Shown here in pieces: positions 1 through 64,000 of a DNA stretch of 64,000 bases (positions are counted from its first letter, which is position 1; every line of letters begins with the position of its first letter). The notes below the pieces were generated by a model. It was not told the DNA's origin. It did not search any database and worked only from the letters and a program-made list of their open reading frames with translations. The stretch is from an uncultured Bacteroidia bacterium. Its GTDB lineage: Bacteria; Bacteroidota; Bacteroidia; Bacteroidales; F082. Where the stretch lies: assembly GCA_902774365.1 (NCBI GenBank), contig CACYHX010000001.1, positions 1 to 64,000 of the forward strand, read 5' to 3'. A program made the position numbers and the translations under genes.

Positions 1-1
1 G

Positions 2-1987
2 CTCTACTATCCCCTCGACAGCTGGTTCATCAAGACCACGGCCCTCAAAGACCGCATGATCGAACTCAACAAGACCATCAACTGGAAGCCCGAGGCCACC
101 GGTAGCGGCCGTTTCGGCAACTGGCTGGAGAACCTCGTCGACTGGAACCTGTCGCGTTCGCGCTACTGGGGCACGCCGCTGCCCATCTGGCGCACCGAGG
201 ACGGCAAGGAAGAGATCTGCATCGGCAGCGTCGAAGAGCTTCGCAACGAAATCGAGAAGAGCATCAAGGCGGGCTTCATGAAAGAGAACCCATACGCCAG
301 CGACGACTACACCAAGTTCGACCTGCACCGTCCTTACATTGACGGAGTGGTTTTGGTGTCGCCAAGCGGCAAGAAGATGTTCCGTGAACCTGATTTGATT
401 GACGTATGGTTCGACAGCGGCGCCATGCCCTACGCTCAATATCACTACATGGGGAAGGAAGGCCAGCTTGGCAAGGATGTATTCCCGGCCGACTTCATCG
501 CCGAGGGCGTCGACCAGACCCGTGGCTGGTTTTTCACTCTGCATGCCATCGCCACGATGTGCTTCGACAGTGTGGCCTATAAGAACGTCATCTCCAACGG
601 CTTGGTGCTCGACAAGAACGGCAACAAGATGTCGAAACGTCTCGGCAATGCCGTCGACCCGTTCGGTGCCCTCGAGAAATACGGCGCCGATGCCGTGCGT
701 TGGTATATGATCACCAACTCGCAGCCTTGGGACAACCTGAAGTTTGACGAGGCTGGCGTGGACGAGGTGCGCCGCAAGTTCTTCGGAACCTTGTACAACA
801 CATACGCCTTCTTCGCCTTGTACGCCAACATCGACAAGTTCAACTATAAGGAAGCCGACATCGACATCAAAGACCGCCCTGAGATCGACCGTTGGATTCT
901 TTCGGAGTTGAACTCCCTCATCCTCGAAGTCGACAACGCCTACAGCAGCTATGAGCCTACTCGTGCGGGTCGTGCCATCAGCGAGTTCGTCGACGCTCAC
1001 CTCAGCAACTGGTACGTGCGCCTCTCGCGCCGCCGTTTCTGGAAGAGCGAGGACAACCAAGACAAGCTGTCGGCCTATCAGACCCTCTACACCTGCCTCG
1101 AGACCGTGGCACGCCTCGGCTCGCCCATCGCGCCGTTCTTCTGCGAACAGCTTTACCGCGACCTCAACAACGTCACGGGCCGCAACAAGGCCGAGTCGGT
1201 GCATCTGACCGACTTCCCCGAGGCCAACAAGGCCTATATCGACAAGGCCCTGGAGGAACGCATGGAGATGGCACAGCTGGTCTCCTCGCTGGTGCTCTCG
1301 CTGCGTAAGAAAGCCAACATCCGCGTGCGTCAGCCCCTGTCGAAGATCATGATCCCCGTCAAGGACGAGAACATGAAGACGCAGCTCGAGAAGGTGTCGC
1401 ACCTCATCAAGAGCGAGGTCAACATCAAGGAGATCGAGTTCCTCTCGCCCGACAACAACATCCTGGTGAAGAACGTGAAGCCCAACTTTAAGACCTTGGG
1501 CAAGAAATACGGCAAGCAGATGAAGCAAATCCAGGCCTACTTCACCAACATGAGCCAAGATGAGATCCATGCCTTCGAGAAGAACAACGGCACCCACCTC
1601 AGCGTGGACGGCGTCGACGTCGAGCTGACCCTCGAAGACGCCTTGATCTCAACGCAAGACATCCCCGGCTGGGCCGTCACCTCACAAGACGACCTCACCG
1701 TGGCTTTGGATATGACCATCACCGATGAGCTGATGCAGGAAGGCCTCGCCCGCGAGATCGTCAACCGCGTGCAGAACCTCCGTAAGACGGGAGGCTTCGA
1801 AGTCACCGACCGCATCGAGCTGCTCATCGAGAAGAACGACAAGACCGACGCTGCCGTGAAGCAATACGGCGACTACATCTGCAACGAGACCCTGGCCACC
1901 ATCACCGAGGTCGACGCCCTGGACGGCGTGGAAGCCGAGGAATTGGTGGAAGGCGTTAATGTGAAACTGAAGATTCAAAAGAAATAA
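2..1987 (+). CDS. ileS: Isoleucyl-tRNA synthetase, C-terminal part (5' end outside window)
   Basis: Class I aminoacyl-tRNA synthetase that charges tRNA-Ile in the cytoplasm. The reading frame is open to the left edge of the window (reads YYPLDSWFIKTTALKDRM before the first internal Met at 56), so the start is missing. The signature loop KMSKR lies at about 626-640, inside NGNKMSKRLGN, and an upstream WFDSGAMPYAQ segment is also typical of IleS. The rest is the anticodon-binding domain and C-terminal region. It is followed by a perfect palindrome and then the dksA-like and lspA genes, the usual Bacteroidota neighbourhood. Identification is firm; only the N-terminal portion cannot be assessed. 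Confidence 0.97.
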   Translation, partial: LYYPLDSWFIKTTALKDRMIELNKTINWKPEATGSGRFGNWLENLVDWNLSRSRYWGTPLPIWRTEDGKEEICIGSVEELRNEIEKSIKAGFMKENPYASDDYTKFDLHRPYIDGVVLVSPSGKKMFREPDLIDVWFDSGAMPYAQYHYMGKEGQLGKDVFPADFIAEGVDQTRGWFFTLHAIATMCFDSVAYKNVISNGLVLDKNGNKMSKRLGNAVDPFGALEKYGADAVRWYMITNSQPWDNLKFDEAGVDEVRRKFFGTLYNTYAFFALYANIDKFNYKEADIDIKDRPEIDRWILSELNSLILEVDNAYSSYEPTRAGRAISEFVDAHLSNWYVRLSRRRFWKSEDNQDKLSAYQTLYTCLETVARLGSPIAPFFCEQLYRDLNNVTGRNKAESVHLTDFPEANKAYIDKALEERMEMAQLVSSLVLSLRKKANIRVRQPLSKIMIPVKDENMKTQLEKVSHLIKSEVNIKEIEFLSPDNNILVKNVKPNFKTLGKKYGKQMKQIQAYFTNMSQDEIHAFEKNNGTHLSVDGVDVELTLEDALISTQDIPGWAVTSQDDLTVALDMTITDELMQEGLAREIVNRVQNLRKTGGFEVTDRIELLIEKNDKTDAAVKQYGDYICNETLATITEVDALDGVEAEELVEGVNVKLKIQKK

Positions 1988-1992
1988 TGTTT

Positions 1993-2020
1993 GTAGAGAC
2001 GCGATTAATCGCGTCTCTAC
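1993..2020. repeat. 28-bp perfect palindrome after ileS
   Basis: Left half GTAGAGACGCGATT is followed directly by its exact reverse complement. It starts six bases after the ileS stop codon. It could fold as a hairpin, but no T-run follows on the plus strand, so a rho-independent terminator is not supported. It looks like an interspersed palindromic repeat. Confidence 0.8.
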
Positions 2021-2042
2021 CAGCATATTAAATAAATTACCT

Positions 2043-2426
2043 ATGGAAAAGAAAGAACCCCAAGTACGCTATTCAGATGAAGACCTCGAGGAATTCAAGG
2101 CCTTGATCCTGGAGAAGCTCGAACAGGCAAAGACCAACCTGGAGACCTTGCAAGCCAACCTCTCAGGTGGCGAACATAGCACCGACGACACCGCCCCCAC
2201 CTTCAAGGTGCTGGAAGACGGCTATGCCGTGGCGCAGAAAGAAGAAAACGCCAAACTCGTGGCCCGTCAGGAGAAGTACATCCACAACCTGGAGCTCGCC
2301 CTGATGCGCATCGAGAACAAGACCTACGGCATCTGCTGCGAGACCGGTCGTCTCATCCCCAAGGAGAGACTGCGCTGCGTGCCTATCACCACCCGCTGCC
2401 TTGACGCCAAACTGAAGAAAAAGTGA
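2043..2426 (+). CDS. TraR/DksA-family zinc-finger-like protein
   Basis: A 127-residue protein. The N-terminal half is helical and charged (coiled-coil-like) and the C-terminal part YGICCETGRLIPKERL is the DksA/TraR signature. DksA-type proteins bind the RNA polymerase secondary channel and modulate initiation. The cysteines here are at 98, 99, 112 and 119, not in the classical CxxC...CxxC spacing, so zinc binding may be altered or lost. The gene overlaps lspA by four bases (GTGA), which implies translational coupling. The family call is solid; regulatory targets are unknown. Confidence 0.88.
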   Translation: MEKKEPQVRYSDEDLEEFKALILEKLEQAKTNLETLQANLSGGEHSTDDTAPTFKVLEDGYAVAQKEENAKLVARQEKYIHNLELALMRIENKTYGICCETGRLIPKERLRCVPITTRCLDAKLKKK

Positions 2427-3064
2427 AAAAGCAGGGCAACCACGGCCTGTGGTGGTCGTTTTTGGTGATTTTCGTCGTCTTGGTGCTTGACCAAATCCTC
2501 AAGATTTGGGTCAAGACCAACATGCCCTTTGGCAAAGAAATCCCCGTCATCGGGAACTGGTTCAAGCTGTTGTTCATCGAGAACAACGGCATGGCCTTCG
2601 GATGGCTGGGCAGTGGCGGCATCCTGAAGCTGGCGTTGAGTCTCTTTAGGATCGTGGCCATCGTTGCCCTTTTCTGGGTGTTGGTACGCCTCTCGAAGAA
2701 AGACACCAAATTCGGCGTGCTGTTCGGCATCGCCCTCATCACCGCAGGCGCCATGGGCAACATCATCGACAGCGTGTTCTACGGCCGCATCTTCAGCGAG
2801 AGCACCTACACACAAGTCGCCACCCTCTTCCCCGACGGCGGCGGCTATGCCGGATGGCTGCATGGGCGCGTGGTCGACATGCTCTACTTCCCCATCATCG
2901 ACGTGGCCCGCGAAAACGCCTCCTGGCTACCCAACTTCTTCTTCGGCCCCGACGACCACTTCATCTTCTTCCGGCCCATCTTCAACTTAGCCGATGCCGC
3001 CATCACCATTGGCGTGTTTTATATGCTCCTCTTCCAGTGGAAATGGTTGAAGAGCATAAAATAA
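2423..3064 (+). CDS. lspA: Lipoprotein signal peptidase (signal peptidase II)
   Basis: Inner-membrane aspartyl protease that cleaves prolipoproteins before the lipidated cysteine. The start is GTG at 2423, overlapping the preceding stop. Membrane segments lie near residues 10-30, 65-90, 97-115 and 185-205. The expected conserved blocks are present: VLDQILKIW, ENNGMAFG, GNIID, VVDMLYFP (Asp152) and FNLADAAI (Asp191). The last two carry the presumed catalytic aspartates. An insertion of about 25 residues between GNIID and VVDM accounts for the 213-residue length, as is usual in Bacteroidota. The window contains several lipoprotein substrates (GldH, Wza-like, spanin-like). Confidence 0.96.
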   Translation: MKKQGNHGLWWSFLVIFVVLVLDQILKIWVKTNMPFGKEIPVIGNWFKLLFIENNGMAFGWLGSGGILKLALSLFRIVAIVALFWVLVRLSKKDTKFGVLFGIALITAGAMGNIIDSVFYGRIFSESTYTQVATLFPDGGGYAGWLHGRVVDMLYFPIIDVARENASWLPNFFFGPDDHFIFFRPIFNLADAAITIGVFYMLLFQWKWLKSIK

Positions 3065-3124
3065 ACCCCACCTTGTGTTCGTTATCATCCCACAAACTCG
3101 ATTTTACCGACAAAACCTATCGTC

Positions 3125-5446
3125 ATGAACAGACTGAAATGCTTTACCCTCCTCATAGCCGCTTGGCTCGTCACGTCGTTGGCCATGGCACAAGGCGGCG
3201 TCTCCATCGGCCAATGGCGCACCCATCTCCCCTACCAGAAGGTGATCGCCGTGGAGCCTATAGGAAGCAAGATATATGCCGCCACGGAGTTTGAGTTGTT
3301 CTACTACGACACTCAGGATAACTCCATCAACATCCTCAACAAAATCAACGGTTTGTCGGACATCGGCATCAGCACCATGCGCTACAACGAGAGCCAACGC
3401 AAGCTGTTTGTGGCCTACACCAACGCCAACGTCGACCTCATCGATGCCGAAGGCAATGTCACCAACATGAGCGACATCAAGGACAAGAACATCGTGGGCA
3501 ACAAGAGCATCAACCATGTGTATTTCGATGGCGACCTGGCTTACGTGGCCTGCGGCTTTGGCATCGTGGTCTTCGACCTGAAGAAGGAAGAGGTGAAAGA
3601 CACCTATTATATAGGCAACCAAGGCGATGCGGTGAACGTCACCGACGTCGCCATCTACCATGGCCGCATCTATGCCTGCACCGACGACGGCGTATATTAT
3701 GCCACACAAAGTTCACCCAACTTGGCCAACTATTCGGCGTGGCACTTCGACACCAGCTTGATTTATCCCCATCTGCCCTACACCGAGATGGAGGTCTTCA
3801 ACGGCAAGTTATTTCTGAACTACGATGGGGGTTATCAAAAAGACACCCTTTTCGTCAACAACGGCAGCAGCTGGGGCTATTTCAACAAGCAAGATGTCGA
3901 GCAAAAACAAGAGCTGCGCGCCTACGACGACCAGCTGATCATCACCAATCTTTACAATGTGAAGGTCTTCGACCAGAGTCTGAACGAGGTACTCAACATA
4001 TACAACCCCGGTGGTGGCATCCAACCGCATTCTACTGCTCGCGACAACAGTGGTCACTATTGGATTGGCGACACGTTCCGTGGCCTCATCAAGACCTCCA
4101 ACGGCTGGGATAAAAGCGACGTGAAACCCAATGGACCTTTTTCAAAGAACGTATTTGAGCTTCAAGCCTGCGGCGACCAAGTATGGATTGCCACAGGAGG
4201 CCATGCCGCCAACTGGGGCAAACGCTACATGAGAGAAGGCGTGGCCCGCTTCGACGGCTTCTGGACCATCCTCAACAACACTACGCTGGCCAACTTCGAC
4301 GAATACTCCGACTTCGTCTGCACTGTCACCGACCCCAACAACCCCTCGGTCACCTATGTCGGCACCTGGGGCAAGGGTATCCTCAAGTTCAACGGCAACG
4401 AACTCGTGGAGGTGTACAACGCCGACAACAGCACACTAGAGCCTTGGTTACAAGACCCAAGCCTCACCAACATCAGCGGCTTGGCCTTCGACAGCAAGGG
4501 CAACCTATGGGTGGCCAACACGGGTGCCACCAAGCTCCTCTCCGTGATGGAACGCAACGGCACATGGCATTCCTATAACCTCGGCGGCAGCCTCAGCGGC
4601 ATCGACATCGGCACCATGATTATCGACGCCAACGACTACAAGTGGATTATCCGTCGTGGCGGCGAAGTCATCGTCTTCAACGACAACGGGACGCTCGACA
4701 TCACCGCCGACGACCGTGCCGTCAACCTCACCTCCGCCCAATACTACGGTAACCTGGCCGGTTCCGTCAACTGCTTGGTGGTCGACCACGAAGGCGCCGT
4801 TTGGGCAGGCACCAACAACGGCCCCTGCAAGTTCGAAAACACCAGAGCCATCTTCAACGGCGGCAACTACGACGCCGTGCAGATCCGCGTGCCCCGTAAC
4901 GACGGCACACAACAATACGACTACCTGTTTGCCAACTCCAATGTGCTCTCCATGGCCACCACCGGTGCCAACCAGATGTGGTTTGGCCTTGAATCGGGTG
5001 TTTACCTGATGTCGTTCGAAAGCACTCCCAAGGAGCTCCATTACTTCAATACCGACAACAGCCCAATATTAGACAACGCCGTCACCACCATGGCCATCGA
5101 CAAGAGCGGCGAGGTGTTTTTCGGCACCAGCAATGGCGTCATCTCCTATCGTGGTGAGTCGGCGACGCCCGAGCCTGAAGTCAGCGACGTGGTGGCTTAT
5201 CCCAACCCCGTCAGACCCGGCTTCAATGGATTTGTCGGCATCAAAGGCTTGGTGGCCAATTCCTTGGTCAGAATCACCACCGTCGACGGTGCCTTCGTCA
5301 CCCAGCTGATGTCGGAAGGCGGACAGGCCGTGTGGGACTGCACCACCATCAACGGCGAGAAGGTGACACCAGGCGTGTACCTCATCTTCGTCAGCACCAA
5401 AGACGGCAAAAACAAGTTTGCCACCAAGATCCTCATCCAAAATTGA
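3125..5446 (+). CDS. porZ: PorZ-like type IX secretion system protein (beta-propeller with C-terminal sorting domain)
   Basis: A 773-residue secreted protein. It starts with a signal peptide (MNRLKCFTLLIAAWLVTSLAMAQ) and the motif IGQWRTHLPYQ, followed by many propeller-type repeats ending in VWIATGG, LWVANTG, VWAGTNNG or VFFGTSNG. It ends with a type IX sorting domain (YPNPVRPG... GVYLIFV... KILIQN). Length and organisation match PorZ, the surface protein that helps the T9SS attachment complex anchor cargo to A-LPS. Its stop overlaps the recO start by one base (TGATG). Alternative: another two-component-regulator-propeller surface protein, but the size and the recO neighbour favour PorZ. Confidence 0.85.
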   Translation: MNRLKCFTLLIAAWLVTSLAMAQGGVSIGQWRTHLPYQKVIAVEPIGSKIYAATEFELFYYDTQDNSINILNKINGLSDIGISTMRYNESQRKLFVAYTNANVDLIDAEGNVTNMSDIKDKNIVGNKSINHVYFDGDLAYVACGFGIVVFDLKKEEVKDTYYIGNQGDAVNVTDVAIYHGRIYACTDDGVYYATQSSPNLANYSAWHFDTSLIYPHLPYTEMEVFNGKLFLNYDGGYQKDTLFVNNGSSWGYFNKQDVEQKQELRAYDDQLIITNLYNVKVFDQSLNEVLNIYNPGGGIQPHSTARDNSGHYWIGDTFRGLIKTSNGWDKSDVKPNGPFSKNVFELQACGDQVWIATGGHAANWGKRYMREGVARFDGFWTILNNTTLANFDEYSDFVCTVTDPNNPSVTYVGTWGKGILKFNGNELVEVYNADNSTLEPWLQDPSLTNISGLAFDSKGNLWVANTGATKLLSVMERNGTWHSYNLGGSLSGIDIGTMIIDANDYKWIIRRGGEVIVFNDNGTLDITADDRAVNLTSAQYYGNLAGSVNCLVVDHEGAVWAGTNNGPCKFENTRAIFNGGNYDAVQIRVPRNDGTQQYDYLFANSNVLSMATTGANQMWFGLESGVYLMSFESTPKELHYFNTDNSPILDNAVTTMAIDKSGEVFFGTSNGVISYRGESATPEPEVSDVVAYPNPVRPGFNGFVGIKGLVANSLVRITTVDGAFVTQLMSEGGQAVWDCTTINGEKVTPGVYLIFVSTKDGKNKFATKILIQN

Positions 5447-6171
5447 TGGACGACAAAACCGAAGGCATCGTCCTGCAGTCGGTGCGCTACGGCGACACCA
5501 GCCTCATCGTGAAGGTGTTCACCCGAACGCAAGGCTTGAAGTCCTATATGCTGAAAGGGGCCTTCAACCGAGGCGCCAAGAACCGTGCCGCCTTGTTCCA
5601 AAACCTCAACGTCATCCAATATGTCGAGGTGGGCAACCCGAAAAGCCATACCCTCGGCTACCTCAAAGACGCACAACTGGCCATGGTGTATCACAGCCTG
5701 CCCATGGTGATGAACAAGAGCGCCATCATGATGTACGTCAGCGAGCTGCTGTCGAAGACCATCACCGAGCAGGAACAGAACGAAGCCCTGTACGACTTCA
5801 TCGTCAGCTCCTTGCAGTGGCTCGACCTGGTGGAACAGGACTATGCCATCTTCCCTTTGTTTTTCACTTTGGAACTCACCCGACACCTCGGCTTTTACCC
5901 AAAAGCAAACCATCAGCCGGGCTGGTGCTTCGACATGATGGAAGGGGCCTTTGCCCACGATTATCCGTTGCATCCTTATTATTTCGATGCCGAGACGGCC
6001 ACTGCGCTGTCGGACTTGCTCAATGTGGGCATTGACGAAGCAAGCCGTCGGCCGCTCCGCTTGAGTCAGCGGCGCGAGTTGCTCGACGGCTTGATGGTTT
6101 TCATGAGGCTTCATGCACCGGTGATGAAGGACTTCCACTCACACGAGGTGCTGAAGGCGGTGTTGGAATAA
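5446..6171 (+). CDS. recO: DNA repair protein RecO
   Basis: RecO loads RecA onto SSB-coated gapped DNA with RecR. The protein starts MDDKTEGIVLQSVRYGDTS, the typical N-terminal OB-fold, followed by the helical C-terminal domain. The start is the ATG at 5446, which overlaps the porZ stop; the frame is open further upstream but that stretch lies inside porZ and makes no RecO sequence. The length (241 residues) is normal. It is the last gene of the plus-strand run and ends before a convergent-gene palindrome. Confidence 0.95.
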   Translation: MDDKTEGIVLQSVRYGDTSLIVKVFTRTQGLKSYMLKGAFNRGAKNRAALFQNLNVIQYVEVGNPKSHTLGYLKDAQLAMVYHSLPMVMNKSAIMMYVSELLSKTITEQEQNEALYDFIVSSLQWLDLVEQDYAIFPLFFTLELTRHLGFYPKANHQPGWCFDMMEGAFAHDYPLHPYYFDAETATALSDLLNVGIDEASRRPLRLSQRRELLDGLMVFMRLHAPVMKDFHSHEVLKAVLE

Positions 6172-6177
6172 CCCTAT

Positions 6178-6258
6178 CGTCATTGCGAGCGCAGCGAAGC
6201 AATCTAGGGGAAAGTCTCTTCTCTAGATTGCTTCGTCACTTCGTTCCTCGCAATGACG
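6178..6258. repeat. Inverted-repeat element between convergent genes
   Basis: The left arm begins CGTCATTGCGAGCGCAGCGA and the right arm ends TTCCTCGCAATGACG. The arms are near-complementary over about 30 bases around a short A/G/T-rich loop. It lies between the convergent recO gene and the coiled-coil gene. It could act as a bidirectional transcription barrier, but lacks clear T-tracts; it belongs to the GTCAT-ended palindromic repeats seen elsewhere in the window. Confidence 0.75.
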
Positions 6259-6267
6259 TAGAAGATC

Positions 6268-7182
6268 CTACCTCAAGTCAACAGAGGTCTGTCCGATGAG
6301 CTTGCCTCCTTGTTCGTAGATGTCGATGAAGTAGGTGCCGGGCCTGAACTCACGGTCGGAGGGCTTGGCATAATACGCCCTGACCGGCGTCTCCTTGCCT
6401 TCGTAGTTGACCCTGATCTTCTCGGTGAACTGCAAGGTCTCGCCATTCGACTGGAAGGCGTATTCGTCGCCTGTGCCTTTGCAGATGATGGCCTTCGTTG
6501 GGTCGGCAATACGCACATAGAACACCTTCGAGCCCGACTGTATCAAGTCGTTCGCGGCCACGATGAAGTCAATCCTGATGCGCTCGGCACGGTCGGCGCG
6601 GTCGGTGATGCTTTCCTTGCTGCCACCTCTGAAACGCACGGCTTGGGCCGTGTAGTTGAACAGCTTCATCGTAGCTGCCTGGTTGACCATGCTGGTCAGC
6701 TCTTCCTTCTGGCGGTTGAGGTTGGTGTTCTCGCGACGTTCGGCGAGGTACTCCTCACGGATGCGTTCGTTCTCGGCCACCAACTCACGGTTGACGGTGT
6801 ACAACGAGTCCATCTGACGCACATACTTCTGCGAGATAAGCTGCAGCGACTCCACTTTCTTCTTGATGCGGTAGTAATCCCACTGCGAGTCAAGGAGTTT
6901 CTTGATCTCGACGGCGTCGGCTTGGATGATGCTGTCTTTCTCGGCCAGCTCGAGGCTCAACTCGCCATAACTCTCTTTCAAGTCGTTGTGCACCTTCAAC
7001 AGGCTGTCCACTTCGGCTTGGAAGTCGGCACGTTGCATTTCCTTTTCTGCCTCAAGCGTCTTCAGGTCGCTTTTCATTGAGCTGTTGCGCACCAACAGCA
7101 CGATCAAGGCTATCGCCAAAACACCGAGGATGGCATAGAGCCAATACGGTTGTTTCGATTTTTTCTTATTCTCTGAATCCAT
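6268..7182 (-). CDS. Membrane-anchored coiled-coil protein of unknown function
   Basis: Starts MDSENKKKSKQPYW, then one transmembrane segment (YAILGVLAIALIVLLVR, about residues 14-32). A long heptad-rich coiled coil follows (about 35-175), then a C-terminal globular domain rich in beta strands (about 180-304, containing VFYVRIADP and GTYFIDIYEQGG). The layout suggests an inner-membrane protein with a periplasmic domain. A TTG-initiated extension is rejected because a TAnnTTTG box (7204-7211) covers that TTG. It lies just downstream of upxY on the same strand but has its own promoter. I do not recognise a specific family. Confidence 0.75.
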   Translation of the reverse strand: MDSENKKKSKQPYWLYAILGVLAIALIVLLVRNSSMKSDLKTLEAEKEMQRADFQAEVDSLLKVHNDLKESYGELSLELAEKDSIIQADAVEIKKLLDSQWDYYRIKKKVESLQLISQKYVRQMDSLYTVNRELVAENERIREEYLAERRENTNLNRQKEELTSMVNQAATMKLFNYTAQAVRFRGGSKESITDRADRAERIRIDFIVAANDLIQSGSKVFYVRIADPTKAIICKGTGDEYAFQSNGETLQFTEKIRVNYEGKETPVRAYYAKPSDREFRPGTYFIDIYEQGGKLIGQTSVDLR

Positions 7183-7203
7183 ATCGTTAGGGTTTTTATT
7201 TTG

Positions 7204-7211
7204 CAAAAATA
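7204..7211 (-). promoter_or_regulatory. TAnnTTTG -7 box for the coiled-coil gene
   Basis: Minus strand reads TATTTTTGC about 22 bases before the ATG at 7182. It matches the Bacteroidota -7 consensus and rules out the upstream TTG as start. Confidence 0.6.
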
Positions 7212-7242
7212 CGAAAAAACATTGAATGTGGGCGCAATAGGC

Positions 7243-7776
7243 TTAACTTTCGATGACGGGCTCCACCTTCGCCCTTGAAAGATGGACAGGGATGTATTGC
7301 CCCACCACTTCGATGTAGACGATGAGATGCCGTTTGTTGTATATCGTTTCGAGCCTTCCTTGCAGTCCTTTCATCGGGCCGTTGATGATCCTGACCATCT
7401 GTCCTTCCTTCAGCTCCTCGTTGTTCTGCATCTTGAACTCTTCGCCGTGCTCATAGTCGTCCACGAATCTTTTGATGGCCACAATCTGGTTGTCGGGCAC
7501 CACCACGGCTTCGTGTTCGAAGGTCACAAAGCGCATCACGCCATAGACGTTAAGAATGGGCAGGTATTCCTTGGCGTTGGAACGCACGAAGACATACGAC
7601 TTGAACAGAGGCTCCTCTATCTTCTTGCGGCGGTCGCTCCACTGTTTCACCTTGGTCACCAGGGGCAGGTAGGCCTCTATGCCCATCTCCTCGAGTTGCG
7701 ACAACACCTTTTTCTCCGACCTTGACCTGACATACAAGGCATGCCAATGTCGTTCACGAAGTTCGAGTGGGTTCAT
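7243..7776 (-). CDS. UpxY-type (NusG-like) transcription antiterminator
   Basis: A 177-residue NusG paralogue. The N-terminal NGN domain (WHALYVRSRSEKKVLSQLEE...) is followed by a KOW motif (EGQMVRIINGPMKGLQGRLE, about 124-143). In Bacteroides, UpxY proteins stop premature termination in the leader of capsule operons. There the gene is usually the first of the operon it controls; here it is last in gldH-wza-wzc-upxY, separated from wzc by three bases. Its target may therefore be a distant glycan operon. The family call is secure, the target is inferred. Confidence 0.88.
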   Translation of the reverse strand: MNPLELRERHWHALYVRSRSEKKVLSQLEEMGIEAYLPLVTKVKQWSDRRKKIEEPLFKSYVFVRSNAKEYLPILNVYGVMRFVTFEHEAVVVPDNQIVAIKRFVDDYEHGEEFKMQNNEELKEGQMVRIINGPMKGLQGRLETIYNKRHLIVYIEVVGQYIPVHLSRAKVEPVIES

Positions 7777-7779
7777 CCT

Positions 7780-10275
7780 TTATGATTTCTTGCTTCTGTG
7801 CTTTTTCTTATCGGAAGAGGAGTGGTCCTCGCCGTAATAGTCGTTGCCGTAGTAGCCCGAGTGTTGGCTGCCGTATCTGCCATAGCCGTAACCATAGGCA
7901 TAGCCGTAACCATATCTATAGCTGCCATAACGCTTGCCGTAGTAGCCCTTGTTGGTCTGGATGCCGTTGATGACGATGGAGGCGTCGATGCCACGGTCTT
8001 CCAAGTCCTTGATGATGCTGCCGAAGATATTCTTGTTGGTCACGCCTTGGCGGACGATGAACAACTTGACATCGGCGAAGCGCATCAGCAGGAAGGCGTC
8101 GGTGACGAGGCCCAAAGGCGGCGTGTCGATGATGATGTAGTCATATTTCTCCTTCAGCAGGTCGAAGAACTCATTACACTTCTCCGAGGCAATCAACTCG
8201 GCGGGGTTGGGCGGGATGGGACCGCTGGTGATGATGTCGAGGTTAGGCACCTGGGACGCTGTTTGGATGATGTTTTCGAAGGGCTCCCTATTGGAGAGGA
8301 AGGAACTGATGCCCACGTTGTTGTTCAAGCCGAACTCCTGGAAGAGCTTGGGTTTACGCATATCGAAGCCCAGCAGCACCGTTTTCTTGCCGTAGAAGGC
8401 ATAGATGGAGGCGATGTTGATGCTGTTGAAGGTCTTACCGATACTCTGCATGTCGCCCGTGACGAGGATGGTGCTCTTCGACTTGCCCTGCGTGAGGAAC
8501 TCGATGTTGGTACGGATGGAGCGGAACGACTCGGCGATAGGCGACTTGGGTGAGTTGATGACCACCAAGGGGTTGGTGTCGCTGGTCTGGGCCACCTGTC
8601 CCACGATGGGGAAGCGCGTCAGCTTCTCCACATCCTTGCGGTCGCTGATGGACACGTTGAAGTAGTTCTTGAGGAAGAGGAACAACGCCGGCACCATCAA
8701 GCCGATGATTAAAGCAATGAGATAATTCATCGAGGTACGCGGCGAAATCTTACGTGTTGTTTCTATACGAGCAATATCAAGGATCTCATTGTCGGGCGTG
8801 TTGGAGGCCTTCAGGATCTGGGCCTCGGCGCGACGCTGCATCAGGTACTTATAGGTGTCTTCGTTGAACTTGAAGTTACGCTGGTAGTTGATGAGTTGTT
8901 GCTGCTTGTCGGGCAATTGACGCGACTCACCTTCAAGCACGGCGATACGACGGTCGATTTCGTTAAGGGTCATCTGGGCATTGTCGACAAGATTATTGAC
9001 GTTTTCCAACAAAGCCCTCTTGGTGGTCACTATCTGTTCGTTGAGTTTGATAATCTCAGGGTGTTGCTCAGTTTGAGTGAGCAACTTAGTGGCCTTGGTT
9101 TGCGCCAAGGTAACAAGATCGCGAGCAAGTTGGTTCAGCAAGGGGTCGTTGATACCCATGGTGCTGGGCGCAGCCAAATTCTCGGGGTCGTTGATTTGAA
9201 TTTTGATATAATCCTGCAAGCGCTTGTAAATTTTTACGTTAACATTCATTTCAGCCCTTTCCTTTTCCAAGGCACGCAGGTTGTTATACACTTGATTGGC
9301 TTGCACATCCAGGTTCATCACATCGTTTTGTTCGCGGAAATCCTTCAGGTCGCTTTCGGCACTACTTAACGACTCCTGAATACCTTCCAGTTCATTATCG
9401 ATGAATTCGATGGTGTTTTCCGAAACCACATTTTTCTTCTCCAATCCCCGAGCCACATATTCATTCATCAAGGTATTGGTGAAGTCAATAATCTTTTGGG
9501 TATTGTAACCACTCGAGGTCACCGAAAGCACCGAGGATTGCTTGGTGGTAGGAGACACCGAGTATGAACTATTCTGCCTTACCAAGTTGGCATAACTATT
9601 GAACCAGAAAGAGAGTTTCCTGTTGTTGTCAACCTCGGGATTATAGTTGTCGTTCAACACGATACGGAAACGGTTGTAACCATTGTCCACCATCTCGCCA
9701 TACGCACATTCCGTTGTAACATCAACGCCACCACCACCCGACACCACTTGACTTAATATGTAGTCATATTTACTAAAACGTTCAGCCGTTCCATGCAGTA
9801 TTATTTTGTCTTCTCCAATTTTGACCACTTCGTAAACCAAGCCCACGGCCTGAGGAACGCTACGGTCAAAGTCAACAGTAAAAGGAGCATTTTTGTATAA
9901 TTCAATAGTCATAACACGCCCCTTTTCCATATAAGTGACTTCGATGTTCATCTTCCTGACCGCACGGTCTTTAAGTGCATACGACTTCAAGATAGACATT
10001 TCGTTATCCACATTCTGATACCCCCTAAAGCTTCCATTGGTCATAATGTCTGTGGCATCATAACCCGATTGGGCATCCTTGATCAAAACCGTACCTGTCG
10101 TCTGATACACATTGGAACTGTAGCGATTGATGACAAAGCCAATGGCTAAGGCCACCACCGCGCCAATCAAAAACAGGTACCAATGGTTCAGGAAGATGAA
10201 AATCAACTGCTTGATGTCGACGGTTTGTTCCTCATTATTGTTTTGCCGAGGTTTGTATGATGTTTCGTTCTGCAT
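7780..10275 (-). CDS. wzc: Wzc/GumC-type polysaccharide co-polymerase with tyrosine autokinase domain
   Basis: An 831-residue inner-membrane protein controlling capsule chain length and export. It has an N-terminal Wzz domain after the first transmembrane helix (about residues 29-50), a long periplasmic coiled coil and a second helix (about 510-530). A cytoplasmic BY-kinase domain follows, with Walker A GDMQSIGKT, Walker A' TVLLGFDMRKP and Walker B YIIIDTPP. The C-terminus holds a tyrosine cluster of about 15 Tyr in Gly/Tyr repeats, the autophosphorylation tail. It lies directly after the Wza-like gene and before upxY, the expected export partners. Confidence 0.95.
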   Translation of the reverse strand: MQNETSYKPRQNNNEEQTVDIKQLIFIFLNHWYLFLIGAVVALAIGFVINRYSSNVYQTTGTVLIKDAQSGYDATDIMTNGSFRGYQNVDNEMSILKSYALKDRAVRKMNIEVTYMEKGRVMTIELYKNAPFTVDFDRSVPQAVGLVYEVVKIGEDKIILHGTAERFSKYDYILSQVVSGGGGVDVTTECAYGEMVDNGYNRFRIVLNDNYNPEVDNNRKLSFWFNSYANLVRQNSSYSVSPTTKQSSVLSVTSSGYNTQKIIDFTNTLMNEYVARGLEKKNVVSENTIEFIDNELEGIQESLSSAESDLKDFREQNDVMNLDVQANQVYNNLRALEKERAEMNVNVKIYKRLQDYIKIQINDPENLAAPSTMGINDPLLNQLARDLVTLAQTKATKLLTQTEQHPEIIKLNEQIVTTKRALLENVNNLVDNAQMTLNEIDRRIAVLEGESRQLPDKQQQLINYQRNFKFNEDTYKYLMQRRAEAQILKASNTPDNEILDIARIETTRKISPRTSMNYLIALIIGLMVPALFLFLKNYFNVSISDRKDVEKLTRFPIVGQVAQTSDTNPLVVINSPKSPIAESFRSIRTNIEFLTQGKSKSTILVTGDMQSIGKTFNSINIASIYAFYGKKTVLLGFDMRKPKLFQEFGLNNNVGISSFLSNREPFENIIQTASQVPNLDIITSGPIPPNPAELIASEKCNEFFDLLKEKYDYIIIDTPPLGLVTDAFLLMRFADVKLFIVRQGVTNKNIFGSIIKDLEDRGIDASIVINGIQTNKGYYGKRYGSYRYGYGYAYGYGYGRYGSQHSGYYGNDYYGEDHSSSDKKKHRSKKS

Positions 10276-10302
10276 GATGATTTCTAAAATATGTTGTTAC
10301 CA

Positions 10303-11112
10303 TTAGTTACTACTACCATTTTTTCTAAACAAAGCATATACCGTGACGACCAACGAGATGATGGAGAACACCGTGGCGTATGGGAAAGCGGTGAAGCCCC
10401 ATTGCTTGATCTTCATAGGCTCTACATAAACGATGTCATTGGGTTTCAGATAATAGTAGGGCGACGAAAGAATATCGGCCGAACCCATGTCGACGGTGAC
10501 GATTTCAGAGCCATTGTCGGTTTGACGGATAATTTTCACCGCACTGTTCTTGGCAAAGTTGGTCATGTTGCCCGCCAGGGCCACAGCCTCAAACAAGTTG
10601 ATTTGCGACTGGTACACCTTGAACATGCCCGGTTTGTTTACCTCGCCCAAAATAGTCAGGTTGAAGTTCGACAACTTCACAATGATGGTGGTTTGGTTGA
10701 CATATTTGTCAAGTTCCGTCTGTAAAATCGCTTTCGCTTCATCAACCGTCATGTTCTTGAGTTCAATTTTACCGACCAAAGGCAACTCAATGAAGCCTTC
10801 TTCATCCAATGTATAAGACTGGAGATAGATGGAGGCATCGGAGGAAGCGGTTCGCGAAGCATAATCACCTGTCAACGAGGCGGCACTGCGTTCGTCAACG
10901 ATATTGACAAAACGAATGTACAAATTGTCGCCCGGCTGCAACTTGTAGTCGATAGAGCGTTCGTTGACATAGTTGACGGATTGGGTCTCGCTCAGCATCT
11001 GCGCCTCCTTTAGATACAACATTTTCTTTTGGGGTACACAAGAAGCGAAAAGCACTGCCAGCAGCACTGCGGCCAGTCCCAGTTTTGTGATTTTATTCAT
11101 GGTTTTCATCAT
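10303..11112 (-). CDS. wza: Wza-like polysaccharide export outer-membrane lipoprotein
   Basis: The N-terminus has a lipoprotein signal ending LFASC. The Poly_export domain follows (DYKLQPGDNLYIRFVN...) and then an SLBB-type domain (NLTILGEVNKPGMFKVYQSQINL...). The last 25 residues form a hydrophobic helix with a basic tail (FSIISLVVTVYALFRKNGSSN), consistent with the C-terminal outer-membrane helix of Wza proteins. It forms the outer-membrane exit channel working with Wzc. Starts at M1, M2 or M5 are possible; M5 gives the cleanest signal peptide. It lies 13 bases after gldH and 27 before wzc. Confidence 0.92.
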   Translation of the reverse strand: MMKTMNKITKLGLAAVLLAVLFASCVPQKKMLYLKEAQMLSETQSVNYVNERSIDYKLQPGDNLYIRFVNIVDERSAASLTGDYASRTASSDASIYLQSYTLDEEGFIELPLVGKIELKNMTVDEAKAILQTELDKYVNQTTIIVKLSNFNLTILGEVNKPGMFKVYQSQINLFEAVALAGNMTNFAKNSAVKIIRQTDNGSEIVTVDMGSADILSSPYYYLKPNDIVYVEPMKIKQWGFTAFPYATVFSIISLVVTVYALFRKNGSSN

Positions 11113-11125
11113 TTTTGTCGTTTTT

Positions 11126-11584
11126 TTAGTTACGCAACAACGTCAGCTCCTTCACCCCCACCAAGGGCGTGATAGGCATGCGGTTCTCGATTTGGAAGGT
11201 GTAGGTGCCCGGATCCACGATGCGCAAGTCCTTGTTGATGGGCAGCACGTAGGTGTGGCATCCGTCGACGCTTTCCACGTTCCACTTTCCCTCCTCGTCC
11301 TTCAGGTTGAACTTGTAAGCCCTGGCGCGATAGGGGTTGCCGTCGCTGCTGAACACCGTGAACACCATAGAGATGTCGTTGTAAGGATAGGCGTCGGTGA
11401 AAGCGATTTTCAAGCTCAGGTCGTAGCTCGTCTCTTCCTTCACTTCTATGTTATCCTTCACATAATCAAAGCGTTCCCAAAGCGTCTCGTAGAATTCGCG
11501 ATGCAACAAGGCGGTGTTCTTTTCCTGCCGTGTGCAGCCGAAAAGACACAGGATACAGCATGCCATCAAAACAATCTTTCTCAT
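11126..11584 (-). CDS. gldH: Gliding motility lipoprotein GldH
   Basis: A 152-residue lipoprotein: signal peptide MRKIVLMACCILCLFGC with the lipobox at LFGC. The GldH-like body contains YPYNDISMVFTVFSSDG and GTYTFQIENRMPITPLVGVKELTLL. GldH is needed for gliding in Flavobacterium and is also kept in non-gliding Bacteroidales. It is the first gene of an apparent operon with wza, wzc and upxY, with a TAnnTTTG promoter box 22 bases upstream. Pairing with capsule export genes is notable. The family call rests on the sequence pattern and size. Confidence 0.85.
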   Translation of the reverse strand: MRKIVLMACCILCLFGCTRQEKNTALLHREFYETLWERFDYVKDNIEVKEETSYDLSLKIAFTDAYPYNDISMVFTVFSSDGNPYRARAYKFNLKDEEGKWNVESVDGCHTYVLPINKDLRIVDPGTYTFQIENRMPITPLVGVKELTLLRN

Positions 11585-11605
11585 CGGTTAACCTTAAAAA
11601 TCGTG

Positions 11606-11613
11606 CAAAGATA
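11606..11613 (-). promoter_or_regulatory. TAnnTTTG -7 box of the gldH-wza-wzc-upxY operon
   Basis: Minus strand TATCTTTGC, 22 bases upstream of the gldH ATG; a perfect match to the Bacteroidota -7 element. No convincing -33 TTG was seen. Confidence 0.65.
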
Positions 11614-11641
11614 CTAATTTTCGTATTACTAGTATATTAAG

Positions 11642-12030
11642 TAGATGAGAAAATTAGTTAAACACGATAAACCGAGTAATACAGACTAACGTTTTTCCTG
11701 TCATGGCGGACAAGGATCCGCCATCTCCTATGCAGAAGGGTGTCACTGTCGTTTAGGAGATCGCGGGTCAAGCCCGCGATGAGGGGGTCTGCGCACGCGA
11801 TGAGGCCGCGATGACGACCAAGGAGGCAGTGACATACCATAAAAACCAGCAACAACAGCCTCCCATGTCATACCGACCGACGAAGGAGGGAGCGTATCTA
11901 TGGGAGGCGGTTCAAAGGAGCAAAAGCTTAAATGGGAGGCTATTGAAGGCATAGATACACTCGGCTTCGCCTCGGTATGACATTGGCAGAAAAAAATTCT
12001 CCAAAAAGCACCATGGAAATCAAGAAAAAC
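11642..12030. repeat. Repeat-filled intergenic region between gldH and mrdA, with a (+)/(-) element doublet
   Basis: The region lies between divergent genes and holds no ORF I can support. It begins with hairpin-like GC-rich repeats (around 11700-11840, containing CGCGGGTCAAGCCCGCGATG). A variable-arm element follows: left arm 11854-11866, 33-nt core 11867-11899 starting GTCATACCGACC, right arm 11900-11912, arms complementary at 12 of 13 positions. A related core in reverse orientation lies at 11952-11980, where the flanking arms match only poorly. The mrdA promoter is at the right edge. Confidence 0.75.
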
Positions 12031-12033
12031 TTA

Positions 12034-12041
12034 TAATTTTG
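12034..12041 (+). promoter_or_regulatory. TAnnTTTG -7 box of mrdA-rodA
   Basis: TAATTTTG, 17 bases before the mrdA ATG; matches the Bacteroidota -7 consensus. Confidence 0.6.
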
Positions 12042-12058
12042 CTATTCACGATTCTACC

Positions 12059-13924
12059 ATGAGAACAAAAAACAACAACTTGTCTTCCAGAAAGTTACTG
12101 ATCATGGGCATCTTCATCGCCGTGGGGATTGTCTATGTCCTGAAGTTGTTTTTCCTCCAAGTCATCGACGACAAGTACAAGACCATGGCCGACAACAACG
12201 CCCTCCGCTTCGTCACGCAATACCCCGCCCGAGGCAAGGTGTTCGACCGTAACGGCCAGCTGCTGGTGTTCAACGAAGCCGTCTACGACCTCATGGTCAT
12301 CCCCAAGCAAACCATCATCAAGGACACGCTCGACCCTTCTTATCCCTTTGACACACTTGGTTTCTGCAGTCTACTCGACATCGACAAGACCTCGTTCATC
12401 GAGCGGATGAATAAAGCCAAGAAAGAGTCGTACCTCAAACCCTCGCCCTTCATGACGCAGGTGTCAAAGGAGAACTACGCCCACATCGCCGAGGTGCTGT
12501 ACCGCTACCCAGGTTTCTACTTCCAGACGCGTACGGTGCGCCACTACCCCAATGCCATCGCCGCCCACACCCTGGGCGACATCGGCGAGATCAGCCCGGC
12601 CGAATTGGAAAAAGACAAAGAGGAGAACTACTACAAGCAAGGCGACTACATCGGCAAGTCGGGCATCGAGAAGTCGTACGAGAAGGAGCTGCGCGGCGAG
12701 AAAGGCCTGAAGGTGATGATGGTGGACGTGCACAACCGCGTCATGGGCAGCTTCCGCGAAGGCGAACTCGACCAGGAGCCGGTGGCCGGCAAGGACCTCT
12801 ACCTCGGCCTCGACGCCGACCTGCAAGCCTACGGCGAGCAGCTCATGGTGGGCAAGATAGGCTCCATCGTGGCCGTGGAGCCCGCCACGGGACAGATCCT
12901 GGCCTTCGTCACCAGCCCCACCTACGACCCCAACCTCCTCGTGGGCCGCGAGCGTGGCAAGCACTACCAAGAGCTGCAGGACGACCCCATGAAGCCGCTC
13001 ATCAACCGCGCCATCAGCGGCACCTACCCCCCAGGCTCCACCTTCAAGACCGTCGTGGGCCTCATCGCCATGCAGAGCGGCAGCATCACTCCCGCCACCT
13101 GCTTCCACTGCAGCGGCCCCGGCTCGCTGCCCATCAAATGCACCCACCACCACGGTCCCAGCCCCGACTTCGCCAACGCCATTATGAACTCGTGCAACCC
13201 CTACTTCTACGAATCGTTCAAGGCCACCCTCAACAACCCGAAGTTCGGCAACATCAAGAACGGCTACCAGTATTGGAAAGACATGACCTACAAACTAGGC
13301 CTCGGACATAAGTTCAACACCGACATCCCCTACGAACGCCCGGGCAACATCCCCTCGCGCGAGTACTACGACCGCATGTACAACGGACAATGGAACTCGG
13401 TGACCATCCGCTCCTTGGGCATCGGCCAGGGCGAGGTGCTGGTGACGCCCCTGCAACTAGCCAACATCGCCGCCTTCATCGCTAACGAGGGCTTCTACTA
13501 CCCCCCGCACCTCATCAAGTGCTTCGGCGACGGCACGCCCATCCCCGAGGTGATGACCACCAAGGTGGACCCAGGCATCGACCCACGACACGTCAGGGTC
13601 ATGAAACAAGGGCTGCGCACCGTGTTCAGCGGTCCGGCAGGCACGGCACGACGCTACGAGATGAGCGACATCCCGCAGTGTGGCAAGACTGGCACGGCAC
13701 AGAACCCGCACGGCAACTACCACTCCAACTTTATCGCCTTCGCCCCCGCCGACAAGCCCACCATCGCCCTCGCCGTCATCATCGAGAACGGCGGCTATGG
13801 CGCCACCTGGGCCGCCCCTATCGCCAGCCTGATGATAGAGAAATACATCCGTGGCTACACCAAACGCGAGGACCTAGAGAAACGCATGATGGAAGGCAGA
13901 ATCTCATATAAGAACGAACGATGA
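12059..13924 (+). CDS. mrdA: Penicillin-binding protein 2 (peptidoglycan transpeptidase of the elongasome)
   Basis: A class B PBP of 621 residues with one N-terminal membrane helix (about 12-32), a pedestal domain (ARGKVFDRNG) and a transpeptidase domain. All three active-site motifs are visible: S327-TF-K330 in PPGSTFKTV, SCN at 378-380, and KTG at 543-545 in CGKTGTAQN. It cross-links side-wall peptidoglycan with the glycosyltransferase RodA, whose gene overlaps by four bases (ATGA). The mreBCD genes often found just upstream are absent here; gldH lies divergently instead. Confidence 0.96.
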   Translation: MRTKNNNLSSRKLLIMGIFIAVGIVYVLKLFFLQVIDDKYKTMADNNALRFVTQYPARGKVFDRNGQLLVFNEAVYDLMVIPKQTIIKDTLDPSYPFDTLGFCSLLDIDKTSFIERMNKAKKESYLKPSPFMTQVSKENYAHIAEVLYRYPGFYFQTRTVRHYPNAIAAHTLGDIGEISPAELEKDKEENYYKQGDYIGKSGIEKSYEKELRGEKGLKVMMVDVHNRVMGSFREGELDQEPVAGKDLYLGLDADLQAYGEQLMVGKIGSIVAVEPATGQILAFVTSPTYDPNLLVGRERGKHYQELQDDPMKPLINRAISGTYPPGSTFKTVVGLIAMQSGSITPATCFHCSGPGSLPIKCTHHHGPSPDFANAIMNSCNPYFYESFKATLNNPKFGNIKNGYQYWKDMTYKLGLGHKFNTDIPYERPGNIPSREYYDRMYNGQWNSVTIRSLGIGQGEVLVTPLQLANIAAFIANEGFYYPPHLIKCFGDGTPIPEVMTTKVDPGIDPRHVRVMKQGLRTVFSGPAGTARRYEMSDIPQCGKTGTAQNPHGNYHSNFIAFAPADKPTIALAVIIENGGYGATWAAPIASLMIEKYIRGYTKREDLEKRMMEGRISYKNER

Positions 13925-15192
13925 ACGAAAGAAACAGCATCATAGGAAAAATCGACTGGGTGACGGTGCTCATCTATCTGGCCTTGGTCATGATAGGATG
14001 GTTCAGCATCTTCTCGGCCCGTTACAACGAAGCGCACCCCAGCATCTTCGACCTGACGCAGGTGTATGGCAAACAGCTGCTCTGGATCGGTGGTGCCTTG
14101 CTGGTGGGCTTCGTCATCCTGCTCATCGACGCCAAGTTCTTCAACGTCTTCTCGCTTTGGATCTACATCTTCTTCCTGTTCTGCCTCTTCGCCGTGCTCG
14201 TCTACGGCACCGCCACCAAAGGCGCCACGGCGTGGATCGACCTCGGCGGCGGCGTCAAGTTGCAGCCTTCGGAGTTCGCCAAGATGGCCACGGCCTTGGC
14301 GGTGGCGGGTTATCTCGACCGCCTAGACGTCGACCTGCAAAAACGTAAGGACCAAATCGTCACCGCGGCCCTCATCCTCATCCCCATGGCCTTGGTGTTG
14401 CTGCAAAACGACACTGGATCGGCCATTGTCTTCGTGTCGTTCATCTTCGTGCTCTACCGCGAGGGCTTCCCGGGTGCCGGTTGGGTGATGGTGGCAGGCG
14501 TGACGGCCATCCTCCTGTTCGTCTTCACCCTCGTCTGGTCACAGAAGGTGATGTATATCATCTTGGGCGTCCTGCTCGTCCTCACGCTGACCTATTACCT
14601 CATCACCCGTAAGAAAGGCATCGTCAAGATGCTGGGTGTGTTCGCCATCGCCTTCATGTTCGTGTTCTCCGTCGACTACGCCTTCAACAACGTGCTGCAA
14701 GAACACCAGAAGAACCGTATCCTGGTGCTGCTCGGCCAGCTCGACGACCCCAAAGGCGTGGGCTACAACGTCCACCAGTCGAAGATTGCCATCGGCTCGG
14801 GCGGCTTCGCCGGCAAGGGCTTCCTCGAAGGCACACAGACCAAGTACGACTTCGTCCCCGAGCAGCATACTGACTTCATCTTCTGCACCATAGGCGAAGA
14901 AGGCGGCTTCTTGGGCACCAGCGTCGTGGTGCTGCTGTATGTGGCGCTCTTGATACGAATCATCATCCTCGCCGAGCGACAACGATCCACATTCAGCCGT
15001 GTGTATGGCTACGCCATCGCGGGCATCTTGTTTGTCCACGTGGCCATCAATATCGGCATGACGATAGGCTTGGTACCTGTCATCGGCATCCCCCTGCCCT
15101 TCCTGAGCTACGGCGGGTCGAGTATGCTGGCGTTCACCATGATGCTGGCGATCTTCGTGAAGCAGGATGCCAACAGGCTGAATGTTCTTTGA
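13921..15192 (+). CDS. rodA: Rod shape-determining protein RodA (SEDS peptidoglycan glycosyltransferase)
   Basis: A 423-residue multi-spanning membrane protein of the SEDS family. Typical blocks include GATAWIDLGGGVKLQPSEFAK, the long periplasmic loop with GSGGFAGKGFLEGTQ and PEQHTDFIF, and the final VIGIPLPFLSYGGSS. It polymerises glycan strands with PBP2. It is translationally coupled to mrdA through a four-base overlap. The stop codon abuts a 124-bp nested palindrome that fills the gap to ade. Confidence 0.96.
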   Translation: MNERNSIIGKIDWVTVLIYLALVMIGWFSIFSARYNEAHPSIFDLTQVYGKQLLWIGGALLVGFVILLIDAKFFNVFSLWIYIFFLFCLFAVLVYGTATKGATAWIDLGGGVKLQPSEFAKMATALAVAGYLDRLDVDLQKRKDQIVTAALILIPMALVLLQNDTGSAIVFVSFIFVLYREGFPGAGWVMVAGVTAILLFVFTLVWSQKVMYIILGVLLVLTLTYYLITRKKGIVKMLGVFAIAFMFVFSVDYAFNNVLQEHQKNRILVLLGQLDDPKGVGYNVHQSKIAIGSGGFAGKGFLEGTQTKYDFVPEQHTDFIFCTIGEEGGFLGTSVVVLLYVALLIRIIILAERQRSTFSRVYGYAIAGILFVHVAINIGMTIGLVPVIGIPLPFLSYGGSSMLAFTMMLAIFVKQDANRLNVL

Positions 15193-15316
15193 TTTTTGCC
15201 GTTAATAACCATGTCATACCGAGGAGTTTGTCTGCATAGATACACTCCCTCCTTCGTCGGTCGGTATGACATGCAGACAAACTTCGAGTGTATCTATGGT
15301 TATTAACGGCAAAAAA
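15193..15316. repeat. Nested variable-arm palindromic elements filling the rodA/ade gap
   Basis: Outer arms TTTTTGCCGTTAATAACCAT (15193-15212) and its exact reverse complement (15296-15315) enclose an 83-nt interior. Inside sits a second element in the opposite orientation. Its arms GTTTGTCTGCAT (15226-15237) and ATGCAGACAAAC (15271-15282) surround a 33-nt core (15238-15270) that matches the core at 11867-11899 with one difference. The element spans exactly from the rodA stop to the ade stop. Confidence 0.85.
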
Positions 15317-16948
15317 TCATTCATACACAGAAGTAACCTCAAACTTCTTGACGTCAAACAGTCCCTGGTCGCTGATCTTCAGTTCGGGGATGACCAGCAA
15401 CGCCATGAACGCCAAGGTCATAAACGGCGCATACAGCGTCGACCCCAGACGTTTGGCGAGTGCGTCGGCGTTTTGGTAGGCCTGCGCCACCTCGTAGCCG
15501 TCTTCGTTGCTCATCAGTCCCGCCACAGGCAGCGGCACCGCCACCATCTCCGTGCTGCAGTAAGCCGTCACGCCACCTCGATGCTCGATGAGCAGGTTGA
15601 CGGCATGGAGGATGTCCTTGTCGGTGACGCCCACCGCCACGATGTTGTGGCTGTCGTGCGCCACACTCGACGCCAAGGCGCCGCGCTTTAGTCCAAAGCC
15701 CTTGATGAAGGCCACGGCCGGCTGGGTGGGCTGGTAACGGTTGACGACCACCAACTTGAGGATGTCCTCCTCCACGTCGCCGACGAGGCCACCGTTCTCT
15801 ACCTTGGGACGGGCGACGAAGCTCTTGGTGATCAACTGTCCGTCGAGGCATCGTATCACCTTGATGCGCTGGCCTGTGTCGGGGACGAAGAGCTGGTCGG
15901 CATGAATGAACTCAGCATGGAACTTATTCGGGGTGTAGGTCTCCTTATAATGGATATTCGACACGCCGTTTTCGGCCACCAACACGCCTTTGACGTAGGT
16001 CTGTCTGGCGACGGGGTTGTGGATATCGTCCACCACGATGAAATCGGCATCGTCGCCGGGTTGCAGCAGGCCCACAGGGAGGTTATAATGCTTCACGGCG
16101 TTGAAGGAGGCGGCTTTCAGCACGTCCATCACGTCGTAACCCAAAGCGATGGCGCGCCGCACCAGCACGTCGATATGGCCGTCGTCCAACTCGTCGGGGT
16201 GCTTGTCGTCGGAACAGAACATCAACTTGTCGGGACGCGAGGCCATCAGCGGGATGAGGGCGTCGAAGTTCTTGGCCGCACTGCCTTCGCGGATGAGGAT
16301 CTTCATGCCAAGTTGTATCTTCTCCAAGGCCCCAGCCAACTGGAAGCACTCGTGGTCGGTGGTGATGCCTGCCCCCGCATACTTACGCAACAGGGATCCC
16401 GTCACCGCGGGCGCATGCCCGTCGATGGGTTTGCCATACCTCTTGGCGGCTTCGATCTTACGCATCAGCTCGGGGTCGTCGTTGATGACGCCGGGGTAGT
16501 TCATCACCTCGGAGAGGTAATAGATGTCGTCGGACGCCATCAGCTCCTCCACGTCGCGGGCGTCGAGCACACAGCCCGAGGTCTCGAAGGAGGTGGAAGG
16601 CACACAGCTCGGCGCGCCGAAGAAGAACTTGAACGGCACCTTCTTACCGTTTTCGATCATATACCTGACCCCTTCTTTTCCAAGCACGTTGGCGATTTCG
16701 TGCGGGTCGCTGACTGTGGCCACCGTGCCGTGACAGGTCGCCAGACGGGCAAACTCCGACGGCACCAGCATGGAGCTCTCGATATGGACGTGGGCGTCGA
16801 CAAAACCCGGCATGATGTAACGGGTGTTGTCAACGGATTGTTCCACGATCTTGCTGATTTTGCCGTCCTTCACGACGACCACGCCGGAGAAGATCCTTGT
16901 GTTGACCAGGTCGACGATCTGACCACCTATGGTGAAGCTGTTGTTCAT
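15317..16948 (-). CDS. ade: Adenine deaminase
   Basis: An amidohydrolase of 543 residues that deaminates adenine to hypoxanthine in purine salvage. The metal-binding motif PGFVDAHVHIESSML is near residues 48-62, followed by ATVSDPHEIANVLG and the C-terminal Ade domain (HDSHNIVAVGVTDKDI). Length and motifs match Ade of the urease-like amidohydrolase family, not eukaryotic-type adenosine deaminase. Its ATG overlaps the stop of the DUF937 gene by one base, so the two are probably co-transcribed from the box at 17517-17524. Confidence 0.95.
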   Translation of the reverse strand: MNNSFTIGGQIVDLVNTRIFSGVVVVKDGKISKIVEQSVDNTRYIMPGFVDAHVHIESSMLVPSEFARLATCHGTVATVSDPHEIANVLGKEGVRYMIENGKKVPFKFFFGAPSCVPSTSFETSGCVLDARDVEELMASDDIYYLSEVMNYPGVINDDPELMRKIEAAKRYGKPIDGHAPAVTGSLLRKYAGAGITTDHECFQLAGALEKIQLGMKILIREGSAAKNFDALIPLMASRPDKLMFCSDDKHPDELDDGHIDVLVRRAIALGYDVMDVLKAASFNAVKHYNLPVGLLQPGDDADFIVVDDIHNPVARQTYVKGVLVAENGVSNIHYKETYTPNKFHAEFIHADQLFVPDTGQRIKVIRCLDGQLITKSFVARPKVENGGLVGDVEEDILKLVVVNRYQPTQPAVAFIKGFGLKRGALASSVAHDSHNIVAVGVTDKDILHAVNLLIEHRGGVTAYCSTEMVAVPLPVAGLMSNEDGYEVAQAYQNADALAKRLGSTLYAPFMTLAFMALLVIPELKISDQGLFDVKKFEVTSVYE

Positions 16949-17475
16949 CAGTGACCAAAGATCTTTCCCAGACCACCCAGGATGCTTCCGAGGCCACCCG
17001 GCTTGGTGTTGCCGGCCTGGCCACCGCCGAGGAGGGCACCCAGCAAGCCACCCAGACCCGCTGCACCCGCGTTGCCGTTCTGTTTGCCGAGAAGAGCGAG
17101 CAGGCTGGGGGCGATGGCGGCGAGGATGTTGCCCACCGAATTGGTCGACACGCCCGTCTGCTTCGAGATGCCACCCAACACCTTGCCGAGGTTACCGCCG
17201 AAGATGTGGCCCAGGATCTTGCCACCATCGGTCAGGTCGGTGACTTTCAGGTTGTTGACGATGTTGCCAGCGTTACCGGCATGGTCGCCGAGGGCCTTGG
17301 CCAAGGCTTCGGCGCCGCCAGGGGTGGAGGCGTTCTTCTGCATCGCGCCGAGCAGTGTGGGCAGGGCGCTGGTGATGACGGAAGACACTTGTTTGGAGTC
17401 GATTTTGAGGTTGTCAGCGATGGCGCCGACGGCATCGTTGCCGGTCAGAGCGCCGAGGATGTTGGTGATGTCCAT
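16948..17475 (-). CDS. DUF937 (YidB-like) family protein
   Basis: A 175-residue protein starting MDITNILGALTGNDAVGAIA. The DUF937 pattern covers the first ~130 residues (helical, with SKQVSSVITSALPTLLGAMQKNA), followed by a Gly/Leu-rich tail (GLGGLLGALLGGG). Function unknown; YidB-type proteins are predicted to be cytoplasmic and helical. The start at 17475 is chosen over a longer frame because a perfect TAnnTTTG box lies 41 bases upstream of it. Coupled to ade. Confidence 0.85.
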   Translation of the reverse strand: MDITNILGALTGNDAVGAIADNLKIDSKQVSSVITSALPTLLGAMQKNASTPGGAEALAKALGDHAGNAGNIVNNLKVTDLTDGGKILGHIFGGNLGKVLGGISKQTGVSTNSVGNILAAIAPSLLALLGKQNGNAGAAGLGGLLGALLGGGQAGNTKPGGLGSILGGLGKIFGH

Positions 17476-17516
17476 GATGATATTGTTATTATATTGATTG
17501 ATGTTTTTGTTGACTG

Positions 17517-17524
17517 CAAAGGTA
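17517..17524 (-). promoter_or_regulatory. TAnnTTTG -7 box of the DUF937-ade operon
   Basis: Minus strand TACCTTTGC upstream of the ATG at 17475; it lies inside the false N-terminal extension of that frame. Confidence 0.6.
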
Positions 17525-17608
17525 GGAAAGTATCTGGAATAATGGCTTATGGTTTTATCTTTTTTTGTCCGTTTAGCAGCCATGTCATCACTACAATAGG
17601 CAGTAGCA

Positions 17609-17760
17609 GGCTCTTGAAGTCATGTCATCCCTGCGCTGGACGGTGCGGTGGCATGGAATCTATGACTTCAAAAGCCGTTCCATAAAGGGTTTTACTTCTT
17701 TAACCGCTGCCCACAGATGCCCGCTAACGCACAAGCCCGCGTTGGCATGACATGGACAGC
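17609..17760. repeat. Variable-arm element doublet 1
   Basis: The plus-orientation copy has left arm 17609-17623 (GGCTCTTGAAGTCAT), a 38-nt core 17624-17661 starting GTCATCCCTGCGCTGG, and right arm 17662-17676; 14 of 15 arm positions pair. After a 29-nt spacer comes an inverted copy with arms 17706-17714 and 17752-17760 (7 of 9 pair) around a core ending in GGCATGAC. No gene is seen here. Confidence 0.8.
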
Positions 17761-17782
17761 TGGATTTCTCCAGGATTAAAAC

Positions 17783-17850
17783 AGGCTTCAGAAAGCATGT
17801 CATCCCTGCGCTGGATTGTTCAGGCCTCAACAGATATGTCATCTCTACAG
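17783..17850. repeat. Truncated variable-arm element copies
   Basis: The left arm GGCTTCAGAAAGCAT (17783-17797) is identical to the left arm of the copy at 18423-18437 and is followed by only 17 bases of core (ending GCTGGA). It is then interrupted by an unrelated stretch and by a second partial core beginning GTCATCTCTACAG. No right arms are present. Confidence 0.65.
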
Positions 17851-17861
17851 AGGCGGTTGCA

Positions 17862-18011
17862 GGCAATTGAAGCCATGTCATCCCTGCGCCGAATGTGCGG
17901 TGGCTTGGGATCTATGGCTTCAATTGCCGTCAAATGAGGTTTTTCTTCTTATCCCGCCTCCTATAGATTCCATGCCCACACACTTTCCCATGCAGGAATG
18001 ACATAGGAGGC
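17862..18011. repeat. Variable-arm element doublet 2
   Basis: The plus copy has arms GGCAATTGAAGCCAT (17862-17876) and its perfect reverse complement (17914-17928) around a 37-nt core. After a 27-nt spacer comes an inverted copy with arms GCCTCCTAT (17956-17964) and ATAGGAGGC (18003-18011), perfect, around a core ending GGAATGAC. Confidence 0.85.
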
Positions 18012-18019
18012 TATACTTT

Positions 18020-18301
18020 TTACTGCTCAAATAAATCTTTTCTATCAGGATTGATAGTATCTATTAGTCTATCTTTCTCCGCTCTCGATAAGCTTTTTAT
18101 CTCTTTTTCCCTAACTATCGCCTGGTCTATCAAACCAAACTCTTCAAAGTACACCAGTTTATGACACTTATACTTAGCCGTGAAAACAGACCCACTACCT
18201 TCTTTATGCTCTCTAACACGCCTATCAAGGTCATTTGTAACACCAGTGTATAAAGCCCGCCCGTTGGCACTTTGCATCATATATACCCAATAGGTTTTCA
18301 T
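18020..18301 (-). CDS. GIY-YIG domain small nuclease-like protein
   Basis: A 93-residue single-domain protein. The GIY-YIG core reads WVYMMQSANGRALYTGVTND, with the catalytic-type Arg in LDRRVREH and Glu in REKEIKSLSRAEK. Members of this UPF0213/YhbQ-type group are predicted structure-specific endonucleases; cellular roles are mostly unknown. It sits alone inside the block of variable-arm repeats, with an inverted element copy directly upstream and doublets on both sides. Whether it acts on such hairpins is speculation. Confidence 0.88.
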   Translation of the reverse strand: MKTYWVYMMQSANGRALYTGVTNDLDRRVREHKEGSGSVFTAKYKCHKLVYFEEFGLIDQAIVREKEIKSLSRAEKDRLIDTINPDRKDLFEQ

Positions 18302-18334
18302 ACATTATTACTTCAATTTATTACTTCTTATCCC

Positions 18335-18389
18335 GCTGCCCATAGATTTCCTCCAACCCACTTGCCTCTGCAGGAATGACATGGGCAGC
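18335..18389 (-). repeat. Single inverted variable-arm element
   Basis: Arms GCTGCCCAT (18335-18343) and ATGGGCAGC (18381-18389) are perfectly complementary around a 37-nt core ending GGAATGAC. The plus-orientation partner that other inverted copies have about 28 bases to the left is missing; the GIY-YIG gene is there instead. Confidence 0.8.
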
Positions 18390-18422
18390 TAATTGGAATG
18401 ACATGGGAGGCTAGCGTTTTCA

Positions 18423-18573
18423 GGCTTCAGAAAGCATGTCATCCCTGCGCTGGACGGTGCGGTGGCATGGGATCTATGCTTTCTGGAGCCGGCATTCAAG
18501 GTTGCGACCTATCGTCCCGCCTCCCATAGATTCCCGCTCACGCACATGCCTGCGTTGGAATGACATGGGAGGC
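18423..18573. repeat. Variable-arm element doublet 3
   Basis: The plus copy has arms GGCTTCAGAAAGCAT (18423-18437) and ATGCTTTCTGGAGCC (18476-18490), 14 of 15 pairing, around a 38-nt core nearly identical to that of doublet 1. After a 28-nt spacer comes an inverted copy with perfect arms GCCTCCCAT (18519-18527) and ATGGGAGGC (18565-18573). Confidence 0.85.
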
Positions 18574-18579
18574 TGGCTT

Positions 18580-19521
18580 TTACCTCTCAGCTCTCATTGG
18601 ATTATGCAAAAAGTCATCATACGTCAGCCGGATGCCGTCCTCCAGCTCGGTCTTGTAGGTCCAGCCGAGGGCCGTCGCCTTGCTGACGTCGAGGAGCTTG
18701 CGCGGCGTGCCGTTGGGACGGGTGGTGTCCCATTTGATCTCGCCCGTGTAACCCACCACCTCGGCGACCAGTTCCGTCAACGCCTTGATGGTCAATTCCT
18801 TGCCCGTGCCTGCGTTGACGGTCTCGTTGCCGCTGTAGTTATTCATCAGGAAGACACAGAGGTTGGCGAGGTCGTCCACATAGAGGAACTCGCGCAGCGG
18901 ACTACCGTCACCCCAGCAGGTCACCTCCTTCAGCCCGTCGACCTTGGCCTCGTGGAAACGACGGATGAGGGCGGGCAGCACATGGCTGTGCTCGGGGTGG
19001 TAGTTGTCGTTGGGACCATAGAGGTTGGTGGGCATCACACTGATGTAGTCGGTGCCATACTGCCGGTTGAGGAACTCGCAGTATTTCAGGCCGCTGATCT
19101 TGGCAAGGGCGTAAGCTTCGTTGGTCTTCTCCAGCTCGCCTGTGAGCAGGCAACTCTCCGTCATAGGCTGTGGCGCCATGCGGGGATAGATGCACGACGA
19201 GCCGAGGAACTCCAGCTTCTTGCAGCCGTTGCGCCATGCGGCGTGGATGACGTTCATCTCGAGGATCATGTTGTCGTACATGAAGTCGGCCAGGGCGTTC
19301 TGGTTGGCGATGATGCCACCGACTTTCGCTGCCGCCAAGAAGACGTATTCGGGCTTTTCCTCAGCGAAGAACTTCTCAACGGCATCCTGCCTAGTGAGAT
19401 CAAGCTCTTTATGAGTTCGGGTGATGATGTTATTGTAGCCTTGCCTTTGCAATTCTCTCACAATGGCCGAGCCCACCATGCCACGGTGCCCGGCGACATA
19501 TATTTTACTGTCTTTGTTCAT
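18580..19521 (-). CDS. fcl: GDP-L-fucose synthase
   Basis: A short-chain dehydrogenase/epimerase of 313 residues that turns GDP-4-keto-6-deoxymannose into GDP-L-fucose. The Rossmann motif [14 protein letters not shown] is at residues 10-23, the catalytic Tyr/Lys pair in [15 protein letters not shown], and [18 protein letters not shown] and [17 protein letters not shown] are characteristic of Fcl/WcaG. Its partner gmd lies upstream on the same strand, separated by a GxxExxY gene. It probably feeds capsule or fucosylated-glycan synthesis. Confidence 0.96.
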
Positions 19522-19530
19522 TTTTTGGTA

Positions 19531-19682
19531 TTACTTCGTAAGAAATCTGTCAAAAATATACTTATAATCTGTCAAAAATCTCTTTTTACTTCCATCTCTC
19601 TTTCCTATCGTATTGCTTCGCAAGAAATCTGTCAAAAATACTTTTTAAAATCTGTCAAAAATCTCCTTTTTCTTCCCTTTGA
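19531..19682. repeat. Two imperfect tandem units (~76 bp) between GxxExxY and fcl
   Basis: Units starting TTACTTCGTAAGAAATCTGT (19531) and TATTGCTTCGCAAGAAATCT (19611) each contain ATCTGTCAAAAAT twice, four copies in all. AT-rich. Similar short stretches (GATTTTTGA..., AAAGATTTC) follow the other side of the GxxExxY gene near 20130-20165. Confidence 0.7.
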
Positions 19683-19684
19683 CT

Positions 19685-20107
19685 CTAAAACAATGTTACT
19701 CGTTCTATAGTACCGTCAGAATAGCGCTCATACCACTCACTATAAATCCTGTCAGGAGAGAAATTGATGAGCATCCCGTATGGAACATGGGTAATATTGA
19801 GGTAGTTTTTCAATTGTTTTCTGTGTTCGTCTCCAACGAACTTAATGGATTTCAATTCAACTATTATTTCGTCATCTATTACTAGATCCATCCGATATGT
19901 TTGGTCGAGTTGAATATCATCCCAATAGATAGGCAAAAACACCTGCCTCTCAACTTTATGCCCGTCTTGCTCCAACAAATATCTCATTGCAGCTTCATAA
20001 GCGGACTCGAGCAAGCCATAATGGTATTTGTTATATACCTTCATAGCTATCCCTGTAATATCCACAAAGAACTGATACTTTTTATTATGTTCTTTTAGAA
20101 GGTCCAT
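19685..20107 (-). CDS. GxxExxY protein
   Basis: A 140-residue protein with the name-giving motif GLLESAY (about residues 30-36) and a PD-(D/E)XK-like core (YRMDLVIDDEIIVELKSIKF, about 72-91). The fold suggests a nuclease-like domain, but the function of this widespread family is unknown. It splits gmd from fcl, two genes normally adjacent, and is flanked by repeated AT-rich units, as if inserted as a cassette. The ATG at 20107 is the natural start. Confidence 0.88.
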   Translation of the reverse strand: MDLLKEHNKKYQFFVDITGIAMKVYNKYHYGLLESAYEAAMRYLLEQDGHKVERQVFLPIYWDDIQLDQTYRMDLVIDDEIIVELKSIKFVGDEHRKQLKNYLNITHVPYGMLINFSPDRIYSEWYERYSDGTIERVTLF

Positions 20108-20186
20108 CCCCTAGACTAGCAAACGCAGATTTTTGAACGATTTTTATTACATTTTTGAAAGATTTCTACTCCGAAGGAGTATTCCA

Positions 20187-21266
20187 TCAATCTTCTAAAT
20201 GAGCTTTCAGATAAAGCTTCTTCACGAACCTCATATCATGCTCCACCATGATTTTAACCAACTCTTCGAAGGACGTCTTACGAGGGTTCCAGCCGAGGAG
20301 CGTCTTGGCCTTGGTGGGGTCGCCCAAAAGTTGTTCCACCTCGGCGGGACGGAAGAAGCGCGGGTCGACTTCGACAAGTACCTTACCCGTAGCGGTGTCG
20401 ATACCTTTCTCGTTGACGCCTTCGCCTTCCCATCGCAGCTCGATGCCGACATGATGGAAAGCCAGCGTGCAGAACTCACGCACGGTGTGGTACTCGCCCG
20501 TGGCGATGACGAAGTCCTCGGGCTGCTCCTGTTGGAGGATGAGCCACATGCACTCCACATAGTCTTTGGCATAGCCCCAGTCGCGGAGGGCGTTGAGGTT
20601 GCCGAGATAGAGCTTGTCCTGATAGCCTTGCTTGATGCGGGCGGCGGCCAGCGTGATCTTACGTGTGACGAAGGTCTCGCCCCTACGCTCACTCTCGTGG
20701 TTGAAGAGGATGCCGTTGACGGCGAACATGCCATAGCTCTCACGGTAGTTCTTCACAATCCAGAAGCCGTACTGCTTGGCCACGCCGTAGGGCGAGCGGG
20801 GATAGAACGGCGTCGTCTCCTTCTGCGGCACCTCTTGCACCTTACCGAACAGCTCGGAGGTAGAGGCTTGGTAGATCTTGCATTTCTTCTCCAAACCGAG
20901 GATGCGCACGGCCTCAAGGAGGCGCAGCGTGCCTACCGCATCGGCTTCGGCGGTGTATTCCGGACAGTCGAACGACACCTTGACATGGCTCTGGGCGGCG
21001 AGGTTATAGATCTCGTCGGGCTGCACTTTCTGGATGATACGCACGAGTGACGACGAGTCGGTCATGTCGCCATAATGCAGGGTGAGCAGGCGTTTGTTTT
21101 TCATGTCGCGCACCCATTCGTCGAGGTAGAGGTGCTCGATGCGGCCGGTGTTGAACGACGACGAGCGGCGGATGATGCCGTGCACCTCGTAGCCTTTCTC
21201 CAAGAGGAACTCGGCAAGGAAGGAGCCGTCTTGGCCGGTGATGCCAGTGAGTAATGCGGTCTTCAT
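20187..21266 (-). CDS. gmd: GDP-mannose 4,6-dehydratase
   Basis: An NADP-dependent short-chain dehydrogenase of 359 residues making GDP-4-keto-6-deoxy-D-mannose, the first step to GDP-L-fucose. It shows [20 protein letters not shown] at the N-terminus, [14 protein letters not shown], and the YxxxK catalytic pair in [12 protein letters not shown]. The start is the ATG at 21266 (MKTALLTG); a frame extension to a TTG lies in an AT-rich repeat and is rejected. The gene is 44 bases after the DegT aminotransferase. Confidence 0.97.
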
Positions 21267-21310
21267 ATTGAATTGAGAATTGAGAATTGACAATTGAGAA
21301 TTGAGAATTA

Positions 21311-22738
21311 TTAAAGTATTGCCTCCTTAATGCAATCCACGATATAGCGCACGTCGTCGTCGGAGACATAAGGTCCACTCGGCAAGCACATGCCTACTTT
21401 GAAGAGGCTCTCGCTGACGCCGTTGACGTAAGCAGGGGCGTCCTTATAGACGGGCTGCTTGTGCATCGGCTTCCACAGCGGACGTGCCTCCACACCCGCT
21501 TGGTCGAGGATGACACGCAAGGCTTCCACGTTGGTGTTGGGTTCGCAGTCGGTGTGGGCGCTGTCGGAGGCATGCACCACGCCTGCCGCACCGCCTACAG
21601 CACCTTGAACGACAGTCTTATAGGCGTTTTCCTGTCCCTTGATGCGGACACTCGGGTCGATGGTGATGGTGCATAACCAATAGTTACTGTCATACTTCTC
21701 CCCTTGCATACCGTCATTGCGGGCTTGACCCGCAATCTCATGAGATGCCGGATCAAGTCCGGCATGACGGTCGTAAAGGGAACAAGGCTGCGAGTGGACA
21801 TGTATGCCCGGCACACCAGCCAGCAACTCCTCATACATCTTCTGCACATGCTTGTGGTGGTTGATATGGTCGTTGACGACGGTCATCTGTCCGCGGCCGA
21901 TGCCAGCGCAGATGTTTGACATGCGGTAGTTATAGCCGATGGCTTCATGTTGGTAATACGGATAAGCCTCACGGGCTTGCGTGGCCAGCCACATGATCTT
22001 CTGCCATGCCTCTGGGTTGGGGCAGATGAGGGCGCCGCCGCCCGAGGTGGTGATCATCTTGTTGCCGTTGAACGACAGCACGCCGTATTCACCGAAGGTG
22101 CCCAGCACCTGTCCCTTCCATCGGCTGCCGAAGCCTTCGGCGGCATCTTCGACGACGGGGATGTCGTATTTGTTGGCAATCTCCATGATGCGGTCGATGT
22201 CGTAGGGCATACCATATAGCGCCACGGGCACGATGGCCTTGGGCTTGCGGCCCGTCTTGGCGATACGGTCCTTGATGGCGGCTTCCATCAGCTCGGGGTC
22301 AATGTTCCACGAGTCTTTCTCGCTGTCGACGAAGACGGGCGTGGCGCCGAGGTAGGTGATGGGATGGGATGAGGCGCAGAAAGTGAACGACTGGACGATG
22401 ACCTCGTCGCCGGGCTGCACGCCGCAGGCAATCAGGGCGAGGTGGACGGCCGCCGTGCCAGATGACAAGGCCACGACACGTTTTTGCAACAATTCAGGTC
22501 CCTGAGCCCGTCGAAGGGTCGGTCCATAAGGGTTCAATTCTTTATCCGTCGGCCCTTCGACAAGCTCAGGGGCCTTGGTTTCATTCACAAACGCCTCCAG
22601 GTCTTTCTCAAACCCGTTGACATTCGGACCCAGCGGCACCACCCAGTTGGTGTCGAAGGCTTCCTGGATGTATTTCTGTTCGAGGCCTGCGTCGCTCATG
22701 TGAGCGAGGCATAAATAGATACGCTTTTTATCAGCCAT
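21311..22738 (-). CDS. DegT/DnrJ/EryC1/StrS-type sugar aminotransferase with two in-frame repeat insertions
   Basis: A PLP enzyme that aminates a keto nucleotide sugar. Conserved blocks: [23 protein letters not shown], the PLP lysine K225 in [14 protein letters not shown], and the C-terminal [12 protein letters not shown]. At 475 residues it is longer than the usual ~370-400. The excess is explained by two peptide insertions: residues 55-84 (APELVEG... LRRAQGPEL) and about 318-345 (RHAGLDPAS... GQARNDG). Both are encoded by palindromic DNA repeats (22487-22576 and 21704-21787) that keep the frame. Both sit at likely surface loops, so the enzyme may be active. It resembles PglE/LegC-type aminotransferases; the exact substrate is unknown. 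Confidence 0.9.
21704..21787. repeat. In-gene palindromic repeat (RHAGLDPAS type)
   Basis: Inverted-repeat DNA (CCGTCATTGCGGGCTTGACC at the left, mirrored by GGTCAAGTCCGGCATGACGG-like sequence at the right in the form GATCAAGTCCGGCATGACGG). It is inserted in frame in the aminotransferase gene without a stop codon. Confidence 0.85.
22487..22576. repeat. In-gene palindromic repeat (CTTCGACAAGCTCAG type)
   Basis: The left arm contains CCCTGAGCCCGTCGAAGGGT and the right arm CCCTTCGACAAGCTCAGGG, near-complementary around a central A/T-rich loop. The insertion is 90 nt, a multiple of three, and open in the aminotransferase frame. The same seed recurs as a tandem array at 26390-26462. Confidence 0.85.
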
Positions 22739-22762
22739 AGTATTGTTATTTTATTGTTTTCT

Positions 22763-23830
22763 CTATTGTGTCACAAACACCCGCCAACTGCCGTCTTTGT
22801 CGGCACGCTCCACGTATTTCTTTGTCGTCAGCTGGTCGAGCAACTTTTGGATGGCAGCTATGCTGATGCCCGTCTCTGCCTTCATATCAGTCAGGGTAAG
22901 CGTAGGCTGGGTAAGCATGGCGTTCAGTATCTTCGTGTAGTTGGGCGTACGGAATTGTATCCGCTCACCGTCGTACCACCACACGTTCTCGTTCCTTTCG
23001 CTCACAAACAGCACGTCGTTGTAAACCTCCGTGGCTACCAACTCGTTGAAGTATTTCATGAAAGGCTTGATGTCCTTCAGCGGGGCATGAGCACCATCGT
23101 TGGGCACTGGACCCACCTCAAGGTCGGCCTGATGCAATGCTTCAAGATACTCGCTCTTATTGCGGCTCCGTACCACAATCATCGGGTAGTCGTGGCGGCA
23201 AAGTATGAAGTTGACCATCAGCCTGGCGATACGTCCGTTGCCATCCTCAAAAGGGTGAATGCGGATGTAGCGATAGTGGAACAGGGCAGCCAGTTCCACA
23301 GGCGACAGCCGCCCCTCCTTCTCGGCTGCGTTGTACCAATCCACCAACTCGGTCATCAGCCCAGGTGTCTCTTCGGGCGAAGCATATTCGAAGCGGTCGC
23401 CATAGCGGGTGATCACGCTGTTGGGGCGGGTCTTATATGTTCCCGCATGCACCGTATAGCTCGTCTGCACGCCACCGGGTAGGTCTCTATAAACTGTATA
23501 GTCTTCCCTCAGCAGCGTCTTGTGCAGTGTGCGGATGAAGTTCTGCGTCAGCGACATCTCCTTCACAGCAGCCTCTTCGGCCATCATGCGCAAGCCCACA
23601 TTGCTTGCCGTCATTTCTTGCACATCCTTCACGTCGGCCTCGCCAATCACCTTGCCAAACAGCAGCAGAATCTCGGTCTGTCCGTACGTCAGCGTATTGC
23701 CCTCGATATGGTTACTGTTGTAGTTGAAATCAACGGTAAACCTACGGCTCAATCTGTCCCTGTCTTTCTCCGACAGCGGTTGCAGTGCTTGCCAAGCCTC
23801 CAGTGCCTTCTTGATATTCAAATACTTCAT
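22763..23830 (-). CDS. Fic family protein (predicted AMP-transferase)
   Basis: Fic enzymes usually transfer AMP to hydroxyl side chains of target proteins. The 355-residue protein has the full active motif HPFEDGNGR (residues 192-200). An N-terminal inhibitory helix motif, SNHIEG (39-44), fits (S/T)xxxE(G/N), i.e. a class II, self-inhibited Fic. The C-terminus is a winged-helix domain (TLTDMKAETGISIAAIQKLL). The start at 23830 follows a TAnnTTTG box; a TTG extension is rejected because it overlaps that box. It lies 24 bases upstream of the aminotransferase gene, so it may drive it. Confidence 0.93.
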   Translation of the reverse strand: MKYLNIKKALEAWQALQPLSEKDRDRLSRRFTVDFNYNSNHIEGNTLTYGQTEILLLFGKVIGEADVKDVQEMTASNVGLRMMAEEAAVKEMSLTQNFIRTLHKTLLREDYTVYRDLPGGVQTSYTVHAGTYKTRPNSVITRYGDRFEYASPEETPGLMTELVDWYNAAEKEGRLSPVELAALFHYRYIRIHPFEDGNGRIARLMVNFILCRHDYPMIVVRSRNKSEYLEALHQADLEVGPVPNDGAHAPLKDIKPFMKYFNELVATEVYNDVLFVSERNENVWWYDGERIQFRTPNYTKILNAMLTQPTLTLTDMKAETGISIAAIQKLLDQLTTKKYVERADKDGSWRVFVTQ

Positions 23831-23857
23831 ACAATTACACAATTCATGATGACGCCG

Positions 23858-23865
23858 CAAAGATA
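23858..23865 (-). promoter_or_regulatory. TAnnTTTG -7 box upstream of fic
   Basis: Minus strand TATCTTTGC, 28 bases before the ATG at 23830. It probably also serves the aminotransferase, gmd and genes beyond. Confidence 0.6.
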
Positions 23866-23955
23866 CAAAACTTAATTAAAATGGTTGTAACACTACAACC
23901 TTTTTTGAAACATTTTATTACTGTCCCCTAAAGCGTGTCTGTGCGTTGACGCATA

Positions 23956-23988
23956 AAAACAGCGGCCGTCCGATAAGGACAGGCCGCT
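23956..23988 (-). terminator. Rho-independent terminator after the first phosphoglycosyl transferase
   Basis: On the minus strand the stem AGCGGCC...GGCCGCT with inner GTCC/GGAC and loop TTATC is followed by GTTTTT. The same hairpin occurs at 25171-25198 and, without a T-run, at 43186-43213. The stretch from here to the transferase stop holds only AT-rich non-coding sequence. Confidence 0.75.
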
Positions 23989-24125
23989 CAAGATTTGTTC
24001 CACAAAACGCTTCGCCGCAATCGAAGATAAGGCGAAGCCAAGATTTATGACAGATTTAGGTAAGATTTATTTCCCTAAAAAAACACTTCCCCACACTGAA
24101 ATCCCCAATTATCAATTATAAATTG

Positions 24126-24797
24126 TCAATTATCAATTCTTCCTAAAATCCTCTCCCCAGCATACTCCATCCCCTTCCCCAACACCGTGCAAAAAATCAT
24201 CTGGATATCCTTGACAAACGAATAATGCCGATAGTAATAACAGTTCAACCTCACCTTATCAGGATAAATCACCGTGTCATTATACTCCACCGCTATTTCC
24301 TGAGCGGAGCGTGTGTCACCTTCTTTCTGTTTTTGAGCTACATACTCAGCTATCATTTCATCTTCAAGCCTATATTTTAGGGTGGCGGGGCCTGTAATGC
24401 CAGGCCTCAGCTTCAACACATCTCTGTCGTCGCCTTGCAGCTGGTCGGCATAGCCTGGCACGTCGGGGCGGGGGCCGACGAAGCTCATCTTGCCGATGAG
24501 CACGTCCCACAGCTCGGGCAGCTCATCCAGCTTGTAGTGGCGGAGCTTGGCGCCCAGGGGGGTGATGCGTTCTTCGCCTGCGATGCTGATGGGCGAATCA
24601 TCAAGTCCGTCTGTCATCGTGTGGAACTTGTGTATCTTGAAGGGCTTACCGTCCTTGCCGATGCGCTCCTGCACAAAGATGACCGGCTTGCCAATCTTCA
24701 CCCTCACCAGCAGCGCGATGACGAGCAGCACGGGCCAGAGGAGAAGCAAGCCTACTAGGGCAATGGTTCTATCGAAGAGGGGTTTGAGGAGCATCAT
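24126..24797 (-). CDS. Bacterial sugar transferase (phosphoglycosyl transferase), copy 1
   Basis: A PglC-like monotopic enzyme of 223 residues that transfers a sugar-1-phosphate to undecaprenyl phosphate and starts a lipid-linked glycan. It has an N-terminal membrane helix (about 10-33, with RTIALVGLLLLWPVLLVIAL), then FVQERIGKDGKPFKIHKFHTM, and the core LDELPELWDVLIGKMSFVGP followed by RPDVPGY. From residue ~82 (RITPLGAK) onward it is nearly identical to copy 2 at 43487-44152, while the first third differs. It has its own promoter box and terminator. Confidence 0.94.
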   Translation of the reverse strand: MMLLKPLFDRTIALVGLLLLWPVLLVIALLVRVKIGKPVIFVQERIGKDGKPFKIHKFHTMTDGLDDSPISIAGEERITPLGAKLRHYKLDELPELWDVLIGKMSFVGPRPDVPGYADQLQGDDRDVLKLRPGITGPATLKYRLEDEMIAEYVAQKQKEGDTRSAQEIAVEYNDTVIYPDKVRLNCYYYRHYSFVKDIQMIFCTVLGKGMEYAGERILGRIDN

Positions 24798-24813
24798 GCA
24801 TTGTTTTATGGGG

Positions 24814-24821
24814 CAAAGATA
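24814..24821 (-). promoter_or_regulatory. TAnnTTTG -7 box of sugar transferase copy 1
   Basis: Minus strand TATCTTTG, 17 bases upstream of the gene start. Confidence 0.6.
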
Positions 24822-24839
24822 AAGAAAAACTTTTTATGT

Positions 24840-25153
24840 CCCTTCTCCTTGATGAGAAGGGACCGAAGAATCAAGGCCGACATCAAGGGCCTTCCGCACA
24901 TGGCGGGCGCCCCTCCCCCATGTCGGCCATGGCCCGCGCACCCAGCCCGATCAAGCGTAGGCGTTCCCGCACACGTAGTCCATTGTTACCGCTTCCTTTC
25001 TTAACGGCACGTTCCTGCCCCTTGCCGTCATCGCGGTTCCGCATTCGCGGAATGAGGTGACCCGCGATCTCATATACGCTAGGGAAGCCCCAGCAGGCAT
25101 GTCATCCCTACGCCGGCATGTGCGGTGGCTTGGGATCTATGCCTGCTAGGGCT
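24840..25153. repeat. GC-rich gene-free stretch ending in a variable-arm element
   Basis: About 24840-25075 is unusually GC-rich for an intergenic stretch. A short minus-strand frame (about 24883-25020, containing LRVRERLRLIGLGARAMADM) has protein-like composition and could be a gene remnant, but I cannot identify it. At 25086-25153 is a variable-arm element: arms AGCCCCAGCAGGCAT and ATGCCTGCTAGGGCT (14 of 15 pair), 38-nt core 25101-25138 starting GTCATCCC and ending GGGATCT. Confidence 0.65.
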
Positions 25154-25163
25154 GTCAAAACCA

Positions 25164-25198
25164 CAAAAAAAGCGGCCGTCCGATAAGGACCAGCCGCT
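25164..25198 (-). terminator. Rho-independent terminator of the lysis-like operon
   Basis: The minus-strand stem AGCGGCTGGTCC-TTATC-GGACGGCCGCT is followed by seven T. It lies 73 bases after the spanin-like gene. Confidence 0.8.
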
Positions 25199-25271
25199 AA
25201 TTATTTACTTTAGATTTATGTATGATTTGTTTCTTAAATTACCTCCCCAACATAGTCTGCGCTTCATTTTA

Positions 25272-25706
25272 TTAACGCTTACGCCACCAAAGATACGCCG
25301 CCACTGCTATCGCCACCAAAAGCAACACGACCCATCCCCATACACACCACGCTCTTGCCGACGCAGAATCACTAGATTTAACCTCGACCGTCTCCTGATG
25401 TACCGCCATCGTGTCGGCATGGTGTGCTTCTGCCTTCAGTTCGGTATGCGCCTGGCTTTGCGCTCCAAGTTCCGCATGTTCTGCCTGCATCCGCATCAAG
25501 GTGCCTTGCTTTCCCATGGAGCTGTCAACACGCCATTCCATCGTAATACCGTCAAGGCTGATCCTAAGTTGCTGCCAGAGCGTGTCGTGATACAACATCT
25601 CTTGCCGCTGGTGTTGCGACATGGAGATGGTTTCGACGGCTTTACGTTTGCCGTGGCATGCCGAAACAAGAACCAGGATGATCATCATCACCTCAAAGTT
25701 CAGCAT
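25272..25706 (-). CDS. Putative unimolecular spanin (lipoprotein signal plus C-terminal membrane helix)
   Basis: A 144-residue protein starting MLNFEVMMIILVLVSAC, a very short lipoprotein signal with lipobox VSAC (Cys17). It has a charged, mostly helical middle (about 20-112) and a C-terminal membrane helix with a basic tail (AWCVWGWVVLLLVAIAVAAY then LWWRKR). An outer-membrane lipid anchor plus an inner-membrane helix in one chain is the u-spanin topology of phage T1 gp11, which fuses inner and outer membrane after the wall is cut. The position supports it: it overlaps the amidase gene by 14 bases, after a holin-like gene. The call is by topology and context only; no sequence homologue was recognised. 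Confidence 0.6.
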   Translation of the reverse strand: MLNFEVMMIILVLVSACHGKRKAVETISMSQHQRQEMLYHDTLWQQLRISLDGITMEWRVDSSMGKQGTLMRMQAEHAELGAQSQAHTELKAEAHHADTMAVHQETVEVKSSDSASARAWCVWGWVVLLLVAIAVAAYLWWRKR

Positions 25707-26100
25707 ATTCCTTTTCTGCGTCGAAGCAGGGACAGGCCTTGTTGGCGAAATGTCTGTGTCCATATATCTTTGCATTGGGATATTGTGTTTTGAGCGCCAC
25801 CATCAGCGCATGAAGGGCAATCTTCTGCTCGGGGGTGCGCGTGTCTATGGGACAGCCTTGAACACCAAGGCCACCGACATAGCAGACACCAATGCTATGG
25901 GCGTTGTGGCCCTTGCAGTGAGCACCAGCTCGGTCGATGGGTCGACCCGTGTGTACCGTCCCGTCCAAGTACACCACAAAGTGGTAACCTATGCCGGCAA
26001 AGCCGCGTTGGCGATGCCAGCGGTCGATGTCGGACACCGACACCGCCATACCCTGTGGCGTGGCGGTGCAGTGTACGATGATCTCATCAATCCTGCGCAT
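25693..26100 (-). CDS. N-acetylmuramoyl-L-alanine amidase (T7 lysozyme-like endolysin)
   Basis: An amidase_2/PGRP-fold enzyme of 135 residues that cuts the amide bond between muramic acid and the stem peptide. Predicted zinc ligands fit T7 lysozyme: His10 in IIVHCTATP, the second His in YGHRHFANKACPC, and the Cys/Asp in the same segment. GIGYHFVVYLDGTVHTGRP and AGAHCKGHNAHSIGVCYVGG are family signatures. No signal peptide, as expected of an endolysin that needs a holin. It overlaps the neighbours on both sides by 14 bases. Confidence 0.93.
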   Translation of the reverse strand: MRRIDEIIVHCTATPQGMAVSVSDIDRWHRQRGFAGIGYHFVVYLDGTVHTGRPIDRAGAHCKGHNAHSIGVCYVGGLGVQGCPIDTRTPEQKIALHALMVALKTQYPNAKIYGHRHFANKACPCFDAEKEYAEL

Positions 26101-26344
26101 CTGACGCTCCTTTCTGGATTTGCCGCTTCAACACATCGATCTTTGTGTTCACATAAAGCCCGATGCCGAAGATGCTGCCGGCGTAGATGAGACATTGGGC
26201 CAGGACATACAAGACACTGTCGGAGATCACTCCCAAAGGTGCGACGACAAACCCAGCCACCGTGAGGGCCAGGCCGGCCACCAGCATGCCCACGGCTGTG
26301 GCATACTGGATGGCCTCCTTCTTTTCAAGACTCAGCGTTTTCAT
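26087..26344 (-). CDS. Small two-helix membrane protein, putative holin
   Basis: 85 residues with two hydrophobic helices (about 12-35, YATAVGMLVAGLALTVAGFVV; about 42-64, VLYVLAQCLIYAGSIFGIGL) and charged ends (KRQIQKGASDAQD). Size, topology and place directly before an endolysin-type amidase fit a class II holin, which would let the amidase reach the wall. It overlaps the HU-like gene by four bases and the amidase by 14. No family was recognised from sequence; a plain membrane protein of unknown role is the alternative. Confidence 0.6.
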   Translation of the reverse strand: MKTLSLEKKEAIQYATAVGMLVAGLALTVAGFVVAPLGVISDSVLYVLAQCLIYAGSIFGIGLYVNTKIDVLKRQIQKGASDAQD

Positions 26345-26961
26345 GCCTCGTCCTCCGAATCAGTTTCCACCAGTTTGGAGCGGAAGGCTCCTGAGCCTGT
26401 CGAAGGAACTGAGCCTGTCGAAGGGCCCGGCTCCGTCGAAAGGCCCGGCTCCGTCGAAGAACCAGAAACTCCCATTTGTCCACGACGCACCTTCTTGTAA
26501 TACTTGTACGACTTGGGGGTACCGTCGCCGCGGTCGCCCACGACGACTTCACCAGCAATGTCGTAGATGCCGTCAAACTCAAGGGTGACAGCCTCCACCT
26601 CGGCCTTGAGTTGCGAGCAAGGCAGGAAGCGCACGTTGAGCTTGTGAACCTGCTCCACACCCACCTTGTTGATGTCGGCTTCAGAGATGCCGCTTGAGGT
26701 GAGAGAGAAGATACCCAAGTTAGGAAACTCAACCGAGTGGCCATTGAGCAAAAAGTTCTCGATGCATTGCGCAAAGGCAATCATCGCAGCGCTCAGATAG
26801 GCCTTGGGCACCACCGAGTTAGCCACGCAGTAGTTGACGATGTCATCGGCGTTCATGGTGGTGTAACGCACAGGGCGCAGCACATATGCCATGCTTGTAG
26901 TTCCAGTACCATTCAAGTTGTAGACAGGCTGCTGTTGAGCCTTGATGAGAATTTTACTCAT
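26341..26961 (-). CDS. HU-like DNA-binding protein (HU-HIG type) with repeat-derived C-terminus
   Basis: A 206-residue protein of the Bacteroidota HU-like family. The HU fold covers about residues 1-130 (TTMNADDIVNYCVANSVVPK, GHSVEFPNLGIFSLTSSG), followed by a second small domain. Such genes commonly sit next to an amidase gene near capsule loci. Its last ~35 residues (STEPGLSTEPGPSTGS...) come from a tandem DNA repeat at 26390-26462 with the CTTCGACAGGCTCAG seed, so the tail is probably not part of the ancestral fold. The gene overlaps the holin-like gene by four bases. Confidence 0.85.
   Translation of the reverse strand: MSKILIKAQQQPVYNLNGTGTTSMAYVLRPVRYTTMNADDIVNYCVANSVVPKAYLSAAMIAFAQCIENFLLNGHSVEFPNLGIFSLTSSGISEADINKVGVEQVHKLNVRFLPCSQLKAEVEAVTLEFDGIYDIAGEVVVGDRGDGTPKSYKYYKKVRRGQMGVSGSSTEPGLSTEPGPSTGSVPSTGSGAFRSKLVETDSEDEA
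26390..26462. repeat. Tandem ~18-bp repeat within the HU-like gene
   Basis: Four units of an 18-nt motif: two based on TGAGCCTGTCGAAGG and two on CGGCTCCGTCGAA. Each encodes a short STxx peptide. It shares its seed with the insertion in the aminotransferase gene at 22487-22576. Confidence 0.8.
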
Positions 26962-26997
26962 TGTTTTAATGTTTTAAAGTGTTTGTTTACCCAGTAC

Positions 26998-27549
26998 TTA
27001 TAGCGTATGCAGGATGTAATCCTCCAGACAAACCAAGTCGGTAGGGATGGGCGGGACTTCCACTGCGGGAAGGAGCGTCACCGGGCCCTTGGTGGGCTCC
27101 ACTCGCAGCATAAAGTCGCCGTGGTTGGCGCGCAGGCTGGCATAGTAGTCGCGGAGTCGTTCGTAGGCCTCCACGGGGCGATAGAGTCGACCTTCGAAAG
27201 GCTGTTCTTCTTCGCCTTCGGGGCCGAGATAACCCAACAAGATGTCGCCCCTAGTGTGTGCCGCCACCGAGCCACTCTTGGCCAAGAAGCAGAGTCGGAC
27301 ACGGCCGGGAAGGTTGTGCCCCGTCAGCCTCCAGCAAGAGTACCTCAACGATGCATCGTAGCCAAACGCCGTCTTGTATGTGCCATGATCGACGCAGCAG
27401 CCTCTCACATGATAACTTCCCGTTTCATACCAACGAGGTTCCAAAGTCATGCTGAGCAACTGCCCCGCATTGTCGGTGAGACGACCTATGGTACAGTCAT
27501 GGTAGTACCACGTCCGTCGCAAAAACAGGTTGGGCTTTTGCTGTCTCAT
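26998..27549 (-). CDS. DUF5675-like family protein
   Basis: 183 residues starting MRQQKPNLFLRRTWYYHDCT. The pattern CTIGRLTDNAGQLLSMTLEP followed by G-YKTAFGYDASLR and GDILLGYLGP resembles DUF5675, a family found in phage and phage-like regions. Its function is unknown. The start at 27549 overlaps the stop of the OB-fold gene in ATGA. It lies 36 bases before the HU-like gene, so it probably belongs to the same transcript as the lysis-like genes. Confidence 0.65.
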   Translation of the reverse strand: MRQQKPNLFLRRTWYYHDCTIGRLTDNAGQLLSMTLEPRWYETGSYHVRGCCVDHGTYKTAFGYDASLRYSCWRLTGHNLPGRVRLCFLAKSGSVAAHTRGDILLGYLGPEGEEEQPFEGRLYRPVEAYERLRDYYASLRANHGDFMLRVEPTKGPVTLLPAVEVPPIPTDLVCLEDYILHTL

Positions 27550-27839
27550 GGCTGCCAGGTTTTGATGTCGGTGGCATAGATGTCGTTGCCGTACATTGTC
27601 ATGCCGTTCTTCTCGAAAGGGAACACACGCACGACATACTCCACTTCTACCTGGCTGCCCACCACCTTGGAATAGAGGGTGAGGTTGCCGCAAACGGTCA
27701 CCGCCAACTCTTCGGGATGGGGATCGTCGCCAGGGGCTACGATGTGAAGGACACACTTCACGTTGGTTTCGCCATTCTTCTTTTTGAACTGTTGCACTTG
27801 GGTGGTGTCTTTGATGACACCTTTAATAATGTGTTTCAT
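27546..27839 (-). CDS. Small OB-fold-like protein (DUF3127-like)
   Basis: 97 residues, mostly beta strands: VIKDTTQVQQFKKKNGETNV, LAVTVCGNLTLYSKVVGSQV and GNDIYATDIKTW. The layout recalls DUF3127-type single-strand-DNA-binding-like proteins. It is the first gene of the run OB-fold / DUF5675 / HU-like / holin-like / amidase / spanin-like. A weak box TTCCTTTG at 27920-27927 (one base off TAnnTTTG) might be its promoter. Family assignment is tentative. Confidence 0.6.
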   Translation of the reverse strand: MKHIIKGVIKDTTQVQQFKKKNGETNVKCVLHIVAPGDDPHPEELAVTVCGNLTLYSKVVGSQVEVEYVVRVFPFEKNGMTMYGNDIYATDIKTWQP

Positions 27840-28003
27840 TGGATGGATAGTTTTGAAACGTTAGACCCAGAACGTCGCTCCTTGGTTGGCAAGTTGGCCG
27901 GACCTCGGTTTTGACGATGCAAAGGAAAGCATGATATTCATGCTGAAACTGACGAAACTACGTTTGATGACATCAAAACAATAAAAATGCTGATAACCAA
28001 CAC

Positions 28004-28050
28004 AAAAAAAGAAATGGATGATAATCACCGGCTGGTATTATCATCCATTT
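28004..28050 (-). terminator. Strong terminator of the 28-29 kb orphan gene
   Basis: The minus-strand stem AAATGGATGATAAT pairs perfectly with ATTATCATCCATTT around an 11-nt loop and is followed by C and seven T. It lies 30 bases after the stop. Confidence 0.85.
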
Positions 28051-28079
28051 GCAACGAGCCTCAACCCTTCATCAGGCTC

Positions 28080-29228
28080 TTATCTGCCTTTTTTCATCCA
28101 TGCATCAATGATATTACAGGCTTCTTGGTAAAGCTTTGGGTTCAATTCAGAGTCCTTCTCCTCGTCGTAATAACCGGCTTTGATGTATTGGTCTTGCCTC
28201 GGTTTCGACACGAGTCCGCTGAGTGCGATGAACGACGTATCGCTGAACAAGCCCTTGCGTTTCATCACGCCTATGAGGTTGTAGGCCAGCTTGAGGTTGA
28301 ATGGGCTTTTGAGCGTCCCATGCTTGAAGGCTTCCGTCAGGTCATGTTGGCGGCAAAGGTCTTTGCAGAGTTGCGGAAAGCGTTGTTGGTAATCGGTTTT
28401 GACTTCACAAAGCAGTTTGTTACCAATTTCGAGAAACCAAGTCTCCATGTCGTTTTGCGACTCTGTCGTTCGTGCCGGGCCGGTTTTATCGCATTCAGCC
28501 TTCAGCACTTGATAAGTCATAAAAGAGGAGAAAAAGTCATAGATGCATTTGTTGCTGCCGAGGCATTCCCGGTTGTTGAAAATGGTCGGCGCAAGGGCGT
28601 CGGCGACCAAGCGGCCGTCGTGGCTGATCTCGTCCATGAAATTGCCTTCCATCTCTATCAGGGTCATGACGGCGATGGGGTGGGCGTTGAGTTGGTCCAA
28701 GGCAAACTTCATCTTATTGAGAAGTTGTCGGCGGCGCGTGGCGGTGTTGTGTGAGAGACCGACGAGCACTTTGGTTTGAAGCTCTTGGGCTTTGGTGGGC
28801 CAAATCTTTTGCTCGAACTTGTTCCAAAGCACATGGAAAAACTCAATCATTTTGCAGGCTTCGGGGTTGTTGAGGCAGCTGTGTGCGATTTGGAGTTGCT
28901 CGCGGAGTTCTTGGATGGCCTTGTCGAGTTTGGCAAGGCTTTTGCCCAGCTCATGTTTCTCTTGCATGTTTTCCCATGCCGATTGGATGTCGTCGTCGAG
29001 CTGGACGAAATCGGTCTTGAAGAGCGGTTTGTTAGGGAACAGGTTGGTGTTCCGTTGGATAAGGACAATGCCTTCCTTGACCGTTTGGATGATAGTTTGT
29101 ATCTCGATCAAGAGGCTTTTGAAGTAGGCCTTACGACCTTCTTCCGTAGTGAACAATGCAGCTCCTTGTTCGAGATTGAAATGCAGGAACTTGAGCTGGT
29201 CTTCGATGTGGTAAGGGTTGTTTTTCAT
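28080..29228 (-). CDS. Orphan 382-residue protein of unknown function
   Basis: Starts MKNNPYHIEDQLKFLHFNLE. It is mostly alpha-helical and soluble, with coiled-coil potential around 75-115 (LGKSLAKLDKAIQELREQLQ). The C-terminal part contains FNLKLAYNLIGVMKRKGLFS. No signal peptide, membrane helix or catalytic motif is evident, and I do not recognise the family. It is monocistronic: a TAnnTTTG box at 29256-29263 and a strong terminator at 28004-28050 bound it. A TTG extension overlaps the promoter box and is rejected. It sits between the lysis-like operon and the defence genes. Confidence 0.7.
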   Translation of the reverse strand: MKNNPYHIEDQLKFLHFNLEQGAALFTTEEGRKAYFKSLLIEIQTIIQTVKEGIVLIQRNTNLFPNKPLFKTDFVQLDDDIQSAWENMQEKHELGKSLAKLDKAIQELREQLQIAHSCLNNPEACKMIEFFHVLWNKFEQKIWPTKAQELQTKVLVGLSHNTATRRRQLLNKMKFALDQLNAHPIAVMTLIEMEGNFMDEISHDGRLVADALAPTIFNNRECLGSNKCIYDFFSSFMTYQVLKAECDKTGPARTTESQNDMETWFLEIGNKLLCEVKTDYQQRFPQLCKDLCRQHDLTEAFKHGTLKSPFNLKLAYNLIGVMKRKGLFSDTSFIALSGLVSKPRQDQYIKAGYYDEEKDSELNPKLYQEACNIIDAWMKKGR

Positions 29229-29255
29229 GGTGTTTAATTTTTTAAGGTTGCCTTG

Positions 29256-29263
29256 CAAATGTA
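29256..29263 (-). promoter_or_regulatory. TAnnTTTG -7 box of the orphan gene
   Basis: Minus strand TACATTTGC, 28 bases before the ATG at 29228. Confidence 0.6.
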
Positions 29264-29372
29264 TGACTTTCCCATGACATAATCAAGGCCCCAACCAAAC
29301 AAAGACAACAACTCGAACTGAAGCGAAAAAAACGACGATGAAACGGGAGAAGGATACCCAACAAAAAGTTAA

Positions 29373-29426
29373 GACCCATATCTCAACTTTTTGGAGGGTG
29401 GGTCTCACGAGGTTAAGATATGGGTC
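29373..29426. repeat. Inverted repeat upstream of the orphan gene
   Basis: GACCCATATCTCAAC (29373-29387) pairs with GTTAAGATATGGGTC (29412-29426), 14 of 15. TGGGTCTCACG also occurs twice as a direct repeat in and beside it. It could be an operator or a hairpin; the rest of the gap shows nothing further. Confidence 0.6.
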
Positions 29427-29471
29427 TCACGGAGTTGAAAGGTAGGGTGCTTTTGAAAAACGGCAAGGCAT

Positions 29472-29504
29472 AAAAAAGCGGACCCGACCGAAGTCGAATC
29501 CGCT
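29472..29504 (-). terminator. Terminator of the HNH-ATPase-DUF4435 operon
   Basis: The minus-strand stem AGCGGATTCGAC-TTCG-GTCGGGTCCGCT (two G/T-type mismatches) is followed by six T. It lies 23 bases after the DUF4435 stop. Confidence 0.85.
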
Positions 29505-29527
29505 GTGTATTCAATTTCAAACGGCAA

Positions 29528-30391
29528 TCACGCCACAAGAGCCACTACGCCGTCCGATTCTTGCCACGATTGTATGTTTTCATATAAAACCGTGTTCTTG
29601 AAATCCTCCAAACTAAATGCAGCGGTCATTTTCGCCATAATATGGGGAACAGAATAGGTCTGAACATCTATCATGGTCAATGACAGCAACCGTAATAGGT
29701 CATGTCCTCTACAAATATCATAGACACTTTCCTCTGACAATAATTTTGAAGTAATAAAAGCCTCTAAAGAAGCGGTCGTACATTGTCCATTTGCGAGTGC
29801 AACAAATCTTTCTGTACAGCGTTCCCTCCAACCGGTCACCAATGACTGGGTGGAATAATCCCAAAACTGGCTAGTTCTCAAGTTATCATGAAACCGAATT
29901 GATAACTCAAGCACATCGTTATAGATGCGTAAATAACCAAAATGTCGACATATTGGAAAGCATGTGTCAAGCTTTTCTTCAAATCCAGACATCCATTCTT
30001 TTAAAGCCTGATGTACCGACTCTGCTTCCAACAGCATCATTTCCAAATCCCTTCGGTCGGTTAAGAAGACATTGTCCGTAACAGAAAAGCCCTCTTCATA
30101 CTTGGAATAATCGGCATCCCTAATGCCTATTATATGTGCTTGAGGAACCTCCTCGCGGATTTCCTCTACGATAATTTCCACATTGGCATAACCTCTCCGT
30201 CCCTCGTTGTCCTCGGAAGTCTTCACCACCGTGGTGTCGGGATTCATAAATTTGGAATAGACGGCATAGTCGTCCTCAGCCTCAACCACAACCCATGCCG
30301 TTCGCATCCCTGCAGGCGACATCATGGCCTGCCTGATGGCAGATTTGGTACCTTGTGGCTCCCTAACCGAATCCTTAAGCGATTGCATCAT
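29528..30391 (-). CDS. DUF4435 (TOPRIM-like) protein, AriB-like
   Basis: The protein has the DUF4435 pattern: WVVVEAEDDYAVYSKFM near the N-terminus, then IIGIRDADYSKYEE, VFLTDRRDLEMMLLE. These acidic clusters match the TOPRIM-type metal site of AriB, the effector of the PARIS anti-phage system, which cuts host tRNA when released by AriA. It directly follows an AAA ATPase gene and overlaps it by 17 bases. The ATG at 30391 is chosen (30388 also possible); a TTG extension is unlikely. DUF4435 also occurs in other defence contexts. Confidence 0.8.
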   Translation of the reverse strand: MMQSLKDSVREPQGTKSAIRQAMMSPAGMRTAWVVVEAEDDYAVYSKFMNPDTTVVKTSEDNEGRRGYANVEIIVEEIREEVPQAHIIGIRDADYSKYEEGFSVTDNVFLTDRRDLEMMLLEAESVHQALKEWMSGFEEKLDTCFPICRHFGYLRIYNDVLELSIRFHDNLRTSQFWDYSTQSLVTGWRERCTERFVALANGQCTTASLEAFITSKLLSEESVYDICRGHDLLRLLSLTMIDVQTYSVPHIMAKMTAAFSLEDFKNTVLYENIQSWQESDGVVALVA

Positions 30392-31376
30392 GATTATTTT
30401 GATTGGCAATCATAAACAAGTCAACACTCTTTGACCACATGCTATTAAAGATTTGTGGCGAGTGGGTCGCCACAATACATTGGAAATTCCGCAAGGCAAC
30501 AATCTCCTCCAAATTCTTCAGGTAGTTCATCTGCCACATCATATGCAGTGAAAGCTCCGGCTCATCAATCAAGACCAAGGTTCCTTCTTTTGCTCTGAAA
30601 AGCAATTCGAATACTTGGACTATCATGTGTTTCTCACCCGACGAGAGTTGGGCAAGGGATAATTTGGTTTCCAACACATCATGCGCCACAAACCTAAAAC
30701 CGAATCTTTTATCGATTTCAAGATGTTTGTTGGCAAAATCACAACGGTCAATAATCCGTTTAAAAGTCTCAATTCTATCTTTATATGCCGAACTAGTCTC
30801 TGGAGACTTTAAAATAGCCTTCATGTCTTCGACATAACGGCCAATATTACGATGCGCGTCTAAATCCAGTGTCTCTTCGTCAACATCAGTTTTAAGCTTC
30901 AGTATGCGTGAATCAGTGAGATAATAGCCCGACCTGGCCACAAAAAACATTTCTATATTGCCCGAGTTACCTTCTTTATTGACGCTTCCATCAGGATGTT
31001 GAACAACTTTGTAACGTTCTATCAAATTCTCTTCAAAGTCCGTCATTCGGGTCAACGAAACCTCAAGGGCAATGGTCAAATTCTCGTTGACATCGGTATC
31101 AATAAGATTTGGCTGTTCTTCGGTTCGCTCAACGGCCACACAAAACACAGCATCTTCTTTTTCTTCATTAAAGTATATGGCAAAACTCTTAAAGGGGGTT
31201 TGAAACAATAAACCATACGATTGCTTCATAACCCCATCGACAAAACCAAGGATGGTGGTCTTACCGTAACCATTGGGGGCCGTAATGAACTTAACCTTCG
31301 ACCCATCACCATTGGCCAAAGTAATGTCATAGTCGTAGAGGTTGAAGAGCTTCTTTATTTTGATTCTGCTCAGCAT
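30375..31376 (-). CDS. AAA/ABC-type ATPase, AriA-like
   Basis: 333 residues with an ABC-like ATPase fold: Walker A APNGYGKTT (33-41), signature LSSGEKHMIVQVF (about 244-256), Walker B TLVLIDEPELSLH, and the H-loop IVATHSPQIFNS. This AAA_15/21 organisation together with a downstream DUF4435 gene matches AriA-AriB of PARIS, in which the ATPase senses phage anti-restriction proteins. It is shorter than described AriA proteins as I remember them (over 400 residues). It begins 13 bases after an HNH gene, which is not part of described PARIS. Confidence 0.82.
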   Translation of the reverse strand: MLSRIKIKKLFNLYDYDITLANGDGSKVKFITAPNGYGKTTILGFVDGVMKQSYGLLFQTPFKSFAIYFNEEKEDAVFCVAVERTEEQPNLIDTDVNENLTIALEVSLTRMTDFEENLIERYKVVQHPDGSVNKEGNSGNIEMFFVARSGYYLTDSRILKLKTDVDEETLDLDAHRNIGRYVEDMKAILKSPETSSAYKDRIETFKRIIDRCDFANKHLEIDKRFGFRFVAHDVLETKLSLAQLSSGEKHMIVQVFELLFRAKEGTLVLIDEPELSLHMMWQMNYLKNLEEIVALRNFQCIVATHSPQIFNSMWSKSVDLFMIANQNNHDAIA

Positions 31377-31389
31377 CTTTGGATTTGTA

Positions 31390-31776
31390 TTATTGATGGA
31401 AGTACAATTGTTCTATAATTTCTCGTGTCGCAGGGTTCACCGTAAGATTACGTTCTTTTTCAATATTTTTGTTTCCTTCTGAAGTAATGATAGCGGTATA
31501 CGACGGATAATCGTCTCCCTTGCTAGCATTGTTTTGGTGCTGCATGGGACGCAGGTTACGTATGTCGGAAATGGCATCTTCTTTGAAGCCTCGTTCCTTA
31601 AGGCGCGACTTTGGATAGATATGGTCAATTTCCCAACCATAGATATTATCTTGAATGCCAAATTTATCCCAAACAATCCATGCACCACAAGGATCTTTGC
31701 GGTACAAGTCAGGGTTAAAACCGTTCACCACCTGTCCTTTTTCCCACACATTTCGTTTCAGGGCATCGTTATCCAT
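31390..31776 (-). CDS. Small HNH endonuclease-like protein
   Basis: 128 residues with an HNH motif: GWEIDHIYPKSRL (about 48-60), NLRPMQHQNNASKGD (about 73-87). No zinc-binding CxxC pairs. HNH enzymes cut DNA with a beta-beta-alpha metal site. It is the first gene of a three-gene run with AriA-like and AriB-like genes, with a TAnnTTTG box upstream. It may be an added effector of the defence module or an unrelated cargo gene. Confidence 0.85.
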   Translation of the reverse strand: MDNDALKRNVWEKGQVVNGFNPDLYRKDPCGAWIVWDKFGIQDNIYGWEIDHIYPKSRLKERGFKEDAISDIRNLRPMQHQNNASKGDDYPSYTAIITSEGNKNIEKERNLTVNPATREIIEQLYFHQ

Positions 31777-31803
31777 GGCATGAAAATTCTAATCAATTCA
31801 ACT

Positions 31804-31811
31804 GCAAAAAT
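31804..31811 (-). promoter_or_regulatory. TAnnTTTG -7 box of the HNH-ATPase-DUF4435 operon
   Basis: Minus strand TATTTTTG, 27 bases upstream of the ATG at 31776, with a TTTG about 23 bases further upstream that could be the -33 element. Confidence 0.6.
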
Positions 31812-32054
31812 AAGAAAATGATGTAAAAAAAGGCCAAAATTGTCTTTAATATAGGAATTATATACAATTAGTCCCCTTATTTCTTAACCAATGGATTATT
31901 AATATTTGTATAACTGGGTCAAATAGTATATAATTGCTCTATCAATTATCAATTAGCTTCGCCGAAATCGAAGATTGGCTAACGCCGAATTAAAATTTCA
32001 ACGCAGTTAATGCTTCGCATTTCTCAATTATAAATTGTCAATTATCAATTCTTC

Positions 32055-32123
32055 CTAAATCCTATCCCCAGCATATATCATTTTCCTCCCCATCACCGCG
32101 CAAAAGATTATCTGGATATCCAT
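32055..32123 (-). pseudogene. Remnant of a third sugar transferase (last 22 codons)
   Basis: The minus-strand frame reads DIQIIFCAVMGRKMIYAGDR followed by I and a stop. It matches the C-terminal end of the two intact sugar transferases (DIQMIFCTVLGKGMEYAGER). The flanking AT-rich sequence CAATTATCAATTCTTCCT just downstream is shared with the 3' flank of copy 1 at about 24117-24140. It is a deletion remnant marking an old recombination point at the edge of the SIR2 gene. Confidence 0.85.
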
Positions 32124-32269
32124 GTCACAATCAAACAAGCCAAGACTGCAATAAAGATACTCATCAGGGTTCCGGCAAGCACATATTCGGTTTTGGTGGT
32201 CTCCTTCTCCCCAAACCTAATGATTGATTTTGCGGCATATCCAATTATTCTTAGATAATCAAACAATAT
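32108..32269 (-). other. Small membrane-protein frame or remnant beside the SIR2 gene
   Basis: An open frame of 53 codons with only a TTG as possible start (32266). It has a basic N-terminal part (DYLRIIGYAAKSIIRFGEK) and one hydrophobic helix (YVLAGTLMSIFIAVLACLIV). The end of the frame overlaps the sugar transferase remnant in another frame, which suggests a fused gene fragment rather than a real small gene. The surrounding 31.8-32.3 kb gap is AT-rich and otherwise empty. Confidence 0.4.
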
Positions 32270-32338
32270 CTACTAATTATTAGATATTTGCTTATTATCG
32301 ATGATTTATATGTATAGTTATTAAGTTCATAAATCCTT

Positions 32339-35300
32339 TTATCTCAAATAAAAAACTCGATGATACTTATTCCAAAACTCATCTTTACTGTCCCAGCCTT
32401 CCAATGTTTGGGCGATTGAAACCAATGCTTTCTCGGCCACTTCTTTTTGGCATCCCAAAAGATTCCATTGTTCTAATTCATAATCAGTATCAAAATAGGG
32501 CTGATACACCTTCAAAACGGTCTCCAAGAGTATCATAAAATTAGATGTATTGAAAAAAGTTTTGTAATGCTTTATTGCCCAACTGATATGCATGAATAGA
32601 ATTTTAAGCTCTTTTGTGTCTTTGGTTATTAGCCTACCCATCATCTGCTCGTATTCCAGCTTAAAGTCATCAATATCACGCCACTCAACCTCGGTCATTA
32701 TTCTTCTAATAGCCATGTATATTTCATCATCGGCAATTAGCTGTAAGATATTCCTTCCATAAAAACAACGTTCGTAAGTACTATACAGCAGATAATACGT
32801 TTCTTTGAAATCGTTACATTTTTCAAGTTGCTTTTGCCGTTGGTGCACAAACAGAAGCATGTCTGCAACGTGTTCCTGAAAATTGTTCTCCAATGACATC
32901 CAGTCCTTTTCTTGCTTGGTTTGTTTCCTCCGAATAATCGAACTGTTTATTTTTTCAAGCGTAATCTTCATATCGTTGTAAGCATAGGCAACTTGCTCGT
33001 CATTAAAATGCAACAACTTATCAAACCGACTTACGTTTACATCAACTGTTCCCATGTGGATTCCAGTTTTTGTGATCCCTGTATTCCATAGGTCTTCTCC
33101 TTTAAAGAAATAATCCAAAAACGAACTCACTAATTTAGGATAGTCTTTGATATGAGAAACATATCCTCCTATCAAATAGGAATCCCTCACAGCCCTGTAT
33201 TCTATTAACTTCAGTATTTTTGGTTTCTGTTTCTTATCAAGCAAGATCAATAAATTCATCACCACAAAGCTGGCTTGCTGATTTTTATGCTGTTTTATCT
33301 TTTCGGCAAATGCGACAAACTCATCATAAAGCGGAGCAAAGTCGGCTGGTTTTAAATGTTCTCGGGCTGAGATAGCGAGGGTATTAAAATGCATACCGTA
33401 CTCATCATCCCATTTCATTTTCTCGAAAATGCGTTTCAATAAGCACAACCTCAGTTCTTTCGCAGAAACGTATTCAAGTGCCTTGGCAACAAACCCATAC
33501 ATGGCTTTTTCCAAATCGAAATATCCACGATGAGTATCCGCAATATCAAGAATCTTCTCGGCATTGGCCACAAATTGTCGCAACCAATGTTTCGAACTGA
33601 CAGTAGGCAATATCTCCGAAGCAAACTGCGCCATTTTGATCTTGGTATAAAGGGGTGTTGTTTCGGTCAACAATGATAACATAATGCTCCTTAGTATGTC
33701 GGGCAACACCTTGCGCGAATCTTCATCATACATCAGCTCTTGCGCAACCAGCTTTAAGATTTTCACCTTACTATGGCGCACAATGGTATAGAAAGCCATC
33801 GGCTTAGGATATCTCTGCTTCAGCGCCCTTACTATTTCGAGCCATTCACCATCTTCCATAATTGATTGTCCGGCAAAGCAAACACCCAACTCAACGAAAC
33901 TATTTATCAATACAGCACCATTGATCACATCCGATGTGTATTTATCCAAATAATATGTTTCGTTGACATTTCCATAGGTGTTGATTTCTTCTTTTCTGCG
34001 CATTGCCGACAGATATGCCTGGTAATAGTCATAAAACGACAACAGATTCCATCGCTTCTTATAATCATCCGCCTTTTGGTAAAGCGTTGGATTTTTGTAA
34101 CCGATATACCTCAGCCAATCGGCAGCAAGCACCAGTTCTTGCGGTGAATTGAAATCCGTAGCCTCACATTTGCCGTCGGTTGGAAAATCAGCACCAAGCA
34201 GTTTCAACAAAGAACACTGTCGGACAAAGTCTATCCCAACGCGCTTATTTAACACCTCAACTTCTTTATGGGTGGGGAACTGATAATTATAAAGGTTATA
34301 CAGAATACGGGTGTATGAATCCTCTTTTATCAACTTAACATTATCCTTGCCCGATACCTGTTGAAGCAGTATCGCACGACGGGCAGCGTCATTAAATACC
34401 TTCACTATGCTTTTGTCGGTTTCTTTATCCATCAGCACAAAATCATCCTTGCTGCATGTCACATCAATCGGCATAAGAGAAGTTTGTATTGCGGCTGCAA
34501 ACACCATCTTGTCCGATTTAGGCGCACCATCTCTGAAATAGTAGCGAGCCAAAAACTGCACATCGACTGCTTTATAATGTGCAGCTGAATGCGGACTGTT
34601 AAATTTGTTGAAATTGGACAAACGGAACAAGTCGTCCGCATCTTTATCAGGCAAAACCTTAGCGGAATGTGAATTAAAGCTGGGAATTTCTACACCTTTC
34701 CACAATTTGGAGAGTGCAGAAGTATCTTTGTTGCTGAGCGGCTGCAAGTATTCAAGAAACAGTTTGATGCGTTGCTCATCATTTTTTGCTGGTGGAAATA
34801 TGTCTTTCAGAATTACTGGCTCGATGAAGTGATTCCTCAGCATCAAAGCAAAATCAGCCGGCATATCAGCAGTCCCTGAATAAATGAAGAATGAATTGTG
34901 ATCTTTATTATCTTTTGAACGGGCTTTTGTTTTGTCAAGCACATCCTTTACCCAATTTATCCAAGCTAAAAAATTGGCATCACCGCCCGAAACGCCCATA
35001 ATGCAAAACTTGTTTCTAAGCAGGTCTATTCGCATCATACTCACAAAAGCGCCGTGCTTTTCGTTGTAAGTGTCATAATCTTCTTGAGTGATGATATACT
35101 GTGCGTGCAAATCGCCGTCAAAACCATAATCGGCTTTATTGCTTTCTCTAAGGCTGCCATGTATTTTGTAAATGCTTTTTTGTTTTGCAGACAGAGAGAT
35201 TTCGTAAGAGTCTTTCACCACATTGTAGTATGTCTTTAAACTCTCTTTATCTTTAGCAACGTTGGCTATTAATTCACTTAATTCAGTTTTTCTTTCAATC

Positions 35301-35989
35301 CTATTCCGCTTTATATCGTTAATATCTTGCTTCAGTTTCTTGATGTCTGGAATTTCTTCATCGTCATTTTCCACAGCACCTTCTGCATTTAAGCTATTCT
35401 CGGGTTTTAATAAAGATTCCAGCTTTCCTATCAAAGCTGATTCTTGTTGCTCTAATTCTTTAATGGAACTCTGGAGTTCTCCGATTTTGAGTTCCGAAGC
35501 CTTTATTTTTTCTTCAAGAGCCCGCTTTGCTTCCTCACCCATGAAGAATTCCAAAGCGTTGTCATAATTGAACGTGTAGATATTTTGTACATCCAAATTT
35601 TTTAACAACAGATGGCATTCGGAATTAACAGAATTAGGCATAGGATTTCCGCCCAACAAAAGAACCGGTTTGTCATCAATTGTTTTCAAGTATGGAATCT
35701 TGCCCTCTATGTATGTATCAATGGTTTCATGATATCCAGCTTTTTTCACAATTTTCGATGCGATTCCAAGATAGCCATAGTTTTTTATAGCTTCTGCCAC
35801 AACCTTATCTTTTTGTTTGGTTTTGGTGCCATTTCCAAACGCTTCCAGAATAGCATCCTTAAGCATACCGTCCCATAATAAATAAGCCTGTTTGCTTACA
35901 TTACGGCTAAAACCAGCACCTATCAAGAAAGACATCTCACCTTCTTCGATATACCTTTTTATTTCATCTAGAATTATGGACTTATTCAT
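32339..35989 (-). CDS. Large SIR2-domain defence protein (DSR-like)
   Basis: 1216 residues. The N-terminal SIR2 domain has the NAD-binding motif FLIGAGFSRN (21-30), the TFNYDN motif (139-144) and catalytic-type His277 in YKIHGSL. A charged coiled coil (about 152-250) is inserted between the last two. Then comes a ~800-residue helical region with no recognised motif. The build matches defence-associated sirtuins, which deplete NAD on phage infection. There is no NTPase motif, so it differs from SIR2-STAND proteins. It follows the HNH gene by 61 bases and may be the last gene of the six-gene run or a separate unit. Confidence 0.82.
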   Translation of the reverse strand: MNKSIILDEIKRYIEEGEMSFLIGAGFSRNVSKQAYLLWDGMLKDAILEAFGNGTKTKQKDKVVAEAIKNYGYLGIASKIVKKAGYHETIDTYIEGKIPYLKTIDDKPVLLLGGNPMPNSVNSECHLLLKNLDVQNIYTFNYDNALEFFMGEEAKRALEEKIKASELKIGELQSSIKELEQQESALIGKLESLLKPENSLNAEGAVENDDEEIPDIKKLKQDINDIKRNRIERKTELSELIANVAKDKESLKTYYNVVKDSYEISLSAKQKSIYKIHGSLRESNKADYGFDGDLHAQYIITQEDYDTYNEKHGAFVSMMRIDLLRNKFCIMGVSGGDANFLAWINWVKDVLDKTKARSKDNKDHNSFFIYSGTADMPADFALMLRNHFIEPVILKDIFPPAKNDEQRIKLFLEYLQPLSNKDTSALSKLWKGVEIPSFNSHSAKVLPDKDADDLFRLSNFNKFNSPHSAAHYKAVDVQFLARYYFRDGAPKSDKMVFAAAIQTSLMPIDVTCSKDDFVLMDKETDKSIVKVFNDAARRAILLQQVSGKDNVKLIKEDSYTRILYNLYNYQFPTHKEVEVLNKRVGIDFVRQCSLLKLLGADFPTDGKCEATDFNSPQELVLAADWLRYIGYKNPTLYQKADDYKKRWNLLSFYDYYQAYLSAMRRKEEINTYGNVNETYYLDKYTSDVINGAVLINSFVELGVCFAGQSIMEDGEWLEIVRALKQRYPKPMAFYTIVRHSKVKILKLVAQELMYDEDSRKVLPDILRSIMLSLLTETTPLYTKIKMAQFASEILPTVSSKHWLRQFVANAEKILDIADTHRGYFDLEKAMYGFVAKALEYVSAKELRLCLLKRIFEKMKWDDEYGMHFNTLAISAREHLKPADFAPLYDEFVAFAEKIKQHKNQQASFVVMNLLILLDKKQKPKILKLIEYRAVRDSYLIGGYVSHIKDYPKLVSSFLDYFFKGEDLWNTGITKTGIHMGTVDVNVSRFDKLLHFNDEQVAYAYNDMKITLEKINSSIIRRKQTKQEKDWMSLENNFQEHVADMLLFVHQRQKQLEKCNDFKETYYLLYSTYERCFYGRNILQLIADDEIYMAIRRIMTEVEWRDIDDFKLEYEQMMGRLITKDTKELKILFMHISWAIKHYKTFFNTSNFMILLETVLKVYQPYFDTDYELEQWNLLGCQKEVAEKALVSIAQTLEGWDSKDEFWNKYHRVFYLR

Positions 35990-36050
35990 GAGATTATTTC
36001 ACTTTTCTTGGACGACATTATCACTCTCGGTGTAGCGCCGTGACGCACTT

Positions 36051-37184
36051 CTATTTCAGAATATCCCTCTTCAACTTCTCAAAACATCTGGCTCGTTGAT
36101 CTAATGGAATTTGAAAAATGTCTTCTTTGATTCTTTGAGGAGTGTACTCTGGATCAGTTAATGCAGTAGCTATCATCGCAATTCTGCTGTCAGTATATCG
36201 GCATTTAATTTCCAACCAAAACAATGCTTCCATTTTATGAAACAGGTAACGCTCGCGCAAATGGAAAATCTGAATAAAGTACTCATATTCCGGTTTCTTC
36301 ACATCCATCGTTAAATCATAGTCATCAGCTTGTTGTGTAGGTCTATTGCCTATTTTTCGACCTGGTTTTGGAATCAAGACAAACTCAACTTGGTGGTCAA
36401 AATCAAACTTTGGGCTTGTTGGGCTGAGCTCTTCTATAGGTGTTTTCCACGAACCTAAAGTTTTTTGCTTTTTCAATTTTTCATTGCAAACACTACACGA
36501 CGGCACAAAATTCATCAAGCTAATAGCCGTGATGGGGCAACTTCCTTTGTCAAGCACATGATCTAAATCAAAATGATTTTTGTCTACCGTTTTTGGAAAG
36601 ATTGAGTGAAACTTATCTCTGCTACGGAATCTTACAATATTATTGAAATCTGAAAAAGTATTATACGGTTGATGGTCATATATAGTCTGAAGAGTTGTTG
36701 GTGTTGTGATATGAAGTATTTTACTCAACTCTGTTTTGTCGGCATAATTGATTCTTTCAAGCCCTACCGCATCTCCACTAACTGAATATTTATTGATATA
36801 CGAAATACCGCAATAGTGACATACGCTCAAATCGAATTCATTGCTGGCATCCATAAAGAAATCCGCAATCGCATCATGGAAAACACTGTATGAAAAAATT
36901 GACTCTAGTTTGTCTTTATCATTCTTTGAAATAGCGTTTTCTATATTAATATAATGTTTATAATACAAAACCAGTTTATAGTACTCGGCCTTAAGTATTT
37001 TCCTTATATCAGAAGGAAAGTAAGACCGTTGAGGAAGTCTTCTCCTAACCTTTTTCCATTCTTTTTGGCAATAATCCAATCGGGTTATGCCGCCTTTTAC
37101 TTTTTGAACCGATAATGCGGCAATATATCTATTCTTAATAGCTGATCTCTTTATTGGATCAATTGGATATTTGACTGCTTTCAT
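36051..37184 (-). CDS. HNH endonuclease, PtuB-like
   Basis: 377 residues with a zinc-supported HNH site: CHYCG (122-126), HFDLDHVLDKG (204-214), N225, and CSVCNEKLK (230-238). In Septu systems an HNH protein (PtuB) works with an ATPase (PtuA) as nuclease effector. Here it overlaps the ATPase gene by 26 bases, so production is coupled. It is longer than simple PtuB proteins; the ~110-residue helical N-terminal part may bind the ATPase. The HNH call is solid; the Septu link is by gene pair. Confidence 0.82.
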   Translation of the reverse strand: MKAVKYPIDPIKRSAIKNRYIAALSVQKVKGGITRLDYCQKEWKKVRRRLPQRSYFPSDIRKILKAEYYKLVLYYKHYINIENAISKNDKDKLESIFSYSVFHDAIADFFMDASNEFDLSVCHYCGISYINKYSVSGDAVGLERINYADKTELSKILHITTPTTLQTIYDHQPYNTFSDFNNIVRFRSRDKFHSIFPKTVDKNHFDLDHVLDKGSCPITAISLMNFVPSCSVCNEKLKKQKTLGSWKTPIEELSPTSPKFDFDHQVEFVLIPKPGRKIGNRPTQQADDYDLTMDVKKPEYEYFIQIFHLRERYLFHKMEALFWLEIKCRYTDSRIAMIATALTDPEYTPQRIKEDIFQIPLDQRARCFEKLKRDILK

Positions 37185-39333
37185 TATTGTCCAAGAGTGT
37201 ATTCAACCAGTCGCGCTCCTTATTGAGTTCGCTTAATCTTTGGCGCCACATTTCCTTCGCTTTCTTAGGCTTGTATTGCTTTTGCAATTGTTCCAGCATA
37301 TATCCATAGGTCTTTTTCAAATATGCCTCTCCCAAATGTTCATGAACAAAGACAAACTCATCATATTTTTCTTCAAATGTTTTTCGTTTATTTTCAGAGT
37401 CAGCCTGATGATACAGTTTTATCATCTCATCTATCTTACTATGGGCTAACTCTCCAATGTCTGATGTCAGGAAAAAACTGTCCCTAAGCAAATCATAAAT
37501 ATTAGCCCCGAATGTATTTCCTACCTCACTGCTCTCTTCTTTACCCAAATAGAGCACGTTGCTTTCAGGGATATCTGACAGAATAAACGGAGAATGGGTA
37601 ACTATCATAATATTGATGCTCCTGATATTGACACGGTTTATATGGCACAAAGCCAGTCTTTCCAAAAGTCGTTTTATAAAAACACGCTGAAATTCGGGGT
37701 GATAATATAATTCTGCCTCATCAAATATCAAATTGATATGGTGATAGCCCACTACACGCTTTCCGTTTTCTCCTTTGATACTTGCAATATTCTTGATGTG
37801 ATAGTATATATAGCTTAGGCTGTATAACAATTGTCTTTCTCCGCTACTCATTGATTGAAGAGTCATTACATTCTTCTTTGACTTATCATTGGCTTTGGAT
37901 TTCTTTCTATATGATACTTCGGTGATAAAGAAAGGTGGAGGCAAAAGTCGCATCATATCATCGTAAGTATAATATTGCACACCTTTTAGCAAATCCTTAT
38001 CTACATCCAAACATTTCTCATCCTCTTGGTATCGTTCCTCTCTCAGATAATCCAGACACTGATGAATCTTCAATGTAATATGGTTGCAAGGACTGTGGTA
38101 TAAGCTTTTTACGACACCAAGAAGAACACTTTTATTCTGATTAAACCACAAGCTAATGTCGTTTGCATCCACACTCATTTTCACGCTACCATCTTCGTTC
38201 TGAATGGGTTCCCCTTTCTTGTTAAGCACTGGCTTTTTCAGCGCAATCAATTCTTCGAAATGCGATGCTTCCCGGTATTTTGGGTATAACGAGCATACCT
38301 TCAAGGTTTTATATGCTAAATAGAACAACGCATTCTTATCACGTGCAGAATCTTCAGGGTGAAACAGCCTTTTCAATTCAGACTGCAGGACTTGTTCCCA
38401 TAACTGTTCAAGATTAAAAAAGAGGATATCTTGTCCCGGACTAATTTCATTCCTGATAGGTTTGTCGTACAAAATAGAGAATTTGTCCTCCCAATAATTC
38501 GGGTTAAATCTGAAATTGAAACTTTCAGGAACGTAGTCATCTAAAAACTCCTTTTTCTGCGAGTGAAACAAAAGAGACAAAACTTCTATGCGTTGCTTTG
38601 CTAAGTTGTTTTCGTTATTGACATTTATTTGCCCATCTTCTCTGAAAGGCGTCAAGACCATCGGCAAGTAGTAACCATCGTTTTTATGAAACAAATAATT
38701 CAACCACTTACCATCATCATAATCAAATCTGTTGGTGTTGAATGGTGAATAATAGTCAGCAGGATTGAAAGCATATAAACTATAGTTCACACTAATAGTG
38801 TAGAAGAAACCATTCAATATTGCATCTCTTTGGATTTCTGTCAAGCCATGAATCTTAACCTCCTCGGGAACTCCATTCTCAAGTTCATAATAAAAAGTCC
38901 CTACATCATTGCATTCAATATACTTCTGTACACCATCTTGTTCAAAATGAAGTCTTCCTTCTATGCCAAAAGCATGCCCAACCTCGTCAGTTTCATCAAG
39001 GCCTTTCATTAAGAAAGTATTCTCGGCAAAGTTGTTGATAATACGATAAACAATGTCGATCAACGATGATTTCCCAGACCCATTTTTGCCGGCAATGGCA
39101 GAAATTGATATTCTGGGTAGGTTCTCATCGATATTATAAAACTCAAGAGGACAAACACTTTTTGAAACCACTGGGTATACCCCTCTTGAAACACCCATCT
39201 TATCACTATTATCACACTCGACGAAAGGATACCATCCCGGGGTTAGTGTTTTTCTAACCTCCTTTATCGTTCCTTCAAATATCTGAACCCCAATAAGACG
39301 TAAGGGTTTAGAAGTGTCCAATCTTGCTGGCAT
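37159..39333 (-). CDS. ABC-type ATPase, PtuA-like
   Basis: 724 residues. Walker A AGKNGSGKSSLID (81-93), ABC signature MSSGERQLLYSL (about 497-508), Walker B INLIFDEAELYYHPEF (about 540-555) and the H-loop IMIVTHSPFILSD. A ~400-residue insertion between Walker A and the signature carries the helical arms seen in OLD/RecF/PtuA-type ATPases. No TOPRIM domain is seen, unlike OLD nucleases. Paired with the overlapping HNH gene it resembles Septu PtuA. It lies six bases after the second NdpA-like gene, so it belongs to a larger operon. Confidence 0.85.
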   Translation of the reverse strand: MPARLDTSKPLRLIGVQIFEGTIKEVRKTLTPGWYPFVECDNSDKMGVSRGVYPVVSKSVCPLEFYNIDENLPRISISAIAGKNGSGKSSLIDIVYRIINNFAENTFLMKGLDETDEVGHAFGIEGRLHFEQDGVQKYIECNDVGTFYYELENGVPEEVKIHGLTEIQRDAILNGFFYTISVNYSLYAFNPADYYSPFNTNRFDYDDGKWLNYLFHKNDGYYLPMVLTPFREDGQINVNNENNLAKQRIEVLSLLFHSQKKEFLDDYVPESFNFRFNPNYWEDKFSILYDKPIRNEISPGQDILFFNLEQLWEQVLQSELKRLFHPEDSARDKNALFYLAYKTLKVCSLYPKYREASHFEELIALKKPVLNKKGEPIQNEDGSVKMSVDANDISLWFNQNKSVLLGVVKSLYHSPCNHITLKIHQCLDYLREERYQEDEKCLDVDKDLLKGVQYYTYDDMMRLLPPPFFITEVSYRKKSKANDKSKKNVMTLQSMSSGERQLLYSLSYIYYHIKNIASIKGENGKRVVGYHHINLIFDEAELYYHPEFQRVFIKRLLERLALCHINRVNIRSINIMIVTHSPFILSDIPESNVLYLGKEESSEVGNTFGANIYDLLRDSFFLTSDIGELAHSKIDEMIKLYHQADSENKRKTFEEKYDEFVFVHEHLGEAYLKKTYGYMLEQLQKQYKPKKAKEMWRQRLSELNKERDWLNTLLDNNESSQISN

Positions 39334-39339
39334 AACTCT

Positions 39340-40368
39340 TTACCTCTCTTTCTCAAAATACAGCGTATAATACTTCATCCCACGATCTTCATTGTAGCCT
39401 CTTTCTATATTCTCTTCACCTCCAAGCACGTTGATTTCAAAGTTGTCGTCAAGCTTTATCTTGGTTACAGCACTTACTTTTTTACGACCCAACACCTCGG
39501 CTTTGCCTTTGAATGAGTCTTTAAAGGTCATCTCCTGCTTGGCCTGGTATTCGTCGGCGTATGAATAGAAAGCCTCCGATGCTCCGGCTGGCTCAAAAGC
39601 TCGCTCTGCAATGTCGGTGAGCGACACCTCTTTGTTGCCCAGCGTCTCCACCACCTTGTTCATCATCACTGCTTTGGTGGCTTTGTCATACTCTTTAGGC
39701 AAATGCGAGATAAAGCTCTTGCACATCGACACGGCCTGCTCTGTCTGGCTGAAATCGTCGTTGCAACGCTTCAACTGCAAGAAGTCGTTCACCCAGTACT
39801 TTGCGTCACTGCGGTTGGCATTGTCCACCACACACGCCACATAGCCTTCCTCTCGTTTCAGGTTGAACACGATACAACCCTTGTCTAGCTTGTTGATACT
39901 CATACCCGTTTGACTCTCCACACTGAAGCCACCCGCTACCGGGTTGATTTGAATAAATGTGTCTTTGTTCTCCGATTTGAAAAGCCCCACGGCATCGATG
40001 GTCTCACCGTCGAGGATGCAATCCTTGAAATAGACCACATAAAAATCACCGCGCTTTATGTTGGGATGCTCGCTCATATCGTAAAGCAACTTGGCCAACT
40101 GGCGCGACTGCTCGTGAAACGAATCCCCACCATCGAATATCTTACCCAAATATGCGTACACCTCGTTCAATTCCATCGAGGTGGGGTGCCAAAAGGCGTA
40201 GCGTTCATCATCCTTGAACGCCATCAGGAAATAAGTCTTCAACAGTTCGCCCAGCGTTTCGTCCAACACAACTGGCGAATCCGACAATTCCACGCCCTCA
40301 ACCACCGCCTTGTTGCCAATCTTGTGAACAGACAGGGCCGATATCTTTACATATTCTTTGTACAACAT
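39340..40368 (-). CDS. Nucleoid-associated (NdpA/YejK-like) protein, second copy
   Basis: 342 residues. The pattern fits the 37-kDa nucleoid-associated protein family: GELLKTYFLMAFKDDERYAF near the N-terminus, FYVVYFKDCILDGETIDAVG in the middle, and YWVNDFLQLKRCNDDFSQTE followed by a helical domain. YejK binds DNA in Enterobacteria; its role is poorly known. The block SDAKYWVNDFLQLKR is mirrored by SKYWYDEFLDLKALR in the gene at 41894, so the two are divergent paralogues. It overlaps the membrane-protein gene by 22 bases. Confidence 0.72.
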   Translation of the reverse strand: MLYKEYVKISALSVHKIGNKAVVEGVELSDSPVVLDETLGELLKTYFLMAFKDDERYAFWHPTSMELNEVYAYLGKIFDGGDSFHEQSRQLAKLLYDMSEHPNIKRGDFYVVYFKDCILDGETIDAVGLFKSENKDTFIQINPVAGGFSVESQTGMSINKLDKGCIVFNLKREEGYVACVVDNANRSDAKYWVNDFLQLKRCNDDFSQTEQAVSMCKSFISHLPKEYDKATKAVMMNKVVETLGNKEVSLTDIAERAFEPAGASEAFYSYADEYQAKQEMTFKDSFKGKAEVLGRKKVSAVTKIKLDDNFEINVLGGEENIERGYNEDRGMKYYTLYFEKER

Positions 40369-41897
40369 GACACAATCGTTTTAATGATTTTAAACAAATT
40401 GGTGCTCTCAAACATGTTGAAGCACCAAACATCGATTAAAAAAAGAGACATTGCGACAAGCGTCCCTATCCAAATCAATGTATAAGTTTTTTTCTGGCAT
40501 TTGATGTAGTTTGAATGAGTCCCAACTTTATTAGGGTCACTATCTTCAAATATTTTGTCAGCTTCTTCCGTGCTCAACAGGAGCTTGTATCTTTCACGTA
40601 GCTGACCATAGTGCTTGGTATATAGTTTTTCCCTTTGCTCCAAGTTCCGCCGTGAATAGATAAGAAGCACGACTGACAATGCAATGAAAACAAACGACAG
40701 TGCAACAATCTGAGTAGAGAATGCACCCGTCCATTGCCCGTTGGCCACCACCCGCACCACCACAAGAGTGAGGAAGAAGGTTCCCAGTCCAACCACATTC
40801 TTGCGAAAATCTCCTGCGAACCCCTCCACAATATTGTTAATCTTGTCCTGTATGTCAAGCAAGTCTTTCGACAAGTCATTCCGCACCTTGATGTATTGCC
40901 TCACATTGTCTTGTTCGAAGATACGGAAGTTGGATTTGATGGCACCCAGCGTAGAAGGGTTCAATTTCAGTAACGAGTTGTCGGTGCAGTTGAGTGAAAC
41001 GATATTTCTTGAAATTACAAGCCGGTCGGAAGTATAGCCACCCGTGTAGCACCAGTCATAGATTTCGAACCATTGTTCAACCGAGGCAGTGTCGAAGGCC
41101 AAATCACGAACCATCACTTTGTCGAGCTCTGAAACCAACATTTTAAAACCTGAAATTCTGATTTTAAGTGAATCTCTCTCCACACTCGAAAAATCAGCCA
41201 CATAACATACCGACAACAGCAGGCATAGTTGGTCAAACATCTTCGCAATCGCACCTTCATTGGGTTTCTCGATTATGTGAAGATCTTCAGGTAAAATGGC
41301 GGGGAGGCTTGTTGCCCATTGGCAGTATTTCCCACAATCGTCAACTCTTTTTTTCTGCACCTCTAGCAATGGCATCTGTGGCAATGCTTCACCCTTTTTA
41401 ATCATCGCAATACTTGCCGTTTTGAATGGCTCGAACTCACCACCCCATACTTCCATAATCAGTTTATCCTGTAAGATGGAAAAGACCGCACTGTAACACT
41501 CTTTGGCTGCCAGTCCTGCGAAATATGATGTAAACTCTTGCAGGTCGTAAACAGAGAGCACCCCATCTACTTTCTTTTTTTCCACAGAATAGAAGAGACT
41601 CACTTCTTCATCGTTATATGACTGAATCTTGTTGGTGTCATACACCTGATTGATATTCGCATTTGGCTGTAGATCGAGCAAATCATCATCACCGTCAGAA
41701 ACAAGGCGTAATCGCCAACCATCTCTTTCTGAAACATCAGGTAAAACAGCAAGCAAATTCTCTTTTACTGGTGTTTTCATCAACTTAAACCGATACTCAC
41801 ATTCAAGTCGCTGAAAATCCTCGTGAAAGGCAGTGGGGATTGCCTGCACATTGTCACCGAACAATTGTGCAATATGAAGCGTAGCTACTTTCATCAC
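40347..41897 (-). CDS. Membrane protein of unknown function inside the defence run
   Basis: 516 residues. A soluble N-terminal part (about 1-365) of mixed structure, then helices VVGLGTFFLTLVVVRVVA and IVALSFVFIALSVVLLIY separated by a short loop, a charged helical hairpin (RRNLEQREKLYTKHYGQLRE), and a third helix IWIGTLVAMSLFLIDVWCF. No enzyme motif is evident. Topology suggests a large cytoplasmic domain tethered to the inner membrane, possibly an effector or anchor. It overlaps both NdpA-like genes (by 4 and 22 bases). I do not recognise the family. Confidence 0.75.
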   Translation of the reverse strand: MMKVATLHIAQLFGDNVQAIPTAFHEDFQRLECEYRFKLMKTPVKENLLAVLPDVSERDGWRLRLVSDGDDDLLDLQPNANINQVYDTNKIQSYNDEEVSLFYSVEKKKVDGVLSVYDLQEFTSYFAGLAAKECYSAVFSILQDKLIMEVWGGEFEPFKTASIAMIKKGEALPQMPLLEVQKKRVDDCGKYCQWATSLPAILPEDLHIIEKPNEGAIAKMFDQLCLLLSVCYVADFSSVERDSLKIRISGFKMLVSELDKVMVRDLAFDTASVEQWFEIYDWCYTGGYTSDRLVISRNIVSLNCTDNSLLKLNPSTLGAIKSNFRIFEQDNVRQYIKVRNDLSKDLLDIQDKINNIVEGFAGDFRKNVVGLGTFFLTLVVVRVVANGQWTGAFSTQIVALSFVFIALSVVLLIYSRRNLEQREKLYTKHYGQLRERYKLLLSTEEADKIFEDSDPNKVGTHSNYIKCQKKTYTLIWIGTLVAMSLFLIDVWCFNMFESTNLFKIIKTIVSCCTKNM

Positions 41898-42943
41898 TCT
41901 TGGTTTTCATCATGATTTTCCAAACGCTCAGCGTACTTGTAACCCTCCTCACTGCGCACCATGATATATTTCGTACCATCATCACCAAGGTGTTTCAAGA
42001 TTGTACGTTCTATGGCTGGCACATTGTCTTTAATCACAAGATCTATATCGTTTGTCAGCTTGATTTCGGTTTTCAGCTTTGCCTTAATCTTCTTGGGCAC
42101 TTTTTGAAACCGTCTGTCAAATTTATATTTATTCGGCAATTCCTTGGCTTTGGTAGCCCACGTATTCATATCAAGACCTTCCTGCTGTGGATGATAAGCG
42201 GCAAGAATGCTATCAGCATAATGGTCCATATCAAATTCACCCTCGCTCCGCATATAGCCCACCGTCAGGTTCCATAGCAAGAGGTAATCGCTCTTATAGT
42301 CTTTTCTGATGGGTATCAGAATCTTGGAGTTGATGTAGTTAAAGGCATTTTCGGTGTTTTCTTCGTCATTACGCAATGCTTTCAAATCCAGAAACTCGTC
42401 ATACCAGTATTTACTCTGCTTTGCATTGACATCATACGTCACAATATCGCCAATATCATATACCCCTGCATTGACATTGATATTGGCTGCAAACGACTTG
42501 AATATCTTTTTCTTGGTAGGCAGCCCATTCTTCTTCTCGCCAGTTGTCTCTTCAATAAACTCAGTATAGTCAGCCTTGCAGATAACCATCTTGTATTCTC
42601 CGCCGTCCGTCATCATGCAATATGCCACCAGCAAGATACCCTTCTGTATTTCTGTGATGTTATGGTAACGTTGTTGGGCGTCGTTTTCCTTTTGGAGCAA
42701 GCGTTGGGCTATGGACATGGCTTTCCCTTCACGGTCTCTATCATTAATGATGCCGTCTATCATGTTGCGCATAGTCATCTCCGTCTCTTTGAACACAAAA
42801 CGCCTATCACCGGCGTTGTCGGTTATCTGCCCGATAATATCCATCACATAATCCCTCACATTACCCTCTTCGTTCAAAGGTTCTTCTGCCACGTTGTTGT
42901 TATCATGGTCAATCTTGATAAGTTTTAGATATTCTATCTCCAT
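41894..42943 (-). CDS. Nucleoid-associated (NdpA-like) protein, first copy
   Basis: 349 residues: KGILLVAYCMMTDGGEYKMV and ICKADYTEFIEETTG, then SKYWYDEFLDLKALRNDEEN and a helical C-terminal domain ending in a beta-rich region (IKDNVPAIERTILKHLGDDG). The order of blocks parallels the gene at 39340, but overall similarity is low. It is the first gene of the tightly packed defence run; no TAnnTTTG box was found upstream. The NdpA assignment is tentative and rests mainly on shared pattern with its partner. Confidence 0.6.
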   Translation of the reverse strand: MEIEYLKLIKIDHDNNNVAEEPLNEEGNVRDYVMDIIGQITDNAGDRRFVFKETEMTMRNMIDGIINDRDREGKAMSIAQRLLQKENDAQQRYHNITEIQKGILLVAYCMMTDGGEYKMVICKADYTEFIEETTGEKKNGLPTKKKIFKSFAANINVNAGVYDIGDIVTYDVNAKQSKYWYDEFLDLKALRNDEENTENAFNYINSKILIPIRKDYKSDYLLLWNLTVGYMRSEGEFDMDHYADSILAAYHPQQEGLDMNTWATKAKELPNKYKFDRRFQKVPKKIKAKLKTEIKLTNDIDLVIKDNVPAIERTILKHLGDDGTKYIMVRSEEGYKYAERLENHDENQE

Positions 42944-43093
42944 AATGGTATGATTATTTGTATTCGACTAAATATCATTCGTTTTATTAAATACGTCTTC
43001 AATCTGCCCTCTTCCATCTTAAATATCTACTTCCACCTCAACCAAAACAAACACCCGCAAAACTCCCCAACACCTTTCAAACACCCTTACCCA

Positions 43094-43183
43094 TCACTCT
43101 ATCACAAAACGAAAACCCCCGTGTTCCTCAACTCCTTCTCCCCACAAATTTTCAAGAAAATCAGCCAAGCCGTCTTCTTTATC
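43094..43183 (-). pseudogene. Remnant: 3' end of an unidentified gene
   Basis: The minus-strand frame reads DKEDGLADFLENLWGEGVEE then HGGFRFVIE and a stop. The composition is protein-like, without any start. It lies just after a terminator-like hairpin (43186-43213) lacking its T-run. The gap from 42944 to 43093 shows nothing else. Confidence 0.45.
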
Positions 43184-43185
43184 CA

Positions 43186-43213
43186 ATGACGGCCCTCCGA
43201 TAAGGACCAGCCG
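43186..43213. repeat. Third copy of the terminator hairpin, degenerate
   Basis: GACGGCCCTCCGATAAGGAC then CAGCCGAC: the same stem-loop as at 23961-23988 and 25171-25198, with changes in both arms and no adjoining T-run on the minus strand. Confidence 0.65.
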
Positions 43214-43259
43214 ACGACTATTTCAATTAGCTTTACGAAAGATTTGCTTCTTATATCCC

Positions 43260-43382
43260 CTACCCCTTCATCATCCTCCCCACCAACCCCGTAAGCACCT
43301 GCCCCGGGCCGCACTCCACGAACTCCGTCATGCCGTCGGCGAGCATGTGCTGCACGCTCTGCGTCCAACGGACGGGGGCGAG
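43260..43382 (-). pseudogene. fabD: fabD remnant: last 40 codons of malonyl-CoA:ACP transacylase
   Basis: The minus-strand frame reads [20 protein letters not shown] then [20 protein letters not shown] and a stop. This is the conserved C-terminal end of FabD (…PVxWxQSVxxMxxxGxxxFxExGPGxVLxGLxxR…). The sequence before it is unrelated, so about 85% of the gene is missing. It is much more GC-rich than the neighbouring defence genes, as expected for a piece of core genome. Confidence 0.88.
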
Positions 43383-43391
43383 GAATAGTAT

Positions 43392-43445
43392 TTACCTTAT
43401 CTCCACCAAATAATCATTCTTGGCAAACATCTTTCCGTATTGAGG
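43392..43445 (-). pseudogene. Remnant: last 17 codons of an unidentified gene
   Basis: The minus-strand frame reads PQYGKMFAKNDYLVEIR and a stop. Protein-like, without start. It lies directly upstream of the fabD remnant and inside the same pair of direct repeats. Confidence 0.4.
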
Positions 43446-43486
43446 CGAAGCCAAGATTTATATTAGATTTACGAAAGATTTGCTTC

Positions 43487-44152
43487 TCAAATCACTTCCC
43501 CAGCATACTCCATCCCCCTCCCCAGCACCGTACAAAACAACATCTGGATATCCTTGACAAACGAATAATGCCGATAGTAATAGCAATTCAACCTAACCTT
43601 ATCAGGATAGATGACCGTGTCGTTATATTCTACCGCTATGACTTGCGCGTCGCGGGTGTCGCCTGCTTTTTGTTTTTGGGCAACATGCTCAGCTATCATT
43701 TCATCTTCGAGTCTGTATTTTAGGGTAGCAGGACCCGTGATGCCCGGCCTTAGCTTCAGCACGTCGCGGTCGTCGCCTTGCAGTTGGTCGGCATAGCCGG
43801 GCACGTCGGGGCGCGGGCCTACGAAGCTCATATTGCCGATGAGCACATCCCACAACTCGGGCAGCTCATCCAGTTTGTAGTGGCGAAGCTTGGCGCCCAG
43901 AGGGGTGATGCGGCTGTCGCCTGCCACCGACACCGAGCTGCCGCTGTGCTTCATTGTCATTGTGCGAAACTTGTGGCACTTGAACAGCTTGCCGCCACGG
44001 CCCACACGCTTCTGGACAAAGAATGCCGGACCGCCTGGCATCTTGACTTTGACCAGAATGGCAACGATGAGTAAGACGGGCCACAAGAAAAGAAGTCCGA
44101 GGAAAGAGACGATGCGGTCAAAAATGTATTTTATCAGCAACTGGAAATGCAT
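43487..44152 (-). CDS. Bacterial sugar transferase (phosphoglycosyl transferase), copy 2
   Basis: 221 residues, PglC-like. The membrane helix (about 12-34) is followed by FFVQKRVGRGGKLFKCHKFR, TM, and LDELPELWDVLIGNMSFVGP with RPDVPGY after it. It would start lipid-linked glycan assembly for the downstream capsule operon. From RITPLGAK on it is almost identical to copy 1 at 24126, whereas the N-terminal third is clearly different. It is the last gene of the long minus-strand operon, 11 bases after a GNAT gene. Confidence 0.94.
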   Translation of the reverse strand: MHFQLLIKYIFDRIVSFLGLLFLWPVLLIVAILVKVKMPGGPAFFVQKRVGRGGKLFKCHKFRTMTMKHSGSSVSVAGDSRITPLGAKLRHYKLDELPELWDVLIGNMSFVGPRPDVPGYADQLQGDDRDVLKLRPGITGPATLKYRLEDEMIAEHVAQKQKAGDTRDAQVIAVEYNDTVIYPDKVRLNCYYYRHYSFVKDIQMLFCTVLGRGMEYAGEVI

Positions 44153-44163
44153 TTTCAGAAAAA

Positions 44164-44763
44164 CTAATTCAAACTCCCTTTCGGGAAATCCTCAATGTAG
44201 ATATAATTATTGTCCATCTCCTCGATAAGCTTTGTATCTAGGACTTTCTGGGTGGAATATAAAGAAGACAGGTTGTCTTTTGAAATGGTCTCAAACATAC
44301 GCAGGTGAAGATGGGTAGCTACGTCCATTGCCGATAGGCACATCATCTTCCCTATCCCCTTGCCTTGATACTCATGATCCACCATCTTGCCAAGGAAGCT
44401 CTTGCCGATGAAAAAACAACGAAGGAAATAATAGCCCACAATGTCTTTACCGCTACAGACTAGAAAAATCAAATAGGCCTTGTTTTTGACCAGCCTCTTG
44501 ATACTTTTCTCATCAAACCCATGAGGCTGAAAATAGGTGAAAGACTCTGCTGGTTGTTTGGCAAAGAAAGTAGCCAAAGGCAGAACATCATCCATGGTTG
44601 CCTCTCGGATTTGATAGGTCCCCTGGTATTTCTCCAAACAACCAGATACACCACGAAGCCTTCTACCATAACGAAGTAGAAACAACCTAGCATTCAACCA
44701 CTCTATCAGATTCCAAACGAACGGAAGCTTGTCTTTGATTATATGGGATAATTGGTATAACAT
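44164..44763 (-). CDS. GNAT-family N-acetyltransferase
   Basis: 199 residues. The GNAT core is visible from about residue 50 (YQIREATMDDVLPLATFFAK), with the acetyl-CoA loop HEYQGKGIGKMMCLSAMDVA (about 128-147). The N-terminal ~45 residues are hydrophobic/basic and may touch the membrane. It probably acetylates an amino sugar or a lipid-linked intermediate; the position before sugar transferase copy 2 recalls PglD-PglC pairs, but the fold is GNAT, not left-handed helix. Confidence 0.8.
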   Translation of the reverse strand: MLYQLSHIIKDKLPFVWNLIEWLNARLFLLRYGRRLRGVSGCLEKYQGTYQIREATMDDVLPLATFFAKQPAESFTYFQPHGFDEKSIKRLVKNKAYLIFLVCSGKDIVGYYFLRCFFIGKSFLGKMVDHEYQGKGIGKMMCLSAMDVATHLHLRMFETISKDNLSSLYSTQKVLDTKLIEEMDNNYIYIEDFPKGSLN

Positions 44764-44778
44764 CTTGAACTTGAAAAA

Positions 44779-45654
44779 CTAAAGTGTTACTATTGCCGTT
44801 GAACTCCAATCTATTTCTTCATCCGCCTGCCGCAAACCAGCAAACTCCGTCTCATCAATCAGCCTCATCATCTTGTCGAAAGCATTTTTCTTCCCAAGAT
44901 TGGACTTAAGATAACGCACATAGCGTGCTTTTATAGTGCCAGGCTCCTTGAAATACACCTCGTAGTCTTCCTTACTCATTACCCCACTCGACTCTGGCAC
45001 CAAATCCCCAATATGAAAATAGCACATGGCATATTCGCTTTTCTTCATTTCCTTCTTTACGAAAGACAATGGAAAGAAACGGAAATAACCGCCACCCGAA
45101 TAGGCCATCTCCTTGCCCAACACGTTCGTTGTGCATATCGGGAACTCCTTGATGCGAATCCCATTATATACCACAATGCAAGGTGTTTTCTGCCCAAAAT
45201 GTGGGAACCCACCAAAATCCCTTGCTGCTGGAAATATGGAAGCGTCTCTTTCAATGCCGTTTTCTGCCAGTATTTCAAACGCCCACTTGTTATTTTCACC
45301 AATGGAAAACGCTGGGGCGCGATAGCTTTTCACTTTCTCACCGATACATTGTTCCAGGCTATCCACTGCACGATGTGTATCCTCGCGACACTCTGTTTCG
45401 GCCATCTTATTAAGCCAAGTGTGTATGTTGGAATGGCAACCAACCTCGTGACCGTGCTGTTGAATCTTTCTGATGACTTTGGGAAACATCTGTCCCATCT
45501 CGCCCACACAAAAGAAGGTGGCTTTTATTTGACGTTCATCTAATTTGTCTAGAATGGCGTCAAGATAACGATCGTATTCAGCATGTTTTTCCTTTGAACC
45601 ATTGTTTTGATGGTTGAGATACCATTCTTCTATATCAATTGTAAGGAGATTCAT
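44779..45654 (-). CDS. Polysaccharide deacetylase (NodB homology, DUF3473 type)
   Basis: 291 residues. The NodB fold starts right at the N-terminus: LLTIDIEEWYLN (catalytic Asp), ATFFCVGEMGQMFP, HGHEVGCHSNIHTW (metal-binding His pair), YRAPAFSIG, and the C-terminal AMCYFHIGDL. It removes acetyl groups from N-acetyl sugars of a glycan. No signal peptide, so it acts in the cytoplasm, probably on a lipid-linked intermediate. It overlaps the following GNAT gene's end by four bases. Confidence 0.9.
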   Translation of the reverse strand: MNLLTIDIEEWYLNHQNNGSKEKHAEYDRYLDAILDKLDERQIKATFFCVGEMGQMFPKVIRKIQQHGHEVGCHSNIHTWLNKMAETECREDTHRAVDSLEQCIGEKVKSYRAPAFSIGENNKWAFEILAENGIERDASIFPAARDFGGFPHFGQKTPCIVVYNGIRIKEFPICTTNVLGKEMAYSGGGYFRFFPLSFVKKEMKKSEYAMCYFHIGDLVPESSGVMSKEDYEVYFKEPGTIKARYVRYLKSNLGKKNAFDKMMRLIDETEFAGLRQADEEIDWSSTAIVTL

Positions 45655-46487
45655 GCCACATCAAAATCAAATAGTTGGAAGAAAATGTTGTCCTTCGTTA
45701 TAGGGGGCAGGTTACCATCCGTCAGGTCAAGAAAGATCAGATTAAAAGGCGAACGCTTGATGAACTTGGGTACTTTTAGATATAAATTTTTAAATTTTGC
45801 GCCCATACCCACATACAGCTTCGGTCGAAAACCCCAGTGTTTGTCCGGGGCATTTGTGGTGTCCAAAAAAGCATCTGGATAACTACCCATAAAGGTTTGT
45901 ACCAAAGAATTGTATTGGCCTAATATGGCGTTCTTCTTTCGACAATAATTCGCCTTACAGGTGTTGAGACGCCAATCAAAAGATGATTTGTCCCAATAAA
46001 CTTTATATGTCTTTTCGCCATCACATTCAATTTGAGTTCCCAATCCCATCTTCACGTCCAATTGTCCAACGAAAGTAAATGGAAAATACTTCATATAACC
46101 CGGAAAACTATTGGCATTAGCAACGCCTAAAACAAATTCAAATCCTTGTTCCTTGGCATAATCGTATGTGGTTTGAGCCAATTTCTTGAAAAGACCCTTG
46201 CCACGATGCTCTGGGTGGGTCACTGTTGCCATGTCAAGCAAGCCCGTGACAATCCTTCCTTCTATTTCCATCTTATAGGGAATGCAGGCGTAATGAGCCA
46301 CTATTTCTTCCCCACAAAAGGCATTAAAGGAAATAACCCTTCCGTTTGGATTATTCAGATACCATTGTCTGAAACCGTTTACTGTAAAAGTGTGTTTTCC
46401 TTCGTAAACTGTATTTTGGAGATTTACTACTTTTTGAAGAGAAAGGGCTCCGTTGTCAAAAAGGAGTTGTTTGATGGTATAATTCAT
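45651..46487 (-). CDS. GNAT-family N-acetyltransferase (large form)
   Basis: 278 residues starting MNYTIKQLLFDNGALSLQKV. The acetyl-CoA site is in TVTHPEHRGKGLFKKLAQTT, followed by YAKEQGFEFVLGVANANSFP. Such large GNAT proteins often occur in O-antigen loci and acylate sugars. The frame can be extended to a TTG at 46502, but the ATG at 46487 is preferred. It overlaps the deacetylase gene by four bases. Confidence 0.85.
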   Translation of the reverse strand: MNYTIKQLLFDNGALSLQKVVNLQNTVYEGKHTFTVNGFRQWYLNNPNGRVISFNAFCGEEIVAHYACIPYKMEIEGRIVTGLLDMATVTHPEHRGKGLFKKLAQTTYDYAKEQGFEFVLGVANANSFPGYMKYFPFTFVGQLDVKMGLGTQIECDGEKTYKVYWDKSSFDWRLNTCKANYCRKKNAILGQYNSLVQTFMGSYPDAFLDTTNAPDKHWGFRPKLYVGMGAKFKNLYLKVPKFIKRSPFNLIFLDLTDGNLPPITKDNIFFQLFDFDVA

Positions 46488-46494
46488 AATATTA

Positions 46495-47637
46495 TTATTC
46501 AAAAGATTGGTATTCTTTCAGTAGCGCATCCCATAGATCCTGTCTTTTGTATCTTGACACTATCAGATCGCGCGCATTACACCCCATTTCCTTCACCTTG
46601 TCTTTGTTTTCACAATAGGCTTTCATCATATTGTAAAGTGCAAGGGCATCTTTTCTTGGTACAATGTTTCCATTCTTTCCTTCGATGATGATCTCATTCG
46701 ACCCGTTAATATTAGTAACAATACAAGGTCTGTTCAGAGCACCTGCTTGCATGACCACATTAGGCATTCCCTCACGATAGCTGGGAAGAATCAGAGCATC
46801 TGCTGCAAGAATGTATGGGCGTACATCCGACTGGTAACCCGTAAAGACAATGTTTTCATTTGTGTCTATTTCTATCTTAGATTTCTTAGAAATAGGATCC
46901 AACTCTTTCTCATAATTACCGACAATTAACAACTTTGCATTAACAGACTGTTTGCTTAGCATTCCAAAAGCCTGTATCAACTCGTTCACACCTTTGTCTC
47001 CAGTGACTCGGCCAACGAAAACAAACATCATGGTTTCTGGTTTACAATTGAATTGTTTACGAATGGCTGCAACGGTTTCTATAGGAATTTGGTCTTCTGA
47101 GAAATAGTTAACATCTATTCCATTAGAACTACCATTAAGTAATACTTTGGCTTTGGATGCTTTAAACATACCTTTTCCCAGATATATATCCATCATATTC
47201 TTTGAATTTGGATAAATACCTGTTGCGCATGCAAAAGTGACCCATTCTGCCAAATCAAGAAAACGACCCCTAATACCTCCCAAATCAGCCAATCCTGCAA
47301 TTGTGTAAAGACGGTGTGGCACTCTGCATAACCATGCCGCCACCATACACAATAAGCCATCTTTTGAAGTATGCGAATGAACAATGAAAGGTTTTTCTTT
47401 TCTAAATATTCTAATAAGTTTGAAGAAAGCCTTGCCATCCGATATCAAAGAGAACGTTTTACGTGTAAAAGGAACTTCATAACCCCGCACACCTTGTTCT
47501 TCCAACATTTTTTCGTAAACAGAACCTCCTGATGTTATAGCAATGACATCGTAATACTGAGACATGAATTTCAACTGCCCAGCCAACAATCCTCGCATGG
47601 AACCTGGAATTGTGGTGGTTCTAATTAGCTTCTTCAT
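46495..47637 (-). CDS. Glycosyltransferase family 4
   Basis: 380 residues with a GT-B fold. The N-terminal acceptor domain contains MRGLLAGQLKFMSQYYDVIA and IVHSHTSKDGLLCMVAAWLC. The GT4 donor domain contains FVFVGRVTGDKGVNELIQAF and LILPSYREGMPNVVMQAGAL (the EGxPxxxxE-like region, with Gln in place of the second Glu). It adds one sugar to the lipid-linked repeat. It is similar to WbpL-adjacent GT4 enzymes using UDP-sugars. Overlaps the dehydrogenase gene by four bases. Confidence 0.9.
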   Translation of the reverse strand: MKKLIRTTTIPGSMRGLLAGQLKFMSQYYDVIAITSGGSVYEKMLEEQGVRGYEVPFTRKTFSLISDGKAFFKLIRIFRKEKPFIVHSHTSKDGLLCMVAAWLCRVPHRLYTIAGLADLGGIRGRFLDLAEWVTFACATGIYPNSKNMMDIYLGKGMFKASKAKVLLNGSSNGIDVNYFSEDQIPIETVAAIRKQFNCKPETMMFVFVGRVTGDKGVNELIQAFGMLSKQSVNAKLLIVGNYEKELDPISKKSKIEIDTNENIVFTGYQSDVRPYILAADALILPSYREGMPNVVMQAGALNRPCIVTNINGSNEIIIEGKNGNIVPRKDALALYNMMKAYCENKDKVKEMGCNARDLIVSRYKRQDLWDALLKEYQSFE

Positions 47638-48902
47638 AATCTCCCATCTACCAATTTCCTATCTAGCGTACATTTCACATCAAACACCACATGCTTGTCC
47701 TTCAACAGACCAAGCACATCCAAACCTTCAAATTTCTTGTGTGCCACAGCTGCAATGCAAGCATCAAACTTTTGGACAGGAAGTTCGTTAGTTACCTTGA
47801 TACCATACTCATGTTCCACGATAGCTGGATTGGCCCAAGGATCATAAACAGTTATATTGAGATTGTATTCCTTCAAGGCTTTATAGATGTCGATGACCTT
47901 CGTGTTACGAACATCGGGGCAGTTCTCCTTGAAGGTGAAGCCAAGTATAAGAATATCGCTGTTCAAGACTTGGATGCCCTTTTTCAACATTAACTTGATA
48001 GTTTCCGTAGCGACATACTCGCCCATGCCATCGTTCATTCTCCTACCTGCGAGGATTATTTCAGGATTGTAGCCGTAACGTTTAGCGCATTGGGCCAGAT
48101 AGTACGGGTCAACACCGATGCAGTGACCACCAACTAAACCTGGACGGAAGGGCAAAAAGTTCCACTTGGTACCAGCAGCTTCCAATACATCCAATGTGTC
48201 AATACCCATCTTGTTGAAGATTTTCGAAAGCTCATTCACAAAGGCGATGTTAATATCGCGTTGTGAGTTTTCAATCACCTTGGCAGCCTCGGCAACCTTC
48301 ATAGTCGGGGCGAGGTGTGTACCAGCGGTAATGACACTGGCATAAACCTCGTTAACATACTTGCCAATTTCAGGTGTTGAGCCAGAGGTCACTTTCTTGA
48401 TGTGCTCCACAGTATGCTGCTTGTCACCAGGGTTGATGCGCTCAGGGCTATAACCACCATAGAAATCCACATTCATCTTAAGACCAGAGACCTTTTCCAC
48501 AACAGGGATGCATTCGTCTTCTGTCACACCTGGATAGACGGTGGATTCGTAAACTACCACATCACCTTTGCCGATGACCTTACCTACGGTTGTGCTAGCA
48601 CCGACGAGTGGAGTCAAGTCAGGATTGTTGTCGCTATCAACAGGTGTAGGAACAGCTACTACATAGAAATTGCAGTCGCGGATCTTTTCGATGTCGCTAG
48701 TACAGACAAAGCCATGGTTGTTGATGGCATCTTGCAGCAACTCATCGCTCACTTCAAGAGTGGCATCGTGGCCATCCATGAGGGCCTCGCAACGCTTCTG
48801 GTTCATGTCAAAACCCACTGTGGGGTATTTGGTTGAGAAAAGACGAGCCAAAGGCAGACCGACATAACCCAGCCCAATTACACAGATTTTAGTGTCTTTC
48901 AT
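47634..48902 (-). CDS. UDP-N-acetyl-hexosamine 6-dehydrogenase (TviB/WbpO-like)
   Basis: 422 residues. NAD-binding IGLGYVGLPLARLFS at the N-terminus, then VAVPTPVD, the catalytic Cys in RPGLVGGHCIGVDPYYLAQ, and the third domain ILGFTFKENCPDVRNTKVID. It oxidises C6 of a UDP-HexNAc to the uronic acid. Together with the next upstream gene (TviC/WbpP-like 4-epimerase) it most likely makes UDP-GalNAcA. Gap to the epimerase gene is 43 bases. Confidence 0.93.
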   Translation of the reverse strand: MKDTKICVIGLGYVGLPLARLFSTKYPTVGFDMNQKRCEALMDGHDATLEVSDELLQDAINNHGFVCTSDIEKIRDCNFYVVAVPTPVDSDNNPDLTPLVGASTTVGKVIGKGDVVVYESTVYPGVTEDECIPVVEKVSGLKMNVDFYGGYSPERINPGDKQHTVEHIKKVTSGSTPEIGKYVNEVYASVITAGTHLAPTMKVAEAAKVIENSQRDINIAFVNELSKIFNKMGIDTLDVLEAAGTKWNFLPFRPGLVGGHCIGVDPYYLAQCAKRYGYNPEIILAGRRMNDGMGEYVATETIKLMLKKGIQVLNSDILILGFTFKENCPDVRNTKVIDIYKALKEYNLNITVYDPWANPAIVEHEYGIKVTNELPVQKFDACIAAVAHKKFEGLDVLGLLKDKHVVFDVKCTLDRKLVDGRL

Positions 48903-48945
48903 TGTATTATCTTATCTTTTTTAATATTAAATTATCAATTATAAA

Positions 48946-49923
48946 TCACAAATTAGCTTTATACCATTCAATAGCCTCATTCAAACCGCGAGCGAAATCA
49001 TACTCAGGATTATAACCCAACAAACGTTTCGCCTTGCTGATGTCGGCATTGCTATGCTTGATGTCGCCTGGACGGTCAGGGCCAAAGATGGGTTCGATGT
49101 TCTTATCCAATGCCTTGGTTAGACTATAATATATGTCTATTAGATACTCTCTGCCACCGTATGCCACATTGAAAGCCTCACCACTGGCTTCATCGGGAGC
49201 GAGACATGCCTTCAGGTTGGCCTCAATCACGTTTTCGATATAAGTGAAGTCGCGGCTCTGTTTGCCATCGCCGTTGATGGTAGGACGTTCATTGTTCAGC
49301 AACAGTTTAATGAACTTTGGAATCACCGCAGCGTACGCTCCATGGGGGTCTTGGCGACGACCAAAGACATTGAAATAGCGTAGGCCTATGGTCTTTAAGC
49401 CATAATGTCTGGTGTATTGCTTTGCCCACTCCTCATCACAACGCTTCGAGACGGCATAAGGACTGAGTAGGTTGCCTTCCACACCTTCCTGCTTGGGCAG
49501 GTGCGCCTCATCGCCATAGACAGAGGAGCTTGAGGCATATACAAAGGTTTTTACTTTGTTCTGTCGTGAGGCTTCAAGCATGTTCAATGTTCCCTGAATG
49601 TTGTTCAAGCTATAAAACAACGGCATTTCGATGCTACGCGGCACACTACCCCAAGCAGCTTCATTCATCACATAATCCACACCTTCACAAGCCTTCATAC
49701 AGGTGTTCAAGTCTTTGATGTCACCTTTGACAAACTCATAGTTTGGGTGGTTAATAAACAAGTCTACATTGGCTTGCTTGCCGGTGCTTAAGTCATCTAA
49801 GCAGCGAACTTTGTACCCTAATTTCAAAATTGCTTCGCAAAGATTAGAACCGATGAAACCAGCACCGCCAGTTACAAGGAATAACGAATTCGAAGGAAAT
49901 GTAATTTGATTTAGATATGACAT
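48946..49923 (-). CDS. NAD-dependent UDP-sugar 4-epimerase (TviC/WbpP-like)
   Basis: 325 residues of the extended SDR family. VTGGAGFIGSNLCEAILKLG, the catalytic SSSSVYGDEAHLPKQEG and YAVSKRCDEEWA (YxxxK), and RYFNVFGRRQDPHGAYAAVI, a block typical of WbpP/TviC enzymes acting on N-acetylated UDP-sugars or their uronic acids. Works with the adjacent dehydrogenase. Confidence 0.92.
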   Translation of the reverse strand: MSYLNQITFPSNSLFLVTGGAGFIGSNLCEAILKLGYKVRCLDDLSTGKQANVDLFINHPNYEFVKGDIKDLNTCMKACEGVDYVMNEAAWGSVPRSIEMPLFYSLNNIQGTLNMLEASRQNKVKTFVYASSSSVYGDEAHLPKQEGVEGNLLSPYAVSKRCDEEWAKQYTRHYGLKTIGLRYFNVFGRRQDPHGAYAAVIPKFIKLLLNNERPTINGDGKQSRDFTYIENVIEANLKACLAPDEASGEAFNVAYGGREYLIDIYYSLTKALDKNIEPIFGPDRPGDIKHSNADISKAKRLLGYNPEYDFARGLNEAIEWYKANL

Positions 49924-49947
49924 TTTTAATGAATTTAACCGTGTTGA

Positions 49948-50514
49948 TTAAATACTTTTTATTATACGAGCAGGTACCCCACCAACTATTGAATGTGTTG
50001 GCACAATGCCTTTCACCACTGCACCCGCAGCAACAATTGATCTAGGATTAATTGTACACTCTCCAATAATTCTGACACCACATGCAATCCAAACATCATC
50101 ACAAATCACCACTGGTTTAGCAACAACGGGATTGTATTTTATAGGAATAGAGTCATTTCCCCAAGTGTGAGATGTTGAGATAATGACAGTTTCTGTTGCT
50201 ATCGAAACATTGTTTCCAATTTCTACCCCCCCCCCAGCATCAATATAGCAATTGGGATTAATGCTTATGTTTGACCCTAATCTTAGTTTTTCAACGTTTA
50301 AGAGTATTACTCCCTGGTCAATGCCAATATTATCTCCAATCGTCGGCAAAATAGATTTCAATAAAACATATCGGATAAAAAAGCCGAATTTACCCGAAAC
50401 ATTTCTGTTCCAAACAAGAAGTTTTTTCCGAATTCCTTTTGGGAATATAGACAAGATAAAAACCGATGTATTAATAATGGGTTTTGCTTTTTTAAAAAGA
50501 TCTCTACCACTCAT
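49948..50514 (-). CDS. Hexapeptide-repeat acyltransferase with a G10 tract
   Basis: 188 residues with left-handed beta-helix repeats (LGSNISINPNCYIDAGGGVE, IGNNVSIATETVIIS) and the WbbJ-type end NPRSIVAAGAVVKGIVPTHS then IVGGVPARII. It O-acetylates a sugar of the glycan. Codons for Ala93-Gly94-96-Val contain ten consecutive G on the coding strand (C10 on plus, 50226-50235). Slippage by one base would end the protein about half way, so expression may be phase-variable. In this sequence the frame is intact (ON). Confidence 0.9.
   Translation of the reverse strand: MSGRDLFKKAKPIINTSVFILSIFPKGIRKKLLVWNRNVSGKFGFFIRYVLLKSILPTIGDNIGIDQGVILLNVEKLRLGSNISINPNCYIDAGGGVEIGNNVSIATETVIISTSHTWGNDSIPIKYNPVVAKPVVICDDVWIACGVRIIGECTINPRSIVAAGAVVKGIVPTHSIVGGVPARIIKSI
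50226..50235 (-). repeat. Homopolymeric G10 tract (possible phase-variation switch)
   Basis: Ten G in a row on the coding strand of the acyltransferase gene. It is the longest homopolymer of G/C noticed in the window and stands in an AT-rich gene. Confidence 0.85.
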
Positions 50515-50537
50515 AAAGATAATAATTGCGCATTCTA

Positions 50538-51842
50538 TTATTTACTGTTCAATGAAACCAATTCCTCATACAGCATTTTGACCATCTTATCCTTATTATG
50601 ATTGTTACAAGCACACTTCCGCGCTTTAACAGCATAACTTTCAATTAGAGAGGGGTCTGTAAGCATAAACATCTTTTCTTGAATCTCATCTTGTGTACTT
50701 GCAACAATTGCAGCGTCTTCTTCCAGAAAATACTCTATTGGAGCAATGTCCTTGGGTCCGACCGCAAAAATACACTTACCAGATGAAAGATAATCTGTGA
50801 TTTTTGTAGAAAAAGATAATCGCGCAACCTTACAATACTTTGGTTCAAAAGATTCCACAAACACTACCACATCATGCTCCGAAATAATTTGTTGAACCTC
50901 ATCATACTTAACTGGCGGCTTTATAAAGACATTTTCGATATTTAACAAATAATCTTTAATATCTGATGAAATGCTATTGGGAGTATAAATATCAAGTTGA
51001 ACCATAGTCTCTTCAGAATTCAACCTCTTTAGCGCGTCAGCGATGGCAAGTAAAGAATAAATCCTACCGTATATGATGTTTCCCATATATACCATCTTGA
51101 CAGGTTTATGGACATACAAATTTGAGGATGACAACTTGTCAATATCAATACCTTTTGTCAGTAATATGCTGTTTTTATTAAATATCTCGTCATACTCTCG
51201 TTTCATTTTAGGACTAATAACAAACATCCTATCGCATTGATCGACAACTCTTTTTATTGTCTTTCTATGATATTGCTTAAACAATCTATATAAAAGATTC
51301 TTAGATTGATATGAATAATTATCATCCTGCATATAAACTACAGAATGAGTATGAGCAATTTGAAGTACAAAATAATACAAATTGCATAAAAATGGCTCCG
51401 TTGCCCCATTAATCCAAACGACATCTGGGTCGAAATCCTTTATGAATTGTTTTAATTCTTTAGTTTTCCAACCTCTAAAAGACCACAAAATTTCACGTGC
51501 AATTGTGAACCAAATGGTACGATGCCCTCGAACATAATTCATTGTAGCAACCTCTTGCTTTGCAATCTTGGAATCCAAAGGCTTATCGTTCTCTTGATTC
51601 GTGTCTATGGCATGCCCTGTCTTCGTTCTCCATTTATAAAGTTTATGAACTAAAGAAAACTCGGAGATCTGAAAGAACTTGTGACAGCACTTCGTGTTGG
51701 GTGCAATTGTTTCGATATATATTTGAGCCAATTTATTTGGATCATACTCCTGAAATAGGTTGGTCAAGGTACTTGAAGTGCCGTCTGTGTCGTCCCAAAC
51801 ACCACGGGAGAGAATTAATACTTTTGGTAAAAATTGATTCAT
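50538..51842 (-). CDS. Glycosyltransferase (GT-B fold)
   Basis: 434 residues. N-terminal part VLILSRGVWDDTDGTSSTLT resembles GT4-type enzymes. The C-terminal donor domain has VKMVYMGNIIYGRIYSLLAI and DVVVFVESFEPKYCKVARLS then STKITDYLSSGKCIFAVGP, the usual nucleotide-sugar site. It is AT-rich compared with core genes. Donor and acceptor are unknown. Confidence 0.82.
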   Translation of the reverse strand: MNQFLPKVLILSRGVWDDTDGTSSTLTNLFQEYDPNKLAQIYIETIAPNTKCCHKFFQISEFSLVHKLYKWRTKTGHAIDTNQENDKPLDSKIAKQEVATMNYVRGHRTIWFTIAREILWSFRGWKTKELKQFIKDFDPDVVWINGATEPFLCNLYYFVLQIAHTHSVVYMQDDNYSYQSKNLLYRLFKQYHRKTIKRVVDQCDRMFVISPKMKREYDEIFNKNSILLTKGIDIDKLSSSNLYVHKPVKMVYMGNIIYGRIYSLLAIADALKRLNSEETMVQLDIYTPNSISSDIKDYLLNIENVFIKPPVKYDEVQQIISEHDVVVFVESFEPKYCKVARLSFSTKITDYLSSGKCIFAVGPKDIAPIEYFLEEDAAIVASTQDEIQEKMFMLTDPSLIESYAVKARKCACNNHNKDKMVKMLYEELVSLNSK

Positions 51843-51888
51843 TGTTCTTTACGGTTATCTAAAACGTTTGTCTGTTGACATAACCAAA

Positions 51889-52968
51889 TTAAAGTTGCTG
51901 CCAGAAAAACCTATATGGAACCACACTTCCTCCATTTCTATTACCATAAATAAAAACAAAGATAATCATAAAAGCGACCATAAACTTGACAAACCTTTTT
52001 GTGTTATTATTACCAATATAATTGAAATCATTTGGGAACGCTACAATCATAAACGGAATAAAATAATATGACAACCTAAATGCAACCGATGACACTAAAG
52101 CAAACGCTTGAAACGAAAAAGCCATGGTGGATAAACCCAAAAAGATACGTGATTCTTCTTTTTTATTGTTTATATAATTCCTACCAAATAAGAACAGAGA
52201 TAACAAACATACTCCATAAAATATCATTGTCGTTGGCGAATAGCCTTCGTCTCCTAAATAAGCCTCAATATAATGTTCATTATCTAATAGTGTTAAAAAG
52301 TTTTCCCACAAAAAAATGGATCCGAACAATGAAACTGCAACAATGCCAATCAGGTATACATAATACAATTTGAAATTCCGAATAAAATAAAGAGCAACCC
52401 CTATCAAAAAGGCCAGTGAAGCATGATGGCAAAAATAGGCTAATAATGCTAATAATACTGTTTTTACATACTTTTTATCTACTAGTGCCATATAATATAA
52501 CAACACGAAAGCCATAGACAAAGTCTGTTTGAGACCAGCTAATGAAAACGAATATAATCCTATAACCACAAAACCCAACATACTATATAATTTATCTTCG
52601 GAGTATCTATTGATAAATTTTGCAATGGCATATACATATATGAACTCTACTATTCCAAAGAATAATTGCACAGGGAAATGGAAAACCGAACAGATTTTTG
52701 CTAGCAAATAAAGTCCGGGGTAATCTCTATATTTATCAAAAATAATATAACTAAACGAATACCATGAAATGTCGGAATAGTCTTCCAAATAATACTTTGT
52801 ATCCGTGCCGACAGTACTTCCTCTTAGTGCGGCCAAAAGTATGAGAATGGAACAAATTATTATCAAATAGTTTCTCTCTATTCGGTTTCTTTGATCTCCA
52901 ATAGGAAATCCGAGGACATGATTCCTAAATAAAAACAGCAACAATATAACAACTAAATATACAAGCAT
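51889..52968 (-). CDS. EpsG-family polysaccharide polymerase (Wzy-like)
   Basis: 359 residues with about ten membrane helices. The family mark is AALRGSTVGTDTKYYLEDYS after the second helix, typical of EpsG proteins, which join lipid-linked repeat units in the periplasm. It is the only polymerase candidate of the operon. Start is the ATG at 52968. Confidence 0.88.
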   Translation of the reverse strand: MLVYLVVILLLFLFRNHVLGFPIGDQRNRIERNYLIIICSILILLAALRGSTVGTDTKYYLEDYSDISWYSFSYIIFDKYRDYPGLYLLAKICSVFHFPVQLFFGIVEFIYVYAIAKFINRYSEDKLYSMLGFVVIGLYSFSLAGLKQTLSMAFVLLYYMALVDKKYVKTVLLALLAYFCHHASLAFLIGVALYFIRNFKLYYVYLIGIVAVSLFGSIFLWENFLTLLDNEHYIEAYLGDEGYSPTTMIFYGVCLLSLFLFGRNYINNKKEESRIFLGLSTMAFSFQAFALVSSVAFRLSYYFIPFMIVAFPNDFNYIGNNNTKRFVKFMVAFMIIFVFIYGNRNGGSVVPYRFFWQQL

Positions 52969-53019
52969 TATTCTCTATATAACAAATTAATAATCCTGTT
53001 TGCTATGCTTCATTTCTCT

Positions 53020-54327
53020 TTAAAACAACTGTTCTTTGGGGATTATTTCACCACTTCTATAATTCCCAATAATTGCATAAAAATTCTCAATTAAACGAGG
53101 CAAGTTTTCCAACGCCTTGGCCCTACGCTTGGCGAAATAATCAAGCGCATTGTTTCTCAGTTCTTCTTCTTTTTGAGAATTCTCCATTAAGATAATCATT
53201 TTTTTCGCCAAATCATCCACGTCATTCATCTCGGCAATTAAGACACATTCTTTGTCTTTGTTAAGTGACGGCGTGCCATCCGTTTTGTAACAAACCACAG
53301 GGAGTCCGAATTTCATGCTTTGCAACTGGGTTCCCGAAATATTGTCCAGTTTGCATGGCAATACTGCAAACCGCACTAATTGCAAATGTTGAAACAAATC
53401 ATTGCGGTTTTCAAAGAATGGGGTGAAAGTAACATTTTCTTCCAATCCATTTTCAGTTATCAGTTGCATCAATTCTGATTTGACCGTGGCAGGCCCACCA
53501 TCCACCAAGTCTAGACGAACATGGGGATACTTTTGTTTCACTATGGCTAACGCCTTAATACAATCATGATAGCCTTTCTGTTCACTCATAGATAAGGCAA
53601 AATTGATAAAATCGAATTCCTTGTGCTCTACTGGTTTTGGACTAAAAGTTGGTTTGCTTACAACAGGCCAATCAAATCGGAAAACATTCCCTTTGTAACC
53701 TAATTCCCGCAACGCCAAACCATGCTTCTCACAATTTACACCAACATATTGGGTTTTCTTCAATATCTCCAACTCAGTAGTGCCATTTTTACTCTCCCAG
53801 GAACCTGTCGCTTTGAAACTTGGGTCGTTATATACCGTCTGGCATAAAACGTATATAGGATAACCGTCTAAGCCAAGAATAGTACTTGAATAGTGTGCGT
53901 TTTCAGCACCAGCAAGCACTACAATATCGGGATTGACATCATGAACAATTCTTCGCACTTTTGGTGTTATCGGATTCAGTTTACGCCACAAGCTATCATT
54001 GGGGATAATATGCTTCAAAAACGTAGAGAAGTCGCATCTAATAAAATGATAGTGTATTTTATCAGAGTCAAACGAAACAACAGGTTTTTTCAAACCGCCA
54101 TGAGCAGAGATAACGGTCAAATCGATATCGTCTCTCTCTTTTATTGCGTTAATCATATTACTATCCCAAGGTGCGATGTCACCATATCCTTCCCTCTTTT
54201 CTGGCAATCTTAGAATTTTTCTTACCAACCTATAGAGTCGGCCTTTGCTCAATGGCAAATGGCTCCTAACTTCCTTATTTGAAAAATGACATATTAATGC
54301 GACTTTCATTTTTCCAACTTCTTCCAT
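53020..54327 (-). CDS. Glycosyltransferase family 4-like
   Basis: 435 residues (429 if the second ATG at 54309, MKVALICHFSNKEV, is used, which looks more natural for a GT-B N-terminus). The donor domain has FINFALSMSEQKGYHDCIKA and FAVLPCKLDNISGTQLQSMK followed by FGLPVVCYKTDG. The N-terminal domain includes PDIVVLAGAENAHYSS. It would add one sugar of the repeat. Three bases downstream of the nucleotidyltransferase gene. Confidence 0.85.
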   Translation of the reverse strand: MEEVGKMKVALICHFSNKEVRSHLPLSKGRLYRLVRKILRLPEKREGYGDIAPWDSNMINAIKERDDIDLTVISAHGGLKKPVVSFDSDKIHYHFIRCDFSTFLKHIIPNDSLWRKLNPITPKVRRIVHDVNPDIVVLAGAENAHYSSTILGLDGYPIYVLCQTVYNDPSFKATGSWESKNGTTELEILKKTQYVGVNCEKHGLALRELGYKGNVFRFDWPVVSKPTFSPKPVEHKEFDFINFALSMSEQKGYHDCIKALAIVKQKYPHVRLDLVDGGPATVKSELMQLITENGLEENVTFTPFFENRNDLFQHLQLVRFAVLPCKLDNISGTQLQSMKFGLPVVCYKTDGTPSLNKDKECVLIAEMNDVDDLAKKMIILMENSQKEEELRNNALDYFAKRRAKALENLPRLIENFYAIIGNYRSGEIIPKEQLF

Positions 54328-54330
54328 AGT

Positions 54331-55401
54331 TTACAATACTTTTATCATCCTTAAGTATTCTCTCCATTCTCCCATGTCTTTCCAAGCATGTTCGCTCACC
54401 GGAAAACAACCCACGCGTCCACCTCTCATCTTTATCTTTTCCATTAATTGCGTAATATGGAAAAACTCTCCTTCCGGTATTTCATCAATACATTCAGAAT
54501 TCAAGATATACACCCCTGTGTTAATCATATAGGTTAACTCCGGCTTTTCTTTCAAACCCACCATCAAACCATTTTCTCCGGTTTCAATTACACCATATGG
54601 GATTTTAATACTCTTGACCGCCGTAACGATGGTTAGATCATTATGGTTTTCCAGATGGTAATCGTAAACATCCCGATAGTCCTGATCGATGATTATGTCA
54701 CAATTAGACACAAAAAATGGAGTTTTTATCTTCCCTTTTAGCAAAGAAACGCTTCCTATGGTTCCTAAAGGATGTGTTTCCTCAAAGAAATCCACATTAT
54801 ACTTATGTTCCAGCTGATCCATATAATACCGCATCATGTCGCTCTTGTAGTTCACCGACACATAAAACTTTTGGCAACCGATACTTTCAAATTGGTCCAT
54901 AATCTCCTCTAGGATGGTCTTGTCTCCAATAGGAACCAAGGGTTTGGGGATTACGTTTGTTATGGGTTTCAAACGGGTACCCTTTCCGCCAGCCATTATG
55001 ACCACAGGCAATTTTATCTTTTTTTCATCAATCTGGGGCGTGTTTCCAAGCACTTCGTCCCAAAATACCACATCAACGAGATTACCTTCATTATCCAATA
55101 TGGGCATGAACTCGGCCCGCTTTTGGCGCATCCATTCCCTGATGGATTCCCTGTCATCATTGACATGAGCATATTTTTTCCCCTTGTTATTGATGATTAT
55201 TTCTATAGGGGTATCGAATGGGATATTTGCTATAATAGCTCGTTGCAAATCGCCATTGGTGATAATGCCAAGAAACTTTTCATTTGTGAATACCAACAAT
55301 GATTTAGTACGACTCTCATCCATCCATTTCATTGTTTGAATAATGGATTGTTTGGAATCAATGATTTTGCTTTGGATTCGGTCAGAGTATTTCATGCTCA
55401 A
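54331..55401 (-). CDS. CBS-domain nucleotidyltransferase (PtmE-like sugar-1-phosphate nucleotidyltransferase)
   Basis: 356 residues. Two CBS motifs (about 1-120; SLLVFTNEKFLGIITNGDLQ and PILDNEGNLVDVVFWDE) precede an NTP-transferase domain with PVVIMAGGKGTRLKPITNVI and PKPLVPIGDKTILEEI. This order is that of Campylobacter PtmE, a GlcN-1-P guanylyltransferase, and of related activating enzymes. It makes an NDP-sugar of unknown identity. Its ATG overlaps the stop of the upstream FemAB/GNAT gene by four bases. Confidence 0.85.
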   Translation of the reverse strand: MSMKYSDRIQSKIIDSKQSIIQTMKWMDESRTKSLLVFTNEKFLGIITNGDLQRAIIANIPFDTPIEIIINNKGKKYAHVNDDRESIREWMRQKRAEFMPILDNEGNLVDVVFWDEVLGNTPQIDEKKIKLPVVIMAGGKGTRLKPITNVIPKPLVPIGDKTILEEIMDQFESIGCQKFYVSVNYKSDMMRYYMDQLEHKYNVDFFEETHPLGTIGSVSLLKGKIKTPFFVSNCDIIIDQDYRDVYDYHLENHNDLTIVTAVKSIKIPYGVIETGENGLMVGLKEKPELTYMINTGVYILNSECIDEIPEGEFFHITQLMEKIKMRGGRVGCFPVSEHAWKDMGEWREYLRMIKVL

Positions 55402-56477
55402 TAATCTATTTCTCTATATCCTAATAATTTCACATGGTTGTGTTCATAGCTCTTTGGATAGTTTTCCTTCCATTGCTGAACAACACTGTCGTAAACCACT
55501 TGGTTATGCACCCGCTTCCCAATCCAAAACTCCGTTTTTGTTTTGGAGAAATTCTGTTTGAAGAGTAACAAAGAATCGCCTTCATCACCAGTGGTGCCGC
55601 CTCCAAAATGGAACCGCTTGCAACCTCTTTCCTTGGCTTTCTGGATGCCATACCAAAGAATCAGATTGTTAGCGGCATATTTCGAGTAATTTCTATCGCG
55701 AGCAGAAAGATGATAGTGTGCATAGTCCTCACTATACATGAACATGGATCCAGCAATCACTTTACCATCAAGCATGGCAAAATATAGAACACTATTATCC
55801 TTGAATGATGTCTTATATTCGTCATAATAGCTTTGTGGAAAGAAGTAATAGTTTTCGGCATTGAGGTTGGTCATCGTGCCATCATAAAGCTTGCGGAAAG
55901 TCTCATAATCATCGCTTTCAACAATAGTCACACCCTCTTTCTCAGCTTTGCGAATCATATTGCGGTTTTTTGAACTGAACTGTTGCGTCCAGATTTCATC
56001 CAACGACTGATTCAAGTCCAAGGCAACCGTATGTCGACTAAAGAAAGTCTTCATTTTAGGTGAAGCTAAACGATGGTTGTTTAGCAACGGATGAAACCGC
56101 ATAAATTCGGCCACAATATCATTCTCTTGACACCAAGCATCAAATTCTTTCCAAAACTCAGCAATGAAACTAACACCATCAGTTGAAGCAATCAATCCGT
56201 TATAGCCATATGCACCTTGTATGTCGTAATACTCCTTGTCTAACTCATAACCCAACGGAGTGATAGGGTTTTTCAAGAAAGGATAAATTGCAATATTACT
56301 CTCCTTTTCAAACACAAAGCATAAGGCTTCTCCATCACCATAGTTTTGATAGAGGGAATAATATTCAGGGGTGAAATAGAGGTCTTTCCTGATGTTTGGA
56401 ATCTTATTAAGATAAGAATTCCAAAGAATAGAATCTTTAATGGTTAGTAATAAATTATTTCTCATCAGATAAATCAT
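55398..56477 (-). CDS. FemAB/GNAT-type acyltransferase
   Basis: 359 residues with the double-GNAT layout of FemAB/FemX-like proteins. The N-terminal half contains YFTPEYYSLYQNYGDGEALC and the C-terminal half KNRNMIRKAEKEGVTIVESD, VIAGSMFMYSEDYAHYHLSA and KERGCKRFHFGGG. Fem-type enzymes transfer aminoacyl groups from tRNA; relatives in glycan loci transfer acyl groups to sugars. Next to two ATP-grasp genes it may take part in amino-acid decoration. Substrate unknown. Confidence 0.82.
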   Translation of the reverse strand: MIYLMRNNLLLTIKDSILWNSYLNKIPNIRKDLYFTPEYYSLYQNYGDGEALCFVFEKESNIAIYPFLKNPITPLGYELDKEYYDIQGAYGYNGLIASTDGVSFIAEFWKEFDAWCQENDIVAEFMRFHPLLNNHRLASPKMKTFFSRHTVALDLNQSLDEIWTQQFSSKNRNMIRKAEKEGVTIVESDDYETFRKLYDGTMTNLNAENYYFFPQSYYDEYKTSFKDNSVLYFAMLDGKVIAGSMFMYSEDYAHYHLSARDRNYSKYAANNLILWYGIQKAKERGCKRFHFGGGTTGDEGDSLLLFKQNFSKTKTEFWIGKRVHNQVVYDSVVQQWKENYPKSYEHNHVKLLGYREIDY

Positions 56478-57598
56478 TCATATCCTTCAAACATGGTATT
56501 CCGTCTCGGCCAAAGCTCACGAATAATCCTCTCAGTGTTTTCTCCCATTCCAGAACAGAAAGCAGACTGACTTAGTCCTGGATGAGTGTTAAATTCTATA
56601 AGGATAGGCTCCCCTGATTCTTCGATTGAGACATCCCAGCCGACAATATTAAAATATGGTAGCTTAAAGTGAAGTCTTTTGACAAATTCAATGGCCTTGT
56701 CATATGATGGTAATTGATAACCTTCTAATGCTATTCCTGTGTCAGTTTTTAATACATTGTCCTCACTATATCCACCGAAGGCAGCCTTCCCAAGCTTACC
56801 TTCTTTCGTTATAGTTGTGCTAATACCGCCCGCACACTGATTGTCAATCACTTGTCCACTACGACCTATTCGGATTACGGAATAAATCACAAGCACCTCC
56901 ATATCAGAGCGATAAGTAAGAATACGCATAGTATTTACAGAAGTTGGATTCAAAGCGGCAATATCCTTGTGTTGTTTGACACGCTCCTGTATCAAAAAAT
57001 TATGTTTATATTGTTTGAACACTTCACCTATGGTTTTGCCATCAATATTTGTTTTACCATTAGCGACTGATAACAGTTTTACTCCATTTCCATGTTTATC
57101 CATCGCAGGTTTGAGAATAACATTATCCATGTTCTGGCACAATTGTATAGCTTCGTCCTCTGAAACAGCCCTTCCCTCATAATAGTAGTATCCATTCATA
57201 TTTTTCAATATGGTATGAACAACATTCTCACCCGCAAGAATAATGTCATAGATATTTTTGTCATCATACGCATTCCTCATTTGATAAACATTGGCCTTCT
57301 GCAATATTTCCATGGTATAAAAATCCTTCGGAACATAGTCTTTGGAAAAGACACCAGTTCTTGAATAAAAATATTCATGGCAATAAAGCGGAACCGTTTG
57401 TCCAATCATGCTGATATAAAAATCATCCACTTCTTTTTTTTGTGCTTTCGTTAACTTTCGGAGAGTCTTCAAATCTTTAAAATTCCGGGTGATTTTCTTT
57501 TCCAAATCTTTTGACATTTGCCGCTTATTGTAAGACTTTACCATCTGGTCCATTAAGGCTATGACCTTGCTCTTAAACTTATTCACAATTTTTCCCAT
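56474..57598 (-). CDS. Sugar-transfer-associated ATP-grasp protein 1
   Basis: 374 residues. ATP-grasp signs: NVILKPAMDKHGNGVKLLSV (ATP-binding lysine loop), FLIQERVKQHKDIAALNPTS, STITKEGKL and the metal site in VGWDVSIEESGEPILIEFNT then HPGLSQSAF. These ligases form amide bonds from a carboxyl-phosphate intermediate. It is a clear paralogue of the next gene (57662). It has its own promoter-like box at 57650-57657. Confidence 0.9.
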   Translation of the reverse strand: MGKIVNKFKSKVIALMDQMVKSYNKRQMSKDLEKKITRNFKDLKTLRKLTKAQKKEVDDFYISMIGQTVPLYCHEYFYSRTGVFSKDYVPKDFYTMEILQKANVYQMRNAYDDKNIYDIILAGENVVHTILKNMNGYYYYEGRAVSEDEAIQLCQNMDNVILKPAMDKHGNGVKLLSVANGKTNIDGKTIGEVFKQYKHNFLIQERVKQHKDIAALNPTSVNTMRILTYRSDMEVLVIYSVIRIGRSGQVIDNQCAGGISTTITKEGKLGKAAFGGYSEDNVLKTDTGIALEGYQLPSYDKAIEFVKRLHFKLPYFNIVGWDVSIEESGEPILIEFNTHPGLSQSAFCSGMGENTERIIRELWPRRNTMFEGYE

Positions 57599-57649
57599 AA
57601 TTTTCTACAAAAAATTTAAAACATTAATTCTATTTCAAAATACGCCTTG

Positions 57650-57657
57650 CAAATATA
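57650..57657 (-). promoter_or_regulatory. TAnnTTTG box between the two ATP-grasp genes
   Basis: Minus strand TATATTTGC, 52 bases before the start at 57598; suggests an internal promoter in the long operon. Confidence 0.5.
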
Positions 57658-57661
57658 ATTT

Positions 57662-58798
57662 CTACAATTTTCCAAAAAAGAATTTTACCATAGTTTTAAA
57701 ATAGACCGGTTCCAACATACGATATGTAGGGTTCCCCACTCGAGAATTAGGACGGCTCATGGCATCCTTTACCACCATCTCTGTATAGTCGCCAAAAGCA
57801 GGTCCCACAGCAGATTGACTCAGTTCAGGGGTGGTATTCCACTCCAACATTACAGGATTACCCTCATCATCAATACAGATGTCCCATCCCACTAAATCCT
57901 GGAAGGGCAAATTCAAGTGTTGTTCTTTCACTACATCAACCGCCTTTTCAAAAGAAGGCACTATATAACCTTCCAACTTGATGCCAGAATCCGTCAACTC
58001 TATTTTGTCCTGTCCAGGCGCGCCATAAGCCCACTTACACAATGTACCATCCAAATTGATTTTTGTGCTGATTCCTCCTGCCGATTCATTATCAATAGCC
58101 TGGCCTTTTCTTCCTATCCTTATTGCGGCATAAAGCACAATCACCTCCATTCCCTTACGATAAGTCACTATTCTTATCGTATTGATTGAATCGGGATTCA
58201 GTGCACTCATGGCTTGATGTTGCTTAACAAGGTCTTGTATCAGGAAATCCTTGCCATACTTCACTAATAAATCTTTGAGTTTCGTACCCTTATCGTCGAC
58301 AATACCATTTTGTATGTGCAACTTTTTTACCCCGTTTCCATGCGAAGATAGTGTGGGCTTAACAATCACATCACCAACATTACCGCATTTTGACACTGCT
58401 TCATCCAAAGAGACAGCTTTATTCTCGACATAGAAGTATCCGTTTCGGTTTTTCAAATATGTGTGCGGCTGTTTCATGCTTGGCAGCACAATGTCATTCA
58501 GGTTTTTATCAGAGAAAGGAACACACCATGGCAATTGATTCAGTCTGCCAGTCAGTTCCAAACGATATAAACTAGTTGGGATATATTTTACCGAAAACAA
58601 ACCTGTGCGAGCATAAAAATAGCGATGCCAATCTGTCGGAACTTTATAACCCACCAAAGGCACATAAAAATCTTGGATTTCTCGTTCCTGTTCTTTAGTC
58701 AGTTCTACTTTATGAGGCAGTTTCTTATAGCTTTCGTTGATTTGTTTGATATATTTTTCAACAAAAAGACCGTTTTGAATTTTAGTTTTAATTCTCAT
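57662..58798 (-). CDS. Sugar-transfer-associated ATP-grasp protein 2
   Basis: 378 residues. The same blocks as its neighbour: DVIVKPTLSSHGNGVKKLHI, FLIQDLVKQHQAMSALNPDS, and VGWDICIDDEGNPVMLEWNT then TPELSQSAVGP. Tandem paralogues suggest two successive ligations, or ligations to two different acceptors. Twelve bases separate it from the CapA gene. Confidence 0.9.
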   Translation of the reverse strand: MRIKTKIQNGLFVEKYIKQINESYKKLPHKVELTKEQEREIQDFYVPLVGYKVPTDWHRYFYARTGLFSVKYIPTSLYRLELTGRLNQLPWCVPFSDKNLNDIVLPSMKQPHTYLKNRNGYFYVENKAVSLDEAVSKCGNVGDVIVKPTLSSHGNGVKKLHIQNGIVDDKGTKLKDLLVKYGKDFLIQDLVKQHQAMSALNPDSINTIRIVTYRKGMEVIVLYAAIRIGRKGQAIDNESAGGISTKINLDGTLCKWAYGAPGQDKIELTDSGIKLEGYIVPSFEKAVDVVKEQHLNLPFQDLVGWDICIDDEGNPVMLEWNTTPELSQSAVGPAFGDYTEMVVKDAMSRPNSRVGNPTYRMLEPVYFKTMVKFFFGKL

Positions 58799-58810
58799 CG
58801 ATATGTATTA

Positions 58811-59965
58811 TTACTTTATTCTTCCAAGCAAAAACCTCAACATTTGAGCTCTTCTCAAATCATTCCTGAATAAGTACAACAAGTCTTTATTGTTCGACAC
58901 GGCACCTGTATTTTTATTTTTCCCAAATAAACAATTTCTTAAAGCCTTTAGTGCTTGTTTTAAAGATTTGGGTTGGAACATAGCGTTCATTTTGCTCAAA
59001 TATGAGTCCACTTGTTTGTGGATAATAGGGGATATATATTCATTATATGCCTGCTCATTGGTCAATAAGCCACAAACAAATTCATTATGGCGAGTAGACT
59101 CCTCACTATGGTCTATCTCAAGTGCAATATTGTTAACATTGCGTGTATTGATTACCTCCCATAACAATTGATTGTTTTCAATGCTCAAAACCACACACCG
59201 GCCTTCATACCAATGGGCTCTATTTGTTGCCCGGTATAATGTGTCCTTTTTGCTGTTAAAAAAGAAATTCCCCAAACTGTAAAATATAGGTTTCCCTTTG
59301 TATTCTTCCCACCCCTGTGGACAATGTGGATGTGCGCCAAAAACACCGTCAGCACCATAATCAATAAAGTCCCTATATCTTGCAATGGTTTCTGGCATTG
59401 GAGCATCAATGTACTCAATTCCATCATGGGGCAAGACAAACAAATAATCCAATCTCTTTTTGGCATCAATGATGATATGATTTACTTGAAGATCATTAAG
59501 ATAGGCACATCCCAACCCCTCACGCTTTTCTGCATCTTGCAACGGCCATGTATAAACAGCGAAAGACAAGGCCAAAAAGCCAATCTTTATTCCATAAATC
59601 TCAATCTCCTTTACTTGATAAGCTTCTTCATACGTTCCCGCTCCAAAAGAAGCCTCACCCAAAGCTGCTTTCGTCTTCTTAAACCCTTCCTCACCCCAAT
59701 CGAAAGTGTGGTTGTTTGCAATCGAAAACAAATCGAAACCAAGATTGCGAAGGAACTGAGGGGCATCATCATTTTGAAAAAACCTTTCTTCCTTCCTTTC
59801 AGGAAGCTCTATATCAGGTTTTAACGGAACCTCAAAATTCACAATTCGGCAATCACAAGATGACAACAAGCGTTTTATTTCCTCACTTGGGGAAATCAAT
59901 GTAGTTGTGGGTTTGCAGCAAAAGTCCCCAGCAAATAGTAATCGGATTCTATTATTGGATTGCAT
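58811..59965 (-). CDS. CapA-family (PGA_cap metallophosphatase) protein
   Basis: 384 residues starting MQSNNRIRLLFAGDFCCKP. Metal-binding blocks of the calcineurin-like CapA family: LLFAGDFC, NFEVPLKP, FSIANNHTFDWGEEGFKKT, VLPHDGIEYIDAPMPETIAR, and FGAHPHCPQGWEEYKGKPIF with YSLGNFFF. In poly-gamma-glutamate producers CapA is needed for polymer export; here its substrate is unknown. No signal peptide. The ATG at 59965 is used instead of a GTG at 59983; it overlaps the upstream gene. Confidence 0.9.
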   Translation of the reverse strand: MQSNNRIRLLFAGDFCCKPTTTLISPSEEIKRLLSSCDCRIVNFEVPLKPDIELPERKEERFFQNDDAPQFLRNLGFDLFSIANNHTFDWGEEGFKKTKAALGEASFGAGTYEEAYQVKEIEIYGIKIGFLALSFAVYTWPLQDAEKREGLGCAYLNDLQVNHIIIDAKKRLDYLFVLPHDGIEYIDAPMPETIARYRDFIDYGADGVFGAHPHCPQGWEEYKGKPIFYSLGNFFFNSKKDTLYRATNRAHWYEGRCVVLSIENNQLLWEVINTRNVNNIALEIDHSEESTRHNEFVCGLLTNEQAYNEYISPIIHKQVDSYLSKMNAMFQPKSLKQALKALRNCLFGKNKNTGAVSNNKDLLYLFRNDLRRAQMLRFLLGRIK

Positions 59966-61301
59966 AATACACTGTTTTTTCACACCAACGATAATAATCT
60001 TGGATTAATTTCTTGTTACGAATATAAATATGCCATGTCAAGACTAATTCTCCTTGATATTTTTTTACTTGCTCAACCACCGTCTGAATATCACACCAGC
60101 GTTCATCATCAGACTTAGTTTTCCCATTATATCGAATAACTGTATCCATAATCTGGCACGGGTGCTCGACCAAACTCATCTCCTGCCGTTGATACAAATC
60201 AAAAAGATGGTATGGGACGCAGACACCACTTCTAAAACCTTGTCTATAATGAAAAACACAATTGCTGATGTCTAAAGGACTATTCGAAATGCTTTCCCAC
60301 ATACTCAAGGTCTCATGATTGTATAACAAATGATGATTACGACCATGATTTGGCGTTTCTTTAATCAAGTCAGTTATTCTTGAGACTTCTTTATCCCATT
60401 GTTCTTTTTTACCAAACACATTTTGTGAAGGATGAAAACCTAAAACAAAGTTTGGATTGTTCTTTCTCTTCAACTTCTCAACAACATCTATCGTTTGTTT
60501 ATCATCAAACAAATATGTTGCTTCGGTTTCTCCTTTACCACATACCTTAAAATAAAACCATTCTGGTATATTGTATTTTTCGGTTAATGCAGTGTACAAT
60601 TCAAACTGACTATATGCCGAAGGAAAAGCGCGTTTATATTTTATTTCTTCCTTCCATGTCAGATTAAGAACCTTGTTTTTCGGTGCACCATGAATGGTTT
60701 GCTTCACAATATCTTTGGCTATCTGAAACCAAGAGGGAGTAAGAAAGCCGTCCACATCATGGGAGAGAACAACCTCATAATTACGCATTGACAAAGAAAC
60801 ATCTGAAGGAAGAAGCCTTCGGATAAAATCCGCGTATTCATTCACGATTGGTCGTTGGTGGATTCCCCGTCTCACACAAAACAATTGGGATTCATCGCAA
60901 TCTCCTTTTTCTTCTCGTCCCAACAATGACTCTTCCCAACGGGTTAGCATGAAAAACGTGGAGGCAAAGACATCCAACCCTATAACAGCGCCATTCTCCT
61001 TCTGAACAAATTTGTCCTCGCCATAAATAATCGGGAGTTCCAATCCTAAACCATGGAAAAAGTTCAACTTCTCCGGTATATTTTCTAACTTCAAATATGA
61101 TAGAGGTTCAACAAACCGATTGAAAAAATGATCTTCAAAGGTATATGCTTTCCCATCAACATTCAATTCATAGTTATGTACATCATCCCTAAACTGAACG
61201 CTGTAGTCATTGCGATTGCAACCAAGCACATCCGAAAGAAGGGCATTTATGGCGTATGTCCGTTCTGGTATATTATTATTGGGACAAGTAAACTGTATCA
61301 T
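59952..61301 (-). CDS. Polysaccharide deacetylase-like protein with N-terminal DUF7033-type domain
   Basis: 449 residues. The first ~150 form a domain with GLDVFASTFFMLTRWEE, typical of a family fused to a deacetylase-like part. The C-terminal domain has VLSHDVDGFLTPSWFQIAKD, VLGFHPSQNVFGKK and HHLLYNHETLSMWES. Its HDVD motif fits the catalytic/metal site of NodB-like folds. It is a second deacetylase-type enzyme, unrelated in detail to the one at 44779. Confidence 0.82.
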   Translation of the reverse strand: MIQFTCPNNNIPERTYAINALLSDVLGCNRNDYSVQFRDDVHNYELNVDGKAYTFEDHFFNRFVEPLSYLKLENIPEKLNFFHGLGLELPIIYGEDKFVQKENGAVIGLDVFASTFFMLTRWEESLLGREEKGDCDESQLFCVRRGIHQRPIVNEYADFIRRLLPSDVSLSMRNYEVVLSHDVDGFLTPSWFQIAKDIVKQTIHGAPKNKVLNLTWKEEIKYKRAFPSAYSQFELYTALTEKYNIPEWFYFKVCGKGETEATYLFDDKQTIDVVEKLKRKNNPNFVLGFHPSQNVFGKKEQWDKEVSRITDLIKETPNHGRNHHLLYNHETLSMWESISNSPLDISNCVFHYRQGFRSGVCVPYHLFDLYQRQEMSLVEHPCQIMDTVIRYNGKTKSDDERWCDIQTVVEQVKKYQGELVLTWHIYIRNKKLIQDYYRWCEKTVYYAIQ

Positions 61302-61323
61302 ACTTATTTCATTTTATAAATCA

Positions 61324-62808
61324 TCATTTGTTTATCTTTTTACCTTTCTTTTCCCAAAACTTGAATTTTGCCGGAATAATGCTAATAGAATAGGTATACG
61401 CCTCTGGTTTGAAAATAAATGACCAACCTAAATAAATCACTAAATAAACGATTAATTTCACGATTCCGTCAGGATACATGTCCAAATGCAAAAAATACCC
61501 ACATCCATAACTTACTATTGCTGCTACAATAGAAGCAATCGCCACAGGCATTATATCCAATAGTTGGCGTGTCCACCTATAACCCACATGTTTTGAAACC
61601 AAACTAATGTTTACAAAGTAAGAGAAATAATTATTAATAATTACACCCACCAATAAACCTTTCATGCCAAACCACAACAAACCAAGAACAATGGCACCAA
61701 TACCAACAACCCTCTTTACCACAGTCCACACAAACATCACCTTACTCTTTCCAATTGCAGAAATCGTCTGTAAATTCACTGCCATCAGACAATTTGCCAA
61801 ACCCGCCAAACACAGCACTTGAAAATAAGGAACGCTCGACAACCATCTTTCAGAATAAAGTAAGACAAAAATTGGTTTCGCAAGAAGGATAAGGATAAAC
61901 ATTATTGGAAACGTGAGATATGATAGGGTCATCGTTATCCTTTTAATCATGTTGATCATCATTGGTTTATTATCCTGCGCCTCGGCGTAAAGAGGATAAG
62001 TCACTTGCGTCATAATGGAAGAAACACTATTTGAAGCCAGCTTTTCGGTACCATGCGCTTTAGAATAGTAACCCATGGTTGTAGGATTATAAACTTTTCC
62101 GATCAACAATCCTTGTATTTGCTGGCCAAAACTATTCAGCAGGTGAGTCAAAAACATATAAAACCCAAAACTAAATAGTTCTTTAAATGACTTCCAAGAA
62201 AAAACCAACGCCGGCCTCCACTTCAGATAAAACCAAAAAACCAGTGCTGGAATAGCCGCAGTTATCAAGTTTTGTGTAACTAGTGCCCATACCCCAAAAC
62301 CTTTATAAGCCAAAAAGATGGTAATACCAAGAGAAATAAGTGATGTGACGAGGGTAACTATGGATAAAATCTTGAAATTTAAGCTTTTCCTTAATTGATT
62401 CTTTTGGATAATATTAAATGAATATATAAACAACACAAGACCTTGCACACGTAACACCGAGCATAATAATGGAATTTTATAAAAACGAGCAATAGCAGGT
62501 GCAGAAAAGAACAATATGGTATACATCAACACTGCCATGCCTAAATTCCAATAGAAAATGGTGGAATAGTCCTCTTGAGTAGGTCGCTTTTTTTGAATCA
62601 AAGCTGCACCAAATCCTCCGTCGATGAAAGATTCCGCAAGTACCATGAAAATGGATAACATACCTATGCAGCCATAATCGTAGGGCGTAAGCAGTCGAGC
62701 CAAAATAATACCCGAGATAAAGGATATGCCCATACCCATAAACCTCTGGATAGAAGTCCATACCATACCAGAGGCGGCTTTTTGCTTTAGGTTTTGTTCA
62801 TTTGCCAT
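61324..62808 (-). CDS. Wzx-type polysaccharide flippase (MOP superfamily)
   Basis: 494 residues with 12-14 membrane helices. N-terminal KAASGMVWTSIQRFMGMGIS, then GLGVWALVTQNLI-like and SFGFYMFLTHLLNSFGQQIQ, the layout of WzxC/TuaB-type transporters. It would flip lipid-linked repeat units to the periplasm for the EpsG polymerase. It lies eight bases after the opine dehydrogenase gene. Confidence 0.93.
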   Translation of the reverse strand: MANEQNLKQKAASGMVWTSIQRFMGMGISFISGIILARLLTPYDYGCIGMLSIFMVLAESFIDGGFGAALIQKKRPTQEDYSTIFYWNLGMAVLMYTILFFSAPAIARFYKIPLLCSVLRVQGLVLFIYSFNIIQKNQLRKSLNFKILSIVTLVTSLISLGITIFLAYKGFGVWALVTQNLITAAIPALVFWFYLKWRPALVFSWKSFKELFSFGFYMFLTHLLNSFGQQIQGLLIGKVYNPTTMGYYSKAHGTEKLASNSVSSIMTQVTYPLYAEAQDNKPMMINMIKRITMTLSYLTFPIMFILILLAKPIFVLLYSERWLSSVPYFQVLCLAGLANCLMAVNLQTISAIGKSKVMFVWTVVKRVVGIGAIVLGLLWFGMKGLLVGVIINNYFSYFVNISLVSKHVGYRWTRQLLDIMPVAIASIVAAIVSYGCGYFLHLDMYPDGIVKLIVYLVIYLGWSFIFKPEAYTYSISIIPAKFKFWEKKGKKINK

Positions 62809-62815
62809 AAAACCG

Positions 62816-63904
62816 TTACTCTGTTATAGCCTTTTTAATATCCTCGATAGCCACATCATCTTTTCCAAGTAGATATTGAATAGTTCTAGCACCAGATTTC
62901 AAATCCTTGTTCAACAGAGCAGAGGCTAAGGACATTATGCCTTCCTGTATAGACGTGTCCACTCCTAGCAATTTAGCTACGGAAACATATAGCCCCAAGC
63001 CCATCGGAACGTCCTCTAACAAATAACGATGGTTGATGAACGACGGACCTTTGTTGCTCGAGTCGGCAAACGAGCGGAACACGGCCATGGCATCGATGTT
63101 CAAGTCCTCCTCGTTGCGCCATTTTGCGGCCTCGAAGTAATCCAACGGCTCGCAATCGAAAGCTTGTAGCACCTTATTCTTCTGTACATCAAAAGCTTTG
63201 ATAACGTTTACCACAGATGGTGTGAATGCTTCGCGGTACATCCAAAACTCTCCATTGCTGTATTCGATGCGCGAAGCGGAGAACAAGATGCCAATGGGAT
63301 GCACGATCATGTTCGGGTTATGGAACGCCGACTCAAGAATATGCTTGCGAGCGTACCTCGTGTTGTCGAAACACTTGGAAAGCATGTCAATGACTGATTG
63401 AGTCTTGGCGACCGGCAACACGGAAATGGCATTCCTGGGATTGTAAAACGAGATCCTTACATATTCGTTGTTGACGATGCGACCGTTGTAGGCCGTGGTT
63501 TCCCACTCACTATAAGTCACATCCTTGTCGATGTATTTCCTGAAAATAAGGCTACCCATATACCCAGGCACAAGGATGATGGTTTGGCCATCCCTGACAT
63601 GAGGTGCAATCAATTGGGCGACAAACTCATGCTGAAGTGTTGTCGTGGTCACCATGATGACATCTCCAAATCCGATAGCATCTTTAACATTGCGGGTAAT
63701 CATAGCGGGTTTCACAACATATTCCCTACCATAGCCTTGAATAGTGTCGTCCTTAACTTTGAAGCTTTTTTCTTCTTGGATAATGTCAAAATATCTTCCA
63801 TTGGTATTAGAAGTCTTCAACAAAGCCACCTTGTGGCCTTTTTCGTATAATTTGGCGGCGTGGATAAGACCTGAATTGCCGCAGCCAATAATGGTAAATT
63901 TCAT
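62816..63904 (-). CDS. NAD/NADP octopine (opine) dehydrogenase family protein
   Basis: 362 residues. Rossmann motif KFTIIGCGNSGLIHAAKLYE at the start and the opine-dehydrogenase domain later (HNPNMIVHPIGILFSASRIE, WMYREAFTPSVVNVIKAFD). Family members reductively join an amino acid with a keto acid such as pyruvate, giving N-(1-carboxyethyl) amino acids. In a capsule operon with two ATP-grasp ligases and uronic-acid genes this suggests an opine building block for the glycan. It begins 33 bases after the partial upstream gene. Confidence 0.88.
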   Translation of the reverse strand: MKFTIIGCGNSGLIHAAKLYEKGHKVALLKTSNTNGRYFDIIQEEKSFKVKDDTIQGYGREYVVKPAMITRNVKDAIGFGDVIMVTTTTLQHEFVAQLIAPHVRDGQTIILVPGYMGSLIFRKYIDKDVTYSEWETTAYNGRIVNNEYVRISFYNPRNAISVLPVAKTQSVIDMLSKCFDNTRYARKHILESAFHNPNMIVHPIGILFSASRIEYSNGEFWMYREAFTPSVVNVIKAFDVQKNKVLQAFDCEPLDYFEAAKWRNEEDLNIDAMAVFRSFADSSNKGPSFINHRYLLEDVPMGLGLYVSVAKLLGVDTSIQEGIMSLASALLNKDLKSGARTIQYLLGKDDVAIEDIKKAITE

Positions 63905-63937
63905 ATATTTAAAAGTTTATGCAATTCTTATAACCTG

Positions 63938-64000
63938 TTAAACATCTCCAACTAATTCATGAAACTCTCTACGAACACCAATCTGGCTTGCTGTCTGTTG
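63938..64000 (-). CDS. 3' end of an upstream capsule gene (cut by window)
   Basis: The minus-strand frame open to the window edge ends QQTASQIGVRREFHELVGDV and a stop. Twenty codons are too few to name a family. Spacing and strand indicate that the operon continues beyond the window. Confidence 0.6.
   Translation of the reverse strand, partial: QQTASQIGVRREFHELVGDV

Follow-up and report, generated by a model that had tools for sequence, protein, structure and literature searches.

The six-gene block in the window (the whole 64,000-nt stretch of DNA analyzed here) is best read as three or more separate systems stacked together at an exopolysaccharide locus: a trio of genes encoding two NdpA-like proteins and a membrane protein, an ATPase–HNH nuclease pair of the candidate defense family PDC-M62, and a DSR2-like SIR2 gene. 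In this reading, to which we assign a probability of roughly 0.55, the trio represents a transferable module, a candidate for anti-phage defense, with a proposed Kiwa-like mechanism. That the block comprises separate modules rather than one machine is highly probable, and the modularity of the trio itself was well supported. The trio is the new part of the block and looks like a new, still-candidate defense unit; no description of the arrangement NdpA1, membrane protein, NdpA2 was found in the literature searched, which was mainly open-access and had preprints and the DefensePredictor tables outside its range. All six ORFs were present on the minus strand at positions 32339–42943 (Table 1), as the first-pass annotation had described, and the junctions that it gave (-4, -22, +6, -26, and +61 bases) matched the ORF coordinates exactly. 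The proteins of the block carried P-loop and Walker B motifs as well as HNH and SIR2 motifs.

Table 1. Genes of the block, its borders, and neighboring genes (window coordinates)
Feature	Position	Strand	Description
NdpA1	41894-42943	-	349 aa; remote NA37/YejK relative; first gene of the trio
Membrane protein	40347-41897	-	516 aa; second gene of the trio
NdpA2	39340-40368	-	342 aa; NA37 family; third gene of the trio
ATPase	37159-39333	-	PDC-M62A candidate defense family; resembles PtuA of Septu; distinct from the trio
HNH nuclease	36051-37184	-	PDC-M62B candidate defense family; partner of the ATPase
SIR2-domain protein	32339-35989	-	1216 aa; DSR2-like in the SIR2 domain only
Sugar-transferase 3'-end remnant	32051-32127	-	Downstream border of the block
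Intact bacterial sugar transferase	43487-44152	-	Upstream border; Bac_transf E 2e-52
Small HNH gene	31390-31776	-	Neighbor, apart from the trio; PARIS-like group
AriA-like ATPase	30375-31376	-	Neighbor; PARIS-like group
DUF4435/AriB-like gene	29528-30409	-	Neighbor; PARIS-like group

A scan of 84,980 species yielded at least five relatives of NdpA1, the number being a lower bound because the scan used patterns from two sequences and gave at least 500 pattern matches. The order NdpA1, membrane protein, NdpA2 was kept in all five of these loci, each of which contained a membrane-protein relative (the copy in locus L056 was broken), and the 22-base overlap between the membrane-protein and NdpA2 genes was shared by the window and four of the five. 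The full trio was thus present in six loci including the window, although L056, L058, and L059 were close to one another (NdpA1 91–96% identical) and the six are not independent cases. A blastn comparison of window positions 27001–46000 with the five loci (E ≤1e-5) gave matches confined to the trio, which ended at most 18 bases from the NdpA1 start and at most 8 bases from the NdpA2 stop and left a gap over the N-terminal coding part of the membrane protein; in L058, whose sequence begins 65 bases ahead of NdpA1, the upstream side was not comparable, and the NdpA2 frame was broken near the end.

The genes behind the trio differed among loci. PDC-M01A/B followed it in L057 (E 7e-107 and 3.4e-52), Hachiman HamA/HamB in L058 (9.2e-44 and 8.2e-200), and a DRT of type UG24 with a DnaG-like partner in L060 (0 and 6e-110); the next co-oriented defense genes started 6, 51, 74, and 92 bases after the end of NdpA2 in the window, L057, L058, and L060, respectively. 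L059 had no co-oriented gene directly after the trio and carried facing RloB, SIR2_2, and HerA-type (DUF87) genes. Within the stretches covered, recognized defense genes stood beside the trio in four of the five relatives (raw count), the fifth being L056, a 6.8-kb contig cut after the trio with 2 kb of sequence behind it. An isolated trio in non-defense surroundings, which the first-pass annotation had named as evidence against a single system, was accordingly not encountered for the full trio.

Outside these loci, a two-gene pair of NdpA1 and membrane protein was found in Photobacterium (E 4e-30 and 8e-18), and the pairing thus crosses phyla. It lay among other genes beside a phage-type DUF3653 gene, and it stands outside any recognized defense island, which weighs against a defense reading. 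This pair had no blastn match in 5,426 E. coli genomes. PHROG families exist for NdpA1 (phrog_30064, E 6.6e-27) and for the membrane protein (phrog_32650, E 4.7e-45), so a viral or prophage source of trio genes probably exists; scans of IMG/VR returned no viral relatives, and two NdpA1 queries had no tblastn match in 50,697 phage records. Membrane-protein searches covered 393 genomes of the order, 395 genomes of the phylum, and 100 relatives, and the window's own gene was the only convincing match. We dropped five partial matches in the order, all weak (E 1.3e-4 to 4.2e-4) and three of them interrupted by internal stops, and the phrog_32650 profile, run over 168 genomes of the order, recovered the genome itself and one weak match (G061, E 3.5e-4).

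We then compared the ATPase–HNH pair with known systems. The ATPase matched the PADLOC model PDC-M62A (E 4.1e-38) and the HNH protein PDC-M62B (E 1.1e-20), with the best stretches lying mostly in the C-terminal parts of the two proteins. The resemblance to Septu previously noted was recovered (PtuA, E 1.6e-13; PtuB, E 3.4e-3) but was weaker than that to PDC-M62, to which the pair, and not the trio, belongs. The trio was absent from 15 other loci with the ATPase, of which 13 were informative in that the upstream side was present, and an HNH homologue was recognized beside the ATPase in 13 of the 15; the ATPase census scored two candidates per genome and therefore gives at least 13 of 393 genomes. 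Conversely, no such pair stood behind the trio in the five other genomes, with 2 kb covered in L056. A partial exception to the separation was L057, in which a gene of 637 residues separated the trio from an M62-type pair on its upstream side. The identity of this pair to the window pair was 32% for the ATPase and 24% for the HNH protein, compared with 63–73% for the trio proteins. This difference, together with the GC content of 44.1% in the trio and 36.9% in the pair, suggested that trio and pair have separate histories.

The SIR2 gene likewise appeared to be a system separate from the trio. It matched SIR2_2 (E 4.6e-12) and Dsr2 (E 3.9e-20; best stretch, residues 254–422), and it scored 57.5 bits with the NCBIfam Dsr2 model against a cut-off of 1400 (best stretch, 255–356), which is short of a full-length match. 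The likeness to DSR2 was confined to the SIR2 domain, and plasmid relatives of the gene also matched in this domain only.

These data bear directly on the earlier proposal of one machine made up of the first five genes or of all six, in which NdpA-like sensors and a membrane component drive an ATPase-activated nuclease and perhaps SIR2. The spacing in the window is indeed tight (+6 between NdpA2 and the ATPase, -26 between the ATPase and the HNH gene), which makes a single transcript likely here, and a second M62-type pair does accompany the trio in L057. However, neither the other trio loci nor the other pair loci repeated the arrangement in the stretches covered, and the pair in L057 has diverged far more than the trio. 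The surveys ruled out a single six-gene machine, and the one-machine reading as a whole is largely refuted and very improbable; what survives of it is that the first three genes form a conserved, closely coupled unit.

The surroundings of the block were consistent with its description as a defense island, which was supported for the region. Neighbors at 29528–31376 matched the AriA (E 3.5e-28) and AriB (E 1.2e-8) models, with the extra small HNH gene preceding both. A Bacteroidetes-type promoter pattern was located at 31805–31838, a weak signal given that the window had three matches and 2.4 were expected; none of the three lay ahead of NdpA1. The first-pass annotation had also described the block as bordered by gene remnants, which was correct for one side. 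There, the remnant, a sugar-transferase C-terminal tail, was a 77-nt repeat 75% identical to positions 43483–43559 and matched, over 21 residues, the C-termini of both intact copies (24126–24797 and 43487–44152); the other border, in contrast, was the latter intact gene, from whose 3' region 46 bases recurred at 43220–43265. With a GC content of 38.8% in the SIR2 gene and the values given above for the trio and the pair, the block was AT-richer, as claimed, than positions 1–28000 (53.5% GC), whereas the claim did not extend to the upstream exopolysaccharide genes (39.5% GC).

To characterize the trio proteins, we compared them with the NA37 family. NdpA2 matched PF04245 with E 1.6e-32 and 113.7 bits, above the curated cut-off of 24.6, aligned with Bacteroidota NA37 at 100% probability (hhalign), and was the sole PF04245 match in the source assembly (82.6% complete). 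None of the seven NdpA1 members matched PF04245 at E ≤1 or reached the curated cut-off; the NdpA1 family profile, however, aligned with NA37 at 97.3% probability (hhalign, E 2.3e-11), and NdpA1 grouped with its Photobacterium counterpart with a support of 100/100. Judged by sequence, NdpA2 is thus a true NA37 protein, in the family of E. coli YejK and Bacteroidota NA37, and NdpA1 is a remote relative. The NdpA1 profile had matches in 15 other genomes of 395, of which 13 were canonical NA37; these 13 genes had no membrane-protein relative within about 1.5 kb. The remaining two (L026 and L027) had no similarity to NA37 on re-examination and were dropped. E. coli YejK is reported to bind double-stranded DNA (cited in the available text of PMC10561277), and in the part of PMC8565334 available, the tested promoter DNA was not shifted by PAPI-1 NdpA2 itself. 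AlphaFold2 models of NdpA1 (from 6 close sequences; pLDDT 38) and of the membrane protein (from 5; pLDDT 52) were too poor for a fold test. Sequence comparison with proteins of solved structure yielded no usable match, whether the query was the ATPase, the Bacteroidales KwaB, the membrane family, NdpA1, or canonical NA37.

The membrane protein had three predicted transmembrane segments above 1.6 by hydropathy alone (about residues 367–385, 397–415, and 474–492), in line with its previous description as a three-helix protein; a fourth, weak hydrophobic stretch (216–234; 1.59) appeared at a looser cut-off, and the L057 relative counts four. The N-terminal 280 residues or so evolve fast and precede a conserved helical stalk and the predicted transmembrane segments: mean identity among relatives was 41–56% for residues 1–280 versus 68–86% for residues 281–480. 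This N-terminal divergence might fit a recognition surface.

The integrity of the trio, its close gene coupling, its module boundaries, the NA37 homology, and the diverse defense neighbors all supported a module, which is probably directed against phages or other mobile elements. We infer this defense function from the neighbors and from one protective YejK-domain unit, and the topology, complex formation, and DNA binding of the trio are likewise deduced. The protective unit belongs to a DefensePredictor system of E. coli with a YejK nucleoid-associated domain (Science 2026) and was among the 42 of 94 cloned units that gave protection against phages, according to the available part of that report (PMC13092281); the likeness is at the level of the domain description given there. 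Against a defense reading, proteins of the NA37 type have roles elsewhere in regulating mobile elements; PAPI-1 NdpA2, for example, raised ICE transfer in the available text of PMC8565334.

For the mechanism, Kiwa (KwaA–KwaB) offers a precedent of a membrane sensor and a non-cutting DNA binder, the latter role being putative in the trio, and Kiwa is described in the accessible part of PMC12904381 as a system that halts replication and late transcription while leaving the DNA uncut. By this analogy, the trio may tentatively be viewed as a membrane-tethered DNA-binding block, with a speculative mechanism. The membrane protein would anchor a complex in the inner membrane, the fast-evolving N-terminal part facing the cytoplasm; on sensing either a phage protein or phage injection, it would bring both NA37-type proteins onto the incoming DNA, whose replication and transcription these would block without cutting. 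Profile comparison detected no homology to Kiwa. Kiwa has two genes and the trio three, and KwaA has 188 aa (L062) compared with 516 aa for the membrane protein. A KwaB profile from a six-sequence alignment aligned with NA37 at 0.2% and with NdpA1 at 0.4% probability (hhalign), the membrane family aligned with one single KwaA at 0.1% (a weak test), and PF16162 (KwaB, DUF4868) had no match in the assembly of the window; with these small alignments and one KwaA, membership of the trio in Kiwa was unsupported.

Other readings of the trio draw on the same neighborhoods. As a portable upstream module, membrane-tethered and presenting or sensing DNA, it would plug into varied downstream effectors such as PDC-M62, PDC-M01, Hachiman, and DRT, as suggested by the short distances to the next defense genes in four of the five loci with the downstream side well covered. 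We consider this unlikely, since L059 lacks a co-oriented gene directly downstream, defense islands stack systems anyway, and the systems downstream of the trio are known, or listed in PADLOC models, as complete without it. More doubtful is a related proposal in which the trio, as a membrane-tethered pair of nucleoid-type proteins, acts as an interchangeable front end: DNA entering the cell would be captured at the membrane and passed on to the effector encoded downstream, be it an ATPase–nuclease, the Hachiman helicase–nuclease, or a reverse transcriptase. The membrane protein could instead be a killer that disrupts the membrane on sensing (abortive infection) and is restrained by NA37-type proteins, or informed by them of the DNA state. 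Its predicted transmembrane segments and conserved stalk are compatible with such a role, as are weak sub-threshold Pfam echoes of SieB (best E 0.052, in 3 of 6 members) and DUF2207_C (best E 0.0031, in 4 of 6). Neither Pfam nor PHROG gave an above-threshold match to a toxin or pore family, and the structure model was of low quality, so that we regard a killer as improbable.

Similarly improbable is that the trio serves the maintenance or regulation of mobile elements and occurs in defense islands only because both are mobile. This reading draws on the PHROG families of NdpA1 and the membrane protein and, in the available text of three reports, on an ICE-borne YejK-family protein that boosts ICE transfer together with TprA (PMC8565334), on temperate phages carrying ndpA/yejK in the integration cluster (PMC10305613), and on an integrated element that carries an ndpA gene (PMC10561277). 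The same texts, however, describe no membrane partner or adjacent NA37 pair; no integrase or transfer gene was recognized by Pfam among 20 neighbor proteins (19 from L057–L060 and one from L056), and in four of the five relatives the neighbors are defense genes.

Nucleoid-associated proteins have mostly been studied as chromosome organizers. The trio would be a possible partner set for the YejK-domain match of DefensePredictor, whose mode of action is unexplained in the available text of PMC13092281. If the trio were a DNA-capturing front end, it would represent a new class of immune module shared by otherwise unrelated defense systems. A mobile cassette of two nucleoid-associated proteins and a membrane protein, moving among defense islands, would suggest that bacteria use the coating of DNA at the membrane, and not only its cutting, as immunity, and this DNA-coating immunity would stand beside Kiwa with a separate origin.

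The first-pass annotation described six co-oriented genes on the − strand with junctions of −4, −22, +6, −26 and +61 bases, and the ORF coordinates reproduced this arrangement exactly. Pfam assigned NdpA2 to NA37 (1.6e-32) and the ATPase to AAA_21/AAA_15, and found a SIR2_2 domain in the final gene of the block; the other three proteins (NdpA1, membrane, HNH) had sub-threshold Pfam matches only. The suggested resemblance of the ATPase-HNH pair to Septu held in that PtuA/PtuB were matched, but in PADLOC the models of candidate family PDC-M62 ranked ahead (ATPase, 4.1e-38; HNH, 1.1e-20). Dsr2 was the PADLOC model nearest to the SIR2 protein, with a match spanning the SIR2 region; against NCBIfam Dsr2 the protein scored 57.5 bits, far under the cut-off of 1400. 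Its residues 801–876 resembled bacterial Death-like domain 2, but below threshold (E 0.0014; 19.5 bits vs 25).

Features in the window and in related loci
Feature	Location	Coordinates	Strand	Remark
Fic/DOC-family protein	Window	22763-23860	-	C-terminal MarR-type helix-turn-helix match
Second intact sugar transferase	Window	24126-24797	-	Matched by tail 32051-32127
PARIS-like genes (AriA-like ATPase, DUF4435/AriB-like)	Window	29528-31776	-	Preceded by small HNH gene; Pfam, PADLOC
Third sugar-transferase copy, C-terminal tail	Window	32051-32127	-	Downstream of SIR2 gene
SIR2	Window	32339-35989	-	
HNH	Window	36051-37184	-	
ATPase	Window	37159-39333	-	
NdpA2	Window	39340-40368	-	
Membrane protein	Window	40347-41897	-	
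NdpA1	Window	41894-42943	-	
Intact sugar transferase	Window	43487-44152	-	Borders block upstream
637-residue gene	L057	4851-6764	+	Overlaps end of M62-type HNH gene
Adjacent NdpA1 and membrane-protein relatives	Photobacterium L007	10165-11232 and 11238-12578		
Weak partial match	G061 contig C15 (L071)	38658-38975		PHROG family of membrane protein, E 3.5e-4

The upstream trio (NdpA1, membrane protein and NdpA2) is a genuine module that recurs. A species-collection scan using a two-sequence NdpA1 alignment as query gave at least 500 pattern matches, and at least five NdpA1 relatives were confirmed (loci L056–L060), all in Bacteroidota MAGs and 67–72% identical to NdpA1 of the window. The order NdpA1, membrane protein, NdpA2 was kept in all five, albeit with the latter two genes disrupted by frame changes in L056 and an early end of NdpA2 in L058; the 22-base overlap between the membrane-protein gene and NdpA2 was common to L056–L059, and L060 had a 20-base gap. 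Nucleotide comparison of window positions 27001–46000 with these loci (blastn, E up to 1e-5) yielded matches inside the trio only. Each locus had two matching stretches, the first running from at most 18 bases from the NdpA1 start to roughly the end of that gene, the second from the middle of the membrane-protein gene to at most 8 bases from the NdpA2 stop. The module border therefore coincides with the trio, its upstream side resting on loci other than L058, where too little upstream DNA was present. The trio is apparently mobile. NdpA1 of L057 was 81–83% identical to those of L056, L058 and L059 vs 72% to that of the window, and the L057 membrane protein was nearest that of the window (63.5% vs 53–56%); these discordant identities point to possible recombination within the trio.

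The ATPase-HNH pair had a different distribution. In a census scoring two candidates per genome, ATPase matches (E ≤1e-20) were found in at least 13 of 393 genomes of the order, including the window's own. Our pair sample comprised 15 loci, 13 from the other 12 genomes and two from plasmids; an HNH homologue was recognised adjoining the ATPase in 13, the exceptions being L046 and L052, the latter with a neighbour truncated by the contig end. The trio stood beside the pair in none of the 15, of which 13 were informative (the L032 and L051 contigs lacked the upstream side). With the pair occurring without the trio in the loci sampled and the module ending at the trio, the earlier proposal of a single machine of the first five or all six genes was not supported. 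Trio locus L057 also carries an M62-type pair, 32% (ATPase) and 24% (HNH) identical to that of the window, below the pairs of L044 and L045 (39–42% and 28–29%), whereas its trio proteins were 63–73% identical. Because of this divergence and of the GC contents in the window (trio, 44.1%; pair, 36.9%), it appears that the histories of pair and trio are separate and that chance or recent selection brought them together in this genome.

As for acquisition, the block was said to be bordered by gene remnants. This applies downstream, where a 77-base comparison of the sugar-transferase tail with the end of the upstream gene gave 75% identity, but the upstream copy is intact. Two genes of one kind, one broken and one intact, thus flank the block within an exopolysaccharide region. 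A Segatella copri plasmid likewise has a sugar transferase about 6.5 kb upstream of its M62 pair, in a glycosyltransferase cluster. The PARIS-like genes after the block are separate; in pair locus L047, a homologue of their small HNH gene is separated from an AriA-like gene by about 1.3 kb.

Next, we focused on the NdpA-like proteins. The first-pass label for NdpA1 was unsupported by Pfam (PF04245 in none of seven members) but agreed with profile-profile comparison, in which residues 97–303 matched an NA37 profile built from 11 Bacteroidota proteins (97.3% probability, E 2.3e-11); NdpA2 aligned over almost its whole length (100%). A tree of 25 proteins placed NdpA1 and its Photobacterium relative on one side of a 100/100 branch and NdpA2 in a separate group (100/100) within Bacteroidota NA37, the remaining joins being unsure with long branches. 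NdpA2 was the sole PF04245 match in the window's assembly (82.6% complete), and no membrane-protein relative lay within about 1.5 kb of canonical NA37 genes at 13 other Bacteroidota loci.

Of 72,556 plasmid records searched by tblastn, one matched both proteins (NdpA1, 26% identity, 7e-19; membrane protein, 19%, 4e-3), a 2.1-Mb Photobacterium replicon, and phmmer confirmed the two matches (4e-30 and 8e-18). No NdpA2, ATPase, HNH or SIR2 relative was detected in that 27-kb locus; the NdpA1-membrane pairing therefore occurs without NdpA2 and across phyla, and the two-gene form may be ancestral. Sampled genomes very rarely carry the membrane protein: among 100 relatives, 393 genomes from the order and 395 from the phylum, the window's own was the single convincing case. 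A weak match in another genome of the order (G061) is possibly a distant relative. PADLOC, NCBIfam and Pfam gave no convincing model for NdpA1 or the membrane protein; both matched PHROGs families of unknown function (phrog_30064, 6.6e-27; phrog_32650, 4.7e-45), despite which phage and IMG/VR searches found no viral relatives.

Across five membrane-protein sequences in blocks of 40 residues, mean identity was 41–56% for residues 1–280 and 68–86% for residues 281–480, peaking at 321–360, immediately ahead of the first transmembrane segment. Transmembrane segments are oriented by the positive-inside rule, and the positive charge of the loop past the second segment (13 K/R vs 9 D/E in the window's protein) suggests that this loop and the N-terminus are inside. 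Structure prediction by AlphaFold2, proposed earlier as a check, was of limited use: the NdpA1 model (pLDDT 38) was unusable, and that of the membrane protein averaged 52, with block means mostly 60–82 from residue 341 onward.

Recognised defence genes of differing kinds adjoined the trio in four of the five relatives, as a raw count. Directly behind the trio, L057 has PDC-M01A/B, with the M62-type pair and a 637-residue gene in front; L058 has HamA/HamB (Hachiman), followed on the opposite strand by an AAA gene and a gene related to DUF4435 of the window; and L060 has a DnaG-like protein, an unknown gene and the DRT UG24 reverse transcriptase, with PDC-S45 in front. No co-oriented gene immediately follows the trio in L059, where a HerA-type gene, SIR2_2, RloB and an AAA gene face it and TonB-receptor, DUF4249 and subtilase genes lie in front. 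L056 has a HATPase_c_4/HTH gene in front and its contig end 2 kb behind. For the 637-residue gene, neither Pfam (E up to 0.01) nor PADLOC (E up to 0.001) gave a match; it is possibly a third component of the M62-type pair in L057.

Precedents for NA37-type proteins point both ways. According to PMC13092281, 42 of 94 cloned E. coli units protected against phages, one of them a unit with a YejK domain. As a counter-precedent to defence, the ICE-borne YejK-family regulator NdpA2 of PAPI-1 increased transfer jointly with TprA and, alone, did not shift the promoter DNA tested (PMC8565334); ndpA/yejK also occurs in temperate Pseudomonas phages (PMC10305613). In Kiwa, KwaA is described as a membrane sensor and KwaB as binding injected DNA, stopping replication and late transcription without cutting (PMC12904381). 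Profile comparisons gave KwaB probabilities of 0.2% with NA37 and 0.4% with NdpA1, and the membrane family 0.1% with a single KwaA sequence; membership in Kiwa is therefore unsupported.

Searches of the trio with Pfam, PADLOC, NCBIfam and PHROGs recognised no nuclease, ATPase or toxin. Its neighbours and the tested YejK-domain unit suggest a defence function. Because it combines two NA37-type proteins with a membrane protein whose fast-evolving part is probably cytosolic, we hypothesize that the trio may work like Kiwa: the membrane protein would sense at the membrane through this part, and the two NA37-type proteins would coat incoming DNA.
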